Source: an uncultured Lachnospiraceae bacterium (lineage in GTDB: Bacteria; Bacillota; Clostridia; Lachnospirales; Lachnospiraceae). From it: a stretch of 64,000 nucleotides of DNA. The stretch lies in the NCBI GenBank assembly GCA_946615865.1, contig CAMOIJ010000007.1:21435-85434 (forward strand), read 5' to 3'. Positions within the stretch are counted from its first letter, which is position 1. Every line of letters begins with the position of its first letter. Made by a program: the position numbers and the translations under genes. The notes below the pieces were generated by a model that made no database searches, had not been told where the DNA came from, and was given only the letters and a program-made list of their open reading frames with translations. Below are positions 1 through 64,000 of this stretch, piece after piece.

Positions 1-509
1 CGTAATGGATTCCCCGACGAGGCATCTGGCGTTAAGATATGTGCCGGTGCATATGATCGCGGCCACACAGCGATAAACAGTTCCTGTGTGAATCCTTACT
101 CCGGTAACTCTGCCTTCCTCTGTCAGAATTTCCGTGACTTCCGCCTGCCGGATCGTGAGATTCTCCTGTTTCTCAAGAACCTGCCTCATCGCCTTGGAAT
201 ATTCGGCCTTATCCGCCTGTGTCCTCAGGGAGTGAACCGCAGGTCCCTTGGATACATTGAGCATCTTGGACTGAATAAAAGTCTTATCTATGTTTTTGCC
301 CATCTCGCCGCCAAGGGCGTCAATCTCTCTTACCAGGTGCCCCTTAGAAGAGCCTCCTATATGAGGGTTGCAAGGCATCATAGCGATGCTGTCAACGTTC
401 ATTGTAAAGATCACAGTCTTAAGTCCGAGCCTGCTGCAGGCCAGTGCGGCTTCAACGCCCGCATGACCGGCTCCGATCACGCACACCTGTGTATCAATGT
501 GGTATTCCA
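1..509 (-). CDS. mnmG: tRNA uridine-5-carboxymethylaminomethyl(34) synthesis enzyme MnmG/GidA, N-terminal part (truncated by window edge)
   Basis: Reverse strand from ATG at 509 reads [74 protein letters not shown]-binding GAGHAG motif; adjacent to mnmE. Confidence 0.95.
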
Positions 510-557
510 TACTCTGCCAAATCCTTCCAAACTAGTTTGTTATATCTAACTATACTT

Positions 558-2015
558 TTATTTACCCATACAGAATTTAGAGAAGATCTCCTCTACAAGA
601 TCATCCTCCACAGCTTCTCCCAGGATCGTCCCCAGAACACGGTAAGCATTCATAAGGTCGATGGAGAAAAAGTCTTCACTCATTCCGTTGTTTATGCTGT
701 CTTCTACAAGACATATGGAGTCGAGCGCTTCCTGAACAGCTCCTTTGTGTCTGAGATTGCTGATGAAAATCTCATTCTTCTGCGCGATCTCTCCAGTGTG
801 GAACATCTCGGAGATGAAATCTCCCAGTTCCTTTGTTCCTTCTCCCGTCTGAAGAGAGCAGAAGAGAAGAGGAGGGCACTCCGCTCCCTTAGAAGTGAAC
901 AGAGCTTTGACATCTTCCTCTTTCACGCCGGAGGACAGATCCGTCTTATTCATAAGAAGGATACACTTCTTGCCTTCTTCCATCTTATTGATGATTCTTG
1001 CGGCGATCTCTTCATCTTCAGAGGAAAGAGCCCTTGAACTGTCGATCACGAACAGGATCAGATCAGCACTGTCGAGGGCCTTCTGAGCTCTGTCTACGCC
1101 GATCTGTTCAACTTTATCATGGGTTTTCCTGATTCCCGCTGTATCTGTCAGGTGAAGAAGGACGCCTCCCACTCTGACTGTCTCACTGAGAGTATCGCGC
1201 GTTGTACCTGCTATATCAGTGACGATGGCTCTTTCTTCTCCGGCCAGGTGATTCAATAGAGAAGATTTTCCTACATTAGGCCTGCCCACAATAGCTGTCC
1301 TTATTCCATCCTTTAAGATTCTTCCCTCTTCAGCGTGGGAGAGAAGAGATCTCATCTCTTTTTCCAGATCCTGACAGACCGACATCAGTTTGTCCGTATA
1401 GCCGTCAAGACTGTAATTCTCCGGATCGTCCAGCGCGGATTCAATAAAGGCGATCTCATAGAGGATCTTCTCTCTGAGTTCCCTGATCCTGGCAGATACA
1501 GCGCCCTCAAGCTGAGCAGCTGATGATTTTCTGGCAAATTCATTTTCGGAAGAGATCAGGTCCATGACCGCTTCAGCTCTGGCGAGGTCGATTCTTCCCC
1601 CAAGAAACGCTCTTTTAGTAAATTCACCGGGTTCAGCCAGTCTCGCGCCGGATTTAAGCACCAACTCAAGAATACGGTTCATAAGGAACATACCGCCGTG
1701 AGTGTTGATCTCCACTGTATCCTCGGTCGTATAACTGTGGGGGGACTTCATCCAGGAGAGCATGACTTCATCTATGAGACTTTCTTCACCGTTTTCATCA
1801 GTCTCTACTATATAGCCGAATCGGATCGTACCGGGACGCCACTCAGAAATATCAGTTCTATTCTTTGCGGGAGTGCGGTATAGTTTGGATCCGACTGCTG
1901 CCGCATCGGGACCGCTTATCCTGATTATTCCTATTCCCGCTTCAGACATGGCTGTCGCGATCGCCGCGATCGTATCTGCCTGAACATGATCATACATAAG
2001 AGCCATAATCCCCAC
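558..2015 (-). CDS. mnmE: tRNA modification GTPase MnmE/TrmE
   Basis: GRPNVGKSSLLN, DTAGIR, NKTD G motifs; C-terminal CMGK; start may be an internal ATG close to 2006. Confidence 0.96.
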   Translation of the reverse strand: MGIMALMYDHVQADTIAAIATAMSEAGIGIIRISGPDAAAVGSKLYRTPAKNRTDISEWRPGTIRFGYIVETDENGEESLIDEVMLSWMKSPHSYTTEDTVEINTHGGMFLMNRILELVLKSGARLAEPGEFTKRAFLGGRIDLARAEAVMDLISSENEFARKSSAAQLEGAVSARIRELREKILYEIAFIESALDDPENYSLDGYTDKLMSVCQDLEKEMRSLLSHAEEGRILKDGIRTAIVGRPNVGKSSLLNHLAGEERAIVTDIAGTTRDTLSETVRVGGVLLHLTDTAGIRKTHDKVEQIGVDRAQKALDSADLILFVIDSSRALSSEDEEIAARIINKMEEGKKCILLMNKTDLSSGVKEEDVKALFTSKGAECPPLLFCSLQTGEGTKELGDFISEMFHTGEIAQKNEIFISNLRHKGAVQEALDSICLVEDSINNGMSEDFFSIDLMNAYRVLGTILGEAVEDDLVEEIFSKFCMGK

Positions 2016-2069
2016 AGACCCCTTTCTAATTAGTCTTTATCAAAAATCAGCATACAATAAACTTCTGAC

Positions 2070-2111
2070 AAAAGAAAGAGCCGGGCACTTTTTCGATAAG
2101 TACCCGGCTCT
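2070..2111 (-). terminator. Rho-independent terminator after jag
   Basis: AGAGCCGGGCACTT/AAGTACCCGGCTCT stem (2077-2090/2098-2111), followed on the minus strand by a T-rich tract. Confidence 0.75.
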
Positions 2112-2133
2112 GAATCTTTTGAATAATGCCGTA

Positions 2134-3333
2134 TTATTCCTCGCTCTCAGGCTTGGAATTATTCTCCGCGGAACGATCTGAACCACGGCGGTTATCCTTG
2201 GATCCGCGATAATCGCGTCCTTTTCTTCCACGGCCGTTTCTGCCTCTGCCGTTTCTGCCGCGGCCGCCCTTTTCAAAGCGCTCTTCCTTAAGAAGATCTT
2301 CGCCGTTCTCATCCTTTTTGAGAGCTACTACGACCTTTCTGTAGGGCTCTTCACCCTCACTGTAAGTTGTGATGAACTTCTCATCCTGCAGTGCGGAGTG
2401 GATGATCCTTCTCTCATAAGGATTCATGGGCTCAAGGGCCACAGGCTGTCTTGTTCTCTTTACCTTGAAAGCAATATTCTTGGCAAGATTTTCAAGAGTT
2501 TTCTTTCTTCTCTCTCTGTAGTTCTCAGTATCGGCCTTAACATGGATATAACCGTCTACATCCTTATTAACTACAAGAGATACGAGATACTGAAGAGAAT
2601 CGAGAGTCTGACCTCTCTTGCCGATCAAAACGCCCATATCGTCACCTTCCATATTGACGGTGAGAATACCGGTCTCTTTCTGATACTCCTCGCTGATATC
2701 CACATTCATATCCATGGTCTTGAAGACGCCAACAAGGAAATCGTGCGCTGCCTTTTTGATCTCGGCGATCTTTTCATCCGTAAGCTGGGGGATGACCGCT
2801 TTCTTTTTGGGAGCGGGAGCAGCCTTCTCTTCAACAGGAGCAGCTGAAGCAACTGCGGCAGGAGACTCTACCTCGGCCTTTTTGGGAGCAGAAGATTTTT
2901 TCTTATTCTTCTTATTGTTCTTCTTGCCCTCTTTATCCTTTTCTTTCAGTTCCTTCTTCTCAGTCTTCTCGGCGTCCTTCTTTTCAGACTTGACTTCTTT
3001 TTCAGCCTTTTTGGAAGCCTTTGTCTCTTCTTTGGCTGCAGGCGCTGAATCCTTGATTTCCTTCTTTTCGGGAGACTTGCCGTTAAGTTCCTTCTGGATC
3101 TTCTTCTCAGCTTTACCGATCACATCATCCAGAATTGCCTGCGTAGCATCCGCGGCGTCTTTAACTCTGGCCTTAATGATAGCAGGCTTAGCGCCGATAC
3201 CGAGAAATCCGGATTTTTCTCTCTGCACCACTATATAATCCAGACGATTACTGGTCACAGATAATCTCTGGCAGGCTGTGGTAATGGCGTCATCCACAGT
3301 CTTCTCTGTAATTTCGATATATTCCTGGGACAT
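2134..3333 (-). CDS. jag: Jag/KhpB-like RNA-binding protein (Jag-N, KH, R3H) with low-complexity Lys/Glu/Ala linker
   Basis: N-terminal EYIEITEKTVDDAI..., KH GVLIGKRGQTLDSLQYLVSLVVN, R3H EPMNPYERRIIHSAL; position between yidC and mnmE. Confidence 0.93.
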   Translation of the reverse strand: MSQEYIEITEKTVDDAITTACQRLSVTSNRLDYIVVQREKSGFLGIGAKPAIIKARVKDAADATQAILDDVIGKAEKKIQKELNGKSPEKKEIKDSAPAAKEETKASKKAEKEVKSEKKDAEKTEKKELKEKDKEGKKNNKKNKKKSSAPKKAEVESPAAVASAAPVEEKAAPAPKKKAVIPQLTDEKIAEIKKAAHDFLVGVFKTMDMNVDISEEYQKETGILTVNMEGDDMGVLIGKRGQTLDSLQYLVSLVVNKDVDGYIHVKADTENYRERRKKTLENLAKNIAFKVKRTRQPVALEPMNPYERRIIHSALQDEKFITTYSEGEEPYRKVVVALKKDENGEDLLKEERFEKGGRGRNGRGRNGRGRKGRDYRGSKDNRRGSDRSAENNSKPESEE

Positions 3334-3336
3334 ATA

Positions 3337-4650
3337 TTATCCTTTCCCGCCCTGCTTCTTTGAGGAGGAATTATCCGCGTCATTGAAGCTGCTGACCATA
3401 TTGGCTTTTGCTGCAAGGCTTCCGGACTTATATTTTTTGCCGTTTGTCTGACGGGCCTGCTGGGCCTTTCTCTCAGAATCAGAACTGACAGAAGTGCTGG
3501 ACTTATCCTTCATTCTTCTTGTATTCATGGAAGAATAAGTGTTCATAGTACTGCTGCTTACACGGTTCTTGTCCTTCTTGCCTTCCTTAGCTTCCTTTTC
3601 CTTCATCTTCTCGAGATTCTTCTCGACCATAGCGTCAATATCCATCTTGTCGATCTGTTTATTGATGACAACCTGCTGGATGCAGCGGATCACTGCACCG
3701 GTGATCCAGTAAAGGCCCATACCATTGGGAAGACTCCAGCAGAAGAATGCAGACATGATAGGCATCATGACGTTCATTGACTTCATGGTGTTATTCATCT
3801 GGTCATTTCCATCCTGTGATTCAGGCTGGGGCATCAGAGCAACATTCAGATACTGCGTGACTGCCGCGAGAACCGGGATGATGAGCGCTACGATCACAAG
3901 AATATATGTCTTACTCTGCATCGCCTCTTTGAACAGGGAGGAGGGGGAGTTAGCCATATTGAGGCCAAGGAAACTATTGTATCTTGTAAGACTTGTGACT
4001 GTATTTGCGATATCGCTCTTAAGATCAGCGAAATTCTCAGTCAGTGCTGTCCAGTCAGCGCTGTTGAACTTGTTGAGAACGTCGATGAAAGTATTTTGCA
4101 CATATTCTGTGACGCCGTTTAAATAGCTTTCGTTTTCAAACTGCTTCTGGAAAAATCTGGCAGCAGTGGTTGCTTTAAGATAATCACCCGCATTTGCCGC
4201 GATCAGTTCGTCTACAAGGGGGAAGAACACCTGCTTGACCATAGGAACATATGCGGGAATGTTGTAGAACACCCTGTAAAGAGCAAGCAGGATAGGCATC
4301 TGGATGATGAGCTGGACGCAGCTGCCGGTAGCAGATACGCCGTACTTGCCGTATACTTCCTTGATCTCAGCCTGCTGTCTCTCCATTGACTCGGGATCCT
4401 TGCGGCCTTCATATTTCTTATTGATCTTGTTCAGCTCCGGCTGCATCTTGCGCTGAAGCTTGGAAAACTTCTGCTGCTTGACCGTGAGCGGCAGCATGGC
4501 CATATAGATCAGTATGGTCATGATGATGATAGCCAGACCGATGTTAGGAATGCCTATTTTGTTGAGAACGAAGAAAATGCCGTTCATGAACATTCCGAGA
4601 AGACTGGCTATAGGTCCGATGATCATTCCGTTGGACTTAGTAAGTAACAT
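3337..4650 (-). CDS. yidC: Membrane protein insertase YidC/Oxa1 family
   Basis: GLAIIIMTILIYMAMLPLTVKQQKFSKLQRKMQPELNKINKKY; position in rpmH-rnpA-yidD-yidC-jag cluster. Confidence 0.95.
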   Translation of the reverse strand: MLLTKSNGMIIGPIASLLGMFMNGIFFVLNKIGIPNIGLAIIIMTILIYMAMLPLTVKQQKFSKLQRKMQPELNKINKKYEGRKDPESMERQQAEIKEVYGKYGVSATGSCVQLIIQMPILLALYRVFYNIPAYVPMVKQVFFPLVDELIAANAGDYLKATTAARFFQKQFENESYLNGVTEYVQNTFIDVLNKFNSADWTALTENFADLKSDIANTVTSLTRYNSFLGLNMANSPSSLFKEAMQSKTYILVIVALIIPVLAAVTQYLNVALMPQPESQDGNDQMNNTMKSMNVMMPIMSAFFCWSLPNGMGLYWITGAVIRCIQQVVINKQIDKMDIDAMVEKNLEKMKEKEAKEGKKDKNRVSSSTMNTYSSMNTRRMKDKSSTSVSSDSERKAQQARQTNGKKYKSGSLAAKANMVSSFNDADNSSSKKQGGKG

Positions 4651-4696
4651 TGAATCCTCCTTCGGGATTAGTCAAAATACTGCCTTGAGGCAGTTT

Positions 4697-4909
4697 TCAG
4701 GGTACAGGATCATATCCTCCGTGAGAAAAAGGATTACATCTGAGAATTCTCCACATAGCAAGCAGTCCTCCCTTGAGGGCCCCGTACTTTTCCACTGCTT
4801 CCAGTCCATACTGGGAGCATGTGGGAATATAAGGGCATTTCGTGCTCTTAAGAGGAGAGAGATATTTCTGGTAGAATTTAATCAGCCATATCATTGTTTT
4901 TTTTGCCAT
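4697..4909 (-). CDS. yidD: Membrane protein insertion efficiency factor YidD
   Basis: [61 protein letters not shown]. Confidence 0.97.
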
Positions 4910-5234
4910 AGATTCCAGCCTTTCCCGCCAAATGCAGAAGCGCGCCCTCTATCCTGTGATAGTCGGCCCCTTTAGCCCTGGACCGCGCCACGACTACCAT
5001 ATCCAAACCACTATTGAACATCTGCTCATGCAGTCGATAACTTTCGCGGATCAATCTTGTGATCCTGTGTCTGACGACGCTGTTTCCCACCTTCTTGCTC
5101 ACTGAGATCCCGATCCTGTTCTTTCCCATATCATTTCCACACACATACAGGACAAGATCGCGATTCACATATGATTTTCCGGTGTTATAGCATTTTCTGA
5201 AATCATCGTTTTTCTTCAGAGATTCCATTCTCAC
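4878..5234 (-). CDS. rnpA: Ribonuclease P protein component
   Basis: [27 protein letters not shown]...[28 protein letters not shown]. Confidence 0.96.
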
Positions 5235-5243
5235 ATTACCCTA

Positions 5244-5278
5244 AACAAAACAAAGAAAGCCACATTGCTGCGGCTTTC
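5244..5278 (-). terminator. Hairpin between rpmH and rnpA (possible attenuator)
   Basis: Minus strand GAAAGCCGCAGCAATGTGGCTTTC followed by TTTGTTTTG. Confidence 0.5.
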
Positions 5279-5288
5279 AGGTTGTCTG

Positions 5289-5423
5289 TCAAACGGTTAA
5301 TTTCTTTCTGCCCTTAGCTCTTCTGGCTGCGAGAACCTTTCTTCCACCGGGTGTGCTCATTCTGGATCTGAAGCCATGAACCTTAAAGCGCTGTCTTTTC
5401 TTGGGCTGATATGTCATTTTCAT
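5289..5423 (-). CDS. rpmH: 50S ribosomal protein L34
   Basis: Reverse translation [44 protein letters not shown]; 44 aa, too short for the ORF track. Confidence 0.97.
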
Positions 5424-5689
5424 GTATGGTATCCTCCTTAATCAAGTTGATTTCCACTTTCATTAATAATTACCTAAAGATGTGCGGGTAAACCGCCGCC
5501 CTAAAAAGAGAAATCTTCACAGGCAGTTCCTCCTGCGGGCCATCCGGCTGCTCTGTGTGGTAAACAGCATTCTTATTATATAGATATTCACTCCCGCGGT
5601 CAAGTAAAACTTATTGAAAACCCTTTATTTACAGGCTTTTTGGGCAATCTATATATTGATTTTCAAAATTTTTTTTCTCTAGATATTGG

Positions 5690-5900
5690 GGTACCCATGG
5701 TTATCCACATTTCCACATTGTTACTATCCATATATCCACATTTTGTGGAAAATATGTGGATAACCCCGATTTTTAGCCCTTTTTTATCCACAAAGAGGCT
5801 TATTTGGCTCATTTTTCCTATCATTGAGATAGTGGATTTTTTATTACATTAATTGTTATCCACAATCTTATCAACATTTTTCTTCAATTTGACAAATTTG
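5690..5900. other. oriC: oriC, upstream DnaA-box cluster
   Basis: TTATCCACA at 5701-5709, 5784-5792, 5856-5864; TGTGGATAA at 5755-5763; variant TATATCCACA at 5731-5740; very AT-rich; between rpmH and dnaA where gene strand flips. Confidence 0.9.
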
Positions 5901-6115
5901 AAGAATTTTTACATTTATATTAAAATACTCATTACCACATGATGGGGGTTCAGGGCCGGAAAGCGCGAAGCTCAGGCCTCTCATGTGCAAAGTAAAATTC
6001 CCCGGGCACAATGTTTTGAACAGAGTTTCTTCTTATTTAATAACATGCTTCAATAACAGACTAAGATCATCCCGGAAGAAGATAGTTAATAATAAATTTC
6101 AGGCGGTGGTAAATT

Positions 6116-7483
6116 ATGAACAACGAGATCATCAAACAGAGCTGGCAGAATATTAAAGAACATATCCGTGATAATTACGGTCTCAGCAATATTTCCTACA
6201 AAACCTGGATCGAGGACCTTGAGATTGCGCGTATCAATGATCACCTGGTCGTCATCAGAATCCCTTCGGACAATCAGTTTAAGCTCACCTATATTTCAAA
6301 GAATTACATCGACTTTTTTAAGGTGACCATATCAGAGCTGCTCGGAGAGGAATATGACGTAAACTTCATTCTCAATCAGGAGGAGAAAGTACCCGCAGCC
6401 AGAGAGCCGGCTCCTGTTAAGTCAGCGGACCGCGCCAAAATAGAGGACGCCCATTTAAATCCCAAGTACCGGTTTGATACCTTTATCGTCGGAAGCAACA
6501 ACATGTTCGCTCACTCCGCGTGTCTTGCTGTTTCCGAATCACCCGGAAATACCTATAATCCTCTGTTCCTTTACGGAGGGGCGGGACTTGGCAAGACCCA
6601 CCTTATGCACTCTGTAGGACACTTTATATTGGAACAGAATCCTAATATGAGAGTTCTGTACGTGACATCGGAGCAGTTTACCAACGAGGTGATCGAATCT
6701 ATTCGAAGCGGCAACTCTTCCTCAATGGCCAGGCTTCGTGACAAGTACCGCACAGTAGATGTTCTTCTGATCGACGATATCCAGTTTATTATAGGTAAAG
6801 AATCCACCCAGGAGGAATTCTTCCACACCTTCAATGAGCTTCATCAGGCAGGTAAACAGATCGTTCTCTCCTCAGACCGTCCCCCCAAGGAAATGGAGAC
6901 CCTGGACGAGAGATTCCGTTCCCGTTTCGAGTGGGGCCTGATCGCTGATATCCAGCCTCCGAGTTACGAGACCAGAATGGCCATCCTGAGAAAGAATGTG
7001 GAAAACTCCCACTTCAATGTGGACGATCAGGTTCTTGAATACATCGCTACCAATATTAAATCCAATATCCGTGAGCTTGAGGGAGCCATCAAGAAGATCA
7101 CTGCTTATTCCAGACTTAATAATGTAGAGATCACTACTGAAAACGCCAAGGAAGCTCTCAAGGATATGATCTATCCCGAAAAGAATGATGTAGTAACTCC
7201 TGACAGGATCATGAGCGTTGTCTGCGATCACTACGGCGTTAAGCCCGCGGCGATCATGTCCCAGAAGAAAGACAGCGAGATCGTCATACCCAGGCAGGTC
7301 ATCATGTATCTGTGTAAGAATTATACGGATATCACCTATGACGCGATCGCCAAGATGCTCGGCAAAAAGGATCACTCCACCATCATGCACGGGGCCAATA
7401 AGATCAAGAACGATCTGTCCGATAACGATGAACTCAAGGGCAATATCGAAGTGATCCTCAAAAAGCTCAACGTCAAAGCCTGA
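6116..7483 (+). CDS. dnaA: Chromosomal replication initiator DnaA
   Basis: NPLFLYGGAGLGKTHLMHSVGHFI, VLLIDDIQFI, C-terminal DHSTIMHGANKI. Confidence 0.98.
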   Translation: MNNEIIKQSWQNIKEHIRDNYGLSNISYKTWIEDLEIARINDHLVVIRIPSDNQFKLTYISKNYIDFFKVTISELLGEEYDVNFILNQEEKVPAAREPAPVKSADRAKIEDAHLNPKYRFDTFIVGSNNMFAHSACLAVSESPGNTYNPLFLYGGAGLGKTHLMHSVGHFILEQNPNMRVLYVTSEQFTNEVIESIRSGNSSSMARLRDKYRTVDVLLIDDIQFIIGKESTQEEFFHTFNELHQAGKQIVLSSDRPPKEMETLDERFRSRFEWGLIADIQPPSYETRMAILRKNVENSHFNVDDQVLEYIATNIKSNIRELEGAIKKITAYSRLNNVEITTENAKEALKDMIYPEKNDVVTPDRIMSVVCDHYGVKPAAIMSQKKDSEIVIPRQVIMYLCKNYTDITYDAIAKMLGKKDHSTIMHGANKIKNDLSDNDELKGNIEVILKKLNVKA

Positions 7484-7816
7484 GAATGTGGACAGGTCTG
7501 TGGATTGCCTGCGGAAACTCCGAGGATTCAATGTGCAACATGTGGATAGTGCTAATTTGCCGTTTTAAGCCGTTTTGTACTTACCCACGTACACCTATTT
7601 GGGACTGTGGACAGAAAATTGGTTTTACACCGTAAAATCGCAGTCATTTCCACACCGTTTCATTGTAATTTAAGTCGAAAAATACTATAATTAAGAGTGG
7701 TTATCCACATTTTCACAAGCTCTATATACTAAGATTACTATATTATCTTTACTATTACGCGCACGGAGAACTGACGGAGATAGCCACTTACCAAATGCGG
7801 AAGGAACAGGAATTTT
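7484..7816. other. oriC: oriC, second DnaA-box region between dnaA and dnaN
   Basis: TTATCCACA at 7701-7709 plus degenerate TGTGGAtAg/TGTGGAcAg sites; intergenic dnaA-dnaN. Confidence 0.65.
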
Positions 7817-8923
7817 ATGGAACTGAGAATTGCTAAATCTTATCTTTCACAGGGAATACAGATCGTCTCCAAGGCTGTACCCAGCAAGACAACAATGTCT
7901 ATTCTTGAATGCATCCTGATCGATGCCTCCGGAAATGATATCAGACTCATTGCCAACGATATGGAACTGGGTATTGAGACAAAGGTTGCAGGACTGATCT
8001 TATCAAGAGGTATAATTGCTGTCGATGCTCAGATCTTCTCCAGCATTGTCAGGAAGCTTCCTGATGACGATGTTGTGATCTTCACCGAAGGAGAAAAGAT
8101 CACCATTACATGTCAGAAGGCAAAGTTTACGATCCTTGGCAAAGACGGAGCGGATTTTGCATATCTTCCCGAGATTGAGAAGAAGAATGAAGTTAAAGTT
8201 TCTCAGTTTACTCTCAGAGATCTGATCAACAGAACTATCTTTTCCATTTCAGGAAATGAGAGCAGCGGCATGATGACCGGCGAGCTCATGGAAATCAGGG
8301 ATAACAGGCTCAGAATGGTCGCTCTGGATGGACACAGGATTGCGATCCGCAATGTGGAACTCAGCAATTCTTATGAGGACAGGAAGGTCATCGTTCCCGG
8401 AAAGACTCTCAATGAGATCAGCAAGATCCTCTCCGGCGATACGGATAAGTTCGTGAACATCTATTTCACAGAGAAGCATGCTCTGTTTGAGTTTGACGAT
8501 ACGATCGTAGTTTCCAGACTGATCGAGGGTGAATACTACAGGATCGACAAGATGCTTTCCAGCAGCTACCAGACCAGAGTCAACGTACAGAGGAAAGAGT
8601 TCCTGAGCTGTATCGACAGAGCCACTCTTCTTGTGAAGGAAGAGGATAAGAAGCCTGTCATTATCATGATCAGCGATGACAACATGGAGATGAAGATCAA
8701 CACTACTCTGGGAAGCATGGATGAAGTGATCGAGATCACCAAGGATGGCGCCGACATGAATATCGGCTTCAATCCCAAGTTCCTCATTGACGCTCTCAGA
8801 GCTATTGACAGCGAGGAGATCACGCTCTATCTTGTCAGCCCCAAGGCTCCCTGCTTTATCAGAGACGCGGAGGAGACTTACTGCTATCTGATCCTTCCCG
8901 TTAATTTCATTACAATTGATTGA
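7817..8923 (+). CDS. dnaN: DNA polymerase III beta clamp
   Basis: MELRIAKSYLSQGIQIVSKAVPSKTTMSILECILIDA...; location downstream of dnaA. Confidence 0.97.
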   Translation: MELRIAKSYLSQGIQIVSKAVPSKTTMSILECILIDASGNDIRLIANDMELGIETKVAGLILSRGIIAVDAQIFSSIVRKLPDDDVVIFTEGEKITITCQKAKFTILGKDGADFAYLPEIEKKNEVKVSQFTLRDLINRTIFSISGNESSGMMTGELMEIRDNRLRMVALDGHRIAIRNVELSNSYEDRKVIVPGKTLNEISKILSGDTDKFVNIYFTEKHALFEFDDTIVVSRLIEGEYYRIDKMLSSSYQTRVNVQRKEFLSCIDRATLLVKEEDKKPVIIMISDDNMEMKINTTLGSMDEVIEITKDGADMNIGFNPKFLIDALRAIDSEEITLYLVSPKAPCFIRDAEETYCYLILPVNFITID

Positions 8924-8961
8924 TATTTTGCCAAAATATAGGGAAAGTAAGGAAACAGAGA

Positions 8962-9174
8962 ATGGATCTTGAAATCAGAGATGAATTTATCAAACTCGGC
9001 CAGGCTCTGAAGCTTGCCGGGATCGCGGCCTCAGGAATTGAGGCCAAGATGCTTATAGAAGACGGTGTAGTTCTTGTCAACGGTGAGACGGAGACAAGAA
9101 GGGGGAAGAAACTCAGAGACGGGGATACTGTTTCCGTGCAGGGAAATTCCTTCACAGTCAAAGCATCGGAGTAA
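8962..9174 (+). CDS. yaaA: S4-domain RNA-binding protein (YaaA/RlbA-like) between dnaN and recF
   Basis: EFIKLGQALKLAGIAASGIEAKMLIEDGVVLVNGETETRRGKKLRDGD; gene order. Confidence 0.88.
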   Translation: MDLEIRDEFIKLGQALKLAGIAASGIEAKMLIEDGVVLVNGETETRRGKKLRDGDTVSVQGNSFTVKASE

Positions 9175-9183
9175 GGCACTTTT

Positions 9184-12262
<3,079 letters not shown>

Positions 12263-12286
12263 AGCAGATTAAAAGAAAGGTTCGAC

Positions 12287-14788
12287 ATGGAAGAAACTAT
12301 TTTTGACAGAATACAGGAAGTCGATCTTCAAAAGACTATGGAGACTTCTTATATCGACTATGCGATGAGCGTCATTGCGTCCAGAGCGCTTCCGGATGTA
12401 AGAGACGGTCTCAAGCCGGTACAGAGAAGAATCCTCTACGCCATGAGTGAACTGAACAACGGTCCCGACAAGCCGCACAGAAAATGTGCCCGTATTGTCG
12501 GCGATACGATGGGTAAATATCATCCTCATGGAGACAGCTCGATCTACGGATCTCTTGTAAATATGGCTCAGCCCTGGTCCATGCGCTACACATTGGTGGA
12601 TGGTCACGGCAACTTTGGCTCAGTGGACGGCGACGGCGCTGCGGCTATGCGATATACAGAGGCCAGGCTCACCAAGATCTCCATGGAGATGCTCTCTGAG
12701 ATCGGAAAGAATACGGTAGATTTTGTTCCCAACTTCGATGAGACGGAGAAAGAACCTTCTGTGCTGCCCAGCCGCTTCCCTAATCTTCTGGTGAACGGTA
12801 CCACCGGTATTGCAGTAGGTATGGCAACCAATATCCCGCCCCACAACCTCAGAGAAGTCGTGGAGGCAGTGGTAAAGATCATCGACAACCGCGTTGAAGA
12901 GGACAGAGATACTGATATCGAGGAAATCCTGCCGATTGTTAAGGCACCTGATTTCCCCACCGGCGGCATCATCATGGGAACCGCGGGCGCGCAGGAAGCA
13001 TACAGAACAGGACGCGGCAAAGTAGTGACAAGAGCTGTCACAAATATCGAACCCATGAACAACGGCAAGAGCCGTATTGTGGTCACAGAACTTCCTTATC
13101 TTGTCAATAAGGCCAACCTGATCCAGAAGATCGCGGAACTGGTCAAAAATAAGAAGATCGAGGGAATTACCGATCTGCGCGACGAGTCTGACCGCGAAGG
13201 AATGAGAGTGGTCATTGAGCTCAGGCACGATGCAAACGCCAACATCGTTCTGAACCAGCTCTTCAAACATACACAACTTCAGGATACCTTCGGCATCACA
13301 ATGCTTGCCCTGGTGAATAACCAGCCCAAAGTCATGAACATCAAAGATATGCTGATGCACTATCTGCGTCATCAGGAAGATGTCGTGACCAGAAGGACTC
13401 AGTATGACCTGAACAAGGCCGAAGAGAGAGACCATATCTTACAGGGATTGCTGATCGCTCTCGACAACATCGACGAAGTTGTAAAGATCATTCGTGAGAG
13501 CGCCAATGTACAGGAAGCCAAGAACAGGCTGACAGAGCGGTTTGGTCTAGACGATGTTCAGGCCCAGGCGATCGTAGATATGCGCCTGCGCGCTCTGACA
13601 GGTTTGGAAAGAGAGAAACTGGAGAAGGAGCATCAGGAACTCCTTGCCAGAATAGCTGAACTCAAAGCGATCCTCGCGGACCACAATAAACTTCTTCTTG
13701 TCATCAAGGATGAGATCAATGTCATTGCAGAAAAGTTCGGCGACGACAGAAGAAGCAAGATCGATCAGAATTTTGCCGACATCGCTACTGAAGATCTGAT
13801 CCCTAATGTCAATACAGTCATAGCGATGACTTCTCTCGGATACATCAAGAGAATGACAGTGGACAACTTCAAGGTCCAGAACCGCGGCGGACGCGGCATC
13901 AAGGGCGTTCAGAAGATCGACAATGACTATATTGAGGATCTTCTGATGACAAGAACTCATGATACGATCATGTTCTTCACGAGCCTTGGCCGTGTCTACA
14001 GTATGAAGGCCTACAAGATCCCGGAGGCGAGCCGGACGGCGAGAGGTACCGCGATCATAAATCTCCTGGAACTGAATCCGGGAGAAAAGGTCACAGCGAT
14101 CATACCGATCCTTCACTACGATAAAGAGGCCAATCTCTTTATGGTGACTAAAAAGGGCATCATCAAGAAGACAGCGATCACTGAGTACTCCAATATCCGC
14201 AGAAGCGGTATTATAGCGATCAACCTCAGGGAAGACGATGAGCTGATCGAAGTGAAGCAGACGACTCCTGAAAATGACATCTTCCTTGTCACGAAGAAGG
14301 GTATGTGCATTCGCTTCCAGGAGAAATCAGTCAGAGCTCTCGGACGCACGGCAATGGGCGTCATCGGTATGAATCTGGATGAAGACGATGAGATCGTAGG
14401 AATGCAGATCGACACGCAGGGCGATTCTCTTCTTTTCGCGTCTGAATACGGCATGGGCAAGAGAACGGCTCTCTCCGAGTTCAAGGTACAAAACAGAGGC
14501 GGAAAGGGCGTCAAGTGTTATAACGTAACAGATAAGACCGGTTATCTGATCGGCGTCAAAGCTGTCACGGATGAGCACGAGATCATGATGATCAACTCCG
14601 CGGGTATCATCATACAGATCAGGGCTTGTGAATTGAAGAATATAGGAAGGATCACATCCGGAGTCAAGATGATGAATCTCGACGAAGGCGTCAAGGTCGT
14701 CAAGATCGCCAAGGTCCGCAGCAGCGAGGAAGAGGAGATTGAAGAGACTGTAGAAGACAATCCTGAAGAAGAAACTTCGGAAGAATAA
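12287..14788 (+). CDS. gyrA: DNA gyrase subunit A
   Basis: [34 protein letters not shown]-terminal beta-pinwheel repeats. Confidence 0.98.
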
Positions 14789-14811
14789 AACCATTAACCA
14801 GATTACTAAGT

Positions 14812-14854
14812 AAGCTCAATTTGCAGATTATATGCAGATTGAGCTTATTTTTTG
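14812..14854 (+). terminator. gyrA terminator
   Basis: AAGCTCAAT ... ATTGAGCTT followed by ATTTTTTG. Confidence 0.8.
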
Positions 14855-14916
14855 TTTATTTGTACAAAAACTTTGTGTCTAAATCAAGTTATATTTGTCT
14901 AATTGTGTTAATTTAA

Positions 14917-14996
14917 ACTAACCTGAATAGTTGGTATAATCTAACTAGGTTAAATAAGTATAACTTAGTTGTTTCATGCTAACTGAATTGAGTTAG
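14917..14996 (+). promoter_or_regulatory. Putative metalloregulator (DtxR/MntR-type) operator region upstream of feo genes
   Basis: Repeated CTAACT/AGTTAG half sites, incl. CTAACTGAATTGAGTTAG at 14979-14996; candidate -10 TATAAT at 14935-14940. Confidence 0.4.
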
Positions 14997-15040
14997 TTCA
15001 AGTCATAAATTTGATACATCTTAGGGAAAGGACGGTACAA

Positions 15041-15253
15041 ATGATGCCATTAGTAATGGGAGATTCAGGACAGGCATATGAAATTAAAAGAATAGGTGGA
15101 AATGATGAAGTGAGAACTCATCTGGCTTCTATGGGATTTGTTCCCGGAGCGAAAGTGACTCTTGTCTCCGTCAACAATGGAAGTGTGATCGTCAATGTTA
15201 AGAATGTCAGAGTCGGGATCAGCGATGTGCTGGCAAGGAGAATTATGATCTGA
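15041..15253 (+). CDS. feoA: FeoA-domain protein
   Basis: SH3-like FeoA: EIKRIGGNDEVRTHLASMGFVPGAKVTLVSVNNGSVIVNVKNVRVGISDVLARRI; RBS GGGAAAGGA before ATG 15041. Confidence 0.9.
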   Translation: MMPLVMGDSGQAYEIKRIGGNDEVRTHLASMGFVPGAKVTLVSVNNGSVIVNVKNVRVGISDVLARRIMI

Positions 15254-15297
15254 TAAAAGCGCTGAAAGCGTTTCTATACAAAGAGGAGGAAATGTAA

Positions 15298-15522
15298 ATG
15301 AGAACACTCAAAGATGTGCAGGTCGGAGAGACGGTAAAGGTAGTCAAGCTCCACGGAACAGGCGCTGTAAAGCGCAGGATCATGGATATGGGAATCACAA
15401 AAGGTGCTGAGATCTATGTCCGCAAGGTCGCTCCTTTGGGAGATCCTGTGGAAGTAAATGTAAGAGGTTATGAGCTCACGGTCAGACGCGCGGATGCGGA
15501 GATGGTGGAGATCACAGACTAA
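15298..15522 (+). CDS. feoA: FeoA-domain protein
   Basis: VQVGETVKVVKLHGTGAVKRRIMDMGITKGAEIYVRKVAPLGDPVEVNVRGYELTVRRADAEMVEI. Confidence 0.92.
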   Translation: MRTLKDVQVGETVKVVKLHGTGAVKRRIMDMGITKGAEIYVRKVAPLGDPVEVNVRGYELTVRRADAEMVEITD

Positions 15523-15549
15523 ACAGTAATTTAAATAAAACTGAAAGAG

Positions 15550-17700
15550 GTGAAGATAATGAGTCTCAGAATTGCACTCGCGGGTAATCCGAACAGCGGA
15601 AAAACAACGTTATTTAACGCCCTTACAGGTTCCACACAGTATGTGGGAAACTGGCCGGGCGTTACAGTAGAAAAGAAAGAGGGTAAGTATAAGAAGCAGA
15701 AGGATGTCATCATTACTGACCTTCCCGGCATCTATTCTTTGTCTCCTTATACACTTGAAGAAGTTGTAGCAAGAAATTATCTCCTTAAGGAGAAGCCTGA
15801 CGCGATCCTCAATATTGTGGATGCGACAAACCTTGAGAGAAACCTTTATCTGACTACCCAGTGTATGGAACTGGGCATTCCGGTAGTGATCGCGCTTAAT
15901 ATGATGGATATCATCGAGAAGAACGGCGATCATATCAATGTCAAAAAACTGTCTGAGAAGCTGGGTGTGGAGATCGTTGAAATCTCTGCTCTGAAAGGAA
16001 CCGGCGTTGATAAGGCAGCTGAAGCGGCGATCAGTGCTGCAAAGAAGAAAATCGCACCCGCTGCCCCTAAGTTCAGCGGAGAAGTTGAGCAGGTTCTTGA
16101 CAGTCTGCGTCCGGTCCTCAGCGGTGTTCATGCAGATAAGCAGCGCTGGTACGAGATCAAGGTCTTTGAGAGAGACGAGAAGATCGGCGATCAGATCACC
16201 TATGATAAAGCAGCCGCAGAGAAGATCATCAAAGCAGCTGAAGAGAAGATGGATGATGATTCCGAGAGCATCATCACCAATGAGAGATATGAGTTTATCA
16301 CAGGTCTTCTTGAAGGCAGTTATGAGAAGAAGAATGCGGGAAATATGACGATCTCCGATAAGATCGACCGCGTTGTCACTAACAGATGGCTTGCGATCCC
16401 GATTTTCCTTTTGGTAATGTGGGTCGTCTATTTCCTGGCAATTAACACGATCGGTGCCATGGGAACAGACTGGGTCAACGATGTCCTGTTTGGTGAGATC
16501 GTTCCCGGTGCAGTCGAAGGATTCCTGGACAGCATCGGCACGGCGGACTGGCTCAAGGGACTGATCCTGGATGGTATTGTGGCCGGTGTTGGCGCCGTTC
16601 TCGGTTTCCTGCCTCAGATGATCGTCCTGTTCATCTGCCTGGCCTTCCTTGAGGGCTGCGGCTACATGGCGAGAATCGCTTTCATCATGGACCGTATTTT
16701 CAGAAGATTCGGTCTTTCCGGAAAGTCCTTCATCCCTATGATGGTAGGAACAGGCTGCGGTGTTCCCGGCGTCATGGCTTCCCGTACCATCGAGAATGAG
16801 AGAGACCGCCGCATGACGATCATGACCACAACTTTCATTCCCTGCGGAGCCAAGCTTCCCATCATCGGTCTGATTGCGGGCGCTCTGTTCGGAAACAGCG
16901 CGCTGATCGGCTGGAGTGCATACGTCGTAGGTATCGCGGCTATCGTAATTTCCGGTATTATCCTCAAGAAGACTAAGATGTTCGCAGGTGACCCTGCTCC
17001 CTTCGTAATGGAGCTGCCCGCATACCACATTCCCACATTTTCCAGTGTGTTCCACAGTGTCTGGGAGAGAGCATCCTCCTTTGTCAAAAAAGCGGGAACT
17101 GTCATTCTTCTGGCAACTATTCTGGTATGGTTCATGTCCAGCTTCGGTTTCTATGAGGGCGCTTTCCAGATGCTTCCCGAGGAAGACTTCATGGAGCACT
17201 CCATTCTGGCAGCACTTGGAAATACAGTCGCATGGATCTTCGCACCTCTGGGGTGGGGTTCCTGGAAGCCCGCAGTGGCAGCAGTCACAGGCCTGATCGC
17301 TAAGGAAAACGTCGTAGGTACCTTCGGTATTCTCTACAAGTACGGCGAAGTCTCCGAGATGGGCGAAGAGATCTGGGCAAACCTTCAGGCAGATATGTCT
17401 GCGCTGGCAGGCTACAGCTTCCTGGTATTTAACCTTCTGTGCGCACCCTGCTTCGCGGCGATCGGTGCGATCAAGAGAGAGATGAACAACGCCAAGTGGA
17501 CATGGTTCGCGATCGGTTATCAGTGCGGTTTCGCTTATCTGGCATCCTTGTGCATCTATCAGATCGGCAGCGCTGTTACCGGCAATATGAACATTATTGG
17601 CCTGATCGTATCCCTGGTAGTCCTTGGCGGAACTCTCTATATGCTGTTCAAGCCTTATAAAGAGTCCACGACGCTGAAGGCTGACGTGGCAAAGATCTGA
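15550..17700 (+). CDS. feoB: Ferrous iron transporter FeoB
   Basis: ALAGNPNSGKTTLFNALTGSTQYVGNWPGVTVEKKEG; DLPGIYSLSPYTLEE; GCGVPGVMASRTI. Confidence 0.97.
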   Translation: MKIMSLRIALAGNPNSGKTTLFNALTGSTQYVGNWPGVTVEKKEGKYKKQKDVIITDLPGIYSLSPYTLEEVVARNYLLKEKPDAILNIVDATNLERNLYLTTQCMELGIPVVIALNMMDIIEKNGDHINVKKLSEKLGVEIVEISALKGTGVDKAAEAAISAAKKKIAPAAPKFSGEVEQVLDSLRPVLSGVHADKQRWYEIKVFERDEKIGDQITYDKAAAEKIIKAAEEKMDDDSESIITNERYEFITGLLEGSYEKKNAGNMTISDKIDRVVTNRWLAIPIFLLVMWVVYFLAINTIGAMGTDWVNDVLFGEIVPGAVEGFLDSIGTADWLKGLILDGIVAGVGAVLGFLPQMIVLFICLAFLEGCGYMARIAFIMDRIFRRFGLSGKSFIPMMVGTGCGVPGVMASRTIENERDRRMTIMTTTFIPCGAKLPIIGLIAGALFGNSALIGWSAYVVGIAAIVISGIILKKTKMFAGDPAPFVMELPAYHIPTFSSVFHSVWERASSFVKKAGTVILLATILVWFMSSFGFYEGAFQMLPEEDFMEHSILAALGNTVAWIFAPLGWGSWKPAVAAVTGLIAKENVVGTFGILYKYGEVSEMGEEIWANLQADMSALAGYSFLVFNLLCAPCFAAIGAIKREMNNAKWTWFAIGYQCGFAYLASLCIYQIGSAVTGNMNIIGLIVSLVVLGGTLYMLFKPYKESTTLKADVAKI

Positions 17701-17724
17701 AAATAGTAAGTAAATGTATAGAAA

Positions 17725-17766
17725 GCATGCTAAAATACTGCCAAGGCAGTATTTTGGCATGTTTTT
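17725..17766 (+). terminator. Strong hairpin with T-run downstream of feoB
   Basis: GCATGCTAAAATACTGCC-AA-GGCAGTATTTTGGCATG followed by TTTTT. Confidence 0.8.
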
Positions 17767-17784
17767 AAAAGGTAAGGTGAGAGC

Positions 17785-17988
17785 ATGGAATGGCTTTCTG
17801 CAAATATGGGCACGATCGTGGTCAGTCTGATCCTGATCGCCATCGTGATCTGGGATATTAAGAAAATTATAAGCGACAGAAAGAAGGGCGTTAAGTCCTG
17901 CGGCATGAACTGCCCGGGCTGCACCGGAAGCTGTTCGAATACGGAGATTCCTGAGAGATTCAGGGCAAAAAAAGGAAAAAAGAATTAG
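17785..17988 (+). CDS. FeoB-associated Cys-rich membrane protein
   Basis: Single TM then KSCGMNCPGCTGSCSN; directly downstream of feoB. Confidence 0.8.
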   Translation: MEWLSANMGTIVVSLILIAIVIWDIKKIISDRKKGVKSCGMNCPGCTGSCSNTEIPERFRAKKGKKN

Positions 17989-17989
17989 A

Positions 17990-18352
17990 ATGAATGCAAG
18001 TACACTGATAGTTCTTCTTATTGTCATCGTTATTGCTGCTTTTGCGATGAGGAACAGTATCGGACATTTTAAAGGAGAAGGAGGATGCTGCGGAGGCGGT
18101 GAGACTATTCTTCCGGATGAAAAGGAACTGGCCGGAACCAAGATCGGTGAGAAGACGGTACATATCGAGGGAATGCACTGCGAGAACTGCAAGAACCGTG
18201 TGGAGCGGGCAATCAACCGCATAGACGGAGCAGTGGGTAAAGTCAATCTGAAGAAAAACATCGCCGTTGTCTCTTTTGACAGAGAAGTATCGGATGAGGA
18301 GATCAGAAAGGCAGTTGAAGAGCAGGACTACAAAGTTCTCTCAATTGAGTGA
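17990..18352 (+). CDS. Membrane-anchored heavy-metal-associated (HMA) domain protein
   Basis: N-terminal TM, GGCCGGG, HMA motif IEGMHCENCKNRVERAI. Confidence 0.85.
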   Translation: MNASTLIVLLIVIVIAAFAMRNSIGHFKGEGGCCGGGETILPDEKELAGTKIGEKTVHIEGMHCENCKNRVERAINRIDGAVGKVNLKKNIAVVSFDREVSDEEIRKAVEEQDYKVLSIE

Positions 18353-18357
18353 TTAAA

Positions 18358-18388
18358 AAAAGAAGCCGCCGTGAGGTGACTTCTTTTT
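18358..18388. terminator. Bidirectional terminator
   Basis: AAAAAAAGAAGCCGCCGTGAGGTGACTTCTTTTT between convergent genes. Confidence 0.65.
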
Positions 18389-18401
18389 ATATGCGGTATT
18401 T

Positions 18402-19094
18402 TCAGGGGAGCTCATATCCGTGTTCGGAGAGAGGACTGAGCGTATTCTCTGCCAGATCATAGTAGTAGAAATGCTGCTCCTCTATTTCTTTATTGGGATC
18501 GGCAGGATTCGGGATCTCGGTGATCAGCTTCATATAGATGGCGGTTACCGCAGCGCTGTCGTCTGTCTCAAATCCCTGCATCTCTGTCTCCTTGAGAACG
18601 CCGGGAAGGCCGAGATTTCCGTAGAGCCTTGCGACATTGGTGCTGAGCGTGATCCCGTCGATCTCAAGGGATTTCAAGGCTTCTTTGCTGGTGATGAGCT
18701 CGCAGGTGCTCTTCCTGCAGGCGAGAGTCATGAGATTATAGTCATCGCCCAGAAGGGAGTGTTCTTCGTACCAGCAGACAGTGCACTGGGGAACACTTTC
18801 AGAAGACCCCATATAAGTGCGGACTATGAACTGTTTGCCTTTCTCGGTCCGCTTACTGTAATCCTTTCGGATCTTGTCGACTTCCTTATTCAGTTTATCC
18901 AGTTCCTTCTGATAATCCTCATTCTGCGATACAAATCTGGGAAATACATTATTTGAAGAGGAAACATCAGAACCGTCAGGCGTTTCCAGTTCAATGCGGA
19001 CATCCGCGGGAGTCTTTTGAGAGCAGCCTGCCACTATCATCGCAAAGATCAGGATCAGAAGAGGAAACAGCAGTAGTTTTCTAAGAATCCTCAT
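18402..19094 (-). CDS. Putative lipoprotein of unknown function
   Basis: Signal peptide with lipobox LIFAMIVAGC. Confidence 0.7.
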   Translation of the reverse strand: MRILRKLLLFPLLILIFAMIVAGCSQKTPADVRIELETPDGSDVSSSNNVFPRFVSQNEDYQKELDKLNKEVDKIRKDYSKRTEKGKQFIVRTYMGSSESVPQCTVCWYEEHSLLGDDYNLMTLACRKSTCELITSKEALKSLEIDGITLSTNVARLYGNLGLPGVLKETEMQGFETDDSAAVTAIYMKLITEIPNPADPNKEIEEQHFYYYDLAENTLSPLSEHGYELP

Positions 19095-19211
19095 AGAGTT
19101 AAATCCTTTCTTTCAATGAGATTATAGCAGAATATCATTTATTATTCAGCACCCTGTAAAAATGTGGTAGAATGAAAGACGATTTTATATTTCAGACAAA
19201 AGAGGTATCAA

Positions 19212-19856
19212 ATGAGGCTTAGAAATATTCCGGGAGCGAGAGAGACGATCGCTGAGAGTCAGTGGATCGTTCAGGATCCGGCGTCATGCAAAGAAAAGTG
19301 GAAAGAGAGATTCGGAAACGATCATCCGGTCCATTTGGAAATAGGAACAGGAAAAGGAAAGTTTATCAATCAGCTTGCAGTAGAGAATCCTGATATCAAT
19401 TATGTCGGTATCGAGAAGTACTCAAGTGTTCTGATAAGGGCTCTGGACAAGCTGGATGAGTCGCAGATCGGAAACCTTCTGTTTATAAGGGGAGATGCTG
19501 AGCTGATCTGTGAATATTTTGGCGAAGGAGAAGTGGAAAAGATATACCTGAACTTCTCTGATCCCTGGCCCAAGGACAGACACGCCAAGAGAAGGCTTCC
19601 CAGCAAGGAATATCTGCGCAGGTTCGCGCAGATTTTGACGAAGGACGGCACGATCGAGTTTAAGACGGACAACAGGGCGCTGTTTGATTTTGCCGTGGAC
19701 GAAGTGGAAGCGGGCGGTTTCAAAATACTGCAGATCACGTATGATCTTCACAGTGATCCGGTCATGAATGAAGGAAATATCATGACGGAGTACGAGGAGA
19801 GATTTTCTGCCAAGGGAAATCCCATCTGCAAATATATACTGGGAAGGAAAGAATAG
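19212..19856 (+). CDS. trmB: tRNA (guanine-N7-)-methyltransferase
   Basis: HLEIGTGKGKFINQLAVENPDINYVGIEKY; NFSDPWPKDRHAKRRL. Confidence 0.96.
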   Translation: MRLRNIPGARETIAESQWIVQDPASCKEKWKERFGNDHPVHLEIGTGKGKFINQLAVENPDINYVGIEKYSSVLIRALDKLDESQIGNLLFIRGDAELICEYFGEGEVEKIYLNFSDPWPKDRHAKRRLPSKEYLRRFAQILTKDGTIEFKTDNRALFDFAVDEVEAGGFKILQITYDLHSDPVMNEGNIMTEYEERFSAKGNPICKYILGRKE

Positions 19857-19857
19857 T

Positions 19858-21438
19858 ATGAAAAGATTCGGGGAAAGATTTCTCTTAAGTTTACTCTGCG
19901 GCTTTCTGATCTTCTCTATGTGCCCGGTCTCTGTGTGGGCAGCTGAAGAGACAGATGAGGAAGTTGACTACTACGCGGAAGCGGAAGAGCGCAAGAGTGA
20001 AGAAATCCAGAGCAACAGCATCCAGGGGTGGCCCCAGGGTCCGGCGATCGGCGCGGAGGGCGCTATTTTGATGGAAGCGGATTCCGGAACTGTGCTTTAT
20101 GCCAAGAATATTCACGAGCACCTCTATCCGGCGAGCATCACGAAGCTTCTGACTGGACTTCTGGCCTATGAGAAGCTGTCGATGGACGATATGGTCGAGT
20201 TCTCAGAGACTGCTGTTTTCAGTATCGAATTCGGAAGTTCCAGCATCGGGATCGATCCCGGTGAGGCGCTGACTGTGGAGCAGAGTCTTTACGCTCTCAT
20301 GGTCGCATCTGCCAACGAAGTGGCAGCGGGCCTTGCGGAGAAAATGGGCGGATCCCTTGATAAATTCCCGGATATGATGAACAGCCGCGCCGAGAGTCTC
20401 GGCTGTACCGATTCGCACTTTACGAATCCCCATGGCCTCTTTAACGAGGAGCACTATACCAGTGCTTACGATATGGCTCTGATCGCCAGAGAGTATTTCT
20501 CCCACGAAGAACTTGCCAAAATAGCGAATTCCCCCACATATTTCATGGAATCTTCGGACAGACAGCCCGAGGAGTTCACTCTATTCAATAAGCACAAGCT
20601 GATCAACGGGGAGATCGAATACGAGGGTATTCTCGGCGGCAAGACAGGATTTGTGGAGATGTCGAGACAGACTCTCGTGACCTGTGCTGAGAGAAACGGC
20701 ATGAAGCTTATCTGTGTGATCCTCAGAGAGGAGTCTCCGGATCAGTTTAACGACACAGTCAAACTGTTTGACTACGGATTTGGCAACTTCCAGAAACTGA
20801 AGATCACGGATTACGAAAAGAAGTATACCATCAACAATCCCGGCTTCATGAGACTCGGAAAGGATATTTACGGCAATAATTCCATTCCCTTCACAGTTTC
20901 CGGGGACGGATATGTCTGCATTCCAAAAGAGATAGCTTTTGACAGTCTGACTTCCGAGGTCAAATATGACGACACTAAAGCGGAAGAAGTAGTCAAGACG
21001 TCAGTAGAGGAAGCTGAAGCCGGTTCTACAGAAACCTCTTCCAGCAGTAAAGTCATCGGAACGATCCACTACTCTGTAGGAGACTGGCCGGTCGGAAAGA
21101 CTAACATTCTCTTTACAGGAGATCTTTCATCCGTGACGATGGACAGCGCGGAGGGAACTGCAGGCAGTGAGAGCGGAGATGCCTCCGGGGAGCCTGTACA
21201 ATATGGAACAGCGCACTATTCAGAGAATAAGAGCTTCGTTGACGGGATCAAGTATTTCTTCAAGGGAATCTTCCACAGCGGCGCGAACGGAACTATGTAT
21301 CTGGACGTGCCCGCGCTCCTGTTCCTGGTCATCATCGCTTCGGCTATCTTGATCGTAGTCATCTTCATTTTCTCCTATATCAGGTATCTGAATGAAAGAA
21401 GGAGAAGAAGGAGACGGAGAAAGAAGAAAAAGAAATAG
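19858..21438 (+). CDS. D-alanyl-D-alanine carboxypeptidase (S11 family) with C-terminal TM and basic tail
   Basis: HLYPASITKLLTGLLAYE (SxxK), SANE (SxN), LGGKTGFV (KTG). Confidence 0.93.
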   Translation: MKRFGERFLLSLLCGFLIFSMCPVSVWAAEETDEEVDYYAEAEERKSEEIQSNSIQGWPQGPAIGAEGAILMEADSGTVLYAKNIHEHLYPASITKLLTGLLAYEKLSMDDMVEFSETAVFSIEFGSSSIGIDPGEALTVEQSLYALMVASANEVAAGLAEKMGGSLDKFPDMMNSRAESLGCTDSHFTNPHGLFNEEHYTSAYDMALIAREYFSHEELAKIANSPTYFMESSDRQPEEFTLFNKHKLINGEIEYEGILGGKTGFVEMSRQTLVTCAERNGMKLICVILREESPDQFNDTVKLFDYGFGNFQKLKITDYEKKYTINNPGFMRLGKDIYGNNSIPFTVSGDGYVCIPKEIAFDSLTSEVKYDDTKAEEVVKTSVEEAEAGSTETSSSSKVIGTIHYSVGDWPVGKTNILFTGDLSSVTMDSAEGTAGSESGDASGEPVQYGTAHYSENKSFVDGIKYFFKGIFHSGANGTMYLDVPALLFLVIIASAILIVVIFIFSYIRYLNERRRRRRRRKKKKK

Positions 21439-21445
21439 GAGTAAT

Positions 21446-21492
21446 AAAAAGCTGCCTCACTGAGAAATGATTTTCCAGTGAGGCAGCTTTTT
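21446..21492. terminator. Bidirectional terminator
   Basis: AAAAAGCTGCCTCACTG ... CAGTGAGGCAGCTTTTT, 17-bp stem between convergent genes. Confidence 0.9.
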
Positions 21493-21500
21493 TGTATAGG

Positions 21501-23171
21501 TTATTTATTTACTTCATTTTCGGAAGCTACCAGGAACGCCGCGCCGTACTGCTCACGCAGCTTCGGCTTCTCGATCTTGCCTGTAGGATTCCTGGGAACC
21601 TCGGCGAAGATGATCTTGCGGGGCCTCTTGTAGCGGGGAAGCTTCTTGCAGTAGTCGTTGACGTCCTGCTCGGTGCATGTGAAACCTTCCTTGAGCTGGA
21701 TAATGGCTGTAGCGATCTCGCCCAGACGCTTGTCGGGAAGTCCGATGACAGCGACGTCGTTGATGGGCTCGAAGGTGTGAAGGAAGTCTTCGATCTGTAC
21801 AGGATAGAGGTTCTCGCCGCCGGAGATGATGACGTCTTTCTTGCGGTCTACAAGGAAAATAAAGCCGTCTTCGTCCTGGATCGCCATATCACCGGTGTAG
21901 AGCCATCTGTCGTCGTCCAGGACCTCTTTGGTGGCTTCAGGGTTGTTGTAATAGCATACCATGACGCCGGGACCCTTGACAGCGAGTTCTCCGACATCGC
22001 CGGGAGCCACGTCCTTCCTGTTCTCGTCGACGATCCTGCATTCCCACATGTATCCGGGCTTACCGATGGCGCCGACCTTGTGGATGTTCTCAACACCCAG
22101 GTGGACACAGCCGGGTCCGAGGGATTCGGACAGACCGTAGTTGGTGTCATACTGGTGATTGGGGAAGTAATCCATCCAGTGCTTGATCATTGACGGAGGA
22201 ACGGGCTGCGCTCCGATGTGCATCAGGCGCCACTGATCCAGGCAGTAATCCTCTTTTTTGACGCTGCCGTTGTCGAGGGAATCCAGAATATCCTGAGCCC
22301 ACGGAACGAGAAGCCATACAACTGTGCACTTCTCGTCAGAGACAGCCTTGAGGATCGTCTCAGGAGTGGTTCCCCTGAGGAGTACAGCCTTGCCGCCGGA
22401 GACGAGGCTTCCGAACCAGTGCATCTTGGCACCTGTGTGATACAGGGGCGGGATGCAGAGGAAGCAGTCGTCTTTCTGCTGTCCGTGGTGTTTCTGCTCC
22501 ATGATCGCCGCGTGCATGATTCCCGCATGTGTGTGAAGGATCGCCTTGGGGAATCCTGTTGTTCCGGAGGAGAAATAGATCGCTCCGTAATCCTCATCTG
22601 TCACTTCTACGTCAGGAGCAATACTGGAGTAGTTAGCTGTCTGGGAAACGAAATCTTCCGCGAAGGAGGGGCATCCGGGTCCATCGTACAGTAGAAGTCT
22701 TCTGCGTGAGATGCTGTCTGCGATTTCCTCGACACGGCCGATAAATTCAGGGCCGAAGATCAGGACGTCCGCTTCCGCGAGTTTTACACAGTACTCGATC
22801 TCATCCGCGCTGTAACGGAAATTCAGGGGAACGGCGATGGCGCCCGTCTTGAGGATGCCAAAATATATAGGCAGCCAGTCAAGACAGTTCATGAGCAGGA
22901 TCGCGACCTTGTCGCCCTTGACGATTCCGCGGGCGATCAGCATGTTTGCCACGCGATTGGCCTTCTCGTTGAATACCGCCCATGTGATCTCCTGGCGGCT
23001 GGCGACTTCGTGAAGGGGCTGGATCAGTTCATATTCTTTCCAGGTTGTGAGTTTCGGAACCTTGATGTCCGGATTCAGTTCTACGAGAGCCACATCATTG
23101 GGCCACTGTTCTGCGTTTCTCTCCAAAAATTGTGTAATAGGCATTAGTAAGTCCTCCTTGTACTTTGGCAA
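21501..23171 (-). CDS. AMP-dependent synthetase/ligase (acyl-CoA synthetase-like)
   Basis: IYFSSGTTGFPKAILHTH; YTGDMAIQDEDGFIFLVDRKKDVIISGGENLYP; start likely the internal MPITQ at about 23144. Confidence 0.92.
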   Translation of the reverse strand: MPKYKEDLLMPITQFLERNAEQWPNDVALVELNPDIKVPKLTTWKEYELIQPLHEVASRQEITWAVFNEKANRVANMLIARGIVKGDKVAILLMNCLDWLPIYFGILKTGAIAVPLNFRYSADEIEYCVKLAEADVLIFGPEFIGRVEEIADSISRRRLLLYDGPGCPSFAEDFVSQTANYSSIAPDVEVTDEDYGAIYFSSGTTGFPKAILHTHAGIMHAAIMEQKHHGQQKDDCFLCIPPLYHTGAKMHWFGSLVSGGKAVLLRGTTPETILKAVSDEKCTVVWLLVPWAQDILDSLDNGSVKKEDYCLDQWRLMHIGAQPVPPSMIKHWMDYFPNHQYDTNYGLSESLGPGCVHLGVENIHKVGAIGKPGYMWECRIVDENRKDVAPGDVGELAVKGPGVMVCYYNNPEATKEVLDDDRWLYTGDMAIQDEDGFIFLVDRKKDVIISGGENLYPVQIEDFLHTFEPINDVAVIGLPDKRLGEIATAIIQLKEGFTCTEQDVNDYCKKLPRYKRPRKIIFAEVPRNPTGKIEKPKLREQYGAAFLVASENEVNK

Positions 23172-23211
23172 GTTAAAGTGTAACGCTTTTATGTATGAAA
23201 GTCAACCTGCC

Positions 23212-23715
23212 TTAATAATTTCTGAGGGATGCGGACTCTGCCTCATCGGAATCTTCCACTTTGCGGATCACAGCCTGATAGGAATAGTTCGCATTGACTT
23301 TTACTGTAATAGTGTCGCCTGTCTTATGGTGCTGCAGCGCCTTCCCGAGGGGAGATTCCACGCTGATCAGTCCCTTGAGGCTGTTCTGTCTCATGGTACT
23401 GACTATTGTATAGACTTCTTCTACATCATCTTCCGGAATATAGAGAGTTACTTTCTTATTGATGCCCGCCTCATTTTCCGCTATATCATCGTCGATGATC
23501 TTCGCGGTCTTTATCATTCTCTCGAGAAAGCGGATCCTGCTCTCATTCTGATTTTTGGCTCTCTTTGCCACGTGATACTCGAAGTTCTCACTGAGGTCGC
23601 CCTGTGCCCTGGTCTCTTTGACTTCTTCAAGGAGTTTGGGGCGCTCCACGAGCTTGCGGCGATCGATCTCCGCCTGCATTTCCTCTATATCTTTACGTGT
23701 CAGTTCGTTGTTCAT
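23212..23715 (-). CDS. greA: Transcription elongation factor GreA
   Basis: AQGDLSENFEYHVAKRAKNQNESRIRFLERMI...GDTITVKVNANYSYQAVIRKVE. Confidence 0.92.
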   Translation of the reverse strand: MNNELTRKDIEEMQAEIDRRKLVERPKLLEEVKETRAQGDLSENFEYHVAKRAKNQNESRIRFLERMIKTAKIIDDDIAENEAGINKKVTLYIPEDDVEEVYTIVSTMRQNSLKGLISVESPLGKALQHHKTGDTITVKVNANYSYQAVIRKVEDSDEAESASLRNY

Positions 23716-23830
23716 AGTTCCATTGTCCTCCGTAACCGGCGGGATTCGCTGTTTTGCCGGATACAAGCAATGATACTACAATCCCTCACAATCTTGCAAA
23801 GACATTTGTTAGGACTTATAATTTACTTTA

Positions 23831-23979
23831 ATTCAGCACCCCGGGAAAGTATCTGGAAAATGGACGGGGAGCTCGCTCACCGGACAGTTTCCAGATACTT
23901 TCCCGGGGCGGACAAGGCGCGCAGCGACTCTGTACGCCATAGTCCCGAATGCGAAGCTTTCGGGACGTGGGTGCTGAAT
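23831..23979. repeat. 149-bp nested inverted-repeat element
   Basis: Outer arms ATTCAGCACCC (23831-23841)/GGGTGCTGAAT (23969-23979); 21-bp perfect inner repeat CCCCGGGAAAGTATCTGGAAA (23839-23859)/TTTCCAGATACTTTCCCGGGG (23888-23908); third hairpin GTCCCGAA/TTCGGGAC near 23942-23966. Confidence 0.85.
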
Positions 23980-24001
23980 AGTTGTTTTATGGAGGTAAAG
24001 A

Positions 24002-24103
24002 ATGAATTTCAGAAGCACCAAAGCCAAGAGGATCGCGGCCTGCATAATTGCCGCCATCCTGGTATTGGCAATGATCGCGCCGCTGCTTGCAGCGATGTCC
24101 TGA
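24002..24103 (+). CDS. Small hydrophobic single-TM protein, 33 aa
   Basis: MNFRSTKAKRIAACIIAAILVLAMIAPLLAAMS*; GGAGG just upstream; below ORF-track cutoff. Confidence 0.6.
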   Translation: MNFRSTKAKRIAACIIAAILVLAMIAPLLAAMS

Positions 24104-24147
24104 CGGAAGGCACTCAATTTCCGGAGGGACGGTAAATAACTATATAA

Positions 24148-25077
24148 ATGAGACTTAGAGACGGGAAGGCCGGTGAGAATACTCTTGACCGGTCAGTATT
24201 TAAGAGAATATCCGGAGCGGGCTGCAAAGGAGACAGGATCACGATGAGTGCGGATCCGGTGACCCTGAAGGCCTCGCAGATCGGAGAACTGGCAGTCTAT
24301 GCGGCGGTGAACGCGCTTTGCGCGGAGATGATCCTGCCGGAAAGTTTCCGCCCTGTGATCCTGCTTCCCCCGGGAAGCGAAGAGGAGAGACTTCGGGAGA
24401 TCATGGATCAGATATGCAGGGTATGCGCTGCAGAAGGTCTTGTGATCGAAGGAGGCCACACCGAAGTGACATCAGCAGTGACAAGGCCTGTCGTGATCGG
24501 CAGCTGCACAGGTACCCCCATGGAACGCGGCAGCGAAGGATCAGGACAGGATGCAGGCCAGATCATCATGACAAAATGGGCCGGAATGGAAGGCAGCTGT
24601 ATTCTGGCAGAGGACAGAGAAGAACTTCGTGAAACCTTTCCGGAGACGATCCTTATGCGAATGCGCGCACTCCGGAATTACCTCAGCGTACGCAGGGAGG
24701 CGCAGATCTGTGTCGGGCAAGGCGCGGAGTATCTCACAGATCTGTCGGAGGGCGGCATTCACGCGGCGCTCTGGAGGCTCTCTGTGAAGACTCGATGCGG
24801 CTTTGTCGTTGACACACCGGCGATTCCAATGCTGCAGGAGACCATTGAATTTGCCAATCATTACGATATAGATCCTTACAGGATGAGGTCCGTCGGAAGC
24901 CTTCTGGCTGTTACTAAGGACGCCGGGAGCCTGATCGGGAAACTCGAAGAGAGCGGGATCCCCGCTGTCAGGATCGGGGAACTCACTAAGGATCATGATA
25001 AAATACTCAGAAACGAAGAGGAGATCCGCTACCTGGATCTTCCGCAGCCGGACGAACTGCTCAGAATCATTCAGTAA
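24148..25077 (+). CDS. AIR synthase-related protein (PurM/HypE-like ATP-binding fold)
   Basis: KGDRITMSADPV, IGELAVYAAVNALCAE, VIEGGHTEVT, DLSEGGIHAALW. Confidence 0.8.
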   Translation: MRLRDGKAGENTLDRSVFKRISGAGCKGDRITMSADPVTLKASQIGELAVYAAVNALCAEMILPESFRPVILLPPGSEEERLREIMDQICRVCAAEGLVIEGGHTEVTSAVTRPVVIGSCTGTPMERGSEGSGQDAGQIIMTKWAGMEGSCILAEDREELRETFPETILMRMRALRNYLSVRREAQICVGQGAEYLTDLSEGGIHAALWRLSVKTRCGFVVDTPAIPMLQETIEFANHYDIDPYRMRSVGSLLAVTKDAGSLIGKLEESGIPAVRIGELTKDHDKILRNEEEIRYLDLPQPDELLRIIQ

Positions 25078-25100
25078 GGAATTCGGCGCCGGAACAGAAT

Positions 25101-25607
25101 TTGGAGGAAAGATCCATGAATATGCTTGAAGAAAAGGTACTGGGAATCATAGAGAAGAACAGCCGCGTCTCCACCAGAGAGATGGCCGTTGTGCTGGGAA
25201 CAGAAGAGATCGATGTGATCAACGCTCTTCAGAATATGGAAGACGCCGGGATCATCTGCGGCTATCACACAATGATCGACTGGGACAAGACGGATATTGA
25301 CAAAGTAACCGCTCTGATCGAAGTTCGTGTAACACCTCAGAGAGGAAAGGGCTTCGACGATATCGCGGAGAGGATCTACAAGTATCCGGAAGTGAACTCC
25401 GTCTACCTGATCTCCGGCGGCTATGATCTTCTGGTGACTCTGGAAGGGAAATCCCTGAAGGAAGTGTCAAGATTCGTCTCCAGTAAGCTCTCCACTCTCG
25501 ATACCGTGATCAGCACAGCCACACACTTCATCCTCAAGAAATATAAGGATCACGGCACGATCATGACCAGGAAATATGAAGATCAGAGAGAGATGATTAC
25601 CCCCTGA
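25101..25607 (+). CDS. Lrp/AsnC family transcriptional regulator
   Basis: LGIIEKNSRVSTREMAVVLGTEEIDVINALQNMEDAGIICGYHTMIDWDK; AsnC C-terminal ligand domain. Confidence 0.92.
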   Translation: MEERSMNMLEEKVLGIIEKNSRVSTREMAVVLGTEEIDVINALQNMEDAGIICGYHTMIDWDKTDIDKVTALIEVRVTPQRGKGFDDIAERIYKYPEVNSVYLISGGYDLLVTLEGKSLKEVSRFVSSKLSTLDTVISTATHFILKKYKDHGTIMTRKYEDQREMITP

Positions 25608-25657
25608 ACAATCACTCGCGTATAGTCAAAATATTGATTCAGGAAAGAGGTAAATGA

Positions 25658-26848
25658 ATGAGTAAACAGGAAAAACTGCTTGCGGAGAAGACCGTTGGTC
25701 TCAAGCCGTCGGGCATTCGTCGATTTTTTGACCTTGTCAGCGAGATGAAGGACGCGATCTCCCTGGGCGTGGGCGAACCGGATTTTGACACTCCCTGGCA
25801 TATCAGGGACGAGGGCATCTACTCGCTGGAGAAAGGCCGCACTTTCTACACCTCCAACTCCGGACTGAAGGAGCTGAGGGAGGAGATCGCGGCATATATG
25901 AAGAGGACTCAGGGCATCACTTATGATCCCATTGGGGAGATCCTGATCACTGTGGGCGGTTCGGAGGCCATTGACCTGATGTTCCGCGCCATGATCAATG
26001 AGGGCGATGAAGTACTTATTCCTCAGCCTTCTTATGTATCTTATGAGCCCTGCACCATTCTGGCGGACGGAAAGCCGGTGGTCATACCGCTCAAAAATGA
26101 GAATGAATTCAGGCTTAAACCCGAAGAACTTCAGGCTGCGATCACGCCAAGGTCCAAGATCCTGGTACTTCCTTATCCCAACAATCCTACGGGAGCGGTC
26201 ATGGAGAAGGAAGACTTGGAGGCGATCGCGGACATTATCATCGAAAATGACCTGTATGTCCTTTCTGATGAGATCTACGGGGAACTGACTTATTCGGGAA
26301 GTCACGTCTCGATCGCGTCTCTCCCCGGCATGAAGGAGAGAACAGTGCTCGTCAACGGCTTCTCCAAGGCCTACGCTATGACCGGATGGAGAATGGGTTA
26401 CGCCTGCGGACCGAAGGAGATACTGGCACAGATGACCAAGATCCACCAGTATGCGATCATGTGCGCGCCGACCACCAGCCAGTACGCGGCGATCGAAGCG
26501 CTGCGCAACGGCGACGATGACGTGGCCCAGATGCGCGAATCCTACAATCAGAGGCGCCGTTTCGTCATGCACAAGCTCGAGGGAATGGGACTTCCGTGCT
26601 TTGAGCCCCAGGGAGCTTTCTATGTTTTCCCCTGCATCAAGGAATTCGGCATGAGCAGCGAGGAATTTGCGGAGGAACTTCTTAAGGAAGAAAAAGTAGC
26701 TATCGTTCCCGGAACCGCGTTCGGTGACAGCGGGGAGGGATATCTGAGAATATCCTACGCATATTCTATTGAAAACCTGAGAGAAGCACTTGGAAGACTT
26801 TCCAAATTTGTTAAGAAACTGCGGGAGAAGAACTCCGGAAAGAAGTAA
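25658..26848 (+). CDS. PLP-dependent aminotransferase class I/II
   Basis: SLGVGEPDFDTPWHI, YPNNPTGAVM, NGFSKAYAMTGWRMGY. Confidence 0.95.
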   Translation: MSKQEKLLAEKTVGLKPSGIRRFFDLVSEMKDAISLGVGEPDFDTPWHIRDEGIYSLEKGRTFYTSNSGLKELREEIAAYMKRTQGITYDPIGEILITVGGSEAIDLMFRAMINEGDEVLIPQPSYVSYEPCTILADGKPVVIPLKNENEFRLKPEELQAAITPRSKILVLPYPNNPTGAVMEKEDLEAIADIIIENDLYVLSDEIYGELTYSGSHVSIASLPGMKERTVLVNGFSKAYAMTGWRMGYACGPKEILAQMTKIHQYAIMCAPTTSQYAAIEALRNGDDDVAQMRESYNQRRRFVMHKLEGMGLPCFEPQGAFYVFPCIKEFGMSSEEFAEELLKEEKVAIVPGTAFGDSGEGYLRISYAYSIENLREALGRLSKFVKKLREKNSGKK

Positions 26849-26856
26849 GACAAGCA

Positions 26857-27354
26857 ATGCACATTGTACTGCATGAGCCGGAAATACCCGGCAATACCGG
26901 CAATATCGGGCGTTCCTGTGTGGTCACGGGAACGTCCCTTCATCTGATCGAACCCCTGGGGTTTGAGATCACGGAGAAACAGATAAGGCGCTCAGGGCTG
27001 GATTACTGGAAGGACCTGGACGTTCACACATACGCGGATTACGGTGAATTCCTGGCAAAAAATCCCGGCGCCAAAATATGGTACGCCACCACAAAGGCGC
27101 ATCAGATTTATTCGGATGTGACTTTCGGTCCCGATGACTACATTATGTTCGGCAAGGAGAGCGCAGGGATCCCGGAGGAAATTCTGGTGGAAAATGAAGA
27201 AACCTGTATCCGCATTCCGATGCTGGAGGGATACAGGAGTCTGAATCTGAGTAATTCGGTTGCGATCGTGCTCTATGAGGCGCTGCGGCAGCAGGATTTC
27301 CTGTCTCTGGAGAGGGACGGAGAACTTCACAGACTTCACTGGAAGAGCGAATGA
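26857..27354 (+). CDS. trmL: tRNA (cytidine(34)-2'-O)-methyltransferase
   Basis: MHIVLHEPEIPGNTGNIGRSCVVTGTSLHLIEPLGFEI; FGKESAGIP; SLNLSNSVAIVLYEALRQ. Confidence 0.95.
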   Translation: MHIVLHEPEIPGNTGNIGRSCVVTGTSLHLIEPLGFEITEKQIRRSGLDYWKDLDVHTYADYGEFLAKNPGAKIWYATTKAHQIYSDVTFGPDDYIMFGKESAGIPEEILVENEETCIRIPMLEGYRSLNLSNSVAIVLYEALRQQDFLSLERDGELHRLHWKSE

Positions 27355-27363
27355 CCTGCCGTT

Positions 27364-28809
27364 TTATTCCGTCTCTTCCTCTTCTTCGAGCTCGTCATTG
27401 AGATCGGACCTCTTGAGTGTGAAGGTAAACTTACTGCCGACACCTTCTGTACTGACAAGACTGATATTTTCGCCGTGAGCCCTGATGATCTCGCGGACTA
27501 TGGACAGGCCAAGGCCTGTCCCTTTTTTGTCTTTGCCTCGGGAGAGGTCGGTCTTGTAGAAGCGCTCCCAGATCTGGTTCTGGTCTTCCTTGGGAATGCC
27601 GATTCCGCTGTCCTTGACGCTGACGAAGACCTTGCCCTTCTTTTCTGTGGTCTCTATTTCGATCTCCGAGTAGTAGTTGCTGAATTTGATGGCGTTGTCG
27701 ATCAGGTTGTAGAGTACCTGCTGGATCTTGTCCATGTCGGCGTGGACGTAGAGGACGCTGCCTGACAGGATCAGGCGGATCCGGATGTTCTTGCTGCGGC
27801 AGGCATGCTCGAAGGAGGCGCTGACTTTGCGGATAACGTCGTTGATATCCCAGTCAGTCATCTGAAGGAGCATGCCCTTTGTGTTGAGGTTGTTGAGGGC
27901 CAGAAGACTGTTGGTCAGCTTGGTAAGACGCTCGGTCTCGTTAAGGACAACGCCGATATAATGGTGGTGCATCTCGGGAGGGATCGTCCCGTCCTGCATA
28001 GCTTCCAGAAAGCCCCGGATGGAGGTCAGGGGAGATCGGAAGTCATGGGAGACATTGGCGATGAATTTCTTCTGATCGTCTTCAGAGGAGGCGACGGTCC
28101 TCGCCATGTAGCCCAGAGAGGCCGCGAGATAGCCCATTTCATCGTCGCCTTCCACATTCAGCTCATAATGCATATTTCCCGCGGCGTACTGCTCTGTCGC
28201 GGCAATGATCTTTCTGAGGGGGCGGTAGACGATTTCCGTGAAGAAGATCAGGATGATGATGGACAAAAACAGAATAACGATGAGCATCAGATAAGAGATG
28301 TTCAGCATGTTGTTGGCATCTTCATCGATCTTGGAAGCAGCGGTGTGAATGATCACATAACCCCTTGTCTTGTAATTGTTGATGATGGGGGCGATCACAC
28401 TGAGTTTCTCCTCGTCGAAGGAGTCGAAAAAAGTGCCTCGCGTGTAATAATTCTTCTGCGTGACGGTGGGATCAAACCCCTCCACGACGATCTCCTGCTC
28501 GGGATCCGGCGCGTCGGCAGAATTGACGATCATTCGGCCTGAAGGATTGATGATCCAGATCTCCGTGTCCATAAAGTAGGAGAGGGACTCCATCTGTTTC
28601 TGAACCGTTTCGAGGGAGATCTCGGAATTGTACAGATCTGCAGCATAGGTGTCCGCAATCCGGGTGGCTTCTCTGTACATGTTCCGGGAAGTCTGTCTCT
28701 GGCAGTACTCGTAGGTCAGTCTGGAGACAAAGGTAGCCACTGTCACAAAGCCGAAGAATGCAAACAGAGCATAGGCCAATATGAACTTGAGATAGATTGT
28801 TTTTCTCAT
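27364..28809 (-). CDS. Sensor histidine kinase (HAMP, HisKA, HATPase_c)
   Basis: FIANVSHDFRSPLTSIRGFLEAM; NLIDNAIKFS; VKDSGIGIP; GTGLGLSIV. Confidence 0.95.
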   Translation of the reverse strand: MRKTIYLKFILAYALFAFFGFVTVATFVSRLTYEYCQRQTSRNMYREATRIADTYAADLYNSEISLETVQKQMESLSYFMDTEIWIINPSGRMIVNSADAPDPEQEIVVEGFDPTVTQKNYYTRGTFFDSFDEEKLSVIAPIINNYKTRGYVIIHTAASKIDEDANNMLNISYLMLIVILFLSIIILIFFTEIVYRPLRKIIAATEQYAAGNMHYELNVEGDDEMGYLAASLGYMARTVASSEDDQKKFIANVSHDFRSPLTSIRGFLEAMQDGTIPPEMHHHYIGVVLNETERLTKLTNSLLALNNLNTKGMLLQMTDWDINDVIRKVSASFEHACRSKNIRIRLILSGSVLYVHADMDKIQQVLYNLIDNAIKFSNYYSEIEIETTEKKGKVFVSVKDSGIGIPKEDQNQIWERFYKTDLSRGKDKKGTGLGLSIVREIIRAHGENISLVSTEGVGSKFTFTLKRSDLNDELEEEEETE

Positions 28810-28834
28810 ATTATGCCCGTTTCCGCCTCAGTCA

Positions 28835-29551
28835 CTATTTTGCCCGTGGATTGGTCTCAAACTTGTAGCCGATTCCCCAGATCGTAGAGATCTTCCAGCC
28901 CTCATGATCGTGGATCTTCTCGCGGATTCTCTTGATATGCACGTCCACTGTGCGCGTGTCGCCCACATACTCGTAGCCCCAGATCTGGTCCAGAAGCTGC
29001 TCTCTGGTAAAGACGCGGTTGGGACTTGCGGCGAGGCAGTAGAGAAGTTCCAGTTCCTTGGGCGGCATATCGATCTGCTGTCCCATATATGTTACGGAAT
29101 AATTGGTGAGATTGATCGTCAGATCGGGATAGCTCACCGTTTTATCGCCGGAACCTGCGGCTTCCGCAGCCGGCTTTTTGTTGTAGCGGCGAAGGACCGC
29201 CTTGACTCTGGCCATGAGTTCCTTGGAATCGAAGGGCTTTTGCATGTAGTCGTCGGCTCCCATCTCAAGGCCGAGGACTTTGTCAAAGATCTCGCCCTTT
29301 GCTGAGAGCATGATGATCGGCGTGTCCTTGCCGGAACGGACCTCGCGGCAGACCTGGTAGCCGTCCATGCCCGGAAGCATGAGGTCGAGCAGGATCAGGT
29401 CCGGTTCAAAGCTGTCGACGGCCGCAAGGGCTTCTTCGCCGTCTCCCACGATCTTGGTCTCGTAGCATTCCTTCATCAGATAGAGACTGATGAGCTCGGC
29501 GATATTGGAATCGTCGTCGACGATCAGGATTTTCTGTCTGGCAGCAGCCAT
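28835..29551 (-). CDS. OmpR/PhoB family response regulator
   Basis: ILIVDDDSNIAELI; LDLMLPGMDG; winged helix VGDTRTVDVHIKRIREKI. Confidence 0.96.
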   Translation of the reverse strand: MAAARQKILIVDDDSNIAELISLYLMKECYETKIVGDGEEALAAVDSFEPDLILLDLMLPGMDGYQVCREVRSGKDTPIIMLSAKGEIFDKVLGLEMGADDYMQKPFDSKELMARVKAVLRRYNKKPAAEAAGSGDKTVSYPDLTINLTNYSVTYMGQQIDMPPKELELLYCLAASPNRVFTREQLLDQIWGYEYVGDTRTVDVHIKRIREKIHDHEGWKISTIWGIGYKFETNPRAK

Positions 29552-29595
29552 AAGTGTTTTCCCCCTGTTTCAAAATATAGTATTTCCGTCCGAAG

Positions 29596-32055
29596 TTACT
29601 GCAGCTCAACGATAGTGACGCCTGCGTCGCCTTCACCGAAGTCGCCGAGTCTGTATTTTTTGATCCACTTCTGTCTGCGAAGGTAGTTGTGGACCGCTTT
29701 GCGCAGAGCCCCGGTCCCCTTGCCGTGTACGATGCGGACACTGGAGAGATGGGACATTCTCGCGTCGTCGAGATATTTGTCCAGCTCGTTAATGGCTTCG
29801 TCCGTGGTCATACCCAAGAGATTCAGCTCCGGGGAGATGGACTGGTTCCTGGAGAAATCGAGATTTCTCTGCTTATTGCCTGCGCCTCCCGCATTCTCGA
29901 AAGCTTTCTTCATGCTGCTGCGGGAATTGCTCTTTACGGGATTGCCGTACGCGTCCTCTTCGATCAAAGTCAGATCACTGAGAGCTACTTTGGAATTCAT
30001 GATTCCGCAGCGCACAGAGACTTTGCCGTTGGAGTCCGGAAGGGCCGTCACAACGCCTGTCAGTCCCATGGATATCACACGGACCTTGTCGCCAACATGA
30101 AGGTCGGAGGCTTTAAGTTTCCCTGTGGGAAGTTCTTCCTGCTTGCGGCTGAGCTTCTCATTCTTCTTGGAGACCTGCTCGCGCAGTGAACTTCTCGCTC
30201 TCTCCATAGCGGCCATATCGCCTCCGCGTCCGCTCTTTCTCATCTCGGAGATCGCCGCGTCCGCCTTCTTCTTGGCGTCAGCAAGAATGTCTCTCGCCTC
30301 TTCGTTGGCCTTTTCGAGGATCTTATCCCTGCGCTCATCCAGGAGCTTTTCTTTATTCCGGATCTGCTTCTGCTCTTTGGCGATCGATTCCCTGAGGGCG
30401 GAGATCTCCTCCTGCTCCCTCTGTATTTTGATCCTCTTTTCTTCCAGATCAGCCAGGATGTCTTCCATATTCTGAGTTTCCTGGCTCAGCTGCTCCCGGG
30501 CCGCCTCAATGATGTTCTCGGGAAGTCCCAGTTTCTTCGAGATCGCGAAGGCGTTGGATTTGCCCGGCACGCCAATCAGCAGTCTGTATGTAGGCTGCAG
30601 AGTTTCCACATTGAACTCGCAGCTGGCGTTTGTGACTCCGGGCGTGTTCATGGCGTAGACCTTGAGCTCGCTGTAGTGAGTCGTAGCTACGGCTCGGATC
30701 CCCCGCTCATGCAGATAATTCAAAATAGAGATGGCCAGCGCCGCTCCTTCAGTCGGATCTGTTCCCGCGCCGAGCTCGTCGAAGAGACACAGGCTGCTCT
30801 CATCCACATCCTTCAGGATATCCACGATGGTTGTCATATGAGAGGAGAAAGTGGACAGACTCTGCTCTATGCTCTGCTCATCGCCGATATCGGCATAGAC
30901 TTCATTAAACAGCGCGATCTCACTGCGGTCGCCTGCCGGAATATGAAGTCCAGCCATACCCATCAGCTCAAAGAGACCGATGGTCTTTAATGTGACTGTC
31001 TTACCTCCCGTGTTGGGACCTGTTATGACGATCAGGTCGTAATCATTTCCGAGCTCCAGATCAATGGGCACGACTTTCTTCTTGTCAATAAGGGGATGTC
31101 TGCCCTTGTTGATCTTAATATATCTTCTGTTGTTGAGAAGGGGCATTGTGGCGTTCTGTTCCAGCGCGAGTTTGGCCTTCGCGAAGATGAAATCAAGTTT
31201 CGTCATATTCGCCGCGTTGTCCTTGAGGGCCATGAGATTGTCCGCCGCCTCTGCGGAGAGAGAAGCCAGGACCTTCTCGATCTCCTGCTTCTCCTGAAGC
31301 GTCAGTTCCCGGATCTTATTGTTGAGATTGACGATGGCAGCGGGTTCTATAAAGAGGGTGGAACCGCTGGCGCTCTGATCGTGGACAATGCCCTGCACCT
31401 GGTTCTTATATTCAGATTTAATGGGAATACAGTAGCGGTTTCCGCGCATAGTGACAACGCTGTCCTGAAGGTATGGAGCCAGCGTCACATTTACCATTTT
31501 ATTGAGCTGCTGATGGATCCTTCCGCTTGCTTCGCCGATCTCCCGGCGGACTCTGCGAAGACCGGGACTTGCCTCGTCCGCGATCTCCTCCTCGGACAGG
31601 ATGCAGCGGAGTATCTCCCTGGAGAGGCTCTTTAGGGGATAGAGGCAGTCGAAGAGGTCGAAGAGAATATTGTCCTCGGGCTTTATCTGTTCATTGCTCC
31701 CAAGAGCGGAAACGCCTCTTCCGCCGGACTCCGTTGTGCCGTATTCCTGCACGCGCCCCACATTGTCAAGAAAAGAAGCCAGATGAAGCAGCTCTGCCGC
31801 TGTCAGTGTGCTTCCGATGGAGAGAGCGCCGAAGGTATAACCGAAGTCCCTGTTGGAGCCGAAATTCACATTTCCTTTCCGGATCAGAAGCTGCAGCGCG
31901 GCGTCTGTCTCCTCCTGGGCAAGGCGGATGTCCGCCAGATTGTCCATCGGTCTTAATTCTCTGCATAACGCCTTGGCCGGCGCGGAGTTGGCGTTCTCCG
32001 TCAGCTTTTCGATGATCTTATTGAATTCAACAATGTGTAAAACTTTATCGTTCAT
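29596..32055 (-). CDS. mutS2: Endonuclease MutS2 with C-terminal Smr domain
   Basis: VITGPNTGGKTVTLKTIGL; LFDELGAGTDPTEGAAL; Smr VRIVHGKGTGALR. Confidence 0.96.
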   Translation of the reverse strand: MNDKVLHIVEFNKIIEKLTENANSAPAKALCRELRPMDNLADIRLAQEETDAALQLLIRKGNVNFGSNRDFGYTFGALSIGSTLTAAELLHLASFLDNVGRVQEYGTTESGGRGVSALGSNEQIKPEDNILFDLFDCLYPLKSLSREILRCILSEEEIADEASPGLRRVRREIGEASGRIHQQLNKMVNVTLAPYLQDSVVTMRGNRYCIPIKSEYKNQVQGIVHDQSASGSTLFIEPAAIVNLNNKIRELTLQEKQEIEKVLASLSAEAADNLMALKDNAANMTKLDFIFAKAKLALEQNATMPLLNNRRYIKINKGRHPLIDKKKVVPIDLELGNDYDLIVITGPNTGGKTVTLKTIGLFELMGMAGLHIPAGDRSEIALFNEVYADIGDEQSIEQSLSTFSSHMTTIVDILKDVDESSLCLFDELGAGTDPTEGAALAISILNYLHERGIRAVATTHYSELKVYAMNTPGVTNASCEFNVETLQPTYRLLIGVPGKSNAFAISKKLGLPENIIEAAREQLSQETQNMEDILADLEEKRIKIQREQEEISALRESIAKEQKQIRNKEKLLDERRDKILEKANEEARDILADAKKKADAAISEMRKSGRGGDMAAMERARSSLREQVSKKNEKLSRKQEELPTGKLKASDLHVGDKVRVISMGLTGVVTALPDSNGKVSVRCGIMNSKVALSDLTLIEEDAYGNPVKSNSRSSMKKAFENAGGAGNKQRNLDFSRNQSISPELNLLGMTTDEAINELDKYLDDARMSHLSSVRIVHGKGTGALRKAVHNYLRRQKWIKKYRLGDFGEGDAGVTIVELQ

Positions 32056-32181
32056 GGAAATCGTGATTCTCCCGGCTTGTTAATTGATCGATTTTTCAGC
32101 AGGTTTACCCATGGGGATAGTATAGCACATCTGCGACGGTTCTTTTCAATTTCCTGCGGTCGGGGTATACTTTAGAAAAAT

Positions 32182-33597
32182 GTGAACTGTAGTAAGGACA
32201 TAACTATGAGCAATGAACATCCCGACCGGGAAGAATACAAGCAGGACAACCTGCAGGAAATAAAACAGAATACGGAAACCGGCGGTACTCCCAATTCAAA
32301 GGAGCAGGACTCCGACATCGGATTTCTGCAGGAAGAGATCAAAAAGCGCCCCCGCAACAAAAAGAAAATGATGCGCCAGATGATGAACATTGCCATTATG
32401 GCGGCAGTTTTCGGAGCGGTAGCCTGCCTGTTCTTCCTTCTTTTGGAGCCGATCTTTACCAGAATGCTGTATCCGGAGGAAGCGGTGACCGGCGTAACAT
32501 ATCCCGAGGAGACGGAGACCGAAGAGCTGACGCCCGAGGAAATGCTGGTCAACGAAGAAGAGAAAGCCGCTACAGAGGAGCAGGAGAGGATCCGGCAGGA
32601 GGTGGAGCGCATCCTGCGGGATAAGGACCGGGGAGCAAGGGCGTACGAGAACCTCTACGGAGCGCTGCGCTCTGTAGCGATGGACTCCCTCTATTATCTT
32701 GTGGACGTGTCGGAGATCTCATCGGATACAGACTGGTTCAATGATCCCTATGAGACAAGAGGCACCGTTTCAGGAATTATTATTGCCAAAACAGACTCGG
32801 AAGCACAGCTTCTGGTATATTCGCCGGGTATCAACGCCGCGCAGACAATTCAGGTAACCTTTTACGACAGTTCCTCCGTCGAGGGAGCGATCCGTTCCTA
32901 TGACCGTGTATCCGGTTTTGCTGTGCTCAGCGTCAGTCTGGAAAGTATGAGCCAGGAATCAAAGGAGAAACTCAGGACGGCGAATCTGGGATCCTCTTCG
33001 CCTTCCGTAGTACTGGGAAGGCCGGTGATCGCTGTGGGAAGGTCTACAGGAAACAGCGGAAGTATTTGCTATGGGGCGATTACCTCTGCGAGTGCAAATC
33101 TGCCGATACAGGATTCCGGCTTTGTACAACTCACGACGGATATTTACGGCAGCAAGAACGCCTCAGGAGTGCTGATCGATCCGGACGGCCTTGTGATCGG
33201 GATAATCGATCCCATGCACGGAAGACCCGATATGCCTAATATTCTCTGCGCTATTGGCATCACGGAGACCAAACAGCTGATAGAAAAATTATCAGCGGGA
33301 GGCAAAAAAGCGTATCTTGGTGTACAATGTACAGATGTGCCGGGTGATGTGCGCTCCAGGATGAATATTCCGGACGGAGTTTATCTGAGCGGAGTGGCGG
33401 ATGATTCGCCAGCAATGAACGCGGGACTTCAGAAGGGAGATGTGATCACCGTTATGGGCGATGAGGAAGTGCATTACAGCGCGGCGATCTCCCGGATCCT
33501 TCTGGAGAACGAAGCCGGGTCTGAGATTTCTATTACTCTCCTGCGTCCGAGCGGAGAGGGTTATACAGAAATGGAACTGAACGTCACGCTGGAGTGA
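32182..33597 (+). CDS. HtrA-like membrane protein with PDZ domain; serine protease catalytic motifs appear degenerate
   Basis: N-terminal cytoplasmic region + TM; C-terminal PDZ YLGVQCTDVPGDVRSRMNIPDGVYLSGVADDSPAMNAGLQKGDVITVMG; no TNNHV or GNSGGPL. Confidence 0.75.
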   Translation: MNCSKDITMSNEHPDREEYKQDNLQEIKQNTETGGTPNSKEQDSDIGFLQEEIKKRPRNKKKMMRQMMNIAIMAAVFGAVACLFFLLLEPIFTRMLYPEEAVTGVTYPEETETEELTPEEMLVNEEEKAATEEQERIRQEVERILRDKDRGARAYENLYGALRSVAMDSLYYLVDVSEISSDTDWFNDPYETRGTVSGIIIAKTDSEAQLLVYSPGINAAQTIQVTFYDSSSVEGAIRSYDRVSGFAVLSVSLESMSQESKEKLRTANLGSSSPSVVLGRPVIAVGRSTGNSGSICYGAITSASANLPIQDSGFVQLTTDIYGSKNASGVLIDPDGLVIGIIDPMHGRPDMPNILCAIGITETKQLIEKLSAGGKKAYLGVQCTDVPGDVRSRMNIPDGVYLSGVADDSPAMNAGLQKGDVITVMGDEEVHYSAAISRILLENEAGSEISITLLRPSGEGYTEMELNVTLE

Positions 33598-33658
33598 TAA
33601 AACCGGCACAGATCATAAATTATAAAATCATAATATTAGAAACGAGGAACAATCAGGA

Positions 33659-34603
33659 ATGCGATATATTCAGGAACTTCACGAGGGAAGCAGCGTCAAG
33701 GACATCTATTTGTGCAAGAAGAGAATGTCGCTTGTAACCAAGAACGGGAAAAACTACGAGAGTCTTACACTGCAGGACAAGACCGGCATTATCGACGCCA
33801 AGATCTGGGATCCCAACAGCATGGGAATCGGAGAGTTCGAGGAGCTGGACTATGTGGACATCGCAGGAGATGTAGTCTCTTTCCAGGGACATCTGCAGCT
33901 TAATATCAAAAGAGCGCGCAAATGCCATGAAGGAGAGTACAATCCGGCGGATTACGTGCCGGTATCGGACAAGAACATCGACGATATGATGGGAGCCATC
34001 GGCAAATACATCGACAGTGTTAAAAATGAGTATCTGCAGCGGCTTCTCAAGGCTTTCTTTGTGGAGGACAAAGAGTTTATCGAGGACTTCCGCATGTCTT
34101 CAGCGGCAAAGAGCGTGCACCACAGTTTCGTCGGCGGCCTTGCGGAGCATACGTTGGGCGTCACAAATCTGTGCCATTTCTTCTGCAGAAATTATCCTTA
34201 CCTGAACAGAGATCTGCTGATCGCCGTGGCCCTTCTCCACGACATCGGCAAGACCAAAGAGCTCTCCAGGTTCCCCCGCAACGACTACACGGAGGAGGGA
34301 CAGTTTATCGGCCATATCATTATCGGAGTGCAGATGATCGATGAGAAACTCAGGGAGATTCCGGACTTTCCGGTTCTGCTCGCAAATGAGGTCCGCCACT
34401 GTATTTTGGCCCACCACGGGGAGTTGGAATACGGTTCTCCCAAAAAGCCTGCTATCGCGGAGGCACTGGCTCTGAATTTTGCCGACAACACGGACGCGAA
34501 ACTGGAGATCTTTAAGGAGACGCTGGCAGCGGGCCAGAGCGACGCGGGCTGGATCGGATACCAGAACCTTCTGGAGTCCAACATCAGGAGAACCGAATTA
34601 TGA
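33659..34603 (+). CDS. YhaM-like OB-fold/HD-domain 3'-5' exoribonuclease
   Basis: OB domain then HHSFVGGLAEHTLGV, LLIAVALLHDIGKTKEL. Confidence 0.9.
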   Translation: MRYIQELHEGSSVKDIYLCKKRMSLVTKNGKNYESLTLQDKTGIIDAKIWDPNSMGIGEFEELDYVDIAGDVVSFQGHLQLNIKRARKCHEGEYNPADYVPVSDKNIDDMMGAIGKYIDSVKNEYLQRLLKAFFVEDKEFIEDFRMSSAAKSVHHSFVGGLAEHTLGVTNLCHFFCRNYPYLNRDLLIAVALLHDIGKTKELSRFPRNDYTEEGQFIGHIIIGVQMIDEKLREIPDFPVLLANEVRHCILAHHGELEYGSPKKPAIAEALALNFADNTDAKLEIFKETLAAGQSDAGWIGYQNLLESNIRRTEL

Positions 34604-36072
34604 AGAAGAACAAGGTTTCCGGGTATCGGAAGGGACAGGAGATCAAAGTCCGCATAATCGATATCGGAATGAGGGGCGAAGGCATCGGCAAGTTGGAGGA
34701 CGGATATACCGTCTTTATTAAGGACGCCGTGGTCGGAGATTATGTCCGGGCGAGCATCATGAAAGCAAACAAGTCCTATGCCTACGCACACCTTGATCAG
34801 ATCTTACAGGCTTCACCCCACAGGGTGGAGCCTCTTTGTCCTATCGCAAGGCAGTGCGGCGGATGCCAGCTGCAGGCGCTTTCCTATGAACAGGAACTTG
34901 TCTATAAGCAAAACAAGGTGCGCGCTGATCTAATCCGGATCGGAGGATTCCCGGAAGAAGAGATCGATTCTGTAATGGAGCCGATCGTCGGAATGCAGGA
35001 CAATCCGACAGGACCCTGGAGATACCGCAACAAGGCGCAGGTGCCGGTGGGAAAGAACTCTGCGGGAAGGATTGTGGCAGGTTTTTATGCCGGCAGAACC
35101 CACTCCATCATACCGATGACAGACTGCATGCTCGGGCAGGAGATCAATAAGGATATCATTGACCGCGTGCTGACCTATATGGAGATCCACAAAGTGCCTC
35201 CGTATGATGAAGAGACCGGCAAAGGATTGATCAGGCATATTCTGATCCGCAGCGGTAAATTCAGCGGACAGATCATGGTATGTATTGTGGCGAACGGGGA
35301 CAGTCTGCCCTATGAGTCGGATCTTGTGGAACATCTGCAAAATGTGCCTGGTATGACGTCGATAGTTCTCAATGTTAATAAAGAGCGCACGAATGTGATC
35401 CTCGGCCGGAAGCTTCGAACGCTGTGGGGACTGGATGAGATTGAAGATACGCTGCATGCGTATGATGTAACGGAAGACGGCGCTTTTGTGCCGGCCGCGG
35501 AGGCAGTGACTTTCTGCATCTCGCCGCTCTCCTTTTATCAGGTCAATCCTGAGCAGACACAGAAACTATATAGTCTTGCTATGGATTATGCTCATCTGAC
35601 CGGGAAAGAAACCGTGTGGGATCTCTATTGCGGAGTCGGCACGATCTCACTGTTCATGGCGCGCAGGGCAAAAAAGGTCTGCGGCGTTGAGATCATTCCT
35701 GAAGCAATTGAAAACGCGAAGCAGAACGCGGCGCGCAACGAAATCGAGAATGCGGAGTTCTTTGTAGGAAAAGCAGAGGAAGTGCTGCCGGCCTACGTGC
35801 AGGAGTGTAGGTCGGCGGGAAAGGAGCCGGATATCGACGTGATCTGTGTGGATCCTCCGCGCAAGGGATGTGACTCGAAGTGCCTGGAGACAATTCTGGA
35901 GATCAGACCGGAAAGAGTCGTATATGTCAGTTGTGATCCGGCGACACTTGCGAGGGACCTCAGGATTTTGGCAGACGGAGGGTATGAGCTCAGGAAGGTG
36001 CGGCCGGTGGATCAGTTTGGGCATACGGTGCACGTGGAGACAGTAGTATTGATGACAAAGGTGAAGGCCTAA
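34600..36072 (+). CDS. rlmD: 23S rRNA (uracil-5-)-methyltransferase, RlmD/RumA family
   Basis: TRAM domain; CPIARQCGGCQLQALSYEQELVYKQ; VWDLYCGVGTISLFMA; DPPRKGCD. Confidence 0.93.
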   Translation: MKKNKVSGYRKGQEIKVRIIDIGMRGEGIGKLEDGYTVFIKDAVVGDYVRASIMKANKSYAYAHLDQILQASPHRVEPLCPIARQCGGCQLQALSYEQELVYKQNKVRADLIRIGGFPEEEIDSVMEPIVGMQDNPTGPWRYRNKAQVPVGKNSAGRIVAGFYAGRTHSIIPMTDCMLGQEINKDIIDRVLTYMEIHKVPPYDEETGKGLIRHILIRSGKFSGQIMVCIVANGDSLPYESDLVEHLQNVPGMTSIVLNVNKERTNVILGRKLRTLWGLDEIEDTLHAYDVTEDGAFVPAAEAVTFCISPLSFYQVNPEQTQKLYSLAMDYAHLTGKETVWDLYCGVGTISLFMARRAKKVCGVEIIPEAIENAKQNAARNEIENAEFFVGKAEEVLPAYVQECRSAGKEPDIDVICVDPPRKGCDSKCLETILEIRPERVVYVSCDPATLARDLRILADGGYELRKVRPVDQFGHTVHVETVVLMTKVKA

Positions 36073-36096
36073 AAACCGCGTATTTAAGCCATTTAT

Positions 36097-36144
36097 GCGG
36101 GTTTGGACGACTTGAAAGGTTGTCCAAGCCCGCTTATTTTTTTG
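36097..36144 (+). terminator. rlmD terminator
   Basis: GCGGGTTTGGACGACTTGAAAGGTTGTCCAAGCCCGC followed by TTATTTTTTT. Confidence 0.9.
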
Positions 36145-36243
36145 CCTTTTGGTAGTGTAGCTTAAGACGAGATTGTTCCGGAACGGTTTGTGGAAACTTA
36201 TCAAGAGAGATAAAGACAGTGCGCGGAAACTTATCTAAGTGAA

Positions 36244-36295
36244 AGCCTTCCTAAGCTAACATTGAGGTGTTGGGTTAGGAAGGCTCTGTTTTTGT
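36244..36295 (+). terminator. Second terminator at the island boundary
   Basis: AGCCTTCCTAA ... TTAGGAAGGCT followed by CTGTTTTTG. Confidence 0.8.
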
Positions 36296-36352
36296 TTCGA
36301 CAAATAGAAGAATAGAAAAAATAAAATTTGGTATTCAAATACTAAAAAGTGA

Positions 36353-36381
36353 TTGACAAATACATTTTGACCTGTTATATT
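36353..36381 (+). promoter_or_regulatory. Near-consensus sigma-A promoter for the accessory/defence operon
   Basis: TTGACA (36353-36358), 17-bp spacer, TATATT (36376-36381). Confidence 0.75.
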
Positions 36382-36432
36382 AAGATCAGAAAGATGTAAA
36401 AGAGCATCGGATAGGTGTTGGAGGTTCAGACG

Positions 36433-36657
36433 ATGACTGTTAAAAAGGATCGAACGCTAAAGGTATACGAGACTAGCGGATATAAATATCAGCAGACACC
36501 AACGATTATGCTAAGAGGAAAATGGCTGGAGCAATTTGGATTCGCTATCGGGGACAGGCTAACTGTTCACTGCGAAAAAGGAACGCTGGTGGTCATGAAG
36601 GATACAACTGATTCAGAAATGGCGCATGCGCTGAAGGAGAAAAATCATGGCAAATAA
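36433..36657 (+). CDS. SymE-like / SpoVT-AbrB-fold small protein
   Basis: TPTIMLRGKWLEQFGFAIGDRLTVHCEKGTLVVMKD resembles SymE; GGAGGT at 36420-36425 before ATG 36433. Confidence 0.7.
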   Translation: MTVKKDRTLKVYETSGYKYQQTPTIMLRGKWLEQFGFAIGDRLTVHCEKGTLVVMKDTTDSEMAHALKEKNHGK

Positions 36658-38248
36658 GATGGAAGATAGATTGTGGGCATATCTCAACATGTTCCGGGGA
36701 ATTATGAAACCGGCACAAATGTTAGAAGGCACGCTTCTGATTACAGAAGTAAAGGCTGCTAATCCTGATAAGGATCTGGATAGAGATTCGGCCTATGAGG
36801 CAATGTTGGTTTTGGCGGACAAGCTCCAGGTGCGTAACCCGTTCGCGGATCCGGATGCGTTTTTCCAAGCGTACCAGCAGATCGATGGTGAACCAGACTG
36901 GGAAGATATGATGTATCGCTACCTCGGGATGGAAGGCTTCTACATGATCTTGACGCCGACTGTGCTTATGAAGGAAATGGCATCTCGCATCGGTGATAAT
37001 AGCAAGAAGGTTATGATTGCCGAGGGAGAAAAGTTTGTTCCGAACTTAAAAGCAACGGTTGATGAGCACCCGAATTGCACGTTTACAGTTACAACACAAA
37101 GCCCATTATATGAAACAGTCTTCCGCCGGATTTTTTCGGGATACGATAATGTTACGGTTGCAAACTCAAGCATTTATCAATATGGCTTCCTTGATGAACA
37201 ATTTGACCTGATCTTATCCGTTCCTAACTTTGCGGGACGTGCCCTGGCAGAGGATGATACGAACTTCATCTGTAGAGACACAGAAATGGTCGCGTTGGAA
37301 AACCTGCTTCTTCACCTTTCCTCATCTGGGGAGTTGGTGATCGTAATGCCCGGAAAGATCACTTTTGCCAGCGGACGAGTAAACGACCTGAGGGAGTTCA
37401 TTATGCAGATGTATAAGCTGGAAGAGATTTCAGAACTGCCAGAGGGTATTTTCCAGAACACCGGCATCAAAACATACTTGCTTGTTGTCGGCGCCGGCCG
37501 TACGGAGGATGTTGTGATCCGTAAGTACTCTGCGGTTGGAAGAAAAACAAAACGCGGTCCCGTCAAAGAAATGGAAATCAGTGCAGACTCCTTTGCAATG
37601 CTGGAGGAGTTTGAAGAAATCGGCGATTGGAATATTGATAAGCTCCTGACCCAGCAGGATGAGGAGTTCATGAAATATCAGGCGTCGGATATGAGAAAAA
37701 CCCTCCTGGGAGATGTTGCTGAAATCTTCCGCGGGAAGGCAGTATCAAAGAAGCAAGAAACTGGTTCGATCGGCGTAGTGAATATTTCCAACATTGGACA
37801 GTATGAGCTCGATTACGAAACGTTGGATAAGTTGGACGAAGAAGATCGGAAGGTTGCGAACTATATTCTGAAAGAGGGAGATGTACTCCTTCCGGCCAGA
37901 GGTACTGCAATCAGGACGGCAGTATTCCACGAACAGCTTTATCCTTGTATCGCTTCGGCCAACGTAATAGTGATCCGGCCAAACCCGAAGATGCTGGACA
38001 GCACTTATCTGAAGATATTCATTGACAGCCCGATCGGCAACAGCATGATCAGCAGCTTGCAGCAGGGCATGACGGTAATGAATATCAGCTATAAAGACCT
38101 AAAGATGCTGGAGATTCCCTTTCCCGTCCTTGAGGAGCAGCAACGGATCTCCAAGCAATATACAGATTCATATAAGGAATATATTGATAGCGTCTCCGCT
38201 GCAGAGAAGCGGTGGCGGGAGACACTGTCTAAACTTCAGACATTTTGA
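36647..38248 (+). CDS. HsdM-like (N6 DNA methylase fold) pseudo-enzyme fused to HsdS-like target recognition domain
   Basis: HsdM-like pattern LTPTVLMKEMASRI ... FDLILSVPNF ... GELVIVMPGKITF ... LPEGIFQNTGIKTYLLVV; C-terminal TRD LGDVAEIFRGKAVSKKQ...GDVLLPARGTAIRTA...QQRISKQ. Confidence 0.8.
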   Translation: MANKMEDRLWAYLNMFRGIMKPAQMLEGTLLITEVKAANPDKDLDRDSAYEAMLVLADKLQVRNPFADPDAFFQAYQQIDGEPDWEDMMYRYLGMEGFYMILTPTVLMKEMASRIGDNSKKVMIAEGEKFVPNLKATVDEHPNCTFTVTTQSPLYETVFRRIFSGYDNVTVANSSIYQYGFLDEQFDLILSVPNFAGRALAEDDTNFICRDTEMVALENLLLHLSSSGELVIVMPGKITFASGRVNDLREFIMQMYKLEEISELPEGIFQNTGIKTYLLVVGAGRTEDVVIRKYSAVGRKTKRGPVKEMEISADSFAMLEEFEEIGDWNIDKLLTQQDEEFMKYQASDMRKTLLGDVAEIFRGKAVSKKQETGSIGVVNISNIGQYELDYETLDKLDEEDRKVANYILKEGDVLLPARGTAIRTAVFHEQLYPCIASANVIVIRPNPKMLDSTYLKIFIDSPIGNSMISSLQQGMTVMNISYKDLKMLEIPFPVLEEQQRISKQYTDSYKEYIDSVSAAEKRWRETLSKLQTF

Positions 38249-38265
38249 AAGGAGATGCGGCCAAG

Positions 38266-38901
38266 ATGAAAATGTATAACATAGTTGATCAGCGCGGTAA
38301 CTACTATAAGATCGGCGAAAAAGGAAATCTCGTGGTCGCAAAAGACTCTGACGATGCGAATTTATTCTCTCTGCGGGAGGCTAACGATCGTATCGGAGGC
38401 GGCCGGAAGGCAAGATTTTATTCCATCCTGGAAGTCGAAATTCCTGATGATGTAGAAGATGAACCAGTGTACGCAGCACCTGAATATGACGAGATTAAGA
38501 AGCCGACCATGTACGATGATCTCCAGAACGACTGGGAAGCAACATTGTCCAAGCTCTGCTATATGAGCTCCCATATCCAGGAATACCAGGATAACTTAAA
38601 CACGATGCTGTCCGATGTGGATAAAGAAATCTGTGACCTCCTTCACTATTTGGAACTGAATGACTTGGATGATTCTGAGATGTTAAAGGCATCAAAGATG
38701 CTGCAAGACCGTCGGCGCCGTAGGCGTGAAATCAAGGATGAGATGGAAAAGACAGCAGTGATACGCTCCACTTTCCTGGACAGAGAGTTCGGAATCAAGG
38801 TGCATCAGGGACTTGAACAGATAGAGCATATGAAAGGCAGAATTTATACGCCGCGCAGACTGTCAGACCTTTTTGACGGTCAGATGCGCAGGGCTGTCTG
38901 A
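38266..38901 (+). CDS. Uncharacterised 211-aa protein with predicted coiled coil
   Basis: ORF with RBS AAAGGAG; charged helical C-terminal two thirds (DVDKEICDLLHYLE...RRRRRREIKDEMEK). Confidence 0.75.
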   Translation: MKMYNIVDQRGNYYKIGEKGNLVVAKDSDDANLFSLREANDRIGGGRKARFYSILEVEIPDDVEDEPVYAAPEYDEIKKPTMYDDLQNDWEATLSKLCYMSSHIQEYQDNLNTMLSDVDKEICDLLHYLELNDLDDSEMLKASKMLQDRRRRRREIKDEMEKTAVIRSTFLDREFGIKVHQGLEQIEHMKGRIYTPRRLSDLFDGQMRRAV

Positions 38902-38915
38902 GGAGGATATAACGA

Positions 38916-41270
38916 ATGAAGAATAAAGATCTTGCGCTGAAACTTGTCAGTACCGAAACGGAAGAACAGCTTATATCTGTGCTTACGGAGGCCGGTTACT
39001 GGAATGATTTTGCCTACTGGCAGCCTTATGGTGGAAACGAGAACAACTATTCCATTATCGGCAATCAGCAGAGTAATGCGGATGCGGCCCTTGTTGAGAA
39101 ACTGATCAATTCTGTGGATGCGGTTCTCATGAAGGAATGCATGATTCGCGGAATAGATGTCAGTGGGCCGGATGCACCTCAGTCTATGAGAGAAGCCCTT
39201 GCTACATTCTTTAAGATGAGGAACGGGCAGCTGATGAACTTAGATGCCAAAAGCCGTAATGAGCTGTCCAAAAACATCATTCTTGCGGCAACCGGAAAGG
39301 CTCGCGGCGAGGAGAACCTTACAATTGTGGATCGTGGTGAGGGTCAGACTCCGCTCCGCATGCCTAAAACCATTCTGTCCTTAAGCCGTAGCAATAAGTT
39401 AAAAGTTCCTTTTGTACAGGGAAAGTTTAACATGGGTGGCACTGGCGCATTCCCGTTTTGCGGAAAGCATCATCTTCAGCTTGTGATTTCAAAGCGTTGC
39501 CCGCAGATACCGAATACCGATAATGATCCTACTTTTGATGAGTGGTCTGTAACTGTTGTGCGTAAGGAGAAAGCCCGCGAAGGACGTAAAAGCTCTATGT
39601 ACACATACCTTACAGATGCTCAGGGGAAATTGCTTTCCTTTAAAGCAGAGTCGTTACCGATCATTCCGACGACAAAGGACCCGGGCGATACAGATGCTGA
39701 ATTGCAGTACGGTACATTTATGAAACTGTATAATTACGCGCTGACGGGATATAAGACCAATATCTTATTTGATTTGAATTACCGTCTGTCTTTGCTGATT
39801 CCGGATTTAGCGCACCCAATTAGACTTCGTGAGTGCAGGCCTGGGTATACCGGCAATACACTTGCAACTACCCTGAATGGGATGGTTACAAGATTATACG
39901 ATGATACGAAAAATAACATCGAAGAGAATTTCCCGTCCTCCGGAGCATTGAACGTCGATGGACAGGAGATGCCATTTGCAATTTATCTTTTCAAGAAGGA
40001 TAAGCAGAAGAACTACCGTAAAAAAGATGGCGTAGTCTATGTTATGAACGGCCAGACGCAGGGGATCATTGGCGATAACTTCTTTGATAAGGCAAAGCTC
40101 TCATATATTAAATCCAGCCTGCTGGTTTTAGTCGACTGTTCGAAGTTTGACATTGACCATCAGGAAGCGATGTTTATGACGAGCCGCGACAGATTTAGGA
40201 CCAGCGATTTTTCAAAAGATATTGAGAAAGAACTTATCAGCATTCTCAGAGACAATCCGGGCTTAAAGAAAGCAGAACACGATCGCAGAACAGCTGCCCT
40301 GAAGGATAAGATTGCCGATAATAAGCCGTTAAAAGATGTCCTGCAGAACATCCTGAAGAAGTCTTCGGTCTTGTCAAGAATATTCATCGCCGGTACAACC
40401 ATACAATCTCCTTACGGAAAGGATCAGCCAGCCGGGGAAACAGATACCTTTGATGGGAAGAAACATCCAACACGTTTTGACCTTATGGGAAAACTGAAGG
40501 ATGGAAAGTTAATGAAGAAAAAGCCCATCAACCATGATTTCCGAGTACAGTTTGATACAGATGTTCAGAATGACTATTTCAATCGCCCTGTGGATGCCGG
40601 TGAGTTGATCCTTTCGCTAAACGGTGTAGAGCGACGGGATCTTGTTAGAAGTCTGAATCTGTATAACGGAACAGCGACGCTGACTATTCGGTTCCCTGAT
40701 GAAACAGCGGTTGGTGATGTCCTGACATTTACAACGATGATTAAAGACGACTGCATTGTTGAAGATTTTGTGAGTACCATTGTGATTACCGCAGAAGAGC
40801 CTCAGGAATATACCGGAGGCGGTGGCGGCGAACGCAGAAAGCCGAAGGATAAAGATAAGACCGGTGCCAATGCGAATGGCGGTTTTGCACTCCCGGAGAT
40901 TATCCCGATTCAAAAAGAAGAGTGGGAAGCAAATGAAATGGACCAGTATTCTGCTCTTAAATATGTTCCGACGGATGAAGGTGGAGATTACTACCTTAAT
41001 ATGGACAATACGTATTTGTTGACGGAGCTTGCAGGTATACGAGATTCCGCCAAGAGCGAACTTACCAAAGCTCGTTATACGTACAGCATGGCTTTAATTG
41101 GCATGAGTGTAATCGGTTATTACAAAAACAGCGGTAGCGGTGATGAAGAGGCTGACGTTCCGAAGATGGTTAAAGACGTGAGCACAATGATCGCACCGGT
41201 ATTAATCCCGATGTTAGAAGCTATGTCTGATCTGGACCTGTCTGAGATCAACTCCTCATCGGATGATTAA
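38916..41270 (+). CDS. GHKL-family (MORC/MutL/histidine kinase-like) ATPase
   Basis: N-box ALVEKLINSVDAVLMKE; G1 IVDRGEGQTP; G2 QGKFNMGGTGAF. Confidence 0.8.
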   Translation: MKNKDLALKLVSTETEEQLISVLTEAGYWNDFAYWQPYGGNENNYSIIGNQQSNADAALVEKLINSVDAVLMKECMIRGIDVSGPDAPQSMREALATFFKMRNGQLMNLDAKSRNELSKNIILAATGKARGEENLTIVDRGEGQTPLRMPKTILSLSRSNKLKVPFVQGKFNMGGTGAFPFCGKHHLQLVISKRCPQIPNTDNDPTFDEWSVTVVRKEKAREGRKSSMYTYLTDAQGKLLSFKAESLPIIPTTKDPGDTDAELQYGTFMKLYNYALTGYKTNILFDLNYRLSLLIPDLAHPIRLRECRPGYTGNTLATTLNGMVTRLYDDTKNNIEENFPSSGALNVDGQEMPFAIYLFKKDKQKNYRKKDGVVYVMNGQTQGIIGDNFFDKAKLSYIKSSLLVLVDCSKFDIDHQEAMFMTSRDRFRTSDFSKDIEKELISILRDNPGLKKAEHDRRTAALKDKIADNKPLKDVLQNILKKSSVLSRIFIAGTTIQSPYGKDQPAGETDTFDGKKHPTRFDLMGKLKDGKLMKKKPINHDFRVQFDTDVQNDYFNRPVDAGELILSLNGVERRDLVRSLNLYNGTATLTIRFPDETAVGDVLTFTTMIKDDCIVEDFVSTIVITAEEPQEYTGGGGGERRKPKDKDKTGANANGGFALPEIIPIQKEEWEANEMDQYSALKYVPTDEGGDYYLNMDNTYLLTELAGIRDSAKSELTKARYTYSMALIGMSVIGYYKNSGSGDEEADVPKMVKDVSTMIAPVLIPMLEAMSDLDLSEINSSSDD

Positions 41271-41291
41271 AATGTTTGAAAGGAAAAACAA

Positions 41292-42281
41292 ATGTCAGTA
41301 TTCTACGTTTTTCAGGGCGAAACCTATAGGGAAGAAAGATCTGGCGGGTATGTGTGGTCGCCGCAGTTGAATAGCGCCGGGCGCAGAAATGCAGGTTATT
41401 CCATGATGACGGAGGTAAAGAAGGGTGACTTTATTCTTCATAATTCCAATGGTGAGATCATGGCAATCAGTGTGGCTATAGACGACTGCTATGAAGCTGA
41501 TCAGCCCGCAGAACTTTCTGCAGCGGATACATCTGTTGAATGGTCAGATGAGGGATATCGGATTGATACGAGGTATTATGATTTCGATATCCCTGTCAGG
41601 GCCACCAATTATAAAGAGTGGCTTCAGGCTCATTATGATCCTAATAGTGCGTTCACCAAACTCGGGACCGGCAAGCAGCAGTATATGAATCACCTTGCTG
41701 ATGAGCATGCTATTTTTCTTCTGGGTAAGGCGATCGAGCTTCAGGCCGATGAGGACACACTGAAATATCTAAAGGCCGCACTGAGCGAGATCGTCGGAGA
41801 TATGGACTCCGAGTATGATCAGGTTGAGTTTGAAGAAATCGGCGAAATTCTGGATGCCGATGACAGTGATGAGGTTCCGGAGTGGCCCGGTATTAGAGAG
41901 CCACAGGAAACCTCCACTTCCCCATTGACATCCAGAGAAATTCCAAAACGGAATCCTAATAGGGCCGCGGATGCGCTGAAGCGTGCTGGGTATCTTTGTG
42001 AGGTTGATAATCGGGACCGGACATTCCTTCGTAAAAACGGTAAGCCATACACAGAACCGCATCATCTAATTCCGATAAGCAAATATAAGGAATTTGATAC
42101 AAGTCTGGATGTGATGGAAAACATCGTGTCCTTGTGTAGCCACTGTCATAACCTGCTTCACTATGGAAGACTGAACGATAAAATTCCGGTACTGACAAAA
42201 CTCTATAATGAGAGAAAGACTGCTCTGCATCGCATCGGTATTACACTGACACTGGACCAGTTGATCTCGTATTACAAGTAA
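41292..42281 (+). CDS. HNH endonuclease with putative EVE/PUA-like N-terminal domain
   Basis: RNPNRAADALKRAGYLCEVDNRDRTF...EPHHLIPISKY...ENIVSLCSHCHNLLHYG; N-term YVWSPQ...MMTEVKKGDFILHNSNGEIMAISVAI. Confidence 0.85.
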   Translation: MSVFYVFQGETYREERSGGYVWSPQLNSAGRRNAGYSMMTEVKKGDFILHNSNGEIMAISVAIDDCYEADQPAELSAADTSVEWSDEGYRIDTRYYDFDIPVRATNYKEWLQAHYDPNSAFTKLGTGKQQYMNHLADEHAIFLLGKAIELQADEDTLKYLKAALSEIVGDMDSEYDQVEFEEIGEILDADDSDEVPEWPGIREPQETSTSPLTSREIPKRNPNRAADALKRAGYLCEVDNRDRTFLRKNGKPYTEPHHLIPISKYKEFDTSLDVMENIVSLCSHCHNLLHYGRLNDKIPVLTKLYNERKTALHRIGITLTLDQLISYYK

Positions 42282-42296
42282 AGGGAGGCACTAGAC

Positions 42297-44714
42297 ATGC
42301 TTGGAGCAATTATCGGGGACATCGTTGGCTCCCGATTCGAATGGAATAACTATAAAGCGAAGGACTTTGACTTCCTGACATACAAGTGTTCCCCAACTGA
42401 CGACAGCATCATGTCGTTGGCGGTGGCCAAGGCGATCCTAAAGAGCAAGCCGGATCACAGTGACTTGTCTGTTATGGCGGTTCGCTACATGCAGCAGCTT
42501 GGAAACCTGTATCCGAATGCCGGCTATGGTGGAATGTTCCGTAAGTGGCTAAAGGATAGAAACCCTCAGCCGTATAAGAGCTATGGTAATGGAGCCGCGA
42601 TGAGAGTCAGCGCGGTTGGTTTTGCTGCAAAAGATCTGACTGATGCGAAGATCATGTCGCGCATGGTCACTGCTGTTACGCATAACCATCCGGAGGGGAT
42701 CAAAGGCGCAGAGGCAACTGCTGTAGCAATCTTCCTGGCCCGTTCCGGCAAGAGCATGCTCGAGATCCGTGATGTCATCGACAAGGAATACTATCCGATG
42801 AACTTCACTTTGGATGGCATCCGGAAGGATTATAAATTCGATGTTTCTTGCCAGGGTAGTGTACCCCAGGCGTTGATGGCATTTTTTGAATCAACGAGCT
42901 TTGAAGATGCGATCCGGAATGCAGTCTCCATCGGAGGAGATAGCGATACACTGGCAGCCATCACTGGCGGGGTAGCTGAAGCATATTATGGAATCCCGGC
43001 GGATATCCGAAAACACGCACTGACATTTCTTGACGAGAGGCAGCTTCAGATACTGGTTGATTTTGAAAATCAGTATCCTCCTGTGATGGAAAAGAAAGTC
43101 GGTGATGTAAGTGTGCCGGTAGAACGGAAAATAGAGGAAAAGGTAGCTGGGACGGACCGCGGAACTCTTATCGAAGATGCTGCACGTGCAGCAGATGCGG
43201 ATGTAGCCGCTGCCGCGACGACTCCTCGGGAAACTACCAGTCAGCAGCTGTTTAATCATCTGTTTGAGGCGTGCAATATTCTGCGCGGGCCCATCAATCA
43301 GGATGAGTATAAGAGCTATGTCACACCGATCCTTTTCTTCAAGAGGATTTCGGATGTGTACGATGAGGAATATCAAGAAGCGTTGGACTTCTCTGGTGGT
43401 GATGTTGAGTATGCAGAAGCGGAAGAGATGCATTCTTTCGTCATTCCGGATGGTTGCCATTGGGAAGATGTACGCGCGGTAAGCCAAAATGTAGGTAAAG
43501 CTATCGTGAATGCTATGACGGGAATAGAGAAAGCGAATCCCGATACACTTTCTGGTGTATTCAGCAGCTTTGATGATGCGACTTGGACTGATAAAAACAA
43601 GCTGTCTGATGAACGCTTGAAAAACCTGATCGAGCATATGTCTCTCATACAGGTCGGTAACCGCAACTACTCCGCTGACATCATGGGTGATAGCTATGAA
43701 TTTCTAATTAAGAAGTTTGCTGATATGTCAAAGAAAAATGCTGGTGAGTTCTATACCCCGAGAACGATAGTGAAACTCATGGTTGACCTGCTTGATCCCA
43801 AGCCGGGTGAAACTGTTTATGACCCAGCCTGTGGAACGGGAGGCATGCTCATAGAAGCAATCCATCATATGCATGGAGATCGTCTTGCGTATGGACGGAT
43901 TTATGGACAGGAGAACAACCTTTCTACCTCTGCTATAGCAAGAATGAATTTGTATCTTCACGGCGCAAAAGATGTTCAGATTAAGCAAGGAGACACATTA
44001 AGGAATCCTCTTTTCTTAGAAAAAGGGAAGCTGAAAGTATTCGACTGTGTATTGGCAAATCCGCCATTTGGCTTGGAGCAGTGGGGAGCAAATCAGTTCG
44101 AGAATGATCAATATGGCAGAAACATCTGGGGTTGCCCATCTGATACCTGCGCAGATTATGCCTGGGTACAGCACATGGTAAAATCGATGAATGTCAAAAC
44201 AGGAAGATGTGCAGTAGTCCTTCCTCAAGGTGTTCTGTTTCATGGAGGGAAGGAAGGTCAGATCAGGGAACAATTAGTCAGATCTGACAAGATAGAAGCC
44301 GTAATAACTTTAGCGAGCGGGGTCTTTTTTAACACAAATGTGTCAGCGTGTATTGTATTCCTGAACAATAAGAAAGAACATAAACATGTTGGAAGTATCT
44401 GTCTTATAGATGGCAGCACAATCTTTACGCCACGAAGAGCTCAGAATTATATTTCGGAATCTGATGCAAAAAAATTGTATGAATTATACGTTGATTATCA
44501 AGACGTGATTGACTACTGCAAGGTTGTCACTATTGCGGATATAGAAAAAAGAGGCTTTGATTTGAGTGTAAAGAAATACATTGAGAAATCAAAGTATGAA
44601 CCTGTTTCACCTAAAATTGTAAGAGATCGATATTTTGATGCATTGAGTAAAGCCCGTATAGCAGAACGTGAAATGAAGGCATTACTGATTGAGGGAGGGT
44701 TCATCAATGGCTAA
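42297..44714 (+). CDS. ADP-ribosylglycohydrolase-HsdM (type I DNA methyltransferase) fusion protein
   Basis: N-term AIIGDIVGSRFEW, SPTDDSIMSLAVAKAIL, SIGGDSDTLAAITGGVAEAYYGIP; C-term HsdM FYTPRTIVKLMVDLLDPKPGETVYDPACGTGGML and CVLANPPFG; one continuous 805-aa frame. Confidence 0.92.
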   Translation: MLGAIIGDIVGSRFEWNNYKAKDFDFLTYKCSPTDDSIMSLAVAKAILKSKPDHSDLSVMAVRYMQQLGNLYPNAGYGGMFRKWLKDRNPQPYKSYGNGAAMRVSAVGFAAKDLTDAKIMSRMVTAVTHNHPEGIKGAEATAVAIFLARSGKSMLEIRDVIDKEYYPMNFTLDGIRKDYKFDVSCQGSVPQALMAFFESTSFEDAIRNAVSIGGDSDTLAAITGGVAEAYYGIPADIRKHALTFLDERQLQILVDFENQYPPVMEKKVGDVSVPVERKIEEKVAGTDRGTLIEDAARAADADVAAAATTPRETTSQQLFNHLFEACNILRGPINQDEYKSYVTPILFFKRISDVYDEEYQEALDFSGGDVEYAEAEEMHSFVIPDGCHWEDVRAVSQNVGKAIVNAMTGIEKANPDTLSGVFSSFDDATWTDKNKLSDERLKNLIEHMSLIQVGNRNYSADIMGDSYEFLIKKFADMSKKNAGEFYTPRTIVKLMVDLLDPKPGETVYDPACGTGGMLIEAIHHMHGDRLAYGRIYGQENNLSTSAIARMNLYLHGAKDVQIKQGDTLRNPLFLEKGKLKVFDCVLANPPFGLEQWGANQFENDQYGRNIWGCPSDTCADYAWVQHMVKSMNVKTGRCAVVLPQGVLFHGGKEGQIREQLVRSDKIEAVITLASGVFFNTNVSACIVFLNNKKEHKHVGSICLIDGSTIFTPRRAQNYISESDAKKLYELYVDYQDVIDYCKVVTIADIEKRGFDLSVKKYIEKSKYEPVSPKIVRDRYFDALSKARIAEREMKALLIEGGFING

Positions 44715-46191
44715 TAGGATATCAAAGTCTGAGTTAGAATCGTACCTTTGGGGAGCAGCGGTTCTTCTTCGAAATAATATCGATGCGGGAGCTTATAAGC
44801 AATACATTTTCCCATTGCTTTTCTTTAAGCGACTTAACGATGTTTATGAGGAAGAATCGAAAAAAGCTATTGCTGAAAATGGACCAGAAGCCGAGATGTG
44901 GGAAGAAACACATAGTTTTGCTATTCCTGCTGGAGCTCGTTGGTCAGATGTTCGCAACGTTCCTCAAGACGTTGGAAAGGCTATTCAAGCAGCCTTCAGA
45001 GCTATCGAGAGCGCAAATAGCGATAAGCTGCAGGGTATTTTTGGAGATGGGACTTGGACAAATAAAAACCGTCTTCCCGACCGGCTGTTAAAGGATTTGT
45101 TAGAGCATTTCAGTACAAAGACTTTATCAATCGAGAATCTTCCTGAAGATGAACTCGGAAACGGTTATGAGTACCTGATAAAAAAATTTGCTGATGATAG
45201 TGGGCATACAGCGCAAGAGTTCTACACAAACCGGACAGTGGTGCATCTGATGACCGAGATGCTTAAACCGGAATCCGGTGAATCAATATATGATCCCACA
45301 TGTGGAAGCGCGGGCATGCTTATATCCTCCATTGCGTATCTTAAAGATCAGAAAAAAGAATGGCGGAATGTGTCACTTTATGGCCAAGAAGTAAACGCTC
45401 TGACTTCGGCTATAGGACGAATGAACTGTATCTTGCACGGTATTAATGATTTTAATATCGTGAACGGGGATACTTTAGCTGCACCTGCTTTTATTGAGAA
45501 TGGCCAGCTTAGAAAATTTGATTTGGTTCTCGCTAATCCACCCTATTCTATCAGTGAGTGGAATAGGGACGCATTTGCTAACGATAGATATGGAAGGAAC
45601 TTTCTGGGAACTCCACCTCAAGGACGTGCAGATTACGCTTTCTTCCAACATATTCTTAAGAGCATGGATCTTAAGACGGGAAGGTGTGCAATCCTTTTTC
45701 CTCATGGCGTTTTGTTTAGAAATGAGGAAAAAGAGATGCGTGAAAAACTGATCCGTTCAGATTTACTTGAATGCGTTATCGGAATAGGGCCTAATCTTTT
45801 CTACAACGCTACAATGGAAGCATGTATTGTTATATGCAGATCGACGAAGCCTGACTCGCATAAAGGCTATGTGCTTTTCATCAATGCGGTAAACGAAGTT
45901 ACGAGAAAGAATGCTGAAAGCAATTTGGAACCTCAGCATATTCAAAAAATTGCATCGGCGTATGCCAATTTTGCTGACGAGGATGAATTCGCTGCAAAGG
46001 TTTCCATTCGGGAAATTGAGAAGAATGATTTCCTGTTAAATATTCCGCTGTATGTCAAAAACGATTCAGATATAACGCCTGTTGACGATAGGTCAAAGGA
46101 GGAGATATTTGAAGAATGGATTAGCCTGTCGGAGGAAACCACTATCGCGTACGATATGCTTAATTCCATGATGGGAGGGCAGGACAAATGA
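44707..46191 (+). CDS. hsdM: Type I restriction-modification methyltransferase HsdM (second, divergent M subunit)
   Basis: EFYTNRTVVHLMTEMLKPESGESIYDPTCGSAGML; LVLANPPYSISEW; starts inside the end of the preceding ORF. Confidence 0.93.
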   Translation: MANRISKSELESYLWGAAVLLRNNIDAGAYKQYIFPLLFFKRLNDVYEEESKKAIAENGPEAEMWEETHSFAIPAGARWSDVRNVPQDVGKAIQAAFRAIESANSDKLQGIFGDGTWTNKNRLPDRLLKDLLEHFSTKTLSIENLPEDELGNGYEYLIKKFADDSGHTAQEFYTNRTVVHLMTEMLKPESGESIYDPTCGSAGMLISSIAYLKDQKKEWRNVSLYGQEVNALTSAIGRMNCILHGINDFNIVNGDTLAAPAFIENGQLRKFDLVLANPPYSISEWNRDAFANDRYGRNFLGTPPQGRADYAFFQHILKSMDLKTGRCAILFPHGVLFRNEEKEMREKLIRSDLLECVIGIGPNLFYNATMEACIVICRSTKPDSHKGYVLFINAVNEVTRKNAESNLEPQHIQKIASAYANFADEDEFAAKVSIREIEKNDFLLNIPLYVKNDSDITPVDDRSKEEIFEEWISLSEETTIAYDMLNSMMGGQDK

Positions 46192-47309
46192 CAACGTATC
46201 ATTTGAGTGATGTCGCCACAGTCTGTAGCGAAACCTTTAAGGGAAATAAAAAAGGGGTTCCTATCGTTGGACTCGAACATCTTATTCCCGAAGATGTTAC
46301 TTTGAATAATTGGGATGTTGATATTGATAATACCTTCACTAAATCCTTCAAACGGGGAGATGTGCTCTTCGGGAGGAGACGAGCATACTTAAAGAAAGCA
46401 GCTCAAGCGCCAATTGATGGAATTTGTTCTGGGGATATCACAGTTATTCGAGCAATTCCAGAAGTGGTTTCACCGAGATTGCTGCCTTTTATCATACAGG
46501 ACGACCACCTCTTTGATTTTGCCGTTGGCAAATCAGCTGGCTCATTATCCCCGAGAGTTAAATGGGAACATCTGGGCAGATATGAGTTTCGACTCCCTGA
46601 TATGGCTGAACAAGAAAAGCTTGCTGATCTGTTGTGGTCTATAGATAAGGCACTCCAGGCTTACAAACAGTTAGCATCAGTTACGATAGATATGATTAAA
46701 GCTCATTTCATCGAAATGTTCTGGAGTGAGAAATATCCATTCGTTGAAATGAAAGACTTGTTACACCAAAACACCAAAACCGAGCGGATAACAAATCCTC
46801 AGGATGAAAAATACGTAACGGTTGCGCTTTACGGAAAAGGTGTACGTGAGAGAAACATAGAGAAGTACGATCCCAAACCGTTTACTGGGTATAGAGTTCA
46901 CGCAGGACAGTTTATCTATTCGCGGATTGATGCGAGAAATGGTGCTTTCGGTATTATTCCAGAAGAACTGGATGGCGCAGTTGTAAGTAAGGATTTCCCT
47001 ACGTTTGATATTGATTCTGAACGAATAACAAATGAGTATCTTATGTTCTCCGTACTTGAAGATAACTTTATTCAGCAGATCAATAGAAACAGTATTGGAA
47101 CCACAAATAGGCAGCGCGTTAGCGAGGAAGCTTTTATGTCTTACGAAATAAAACTTCCGAGTATAGCTGAGCAATTACAATTTGCGGATTTTAAAGCACA
47201 AGCAGACAAATCACTACATCTACTCGAAAGAACTATTAATGAAACGCAGGCATTGCGGAAAAAGATAGTAGAAGAGAACTTTGTTGTGATAAGGAAGGAG
47301 AATGATTAA
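46188..47309 (+). CDS. hsdS: Type I restriction-modification specificity subunit HsdS
   Basis: Two TRD-like halves: RGDVLFGRRRAYLKKAAQAP...MAEQEKLADLLWSIDKAL and YSRIDARNGAFGIIPEEL...IAEQLQFADF; overlaps hsdM by 4 bp. Confidence 0.92.
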   Translation: MTTYHLSDVATVCSETFKGNKKGVPIVGLEHLIPEDVTLNNWDVDIDNTFTKSFKRGDVLFGRRRAYLKKAAQAPIDGICSGDITVIRAIPEVVSPRLLPFIIQDDHLFDFAVGKSAGSLSPRVKWEHLGRYEFRLPDMAEQEKLADLLWSIDKALQAYKQLASVTIDMIKAHFIEMFWSEKYPFVEMKDLLHQNTKTERITNPQDEKYVTVALYGKGVRERNIEKYDPKPFTGYRVHAGQFIYSRIDARNGAFGIIPEELDGAVVSKDFPTFDIDSERITNEYLMFSVLEDNFIQQINRNSIGTTNRQRVSEEAFMSYEIKLPSIAEQLQFADFKAQADKSLHLLERTINETQALRKKIVEENFVVIRKEND

Positions 47310-50224
47310 TGGCGGTATTCAACGAAGATAACACTACCGAGCAGATGATCATATCGACGCTCAAGAAAAACGGTTGGGAGTACATTCCGGCAGAGGAGCT
47401 TGATCGTGATTACAGCGACGTTATGGTGGAATCCCTGGTTCGCGATGCTTTGATTCGATTAAATCCCGAGATCGCTGAGGATGAATCCAAAGCTGATGAG
47501 GTAATCTACAAACTGCGGACATTGTTTTTATCTACCAATGCGCAGAATCTTGTTACACAGAACGAGGCGTTTAAGCAGTTGGTTTTTGAAAAGAACTCCT
47601 ACCCGTTCGGCGAAGATGGAAAGCAGGTGTCCATTGATTTCTTTGGAACGGAGATCAATGGGAAGCTGGATCAAAACCAGTATGTGGTAACGAATCAGTG
47701 GGTGTATCCGAAAAAGGAAGGCGGAAAGAGGCTGGACATTGTTCTTTTGGTAAATGGTTTCCCGTTTGCCGTGGGCGAACTTAAGACACCAGTTCGCGCA
47801 GCAATTACCTGGCTTGATGGCGCCCAGGACATCAACAAGTACGAACAAAGCATCCCACAGATGTTCGTGACAAATGTATTTAACTTTGCTACCGAGGGTA
47901 AGTGTTATCGGTACGGTTCCGTCTGTATGCCGGCTGCGAAGTGGGGCCCATGGCACACAACAGACGATAAATCCGATGGAAGCCTGGCAGCGGTACAGAC
48001 CAGCATAAAAGACATGATTACGCAGTATAAGATCATGGACATCTTCCAGTTCTTTACCCTGTATGCTACCGATAATAAATACAGAAAATATAAAGTCATT
48101 GCTCGCTATCAGCAGTATGAAGGGGCCAACATGATCGTTGACCGTGTGCGTGCCGGCTATCCGAAGAAAGGTCTGATCTGGCACTTCCAGGGATCCGGGA
48201 AATCCTATCTGATGGAGTTTGCGGCAGTGAAACTGCGTATGCTTCCGGATCTGAAGAATCCGACAGTTATTATCGTCGATGATCGTTTAGACCTGGAATC
48301 TCAGATCACAGCACAGTTCCATTCTTCCGATGTAGGAAACCTGGAGTCTGCATCTACACGCGAACAGCTGATGACGATGCTGCGACAGGATATCCGGAAG
48401 ATTATCATCACTACCATCTTCCGTTTTCAGGAAGTAGATGGCGAGCTGAGCCCGCGTGACAACATTATCGTCATGGTAGATGAATGCCATAGAACGCAGG
48501 AAGGCGACCTGGGTATCAAGATGAGAACCGCGCTGCCTAACGCATTCTTCTTCGGTATGACGGGAACGCCGATCAACCGGACCGACAAGAATACGTTTGC
48601 TACCTTCGGTGCCACTGAGGACCGTAGCGGCTACATGAGCAAGTATTCCTTCTCTGATTCCATTCGCGACCATGCGACACTGCCGCTGAACTTTGAGCCT
48701 GTACCGATTGATCTCCATGTTGATCGTGAAGCTATGGACATGGAGTTTGATATGTTGACGGAGGGTGTGTCTGACGCAGACAAGGCGGAACTGTCTAGAC
48801 GCGTGAACATGCAGGCGATCATGTACAATCCGGCCCGTATTCATAAGGTCTGCGTTCATATTGCAAAGCACTTCACGACGAAGATCCGTCCGAATGGCTA
48901 TAAAGCACAGGTGGTTGTGTATGACCGGCCATGCTGTCTGAAATATAAAGCAGAACTTGATAAGCTCCTGGGACCGGACTGCTCTACGATCGTCATGGAT
49001 ACAAATGACGACAAGGCCGACGAGTATAAAAAATACAGACGGTCCAAGGATGAGGAAGCCAAGGTCTTAGATCGTTTCAGGGACCCTAACGATCCTCTGG
49101 AGATCGTTATCGTCACAGCAAAGCTACTGACCGGTTTCGATGCGCCTATCCTCCAGGTCATGTATCTGGACAAGCCCATGAAGGACCATACCCTTCTGCA
49201 GGCAATCTGCCGGACCAACCGTACTTATGATGAAGGCAAGACTAATGGTCTCATCGTGGATTATATCGGTATCTTTGATAATGTTGCCAAGGCGCTCGAC
49301 TTTGACGAAGGCAGCATGAAAAAGGTCATCACAAACATCGAAGCGGTGAAGAAGCAGATCCCGGCGCTGATCCGTAAGTGCCTCAGTTACTTCATGGGTG
49401 TTGATCGGACAGTCGACGGCTGGGAAGGCCTAATGGCAGCGCAGGAATGCATCCCGACGAATGATTCGAAAGATAAGTTTGCAGCAGACTACCAGGTACT
49501 AAATCGGGCATGGAACGCCGTATCTCCTGATCCGATGTTGAACGCACTGCAGGTAGATTATGTTTGGCTGTCCAAGGTTTATGAATCCGTGAAACCGGCA
49601 AACGGCGGTGGTGGTCTGATTTGGGCTGCCCTCGGTCCGAAAACCATGGACATCGTGAATGCTAATCTTGATGTCGGACAGGTTCATGAGGATGAAGAGA
49701 TCCTTTCACTGGATGCGGAACTGATTGATGCTTTCATAGAAAAGCACAAAGGGGCGCGGAACGCGGCAAAGAGAGTGGAGATAGATTTGGTAGCAAGAAT
49801 ACGGAAACATACAGATGATCCGAAATTTATCCGTCTTGGAGATAAGCTCGAAAAACTGCGTGAGCAGCATGAGCAAGGTCTGATCAACAGCATTGAGTTC
49901 CTGAAGATGCTGTTAGAGCTGGCAAAAGAAGCCGCTGAGGCAGAAAAAGAAGTCGTTCCGGAAGAAGAAGTCGATAAAGGAAAGGCTGCTCTGACCGAGC
50001 TCTTCAACGGTGTGAAAAACGAAAAGACACCGATTATAGTAGAACGCATTGTAACGGATATTGATGATATCGTTAAGATCGTTCGCTTCGATGGCTGGCA
50101 GAATACGACTGGTGGACGCCAGGAAGTTAAGAAAGCCCTCCGCAGCGTGGTATGGGTGAAATATAAGATCAAGGACAAGGAAGTCTTTGATAAGGCCTAC
50201 AGTTACATCGAACAGTATTATTAA
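47309..50224 (+). CDS. hsdR: Type I restriction endonuclease HsdR
   Basis: Nuclease RLDIVLLVNGFPFAVGELKTP; Walker A HFQGSGKSYLMEF; VDECHRTQEG; FFGMTGTPI; QAICRTNR. Confidence 0.96.
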   Translation: MAVFNEDNTTEQMIISTLKKNGWEYIPAEELDRDYSDVMVESLVRDALIRLNPEIAEDESKADEVIYKLRTLFLSTNAQNLVTQNEAFKQLVFEKNSYPFGEDGKQVSIDFFGTEINGKLDQNQYVVTNQWVYPKKEGGKRLDIVLLVNGFPFAVGELKTPVRAAITWLDGAQDINKYEQSIPQMFVTNVFNFATEGKCYRYGSVCMPAAKWGPWHTTDDKSDGSLAAVQTSIKDMITQYKIMDIFQFFTLYATDNKYRKYKVIARYQQYEGANMIVDRVRAGYPKKGLIWHFQGSGKSYLMEFAAVKLRMLPDLKNPTVIIVDDRLDLESQITAQFHSSDVGNLESASTREQLMTMLRQDIRKIIITTIFRFQEVDGELSPRDNIIVMVDECHRTQEGDLGIKMRTALPNAFFFGMTGTPINRTDKNTFATFGATEDRSGYMSKYSFSDSIRDHATLPLNFEPVPIDLHVDREAMDMEFDMLTEGVSDADKAELSRRVNMQAIMYNPARIHKVCVHIAKHFTTKIRPNGYKAQVVVYDRPCCLKYKAELDKLLGPDCSTIVMDTNDDKADEYKKYRRSKDEEAKVLDRFRDPNDPLEIVIVTAKLLTGFDAPILQVMYLDKPMKDHTLLQAICRTNRTYDEGKTNGLIVDYIGIFDNVAKALDFDEGSMKKVITNIEAVKKQIPALIRKCLSYFMGVDRTVDGWEGLMAAQECIPTNDSKDKFAADYQVLNRAWNAVSPDPMLNALQVDYVWLSKVYESVKPANGGGGLIWAALGPKTMDIVNANLDVGQVHEDEEILSLDAELIDAFIEKHKGARNAAKRVEIDLVARIRKHTDDPKFIRLGDKLEKLREQHEQGLINSIEFLKMLLELAKEAAEAEKEVVPEEEVDKGKAALTELFNGVKNEKTPIIVERIVTDIDDIVKIVRFDGWQNTTGGRQEVKKALRSVVWVKYKIKDKEVFDKAYSYIEQYY

Positions 50225-50233
50225 GGAGGTCCT

Positions 50234-50788
50234 ATGGCAAGAAGTGCATATGCCGAGAATTTGATTCGAACAGTGCTGGATAACTCCGAAGCAGATGACT
50301 GGGCCAGCGCCGTACAGGAATGGGAAATTGTCGACTGGGATGAAGATTTAGAGCTAAAGTCTGCCTGCATCTGCGGCAAAGAAAGACTTCGTTATCTTTA
50401 TACGATAAGGAACCGGTACAACGGAAACATCCTGGATCCCATTGGGAGTTCGTGCATCAGGAAGTTCGAGCGTACAGATTTGAATGATGAAGTTTCTGCC
50501 CTGGAAGATATGTTCCGGCTGCTTCATGCATACGAGAACCACGAGTTTATCGCTCTGGATTCACGCCTGTTTTCCAGGAAGCTCCTTCTCTACTTGTATG
50601 AGGATGGGGCTTTCCCTGGCACTACGTATAACCACGGTGACGGGCGTAGGGATTATCAGTTTCTGCTAGATATGTTCAATGCGCATAACGATTCTATCTC
50701 AAGAGCACAGCAAGGGAAGATCAATGCGATCATCATGAATTCGATCATTCCGTATCTGCAGCGAAAGTTACATGCAACAAGGTATTAA
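50234..50788 (+). CDS. Uncharacterised 184-aa protein with CxC...C motif (possible Zn binding)
   Basis: LKSACICGKERLRYLYTIRNRYNGNILDPIGSSCIRKFE. Confidence 0.7.
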   Translation: MARSAYAENLIRTVLDNSEADDWASAVQEWEIVDWDEDLELKSACICGKERLRYLYTIRNRYNGNILDPIGSSCIRKFERTDLNDEVSALEDMFRLLHAYENHEFIALDSRLFSRKLLLYLYEDGAFPGTTYNHGDGRRDYQFLLDMFNAHNDSISRAQQGKINAIIMNSIIPYLQRKLHATRY

Positions 50789-50803
50789 GCGGAGGCGGCG
50801 TAT

Positions 50804-52756
50804 TTGGCATATAAAGATTTTAAGGAATACATTCAGGTAAACTATGACTGGCTTTTGCAGGAGGCAATCGATGAGTACCTGCTCAAGCACTATGACGGGA
50901 TTGGATTTCATGGATTGAATGTGCTTTCACTTCTAAAGGCCACGGCAAATAATATTCAGGTCTGCAGCTTGACTTGCCATGACGATATCGGGCCGAGAAT
51001 CCGTGTCGACGTTCACATCAAAGCAAATGTAGTGCTTGGCGGCTTGGGAACATCCAATTACGAAGCGGGTCGGGAGTCGCACTGGTTCACTGTATATCTA
51101 CAGGCAAATTTAAAGGACGGCCTGCATGATGTGGAGGTGCTGGATACCGATATGTATCAGACTCCGAGGTTTAACAAAGATCATGCTTTGGATGAGTTTT
51201 TCCTCCAGTATGTATACTCGGATCAGCTGGAGGACATCGCGGATGAATTTACGGAGTTCTGGTGTGGTGATGAAGTATATGACGGCTGGAACTCCCCACT
51301 GAAAAAGATGCTGGAGGAGCTCGATCTGGTCTGGTACGAGGCAGAACTGCCACAGGGAGAGATGGGCCGCATGTACTTCCGGGAATCGGAGGAACTCGTT
51401 GATGACTTTGTACAAGAGCCCGGGATGCGTTATCCGGAACGACGCCAAGTGAAGAAAACGATCGGTCCTGGAGCCATGCTGATCAGCCATGATTTCTACT
51501 TTATTCCTGGCTATGGCAGTAAGAGCGATACGATCGCGCATGAGATCGTCCACTGGGACCGGCATGAAAAATTCTTCGAGATCCTGGCTCTGTTGAATCA
51601 GGATGAGAAGACTTTGTTTTGTGAAGCCAATCCCAGTGCAAGTTCTCCGGACGAACTCGAAGGTGTCGCCAAGGCACGCTGGTGGGCTGAGTGGCAGGCC
51701 AATGCTCTGGCGCCGCGGTATCTGATGCCCAGGAGAATCTTCAATAGGTACTTTCCTGCTATGCTACAGGAGCAGCGGGAATTGTACGGAGGTACCGAGG
51801 GCCAGGTGATGGAACACGGTCTGCAGCAGATCTCTGGTGTGTTTGGCGTTTCTAAATATGAAGCAAAGCTCAGAGCGATGCAGCTCGGGTATAAGCAGGC
51901 GGAAGGTGCCTTCCTTCGGGTAAATGGCCATCAGCGGGCTCCGTTTTCTTTCAATCCTAATGCTCTGGGAGAGAAAGAAACCTTCATCCTGGACGCGCGT
52001 AATGGAAAACGGATCTGCGAGGAGAATCCGGAGTTTGCAAAGCTGTTCAGCAGCGGTGACTTCATTTATACCGGTCTCGTTGTCTGTATCAACGATCCAC
52101 TGTATGTTCAGAAGACCGATGATCCTTCTTGCCCGCAGGGGTATGAACTTACAGACTATGCACGGGCACATGTGGATCTATGCTGTCTGAAGTTTAAGCG
52201 GGAATACACACGTGTCGGTGCCGCGGAAGAGTATTACAACCAGTGCTATTTCAGCAGGGACGTAAATGCTTCTGAGTTTAAAGAGACAAAGACGATCGAG
52301 CTGTCTTCCAATCAAGATCCAATCGAAGAAGCAAGGCAGCTAAAGCTATTACAGAAAGAAAATATTCGTGTGATGGCGATCAAACGGAAATTACCGACGA
52401 ACTTTGCTGAAACACTGTCTGCCCATATGGACCGCCTGGAGGACGGCGAAGGTAAGAAGATGACGTTCAGGTGCTTGCACGAGCGGACAGGCTTATCGGA
52501 GAAATACCTGAGTAATGTCATCAATGGAGGAAAGAAACCAAGCATCGAAGTTCTCTATGCGATATGCCTGGCAATGCATCTCCACCCGATTTTCAGTGAA
52601 GATGTCATCAAAAAGGCGTATGGTGGTTATCCGGATGATGAGGAAGGAGCTATGGCAGAGTATCTGCTTGGGCATCACTATACGGAATCGATTGATATGA
52701 TCAATGATAAGCTGAAGCAGCTCGGCTATCCGATCTGGGGAAAGGATGTAGCGTAA
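50804..52756 (+). CDS. ImmA/IrrE-family metallopeptidase with C-terminal HTH (XRE-like)
   Basis: HExxH motif SDTIAHEIVHWDRHE; C-terminal HERTGLSEKYLSNVINGGKKPSIEVLYAICLAM; TTG start after GGAGGCGG. Confidence 0.85.
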   Translation: MAYKDFKEYIQVNYDWLLQEAIDEYLLKHYDGIGFHGLNVLSLLKATANNIQVCSLTCHDDIGPRIRVDVHIKANVVLGGLGTSNYEAGRESHWFTVYLQANLKDGLHDVEVLDTDMYQTPRFNKDHALDEFFLQYVYSDQLEDIADEFTEFWCGDEVYDGWNSPLKKMLEELDLVWYEAELPQGEMGRMYFRESEELVDDFVQEPGMRYPERRQVKKTIGPGAMLISHDFYFIPGYGSKSDTIAHEIVHWDRHEKFFEILALLNQDEKTLFCEANPSASSPDELEGVAKARWWAEWQANALAPRYLMPRRIFNRYFPAMLQEQRELYGGTEGQVMEHGLQQISGVFGVSKYEAKLRAMQLGYKQAEGAFLRVNGHQRAPFSFNPNALGEKETFILDARNGKRICEENPEFAKLFSSGDFIYTGLVVCINDPLYVQKTDDPSCPQGYELTDYARAHVDLCCLKFKREYTRVGAAEEYYNQCYFSRDVNASEFKETKTIELSSNQDPIEEARQLKLLQKENIRVMAIKRKLPTNFAETLSAHMDRLEDGEGKKMTFRCLHERTGLSEKYLSNVINGGKKPSIEVLYAICLAMHLHPIFSEDVIKKAYGGYPDDEEGAMAEYLLGHHYTESIDMINDKLKQLGYPIWGKDVA

Positions 52757-52831
52757 AAATTTTTGAAAAAACTTTTTTGAAATTCGGAACAAATAGTTCC
52801 GGTCGAAAACGACGAAGAATAAAGAGATTTG

Positions 52832-52880
52832 AGGGCCCTGTGGTCAGCGTCTATTAAGGCGCCGGCTGCAGGGCCTTTTT
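52832..52880 (+). terminator. Terminator at end of the accessory operon
   Basis: GGGCCCTG ... CAGGGCC followed by TTTTTT. Confidence 0.8.
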
Positions 52881-53079
52881 TCGTGCCCAAAATCAGAACT
52901 TTTAGTTCCGATATTGGATGAGGCATATGCGGTTTAATACGGGTGAAGTTAATAAAAAAGCATCCAAGCGGAGGAAACAACATGTTCAACGATAGCTCGT
53001 AGCAATCCGGGAGGCCCGCCTCCCACAAAGCAGATTTAACACATTGTCCAACTTAAAAAACTGATATCTCGCCCGAGAT

Positions 53080-53180
53080 GCGCATTAAGGCAGGGATACC
53101 GATATAGGCTTCCAGACTCCCGACAGGGGGCTTTGGAAAGTCAGAATCGGTAGCCTTTCCTTAGTGCGCTCTTTTTTCGG
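53080..53180 (+). ncRNA. Candidate structured RNA (long stem with T-run) upstream of phage early genes
   Basis: GCGCATTAAGG (53080-53090) pairs with CCTTAGTGCGC (53159-53169, one G-U); TACCGAT (53097-53103) pairs with ATCGGTA (53146-53152); followed by TCTTTTTTC. Confidence 0.55.
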
Positions 53181-53260
53181 GCCGGGAAAGGCAGCGGCCC
53201 TCAAATCCGGACCTCTTCCCTGCCTTCGTGCGATCCAGGCGGATCAAACGGAGGTAAAAG

Positions 53261-53761
53261 ATGTCACGTAATTTTCGTACCAAACTGAGTAACCGCACCA
53301 ACTATGTCTACACCGACGCTAAAGGCAAGAACCACATTGTCCGTCCTGGCGAGGAAGACGTCACGCCTGAGATGATCGCCGACCTGCATGCCATGGACGA
53401 TGACTGGTGCAATGCCGAGAACAGAGAACGCTACCACGTTACCGTCCGCCTTGATGCCAGGATTGATACCGATTCTGAAAAGGATGGAAACGAGACAATC
53501 ACCGCAGCGGATCAGCTGGATCCGGAGGCAATCTTCCTGGAGAAGCTCGAAGCCCTGGAACATGCTGAGCAGATCATGCGTCTGCGCAAGGCCCTGCAGC
53601 AGCTGAAGCCGGAGGACAGGTCACTTGTCCAGGATGTCTTCTATCAGGGTATGCAGCAGAAGGATGCTGCGGCGGTACGCGGTGTATCCAAAGCTGCCAT
53701 CACCAAGCGCCTGAAGCGGATTTACCGCGACCTCGGAAAAATTCTTGAAGAACAGGGTTAA
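53261..53761 (+). CDS. Sigma-70 region 4-like phage regulatory protein
   Basis: LRKALQQLKPEDRSLVQDVFYQGMQQKDAAAVRGVSKAAITKRLKRIYRDL. Confidence 0.75.
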   Translation: MSRNFRTKLSNRTNYVYTDAKGKNHIVRPGEEDVTPEMIADLHAMDDDWCNAENRERYHVTVRLDARIDTDSEKDGNETITAADQLDPEAIFLEKLEALEHAEQIMRLRKALQQLKPEDRSLVQDVFYQGMQQKDAAAVRGVSKAAITKRLKRIYRDLGKILEEQG

Positions 53762-53849
53762 CTGATCACCTGGAAATCCAGGTTACACAGGAAGAGCGCT
53801 TTTCCAAGATCAAGAAACCGTTATTCAAGAACAGCGAGGTGACAATCAG

Positions 53850-54137
53850 ATGAATAACAACGAAAAACTTCTGAACGTCATCCGTGCCCTGGAGGCCCTG
53901 ACTGCCAGTCTGAAAGATCTGGCTGGCAGCGAGGGTTCTTCACCGGATACGGGTGAAAAAGAAACAAACGAAAGAACTGTAACCTTTGAAGAAGTCCGAA
54001 AGGCCCTGGCTAAGGTCTGTGCCGCCGGTAAAACGGATGCCGCGCAGGCTCTTGTGAAGAAGTATGGCGGAGATCGCCTGCGGGATGTCCCGCCTGATCA
54101 GTACGCGGATCTTCTTCATGATGCGGAGGCACTCTGA
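53850..54137 (+). CDS. Phage-associated small protein of unknown function
   Basis: EEVRKALAKVCAAGKTDAAQALVKKYGGDRLRDVPPDQYADLLHDAEAL. Confidence 0.65.
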   Translation: MNNNEKLLNVIRALEALTASLKDLAGSEGSSPDTGEKETNERTVTFEEVRKALAKVCAAGKTDAAQALVKKYGGDRLRDVPPDQYADLLHDAEAL

Positions 54138-55285
54138 TGCCGCCGGTAGGGCATTCCGTCACATCACCGTCATCGGCAAACCGGTGGCTGCATTGCACAC
54201 CCAGCGCCAGGCTGAACGCCGTAGCCCAGCAGTCCTCCGAGGCTGCTGCAGAAGGCACAGCAGCACATGAGCTTGCGGAATACAAAATCCGCACGTTCCT
54301 GGGTGAAAAGCTGAAGCGGCCGACATCCGATTATGACTGTGACGAGATGGAAGAAGCGACGGATGACTATCTCTTCTTTATAAGAGAGAAGCTGGCAGCG
54401 GCCAAGGAAACCTGTGAGGACCCTGCAATCTTCGTGGAGCAGCGGATCGATTTCAGTCGGTATGTCCCGAACGGCTATGGCTGTACGGATTGCTGCATCG
54501 TAGCAGATGAGATCATGTACATCATTGACCTGAAATACGGAAAAGGCATCGTGGTCGACGCTGAAGAAAATCCACAGATGAAGATCTATGCACTTGGCTG
54601 TCTGGAACTCTTCTCGGAGCTCTTTGACATACAGCGCGTGTCGCTGAACATCTTCCAACCGCGCCGGGAGAACATATCCACCTGGGAAACCAGTGTGGAA
54701 GATCTTCGGACCTGGGCGGATGAAGTTCTGACACCGAAGGCGAAAGAAGCCTATGAAGGCAACGGCGAGTTCGTGCCGGGCGACTGGTGCATGTTCTGTA
54801 AGGTAGCGCCGAGATGTAGGGCGAGAGCAGATTCCTGCCTGGCACTTGCCCGGATGGAGTTTAAGCCCGGACCGCTTCTTTCCGATGAGGAACTGGGAGA
54901 GGTCATGGAAAAGGCAGATCAGATTTCGAAGTGGGCTGGTGACATCATGGCATACTGCCAGGAGCAGGCCATTGATCACGGCAGACACTTCCCTGGTTAC
55001 AAGGTTGTACAGGGACGCAGTATTCGGAAGTTTTCTGACACAGATGCCGTAGCGCAGGCAGCAAGAGATGCGGGTTACACGGATTCGGATATTTTCACAA
55101 CCAGCCTCATTACTCTCACCGCCTTCGAACGGCTCATGGGAAAGAAGAAATTCCAGGATACCCTGGGTGACTACGTAACAAAAACAACACCAAAGCTGGT
55201 CCTTGTCCCGGAATCGGACAAGCGTCCAGAAATACAGGTTGATTCCGCAATGAAAGATTTTAAAGGAGAATATGACAATGGCTAA
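54137..55285 (+). CDS. DUF2800-like phage protein (PD-(D/E)XK/RecB-like nuclease)
   Basis: SSEAAAEGTAAHELAEYKIR; IIDLKYGKGI; CMFCKVAPRCRARAD. Confidence 0.85.
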   Translation: MPPVGHSVTSPSSANRWLHCTPSARLNAVAQQSSEAAAEGTAAHELAEYKIRTFLGEKLKRPTSDYDCDEMEEATDDYLFFIREKLAAAKETCEDPAIFVEQRIDFSRYVPNGYGCTDCCIVADEIMYIIDLKYGKGIVVDAEENPQMKIYALGCLELFSELFDIQRVSLNIFQPRRENISTWETSVEDLRTWADEVLTPKAKEAYEGNGEFVPGDWCMFCKVAPRCRARADSCLALARMEFKPGPLLSDEELGEVMEKADQISKWAGDIMAYCQEQAIDHGRHFPGYKVVQGRSIRKFSDTDAVAQAARDAGYTDSDIFTTSLITLTAFERLMGKKKFQDTLGDYVTKTTPKLVLVPESDKRPEIQVDSAMKDFKGEYDNG

Positions 55286-55838
55286 TTACGAAGCAAAACT
55301 TATCAACGACACGAAGGTCCTGACCGGCAAGATCCGTTTCTCTTACGCTCATCTGTTTGAGCCCTGGGGTGCGAGTGGCGCCGAGCCGAAGTACTCCGTT
55401 TCCATCCTGATCCCGAAGACCGATACCAAGACGGTGGAGGTGATCCGTAAGGCGATCGAGAACGCCACTGCGGAAGCCGTGCAGAAGTACGGGAAGAACT
55501 TCAAGTCTGCTCGTCTGCATACACCGATCCATGACGGAGATGTGGAGAAACCTGGTGACGAGGCCTATGCCGGCCAGTACTACATCAACTGCAACAACCG
55601 TCTGGCACCGCAGGTGGTGGATATCAACTGTGACCGGATCGAAGATCCCGAAGAAGTATATTCCGGTGCCTATGGCCGTATCACCCTGAACTTCTATGGC
55701 TACTCTGTTTCCGGCAACACGGGTATCGCGGCGTCCCTGCAGAATGTGCAGAAGCTGGAAGACGGTGAGCGTCTCGGCGGAGGCAGGTCCAGTGCCCTGG
55801 CTGATTTTGGCGGGGCCGGCGAGGACTTCCTGAACTAA
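55278..55838 (+). CDS. DUF2815-like phage protein (probable ssDNA-binding)
   Basis: VLTGKIRFSYAHLFEPWGASGAEPKYSVSILIPKTDTKTVE. Confidence 0.85.
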   Translation: MANYEAKLINDTKVLTGKIRFSYAHLFEPWGASGAEPKYSVSILIPKTDTKTVEVIRKAIENATAEAVQKYGKNFKSARLHTPIHDGDVEKPGDEAYAGQYYINCNNRLAPQVVDINCDRIEDPEEVYSGAYGRITLNFYGYSVSGNTGIAASLQNVQKLEDGERLGGGRSSALADFGGAGEDFLN

Positions 55839-55903
55839 TCATAATCATTTACTCGGTAGGGCGGCGGGAGCAATCCCGCTGCCTTTTTCAGGAGGTGCTC
55901 ACA

Positions 55904-57886
55904 ATGAAAACATTATCAATTGATCTGGAAACGTACTCCGATGTGGACCTGGGAAAGTCCGGTGTATATCCGTACAGCGAGTCAGAGGAATTCCAGATCT
56001 TATTATTCGGTTATTCTGTCGACGGTGGTCCGGTACAAGTAGTAGACCTGATCTGCGGAGATCAGATCCCGCAGGACGTCCTATCTGCGCTGACGGATCC
56101 AGCCGTTTTGAAGTTTGCCTATAACGCCAATTTCGAACGGGTCTGTCTGAGCCGCTACCTGCATGATCTCGGTATCTTTGATAACGGCGATTACTGCCAG
56201 GGCGATGACACGGTCGGTTATTATCTGGATCCGGCCTCCTGGAGATGCACGATGGTCTGGGGCGGCTATAACGGGCTGCCGATGAAACTGTCTGAGTGCG
56301 GCGCAGCGCTGGGACTCGATAAACAGAAGATGTCAGAAGGGGCAGATCTCATCCGGTTCTTCTGCCGGCCGTGTAAGCCGACAAAAAGCAATGGCGGCCG
56401 GACCAGGAACCTTCCCCAACATGATCTTAATAAGTGGCGGACCTTCAAAGAATATAACCGGCGGGATGTCGAAGTAGAGCAGTCCATTCAGCAGCGCCTG
56501 CAGCGGTATCCGGTTCCGGACACAGTTTGGTCCGAGTATGCCATCGATCAGAAGATCAATGACAGAGGTGTGCGCATTGACCAGGATCTGGTCGCCCAGG
56601 CCATTCGGATCGACGAGGTATCAAAGTCCTCCCTGCTACAGCGCATGCAGGATATCACACACCTGGAAAATCCAAACTCGGTCCTTCAGATGAAGGACTG
56701 GTTGGCGGAGCACGGCGTGATGACAGATACCCTGGGCAAGAAGGCGGTTGCAGAACTGATTGATACCGTGACGCCAGAGGTACGGGAGGTCTTGGAGCTT
56801 AGGCAGCAGGCATCCAAATCATCGACGAAGAAATACATCACCATGCAGAATGCTCTATGCCTAGACGGCCGGGTAAGAGGCATGTTTCAGTTTTACGGTG
56901 CCAATCGAACAGGCCGCTTTGCTGGCCGACTCGTGCAGTTACAAAACTTGCCGCAAAACCACCTAGAGGAACTGGTAGAAGCCCGGACCATTACCAAGGC
57001 AGGTGATTTCCGGTCCTTGGACATGTTGTATGACTCCGTCCCGCAGGTCTTATCAGAACTGATCCGGACAGCCTTCATTCCGAAACCGGGATACAAATAT
57101 ATCGTTTCTGACTATGCTGCGATCGAAGCCAGAGTGATCGCCTGGTATGCCGGTGAGACCTGGCGGCAGGAGGCCTTCGCCAATGGCGAAGATATCTACT
57201 GTGCTTCTGCCAGCGCCATGTTTCATGTGCCGGTGGAAAAGCACGGTGTGAACGGGCACCTGCGGCAGCGCGGCAAGGTCGCAGAGCTGGCGCTTGGCTA
57301 TGGCGGATCCTGCGGAGCACTGCGGGCGATGGGCGCGCTTTCCATGGGCATGGAGGAATCGGAGCTGCAGCCGCTGGTGGATATGTGGCGGGAAGCCTCA
57401 CCGAAGATCGTGGCGTTCTGGCAGGACGTAGATAACGCTGCCCGAGATGCGATTGCCGGCAGGCGGACCGTCAAACTCCGAAATCTCATGTTTTCCTATT
57501 ACAGCGGCATGCTTTTTATCGCATTGCCGTCCGGCCGGAAGCTGGCTTATGCGAAACCGTATCTGACGGAGAACCGCTTCGGCGTGATCAGCATTGGATA
57601 CTGGGGCACCGGCACTGCCCGGAAATGGGAACAGCAGGAGACGTATGGCGCAAAAATCGTCGAGAACATTGTCCAGGCGACATCCCGCGATATTCTCTGC
57701 TATGCCATGAAGAATCTGAAGGACCAGCAGATCTGCATGCATATCCATGATGAGCTTGTGATCGAGGTCCCGGAAAGCACACCGATCGAGGCTATAACAT
57801 CTATCATGGGACAGACGCCTCCCTGGGCAGAGGGACTGCTGCTTCGGGCAGACGGATATGACTGCCACTTTTATCAGAAAGATTGA
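55904..57886 (+). CDS. Phage family A DNA polymerase (3'-5' exo + polymerase)
   Basis: LSIDLETYSDVDLGKSGVY; YKYIVSDYAAIEARVIAWYAGE; ICMHIHDELVIEVPE. Confidence 0.95.
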   Translation: MKTLSIDLETYSDVDLGKSGVYPYSESEEFQILLFGYSVDGGPVQVVDLICGDQIPQDVLSALTDPAVLKFAYNANFERVCLSRYLHDLGIFDNGDYCQGDDTVGYYLDPASWRCTMVWGGYNGLPMKLSECGAALGLDKQKMSEGADLIRFFCRPCKPTKSNGGRTRNLPQHDLNKWRTFKEYNRRDVEVEQSIQQRLQRYPVPDTVWSEYAIDQKINDRGVRIDQDLVAQAIRIDEVSKSSLLQRMQDITHLENPNSVLQMKDWLAEHGVMTDTLGKKAVAELIDTVTPEVREVLELRQQASKSSTKKYITMQNALCLDGRVRGMFQFYGANRTGRFAGRLVQLQNLPQNHLEELVEARTITKAGDFRSLDMLYDSVPQVLSELIRTAFIPKPGYKYIVSDYAAIEARVIAWYAGETWRQEAFANGEDIYCASASAMFHVPVEKHGVNGHLRQRGKVAELALGYGGSCGALRAMGALSMGMEESELQPLVDMWREASPKIVAFWQDVDNAARDAIAGRRTVKLRNLMFSYYSGMLFIALPSGRKLAYAKPYLTENRFGVISIGYWGTGTARKWEQQETYGAKIVENIVQATSRDILCYAMKNLKDQQICMHIHDELVIEVPESTPIEAITSIMGQTPPWAEGLLLRADGYDCHFYQKD

Positions 57887-57896
57887 TATGCACGGG

Positions 57897-57945
57897 TTAA
57901 CCGGCCTCCTACTTTTCCAGGTTACATAGGAGGTCGGTTTTTTGA
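57897..57945 (+). terminator. Terminator after phage DNA polymerase
   Basis: ACCGGCCTCCTA ... TAGGAGGTCGGT followed by TTTTTG. Confidence 0.7.
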
Positions 57946-57976
57946 TCTCCGAATACATAAAAGGAGGTCGTTACCA

Positions 57977-58330
57977 ATGCTGAGCGACAAAATCTTAAAC
58001 AGTGCATTTAAGGAAATGCACGCCATAGCAACCGAAGAGGGTGAGGTCTTCTTCCTGGCAAAAGACGTGGAAGATCTGCTGGAGATCAAACTCACCGATG
58101 TGGATGAGCTCCTGGACGACGATGATCTGATCCGCTACTGCACACCTTCCGAAGCCGGTCCCGTTCCTGTACTTCTCATAAGCCTGCCCGCATTTGCAAA
58201 GATCGCAAAGGCCCTGATGGATCCCTTCAATGACTGCGAGAACACAGCCGATGATATTGAAGAAGCCTTTGACGATATATTTCACGGCATCTCTTATCTG
58301 AAGAGCGTTCTGGAGCATGCGAAGGAGTGA
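57977..58330 (+). CDS. Phage protein of unknown function
   Basis: 117-aa ORF with AAGGAGGT RBS inside a co-directional phage gene series. Confidence 0.65.
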   Translation: MLSDKILNSAFKEMHAIATEEGEVFFLAKDVEDLLEIKLTDVDELLDDDDLIRYCTPSEAGPVPVLLISLPAFAKIAKALMDPFNDCENTADDIEEAFDDIFHGISYLKSVLEHAKE

Positions 58331-58339
58331 GGTGTAGAA

Positions 58340-58741
58340 ATGGATAATCCTTATTTCAATACGGAGGGCTATCCGGATCCAACAGCGGCAGAGGCAATAC
58401 GCGGTATATCCGGCCAGAGGTCGTTTGGCTTCTGGCCAGTTGTGTATATCGCATCACCGTATTCCGGAGAGATCCAAAAGAATGTAGAGAATGCCAAGCG
58501 TTACTGCAGGTATGCCATTTCAAAAGGTCGGCTGCCGATCGCGCCGCATCTGTATTTCCCGGCATTCATGTCGGATCAGACAGAGCGGGATCTGGCCATG
58601 TTCTTTGACCTGGTTCTTCTTACCAAATGCTGCGAGCTCTGGGTGATGGGCGATGTCATATCCGAAGGAATGAAACAGGAGATCGCCTGGGCTAAGCAAC
58701 GTTACCTGCCGATTCGATATATCAAGGAGGCTGACTTATGA
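58340..58741 (+). CDS. DUF4406-like phage protein
   Basis: VYIASPYSGEIQKNVENAKRYCRYAISKGRLPIAPHLYFPAFM...LWVMGDVISEGMKQEIAWAK. Confidence 0.8.
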   Translation: MDNPYFNTEGYPDPTAAEAIRGISGQRSFGFWPVVYIASPYSGEIQKNVENAKRYCRYAISKGRLPIAPHLYFPAFMSDQTERDLAMFFDLVLLTKCCELWVMGDVISEGMKQEIAWAKQRYLPIRYIKEADL

Positions 58742-61005
58742 GAACTTTCACTTTATACACAGCCCGCTGCGTCGGTGATTCCAAGAACTGTCTGTTTCCC
58801 AATAAGGCAGTCATCACAAGTGAATCGATGCTGGCGGCAGCAGTGACAGCGGATCATGTGACCGCAACTTATAAGAACAACTATCGCAGCGGGGAGAACT
58901 TCATCCAGGCGGATGTAATCCCGATGGACTGTGACAATGATCATTCAGATAAAGAAGAGGACTGGATTACACCGGACAAGGTTGCCGAGGCTTTTCCGGA
59001 CGTTGCTTTCGCAGTCGTCCACAGCAGAAACAGTGGAAAACAGAAAGGTGTAAGGAGTGCCCGGCCCAGGTTCCATGTCTTCTTCCCCACGGAACCGATC
59101 CAGGATGCGGAGTCTTACACACAGCTGAAACATCGGATTCATGACTACTTCCCGTACTTTGATGGGAATGCGCTGGATGCAGCAAGGCTTCTGTTTGGGA
59201 CACCGAACCCGAAGATCGAGTGGTTTGAAGGCAGCCAGACCATACTGGATTTCCTGACGGAGGAACCGGATGCCTTTGCCAATATGGAAGGACCCGTCGA
59301 TGAGATCGGTGAAGGAACTCGGAACAACCGTCTGTCTCATTATGCAGGCCGGCTTCTGATCCGCCTGGGCAATACCGATGAAGCGTATCAGTTGTTCCTG
59401 GAAGAAGCAGCAAAGTGCTCTCCGCCGTTGGAAGAAAAAGAGCTCCATACCATCTGGCGCAGTGCGCAGAAGTTCGCATCCAAGATCGCATCAAAGAAAG
59501 GCTATATCCCGCCGGAAGAGTATCAGGGCAGCTGCCCACTAAAGCCAACCGATTATACCGATGTCGGGCAGGCACGGGTCCTGGCCAAGGAGTATGGAAA
59601 GAGCCGTCTGCTCTATAGCCCGGCGACAGACTTTCTCGTATATAACGGATCTTTCTGGGAGGAGTCCAAGCCGCTGGCACAGGGATTAACACAGGAGCTG
59701 ACTGACCGGCAGCTGGAAGAGGCAAAAGCAGAACAGAAGCGTTGGATGGCAGAGATGATGAAGAACGGCGCTGACAAGATCCTGGCAGACAAGGGTGAGA
59801 AGAAAGCTGCCGAGCTCATGAGCGACGAGCAGCTGCGGATTTTCCTCAAATACATGTCAGCGGTCACCTATGAGAAGTTTGCCCTGAAGATGCGTGATTC
59901 CAAGAAAATCACCGCTGCCATGAAAGAGGTCCGGCCGATGGTCGCGATCAATCAGAGCGACCTGGATCGAGATGAGTTTTTACTGAATACACCGAGTGGA
60001 ACCTATGATCTGCGGGAAGGCGCTCATTATCAGATGGAGCACCGGCCGGAAGACTTGATCACAAAGCAGACTGCGGTGGATCCCAGCATGGAAGGGATGG
60101 ATGTCTGGAAGGATGCCCTGATCACCTTCTTTCAGGGAGATTCAACCTTAATTGAATATGTGCAGCGCATGGTTGGACTGGCCGCTATCGGAAAGGTGTA
60201 TGTCGAGGCACTCATCATTGCACATGGCGAAGGCCGGAACGGCAAGAGTACTTTCTGGAATGCAATCAGTCGTGTCCTGGGAAACTATTCCGGTAGCATT
60301 TCCGCGGATATCCTGACCGTCGGCTGCAAGCGGAACGCCAAGCCGGAACTGGCCGAGGCCCGTGGAAAGAGGATGCTGATCGCCGCAGAGCTGGAGGAAG
60401 GCATGCGCCTGAACACATCGAACGTGAAGCAGCTCTGCAGCACCGATGAGATCGAAGCGGAGAAAAAGTATAAGGATCCCTTCCGCTATATTCCGACGCA
60501 CACCCTGGTCCTTTACACAAACCACCTGCCGAAGGTCGGTGCCGTGGATAAGGGTACCTGGCGTCGCTTGATCGTGATCCCGTTTAACGCGGTCATCGAG
60601 GGAAAGTCCGACGTGAAAAACTATGCGGACTATCTCGTACAGCACGCCGGCGGTGCCATTTTGACCTGGGTCATTGAAGGCGCAAAGAAGGTCTTTGAGG
60701 ATGACTTCAAAGTGAGCCCGCCGGCAGCTGTGCAGCAGGCGATCGACGACTATAAGGAAAACAACGACTGGCTGGGGCATTACCTGTCAGAGCATTGTGA
60801 GCTCGATCCTTCTTATAAGCAGAAGTCTGGTGAGCTGTATCAGGATTACCGGAATTTCTGTCTGCAAAACGGTGAGTACGTCAGAAGTACCACAGATTTC
60901 TATGCAGCGCTGGAACTGGAAGGATTCCGGAAGGTGAAAGAGCGTGGCGGGAAGTTCGTCTATGGTCTGAAGCTGGTGTCCGAGTTCGGGGATTTCCTCC
61001 AATAA
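58738..61005 (+). CDS. Phage primase/D5-like SF3 helicase
   Basis: HGEGRNGKSTFWNAISRVLG (Walker A); VLYTNHLPKVGAVDKGTWRRLIVIPF. Confidence 0.92.
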   Translation: MRTFTLYTARCVGDSKNCLFPNKAVITSESMLAAAVTADHVTATYKNNYRSGENFIQADVIPMDCDNDHSDKEEDWITPDKVAEAFPDVAFAVVHSRNSGKQKGVRSARPRFHVFFPTEPIQDAESYTQLKHRIHDYFPYFDGNALDAARLLFGTPNPKIEWFEGSQTILDFLTEEPDAFANMEGPVDEIGEGTRNNRLSHYAGRLLIRLGNTDEAYQLFLEEAAKCSPPLEEKELHTIWRSAQKFASKIASKKGYIPPEEYQGSCPLKPTDYTDVGQARVLAKEYGKSRLLYSPATDFLVYNGSFWEESKPLAQGLTQELTDRQLEEAKAEQKRWMAEMMKNGADKILADKGEKKAAELMSDEQLRIFLKYMSAVTYEKFALKMRDSKKITAAMKEVRPMVAINQSDLDRDEFLLNTPSGTYDLREGAHYQMEHRPEDLITKQTAVDPSMEGMDVWKDALITFFQGDSTLIEYVQRMVGLAAIGKVYVEALIIAHGEGRNGKSTFWNAISRVLGNYSGSISADILTVGCKRNAKPELAEARGKRMLIAAELEEGMRLNTSNVKQLCSTDEIEAEKKYKDPFRYIPTHTLVLYTNHLPKVGAVDKGTWRRLIVIPFNAVIEGKSDVKNYADYLVQHAGGAILTWVIEGAKKVFEDDFKVSPPAAVQQAIDDYKENNDWLGHYLSEHCELDPSYKQKSGELYQDYRNFCLQNGEYVRSTTDFYAALELEGFRKVKERGGKFVYGLKLVSEFGDFLQ

Positions 61006-61127
61006 ATGCATGTGTGCCGGTCTACGCCAGTCATATCTAAAAACTCCTATAGGCCTTAAAAAAAATGATTATAGAGAAGTTTATGAAATGACTGTCGAGA
61101 CTGGCACAGCCGATAAGGATTGACGTA

Positions 61128-61406
61128 ATGGAACGAGATATTGAGAAGAAATTCAGACTGGAGGTAAAGAAGCGGGGCGGTTTGGCACTGAAGTTTGTGT
61201 CACCGGGTTTTAGCGGTGTGCCGGACCGGATCATTCTGATGCCAGGCCGCAAAGTGGCATTTGTGGAAGTAAAACAGCCCGGAGAACAGATGCGGCCGCT
61301 GCAGAAAAGGCGAAAGGCACAGATCGAGCGATTCGGCTTTCATGTTTACCTCCTGGATGATGAAAACAAGATCGGAGAGATTATCGATGAAATACAGTCC
61401 ACATGA
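61128..61406 (+). CDS. VRR-NUC domain nuclease
   Basis: KRGGLALKFVSPGFSGVPDRIILMPGRKVAFVEVKQPGEQMRPLQKRR. Confidence 0.9.
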   Translation: MERDIEKKFRLEVKKRGGLALKFVSPGFSGVPDRIILMPGRKVAFVEVKQPGEQMRPLQKRRKAQIERFGFHVYLLDDENKIGEIIDEIQST

Positions 61407-62766
61407 TTACCAAGCATTTGCAACGAACTTCATCCTGACACATCCCGTAGCCGCGATCCTGCTGGATATGGGTCTCGGCAAGACGGTGATTGCCTTGTCA
61501 GCGATGCATGAACTACTGAAAAACGATATACACAAAATTCTGGTGATCGCACCGAAACGCGTGGCGGTATCGACCTGGCCGGCGGAGATCGCAAAGTGGG
61601 ATTTCCTTTCAGACCTGACCTACCAGGTGGTTGTTGGTACGGAGGCCCAGCGCCGGAGAGCCCTGCAGCAGGATGCGCAGCTTTATATCATCAACCGAGA
61701 GAACACAACCTGGCTCGTGGAGAAATCCGGTGTGCCCTTTGACTTTGACATGGTCTGCATAGATGAGCTTTCCAGCTTTAAGGCGATCACGAAGAGGTTT
61801 AAAAGCCTCTTAAAGGTCAGGCCGGAAATAAAGCGGATCATCGGTTTGACCGGTACTCCCTCCTCCAACGGCCTGATGGATTTGTGGGCGGAGTTCCGGC
61901 TCCTCGACTGCGGTCAGCGTCTCGGTCGTTATATCACGCAGTACCGGACCAGGTGGTTTCTGCCGGATAAGCGCAATGCCCAGGTGATCTTCTCCTACAA
62001 GCCACGTCCCGGCGCAGAGGAAGAAATCTATGAGGCGATCAGCGATATCACCATCAGCATGAAGTCGGTCGACTATCTGGATATGCCCGATCGCATTGAT
62101 GCGGTGACCGAGGTCGAGATGTCCGACAAGGAATGGAAGGTCTACAACGACCTGCAGACAGAGATGGTGGTGGAGCTCGGTGAGGAAGAGATCGACGCCA
62201 TGAACGCAGCCGTTCTCTCCAATAAGCTGGTTCAGCTTTCTGCCGGCGCCGTCTATACGGAAGACAAGCACACGATCAAAGTGCATGACAAAAAGCTGGA
62301 TGCTTTGGAGGAGCTGATCGAAGAAGCCTGCGGGCAGCCGGTCCTTGTGGCCTATTGGTACAAGCATGATAAGGCCAGGATCCTGGAGCGTTTCCCGGAA
62401 GCCAGAGTGCTTGGCACGGTGAAAGATATTGATGATTGGAATGCTGGAAAGATCCCGATTGCTCTGATCCATCCCATGTCGGCGGGACATGGACTCAACT
62501 TGCAACAGGGCGGCCACATCCTAATCTGGTTTACCATGACCTGGTCCCTGGAGCTCTACCAGCAGACGGTTGGAAGGCTGTACCGGCAGGGCCAGAAAAA
62601 CGGGACCGTTACGATCCAGCATATTGTCACCAAAGGAACGATTGACGAAGCAATCCTTACTGCACTGCAGAAAAAGGGCCGAACGCAGGATGCTCTTATT
62701 GATGCCGTGAAGGCGATCGTTCGTGGAGGTGGTGCTTACGGCAAAGCAGACAACAAACCCGTATGA
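61387..62766 (+). CDS. SNF2-family DEAD/DEAH helicase (phage)
   Basis: YQAFATNFILTHPVAAILLDMGLGKTVIAL; IDELSSFK; LYQQTVGRLYRQGQ. Confidence 0.93.
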   Translation: MKYSPHDYQAFATNFILTHPVAAILLDMGLGKTVIALSAMHELLKNDIHKILVIAPKRVAVSTWPAEIAKWDFLSDLTYQVVVGTEAQRRRALQQDAQLYIINRENTTWLVEKSGVPFDFDMVCIDELSSFKAITKRFKSLLKVRPEIKRIIGLTGTPSSNGLMDLWAEFRLLDCGQRLGRYITQYRTRWFLPDKRNAQVIFSYKPRPGAEEEIYEAISDITISMKSVDYLDMPDRIDAVTEVEMSDKEWKVYNDLQTEMVVELGEEEIDAMNAAVLSNKLVQLSAGAVYTEDKHTIKVHDKKLDALEELIEEACGQPVLVAYWYKHDKARILERFPEARVLGTVKDIDDWNAGKIPIALIHPMSAGHGLNLQQGGHILIWFTMTWSLELYQQTVGRLYRQGQKNGTVTIQHIVTKGTIDEAILTALQKKGRTQDALIDAVKAIVRGGGAYGKADNKPV

Positions 62767-62971
62767 GGACCTGGCAAATGCAATCATTCTTACAGCGGTG
62801 GCTGATTACCGGAAAGTGCTACGGTCTCTCAAGCGGAAGCCAAGGAATAAAGCGCAACAAGCGGAAAAAGAATCTCTGGAGCAGTTCTTCCGGGGATCCT
62901 GGTACAAGACGCTCACATCGGTTGATGGCGAGTATCTGATAAAGAAATTACAGGAGGAAGAAATCTCATGA
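62723..62971 (+). CDS. Phage protein of unknown function
   Basis: NPYEDLANAIILTAVADYRKVLRSLKRKPRNKAQQAEKESLEQFFRGSWYKTLTSVDGEYLIKKL. Confidence 0.65.
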   Translation: MEVVLTAKQTTNPYEDLANAIILTAVADYRKVLRSLKRKPRNKAQQAEKESLEQFFRGSWYKTLTSVDGEYLIKKLQEEEIS

Positions 62972-63393
62972 CCCCGAAAGAATATTTGCGGCAGGCGTAT
63001 CGCCTGGATCAGAAGATTAATAGTGACCTGGAGGAAGTGACTGCGCTGCGGGAGATGGCAAACTCCGTCTCATCACCACAGTTTGGTGAGCGGGTACAGA
63101 CCTCCCGCAAAGGTGATGCTCCTTTTGTCCGGTGCCTAGAAAAGATCATAGAGCTGGAAGAAAAGATCAATAAGGAGATCGACCTGCTTGTGGAGCTGAA
63201 AAAAGAGATCCGCACAGTCATCACGACGGTAGAGGATACCGATGAGCGTATGGTTTTGAAGTACCGGTATGTCCACAACTATACCTGGGAGCAGATCGGG
63301 AACGAGCTGCACGCTGATGCGAGAACGGTCCGGCGTTGGCACGGGAGAGCCCTGCAGCATGTAATCTTGCCAGAAAATCCCATTACCATATGA
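62968..63393 (+). CDS. ArpU/RinA-like phage late-transcription regulator (sigma-like HTH)
   Basis: DERMVLKYRYVHNYTWEQIGNELHADARTVRRWHGRALQHV; position just before the HNH gene. Confidence 0.7.
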   Translation: MTPKEYLRQAYRLDQKINSDLEEVTALREMANSVSSPQFGERVQTSRKGDAPFVRCLEKIIELEEKINKEIDLLVELKKEIRTVITTVEDTDERMVLKYRYVHNYTWEQIGNELHADARTVRRWHGRALQHVILPENPITI

Positions 63394-63537
63394 AATGTGC
63401 CCGAAATGTCCAGGTTTGTCCTAAGATGCCCAGGTGCCCATTATGTTATAGTATAATCAGCAAAATACGATGAAACGACAGCCTCGTGGGAGCGATCCCT
63501 CGGGGCTTTTGTTTTGCTCGGAAACGGAGGTGAGCAG

Positions 63538-63903
63538 ATGCCCAGGATGCCAAGACGTGGGTGCGCTTACGGTACGTGCGGCCGGCTTGCTGTGGAGGGA
63601 AGTCAGTACTGCGAAGAACACAAGAAGCTGATGGATAAACGATACAACCAGTACGAACGCAGTCCCGACATCGGTAAGAAGTACGGTCGAGCATGGAAGA
63701 GGATCAGAGACCGGTATGTCCGTGAGCATCCGCTTTGTGAGAGGTGCCTTGCGGAAGGGAGACTGACACCGGTTGATGAGGTGCACCACATCGTTCCGAT
63801 CTCTCAAGGCGGAACGCACCGGTACGACAACTTGATGAGTTTATGTCAGTCATGTCATACGAAGATTCACATGGAGATTGGCGATCGTCAGATCCGGAGG
63901 TGA
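63538..63903 (+). CDS. Phage HNH endonuclease
   Basis: RDRYVREHPLCERCLAEGRLTPVDEVHHIVPISQGGTHRYDNLMSLCQSCHTKIHME. Confidence 0.92.
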   Translation: MPRMPRRGCAYGTCGRLAVEGSQYCEEHKKLMDKRYNQYERSPDIGKKYGRAWKRIRDRYVREHPLCERCLAEGRLTPVDEVHHIVPISQGGTHRYDNLMSLCQSCHTKIHMEIGDRQIRR

Positions 63904-64000
63904 CTGGAGGGGCGGGTCAAATCTCTACGTAGCGGCCCTCTGGGAAACGGCGCGGGGTCTTCTGTGCGAATTTTTGTATTCAAACGGGGTATTAACCCCA

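Follow-up and report, generated by a model that had tools for sequence, protein, structure and literature searches.

A GHKL–S5 ATPase in a variable accessory position of a type I restriction–modification operon: a candidate DNA clamp

A compact type I operon and the phage-type module that follows it

In this work we analysed the window, by which we mean the whole stretch of 64,000 nucleotides studied here, from an uncultured Lachnospiraceae bacterium. It carries a restriction operon of 11 genes, almost gapless and 16 kb long, which runs on the forward strand from a SymE-like ORF to position 52756. This first gene (36433–36657) encodes a SymE-like toxin of 74 amino acids (Pfam SymE_toxin, 7e-14) and overlaps the start of the next one (36647–38248), whose product combines an HsdM-like fold with a single TRD (Pfam Methylase_S, 5e-14; N6_Mtase, 5e-8). 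Motifs I and IV are altered in this protein, motif IV being SVPN and not NPPF/Y, and it looks from its sequence like a DNA-reading pseudo-methyltransferase. There follow u218 (38245–38901; 218 amino acids, no family match except a weak S-subunit match), the gene for a GHKL protein (38916–41270), a gene for an EVE-HNH endonuclease (41292–42281), an ADP-ribosylglycohydrolase–HsdM fusion (42297–44714; Pfam ADP_ribosyl_GH, 5e-35; HsdM_N, 7e-24; N6_Mtase, 3e-93), HsdM (44689–46191; Pfam and PADLOC), HsdS (46188–47309; Methylase_S, PADLOC Specificity_I) and HsdR (47309–50224; NCBIfam TIGR00348, 1e-140, above cutoff). The type I subunits are complete, HsdM being present twice, and these Pfam, PADLOC and NCBIfam assignments bear out the initial annotation, which had placed the GHKL gene within a restriction–modification (R–M) operon. 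Near the operon end lies u184 (50234–50788), a protein of 184 amino acids with no Pfam match, and the last gene (50804–52756) encodes a protein with an IrrE-like peptidase and an HTH (weak matches to HTH_3 and Peptidase_M78), which is probably a regulator of the element; a homologue of it stands after HsdR in a related operon (L088). The ADP-ribosylglycohydrolase–HsdM fusion is kept in every related operon on a contig long enough to include it (L088, L089, L136, L137 and L138), and it may serve against ADP-ribosylation, either by phage enzymes or of DNA.

The operon is followed by a phage-type replication module (53261–63393) with an exonuclease, an ssDNA-binding protein, a primase/helicase and an SNF2-like helicase. 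Judged by the neighbouring rlmD gene, the closest relative (90.5% DNA identity) carries different genes downstream of it and so does not share the island; the right end of the element is out of view because the contig ends with the window.

The EVE-HNH protein has the features of a type IV, modification-dependent enzyme. Its residues 1–151 match VcaM4I (6yex, 4e-17), its HNH part matches the 5mC-specific McrA-type enzyme 6ghc (4e-8), and both the base-pocket residues P24, W84, Q129 and Y131 and the HNH motif are kept. The likeness to VcaM4I holds over the EVE domain and its base pocket, whereas the HNH part is closer to 6ghc and, unlike in the VcaM4I case, a GHKL gene precedes (PMC7897488). 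A larger protein of related layout is encoded at locus L141 (6955–9678): it has 908 amino acids, with an EVE-like domain in its N-terminal part, an HNH at the C terminus and a large unassigned middle.

Motifs, fold and affiliation of the GHKL protein

The GHKL gene (38916–41270, + strand) is an ORF of 784 codons with an ATG start and no internal stop, preceded by a ribosome-binding site (gaggagg); there is no rival frame, and the opposite strand is crowded with stops. The N-box (E61..N65..D68A), the G1 box (D139xGEGQ) and the lid (F166VQGKFNMGGTG) were compared in 60 homologues from many phyla, in which E61, N65, D68, D139-x-G-E-G-Q and F166VQGKFNMGG show no or hardly any variation, a conservation far above chance. 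The N-box, DRGEGQ and GGTG motifs pointed out in the initial annotation are thus real, and the intact N-box, G1 and G2 together with a transducer domain make the protein a member of the GHKL superfamily of the S5/transducer type. It has no profile match in Pfam, PADLOC, NCBIfam or PHROGs, and the earlier suggestion that the subfamily may be uncharacterised agrees with its having no name in these four collections; six of the 60 relatives match HATPase_c_3 weakly. No HisKA/DHp domain was recognised by Pfam, so that the protein does not qualify as a sensor histidine kinase.

An AlphaFold2 model made from the family alignment (mean pLDDT 84.8) was compared with the PDB by Foldseek, as a whole and for its C-terminal half. 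The whole model matched HtpG, GyrB/ParE, topo VI-B, MutL, TRAP1 and MORC2/3, with E-values of 1e-11 to 1e-6 for HtpG (the best by E-value), GyrB/ParE, topo VI-B, MutL and DNA-bound MORC2; no sensor kinase was among the matches listed. Among viral models, the matches were phage RIIA-type and Hsp90/topoisomerase-like proteins. The fold is that of the MutL, MORC and topoisomerase-type GHKL–S5 ATPases and not that of a sensor kinase, in keeping with the MutL/MORC type proposed initially. Neither of the outcomes that would have spoken against the initial annotation, a sensor kinase or a protein with no link to defence, was found. The TM-scores are modest, and a differing domain arrangement is one likely reason. 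Topo VI-B shares the GHKL and transducer fold and is a good Foldseek match, at about 10% identity, but unlike topo VI-B the protein has no topo VI-A-like partner recognised near its gene. Some topo VI-B subunits likewise end in an Ig-like domain. At the level of profiles, a PDB search with the family alignment gave no match, and hhalign against alignments built from related genomes was marginal for MutL (E 0.006) and practically negative for HtpG/Hsp90; a clamp mechanism shared with these proteins is therefore an argument from fold.

The ATPase and transducer part extends to about residue 445 and is followed by a long helix (448–482), an Ig-like beta-sandwich (about 518–627), a flexible Gly/Lys linker, GGGGGERRKPKDKDK, at about 635–650 and a small terminal alpha/beta domain (about 660–783). 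The linker had been noted initially and lies inside a segment of low model confidence (633–658). This anatomy narrows the roughly 500 C-terminal residues that had been left unassigned: part of them belong to the ATPase/transducer and the helix, and about 280 stay without assignment. Modelled alone, the C-terminal 279 residues (pLDDT 90) resembled Ig-like proteins and similar beta-sandwiches, with no nuclease among the Foldseek matches listed. The C-terminal domains also contain conserved polar residues, TD549xND..R557 and N695xD697N698, and E704xK706 is found in 44 of the 60 relatives; the window protein has no ExK.

The nearest described proteins are the prokaryotic MORC and paraMORC1–5 families (Iyer, Abhiman and Aravind, 2008; PMC2292703). 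As presented in the main text of that paper, they too are GHKL–S5 ATPases extended at the C terminus, and they too lie in R–M surroundings together with methyltransferases, SFII helicases, HNH and Vsr; the convergent pair of GHKL and N4/N6 methyltransferase genes described below did not come up in our reading of it. The MORC S5 signature GhXhhpXXRhl is present in none of 60 family members, Q replacing R at the candidate position in 59 of them. The ExxxH of paraMORC2, in the C-terminal part of S5, occurs in at most two of the 60 at any position, and the HxH of paraMORC5 in 13, at position 382 only and within S5. The RE-fold nuclease of paraMORC3 and GHKL-Shedu is not among the Foldseek matches listed for the C-terminal model, and the TIR domain of paraMORC4 gave no Pfam match in the protein or its relatives. 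The C-terminal extension and HNH neighbourhood of paraMORC1 would fit, in a comparison made by description only. Judged by these sequence features, we place the family as a separate variant of the MORC/paraMORC kind and in none of the named families; paraMORC1 would be a conceivable home for it. PF17942 (Morc6_S5) detected no bacterial MORC: 196 genomes of the order, 30 genomes with relatives and the control genomes all gave none. VcSduA, a GHKL-Shedu protein with anti-phage activity, resembles the window protein in its N-terminal GHKL ATPase and has been modelled as a clamp-like dimer, but it ends in a DUF4263 nuclease, whereas the window protein ends in the Ig-like and alpha/beta domains (PMC12137116).

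Neighbours of the relatives and the variable slot

A single scan of genomes confirmed at least 144 relatives, and 80 of these were retrieved for analysis. Those retrieved are mostly 35–45% identical, and their hosts include Bacillota, Bacteroidota, Planctomycetota, Chloroflexota, Pseudomonadota and methanogenic archaea; within the window's own order a relative is present in only two of 392 genomes, and phage records contain none at E 1e-5. On the tree, the nearest proteins (L010, L012 and L020; 98 SH-aLRT) come from Bacteroides and Clostridia hosts, and each gene adjoins a C5 methyltransferase of about 840 amino acids, which in L012, the one scanned, also has an N6 methyltransferase domain. 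This distribution points to horizontal spread of the gene. The most divergent relative (L005) adjoins a C5 methyltransferase and Vsr.

In the sister clade of the window protein's clade, GHKL and an N4/N6 methyltransferase are co-inherited and co-diverging. An amino-methyltransferase of one cluster (N6_N4_Mtase, PF01555, in the member scanned) is near the GHKL gene in 36 loci and directly adjacent in 32; in 29 of these 32 the two genes converge, -3 to 66 bp apart. The methyltransferase label changes three times on the GHKL tree, against a mean of 19.8 after shuffling, and the protein distances of the two partners are correlated (Mantel r 0.61, a value reached in 0 of 5000 permutations). The ORF clusters that recur near the relatives include no recognised nuclease family. 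Other defence neighbours are SIR2, DndB, a NERD nuclease, Vsr and a PLD-helicase, and small genes often lie 5' of GHKL (winged-helix-like, ribbon-helix-helix-like, or of about 85 amino acids), which, as a guess, may supply specificity. Many members of the branch of about 785 amino acids have no methyltransferase or nuclease nearby, hence a modification partner is not universal; one such gene environment (L040) consists of heme-biosynthesis-like genes on both sides. We also considered GHKL and EVE-HNH as a conserved pair and obtained no support for it: no EVE-HNH homologue was found in the other GHKL loci, the arrangement is seen in the window operon only among the loci examined, and the pairing may be accidental.

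Operons with matching first and later genes were collected from viral contigs and from genomes of the window's order. They differ between the pseudo-methyltransferase and the ADP-ribosylglycohydrolase–HsdM fusion, where the window has u218, GHKL and EVE-HNH. This slot is empty in L088, L136 and L138, holds a DUF2971 protein in L137 and holds u218 with an SRA-like protein and a Schlafen-type (SLFN) helicase in L089; in L139 a GmrSD-like pair follows the pseudo-methyltransferase, on a contig that stops before the Hsd genes. The slot is a variable accessory position, with GHKL and EVE-HNH as its cargo in the window, and several of its inserts are of the kind that restricts modified DNA. In related operons GHKL is missing and other genes stand in its place, which makes it an exchangeable cargo: the initial placement in an R–M operon stands, but not as a fixed type I component. 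The protein u218 is present in only two operon copies (the window and L089, 74% identical), both with insert genes; it was dropped as a candidate GHKL partner, L089 having no GHKL. The accessory cassette of the window operon is well supported as such. Elsewhere TgvAB, a two-gene, modification-dependent type IV module that is likewise embedded in a type I R–M operon, was shown to work (PMC11411939). TgvAB is GmrSD-like, as is the pair in L139, whereas the window insert consists of GHKL and EVE-HNH. The variable slot suggests a role of type I operons as vehicles for exchangeable cassettes that restrict modified DNA.

A possible clamp and its alternatives

On balance we lean towards a reading in which the GHKL protein dimerises into an ATP-dependent clamp on DNA, of the same kind as MutL, MORC and topo VI-B, and forms, with EVE-HNH, an accessory defence cassette lodged in the variable slot of this mobile operon. 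On binding ATP, the dimer would shut its N-terminal gate on incoming DNA, while contacts with DNA or with a partner would be made by the Ig-like and terminal domains. How the DNA is modified, as set or read by associated enzymes, would govern the clamp; these enzymes would be N4/N6 or C5 methyltransferases in the relatives and EVE-HNH and Hsd in the window. The clamp might then hold and compact foreign DNA itself, or license a neighbouring nuclease to cut. Direct results of the analysis are the fold, the intact and conserved motifs, the place in the operon, the variability of the slot and, for one clade, co-inheritance with methyltransferases; the dimeric clamp, its binding to DNA, the sensing of modification, a defence role and any joint action with EVE-HNH are inferred, as is the ATP-driven clamp or remodeller in a defence complex suggested by the initial annotation.

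It is conceivable, if rather unlikely, that GHKL is instead a stand-alone, single-gene effector that travels in a defence hotspot independently of EVE-HNH and Hsd. Many relatives are indeed lone genes, some beside housekeeping genes, EVE-HNH does not recur next to GHKL, and the slot accepts unrelated cargo; the tight pairing and co-divergence of a whole clade with its methyltransferase nevertheless make it probable that at least some members act together with a partner. The top rank of HtpG by Foldseek, and the presence of possible regulators (the SymE-like and IrrE-HTH proteins) in the same operon, would also fit a regulator or Hsp90-like assembly chaperone of the restriction complex, for instance one that delays restriction after transfer of the island. 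We consider this quite improbable, as the profile comparison reveals no Hsp90 relationship, and the L088 operon of the same lineage is complete without GHKL, which makes a need for it in Hsd assembly unlikely. Least probable of all, and to us very doubtful, is an undetected nuclease in the C-terminal domain that would make the protein a self-contained restriction enzyme like VcSduA or paraMORC3: the conserved polar residues and the ExK of most relatives could be read in this way, but the confident C-terminal model matches Ig-like and beta-sandwich proteins, and the window protein is among those without ExK.

A bolder form of the clamp reading, which we regard as unlikely but worth stating, is restriction without a nuclease: the methyltransferase would mark self DNA, and the GHKL clamp would close on, and compact or silence, DNA that lacks the mark or bears a wrong one. 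If so, the family would offer prokaryotes an equivalent of MORC-type silencing in which no cutting enzyme is required, and the sister clade with its convergent methyltransferase would be the minimal, two-gene form. The function of prokaryotic MORC relatives has been an open question since 2008, and the nuclease-fused VcSduA is the only one with a tested activity found in our literature search (PMC12137116). A widespread family that is compactly paired and co-inherited with methyltransferases and has no recognisable nuclease allows a direct test of modification-gated restriction by a GHKL clamp alone. Finally, a second, different GHKL-like protein, with an N-box-like QNSLDA and no Pfam match, is encoded directly after the GHKL gene in L012 (12837–14729).
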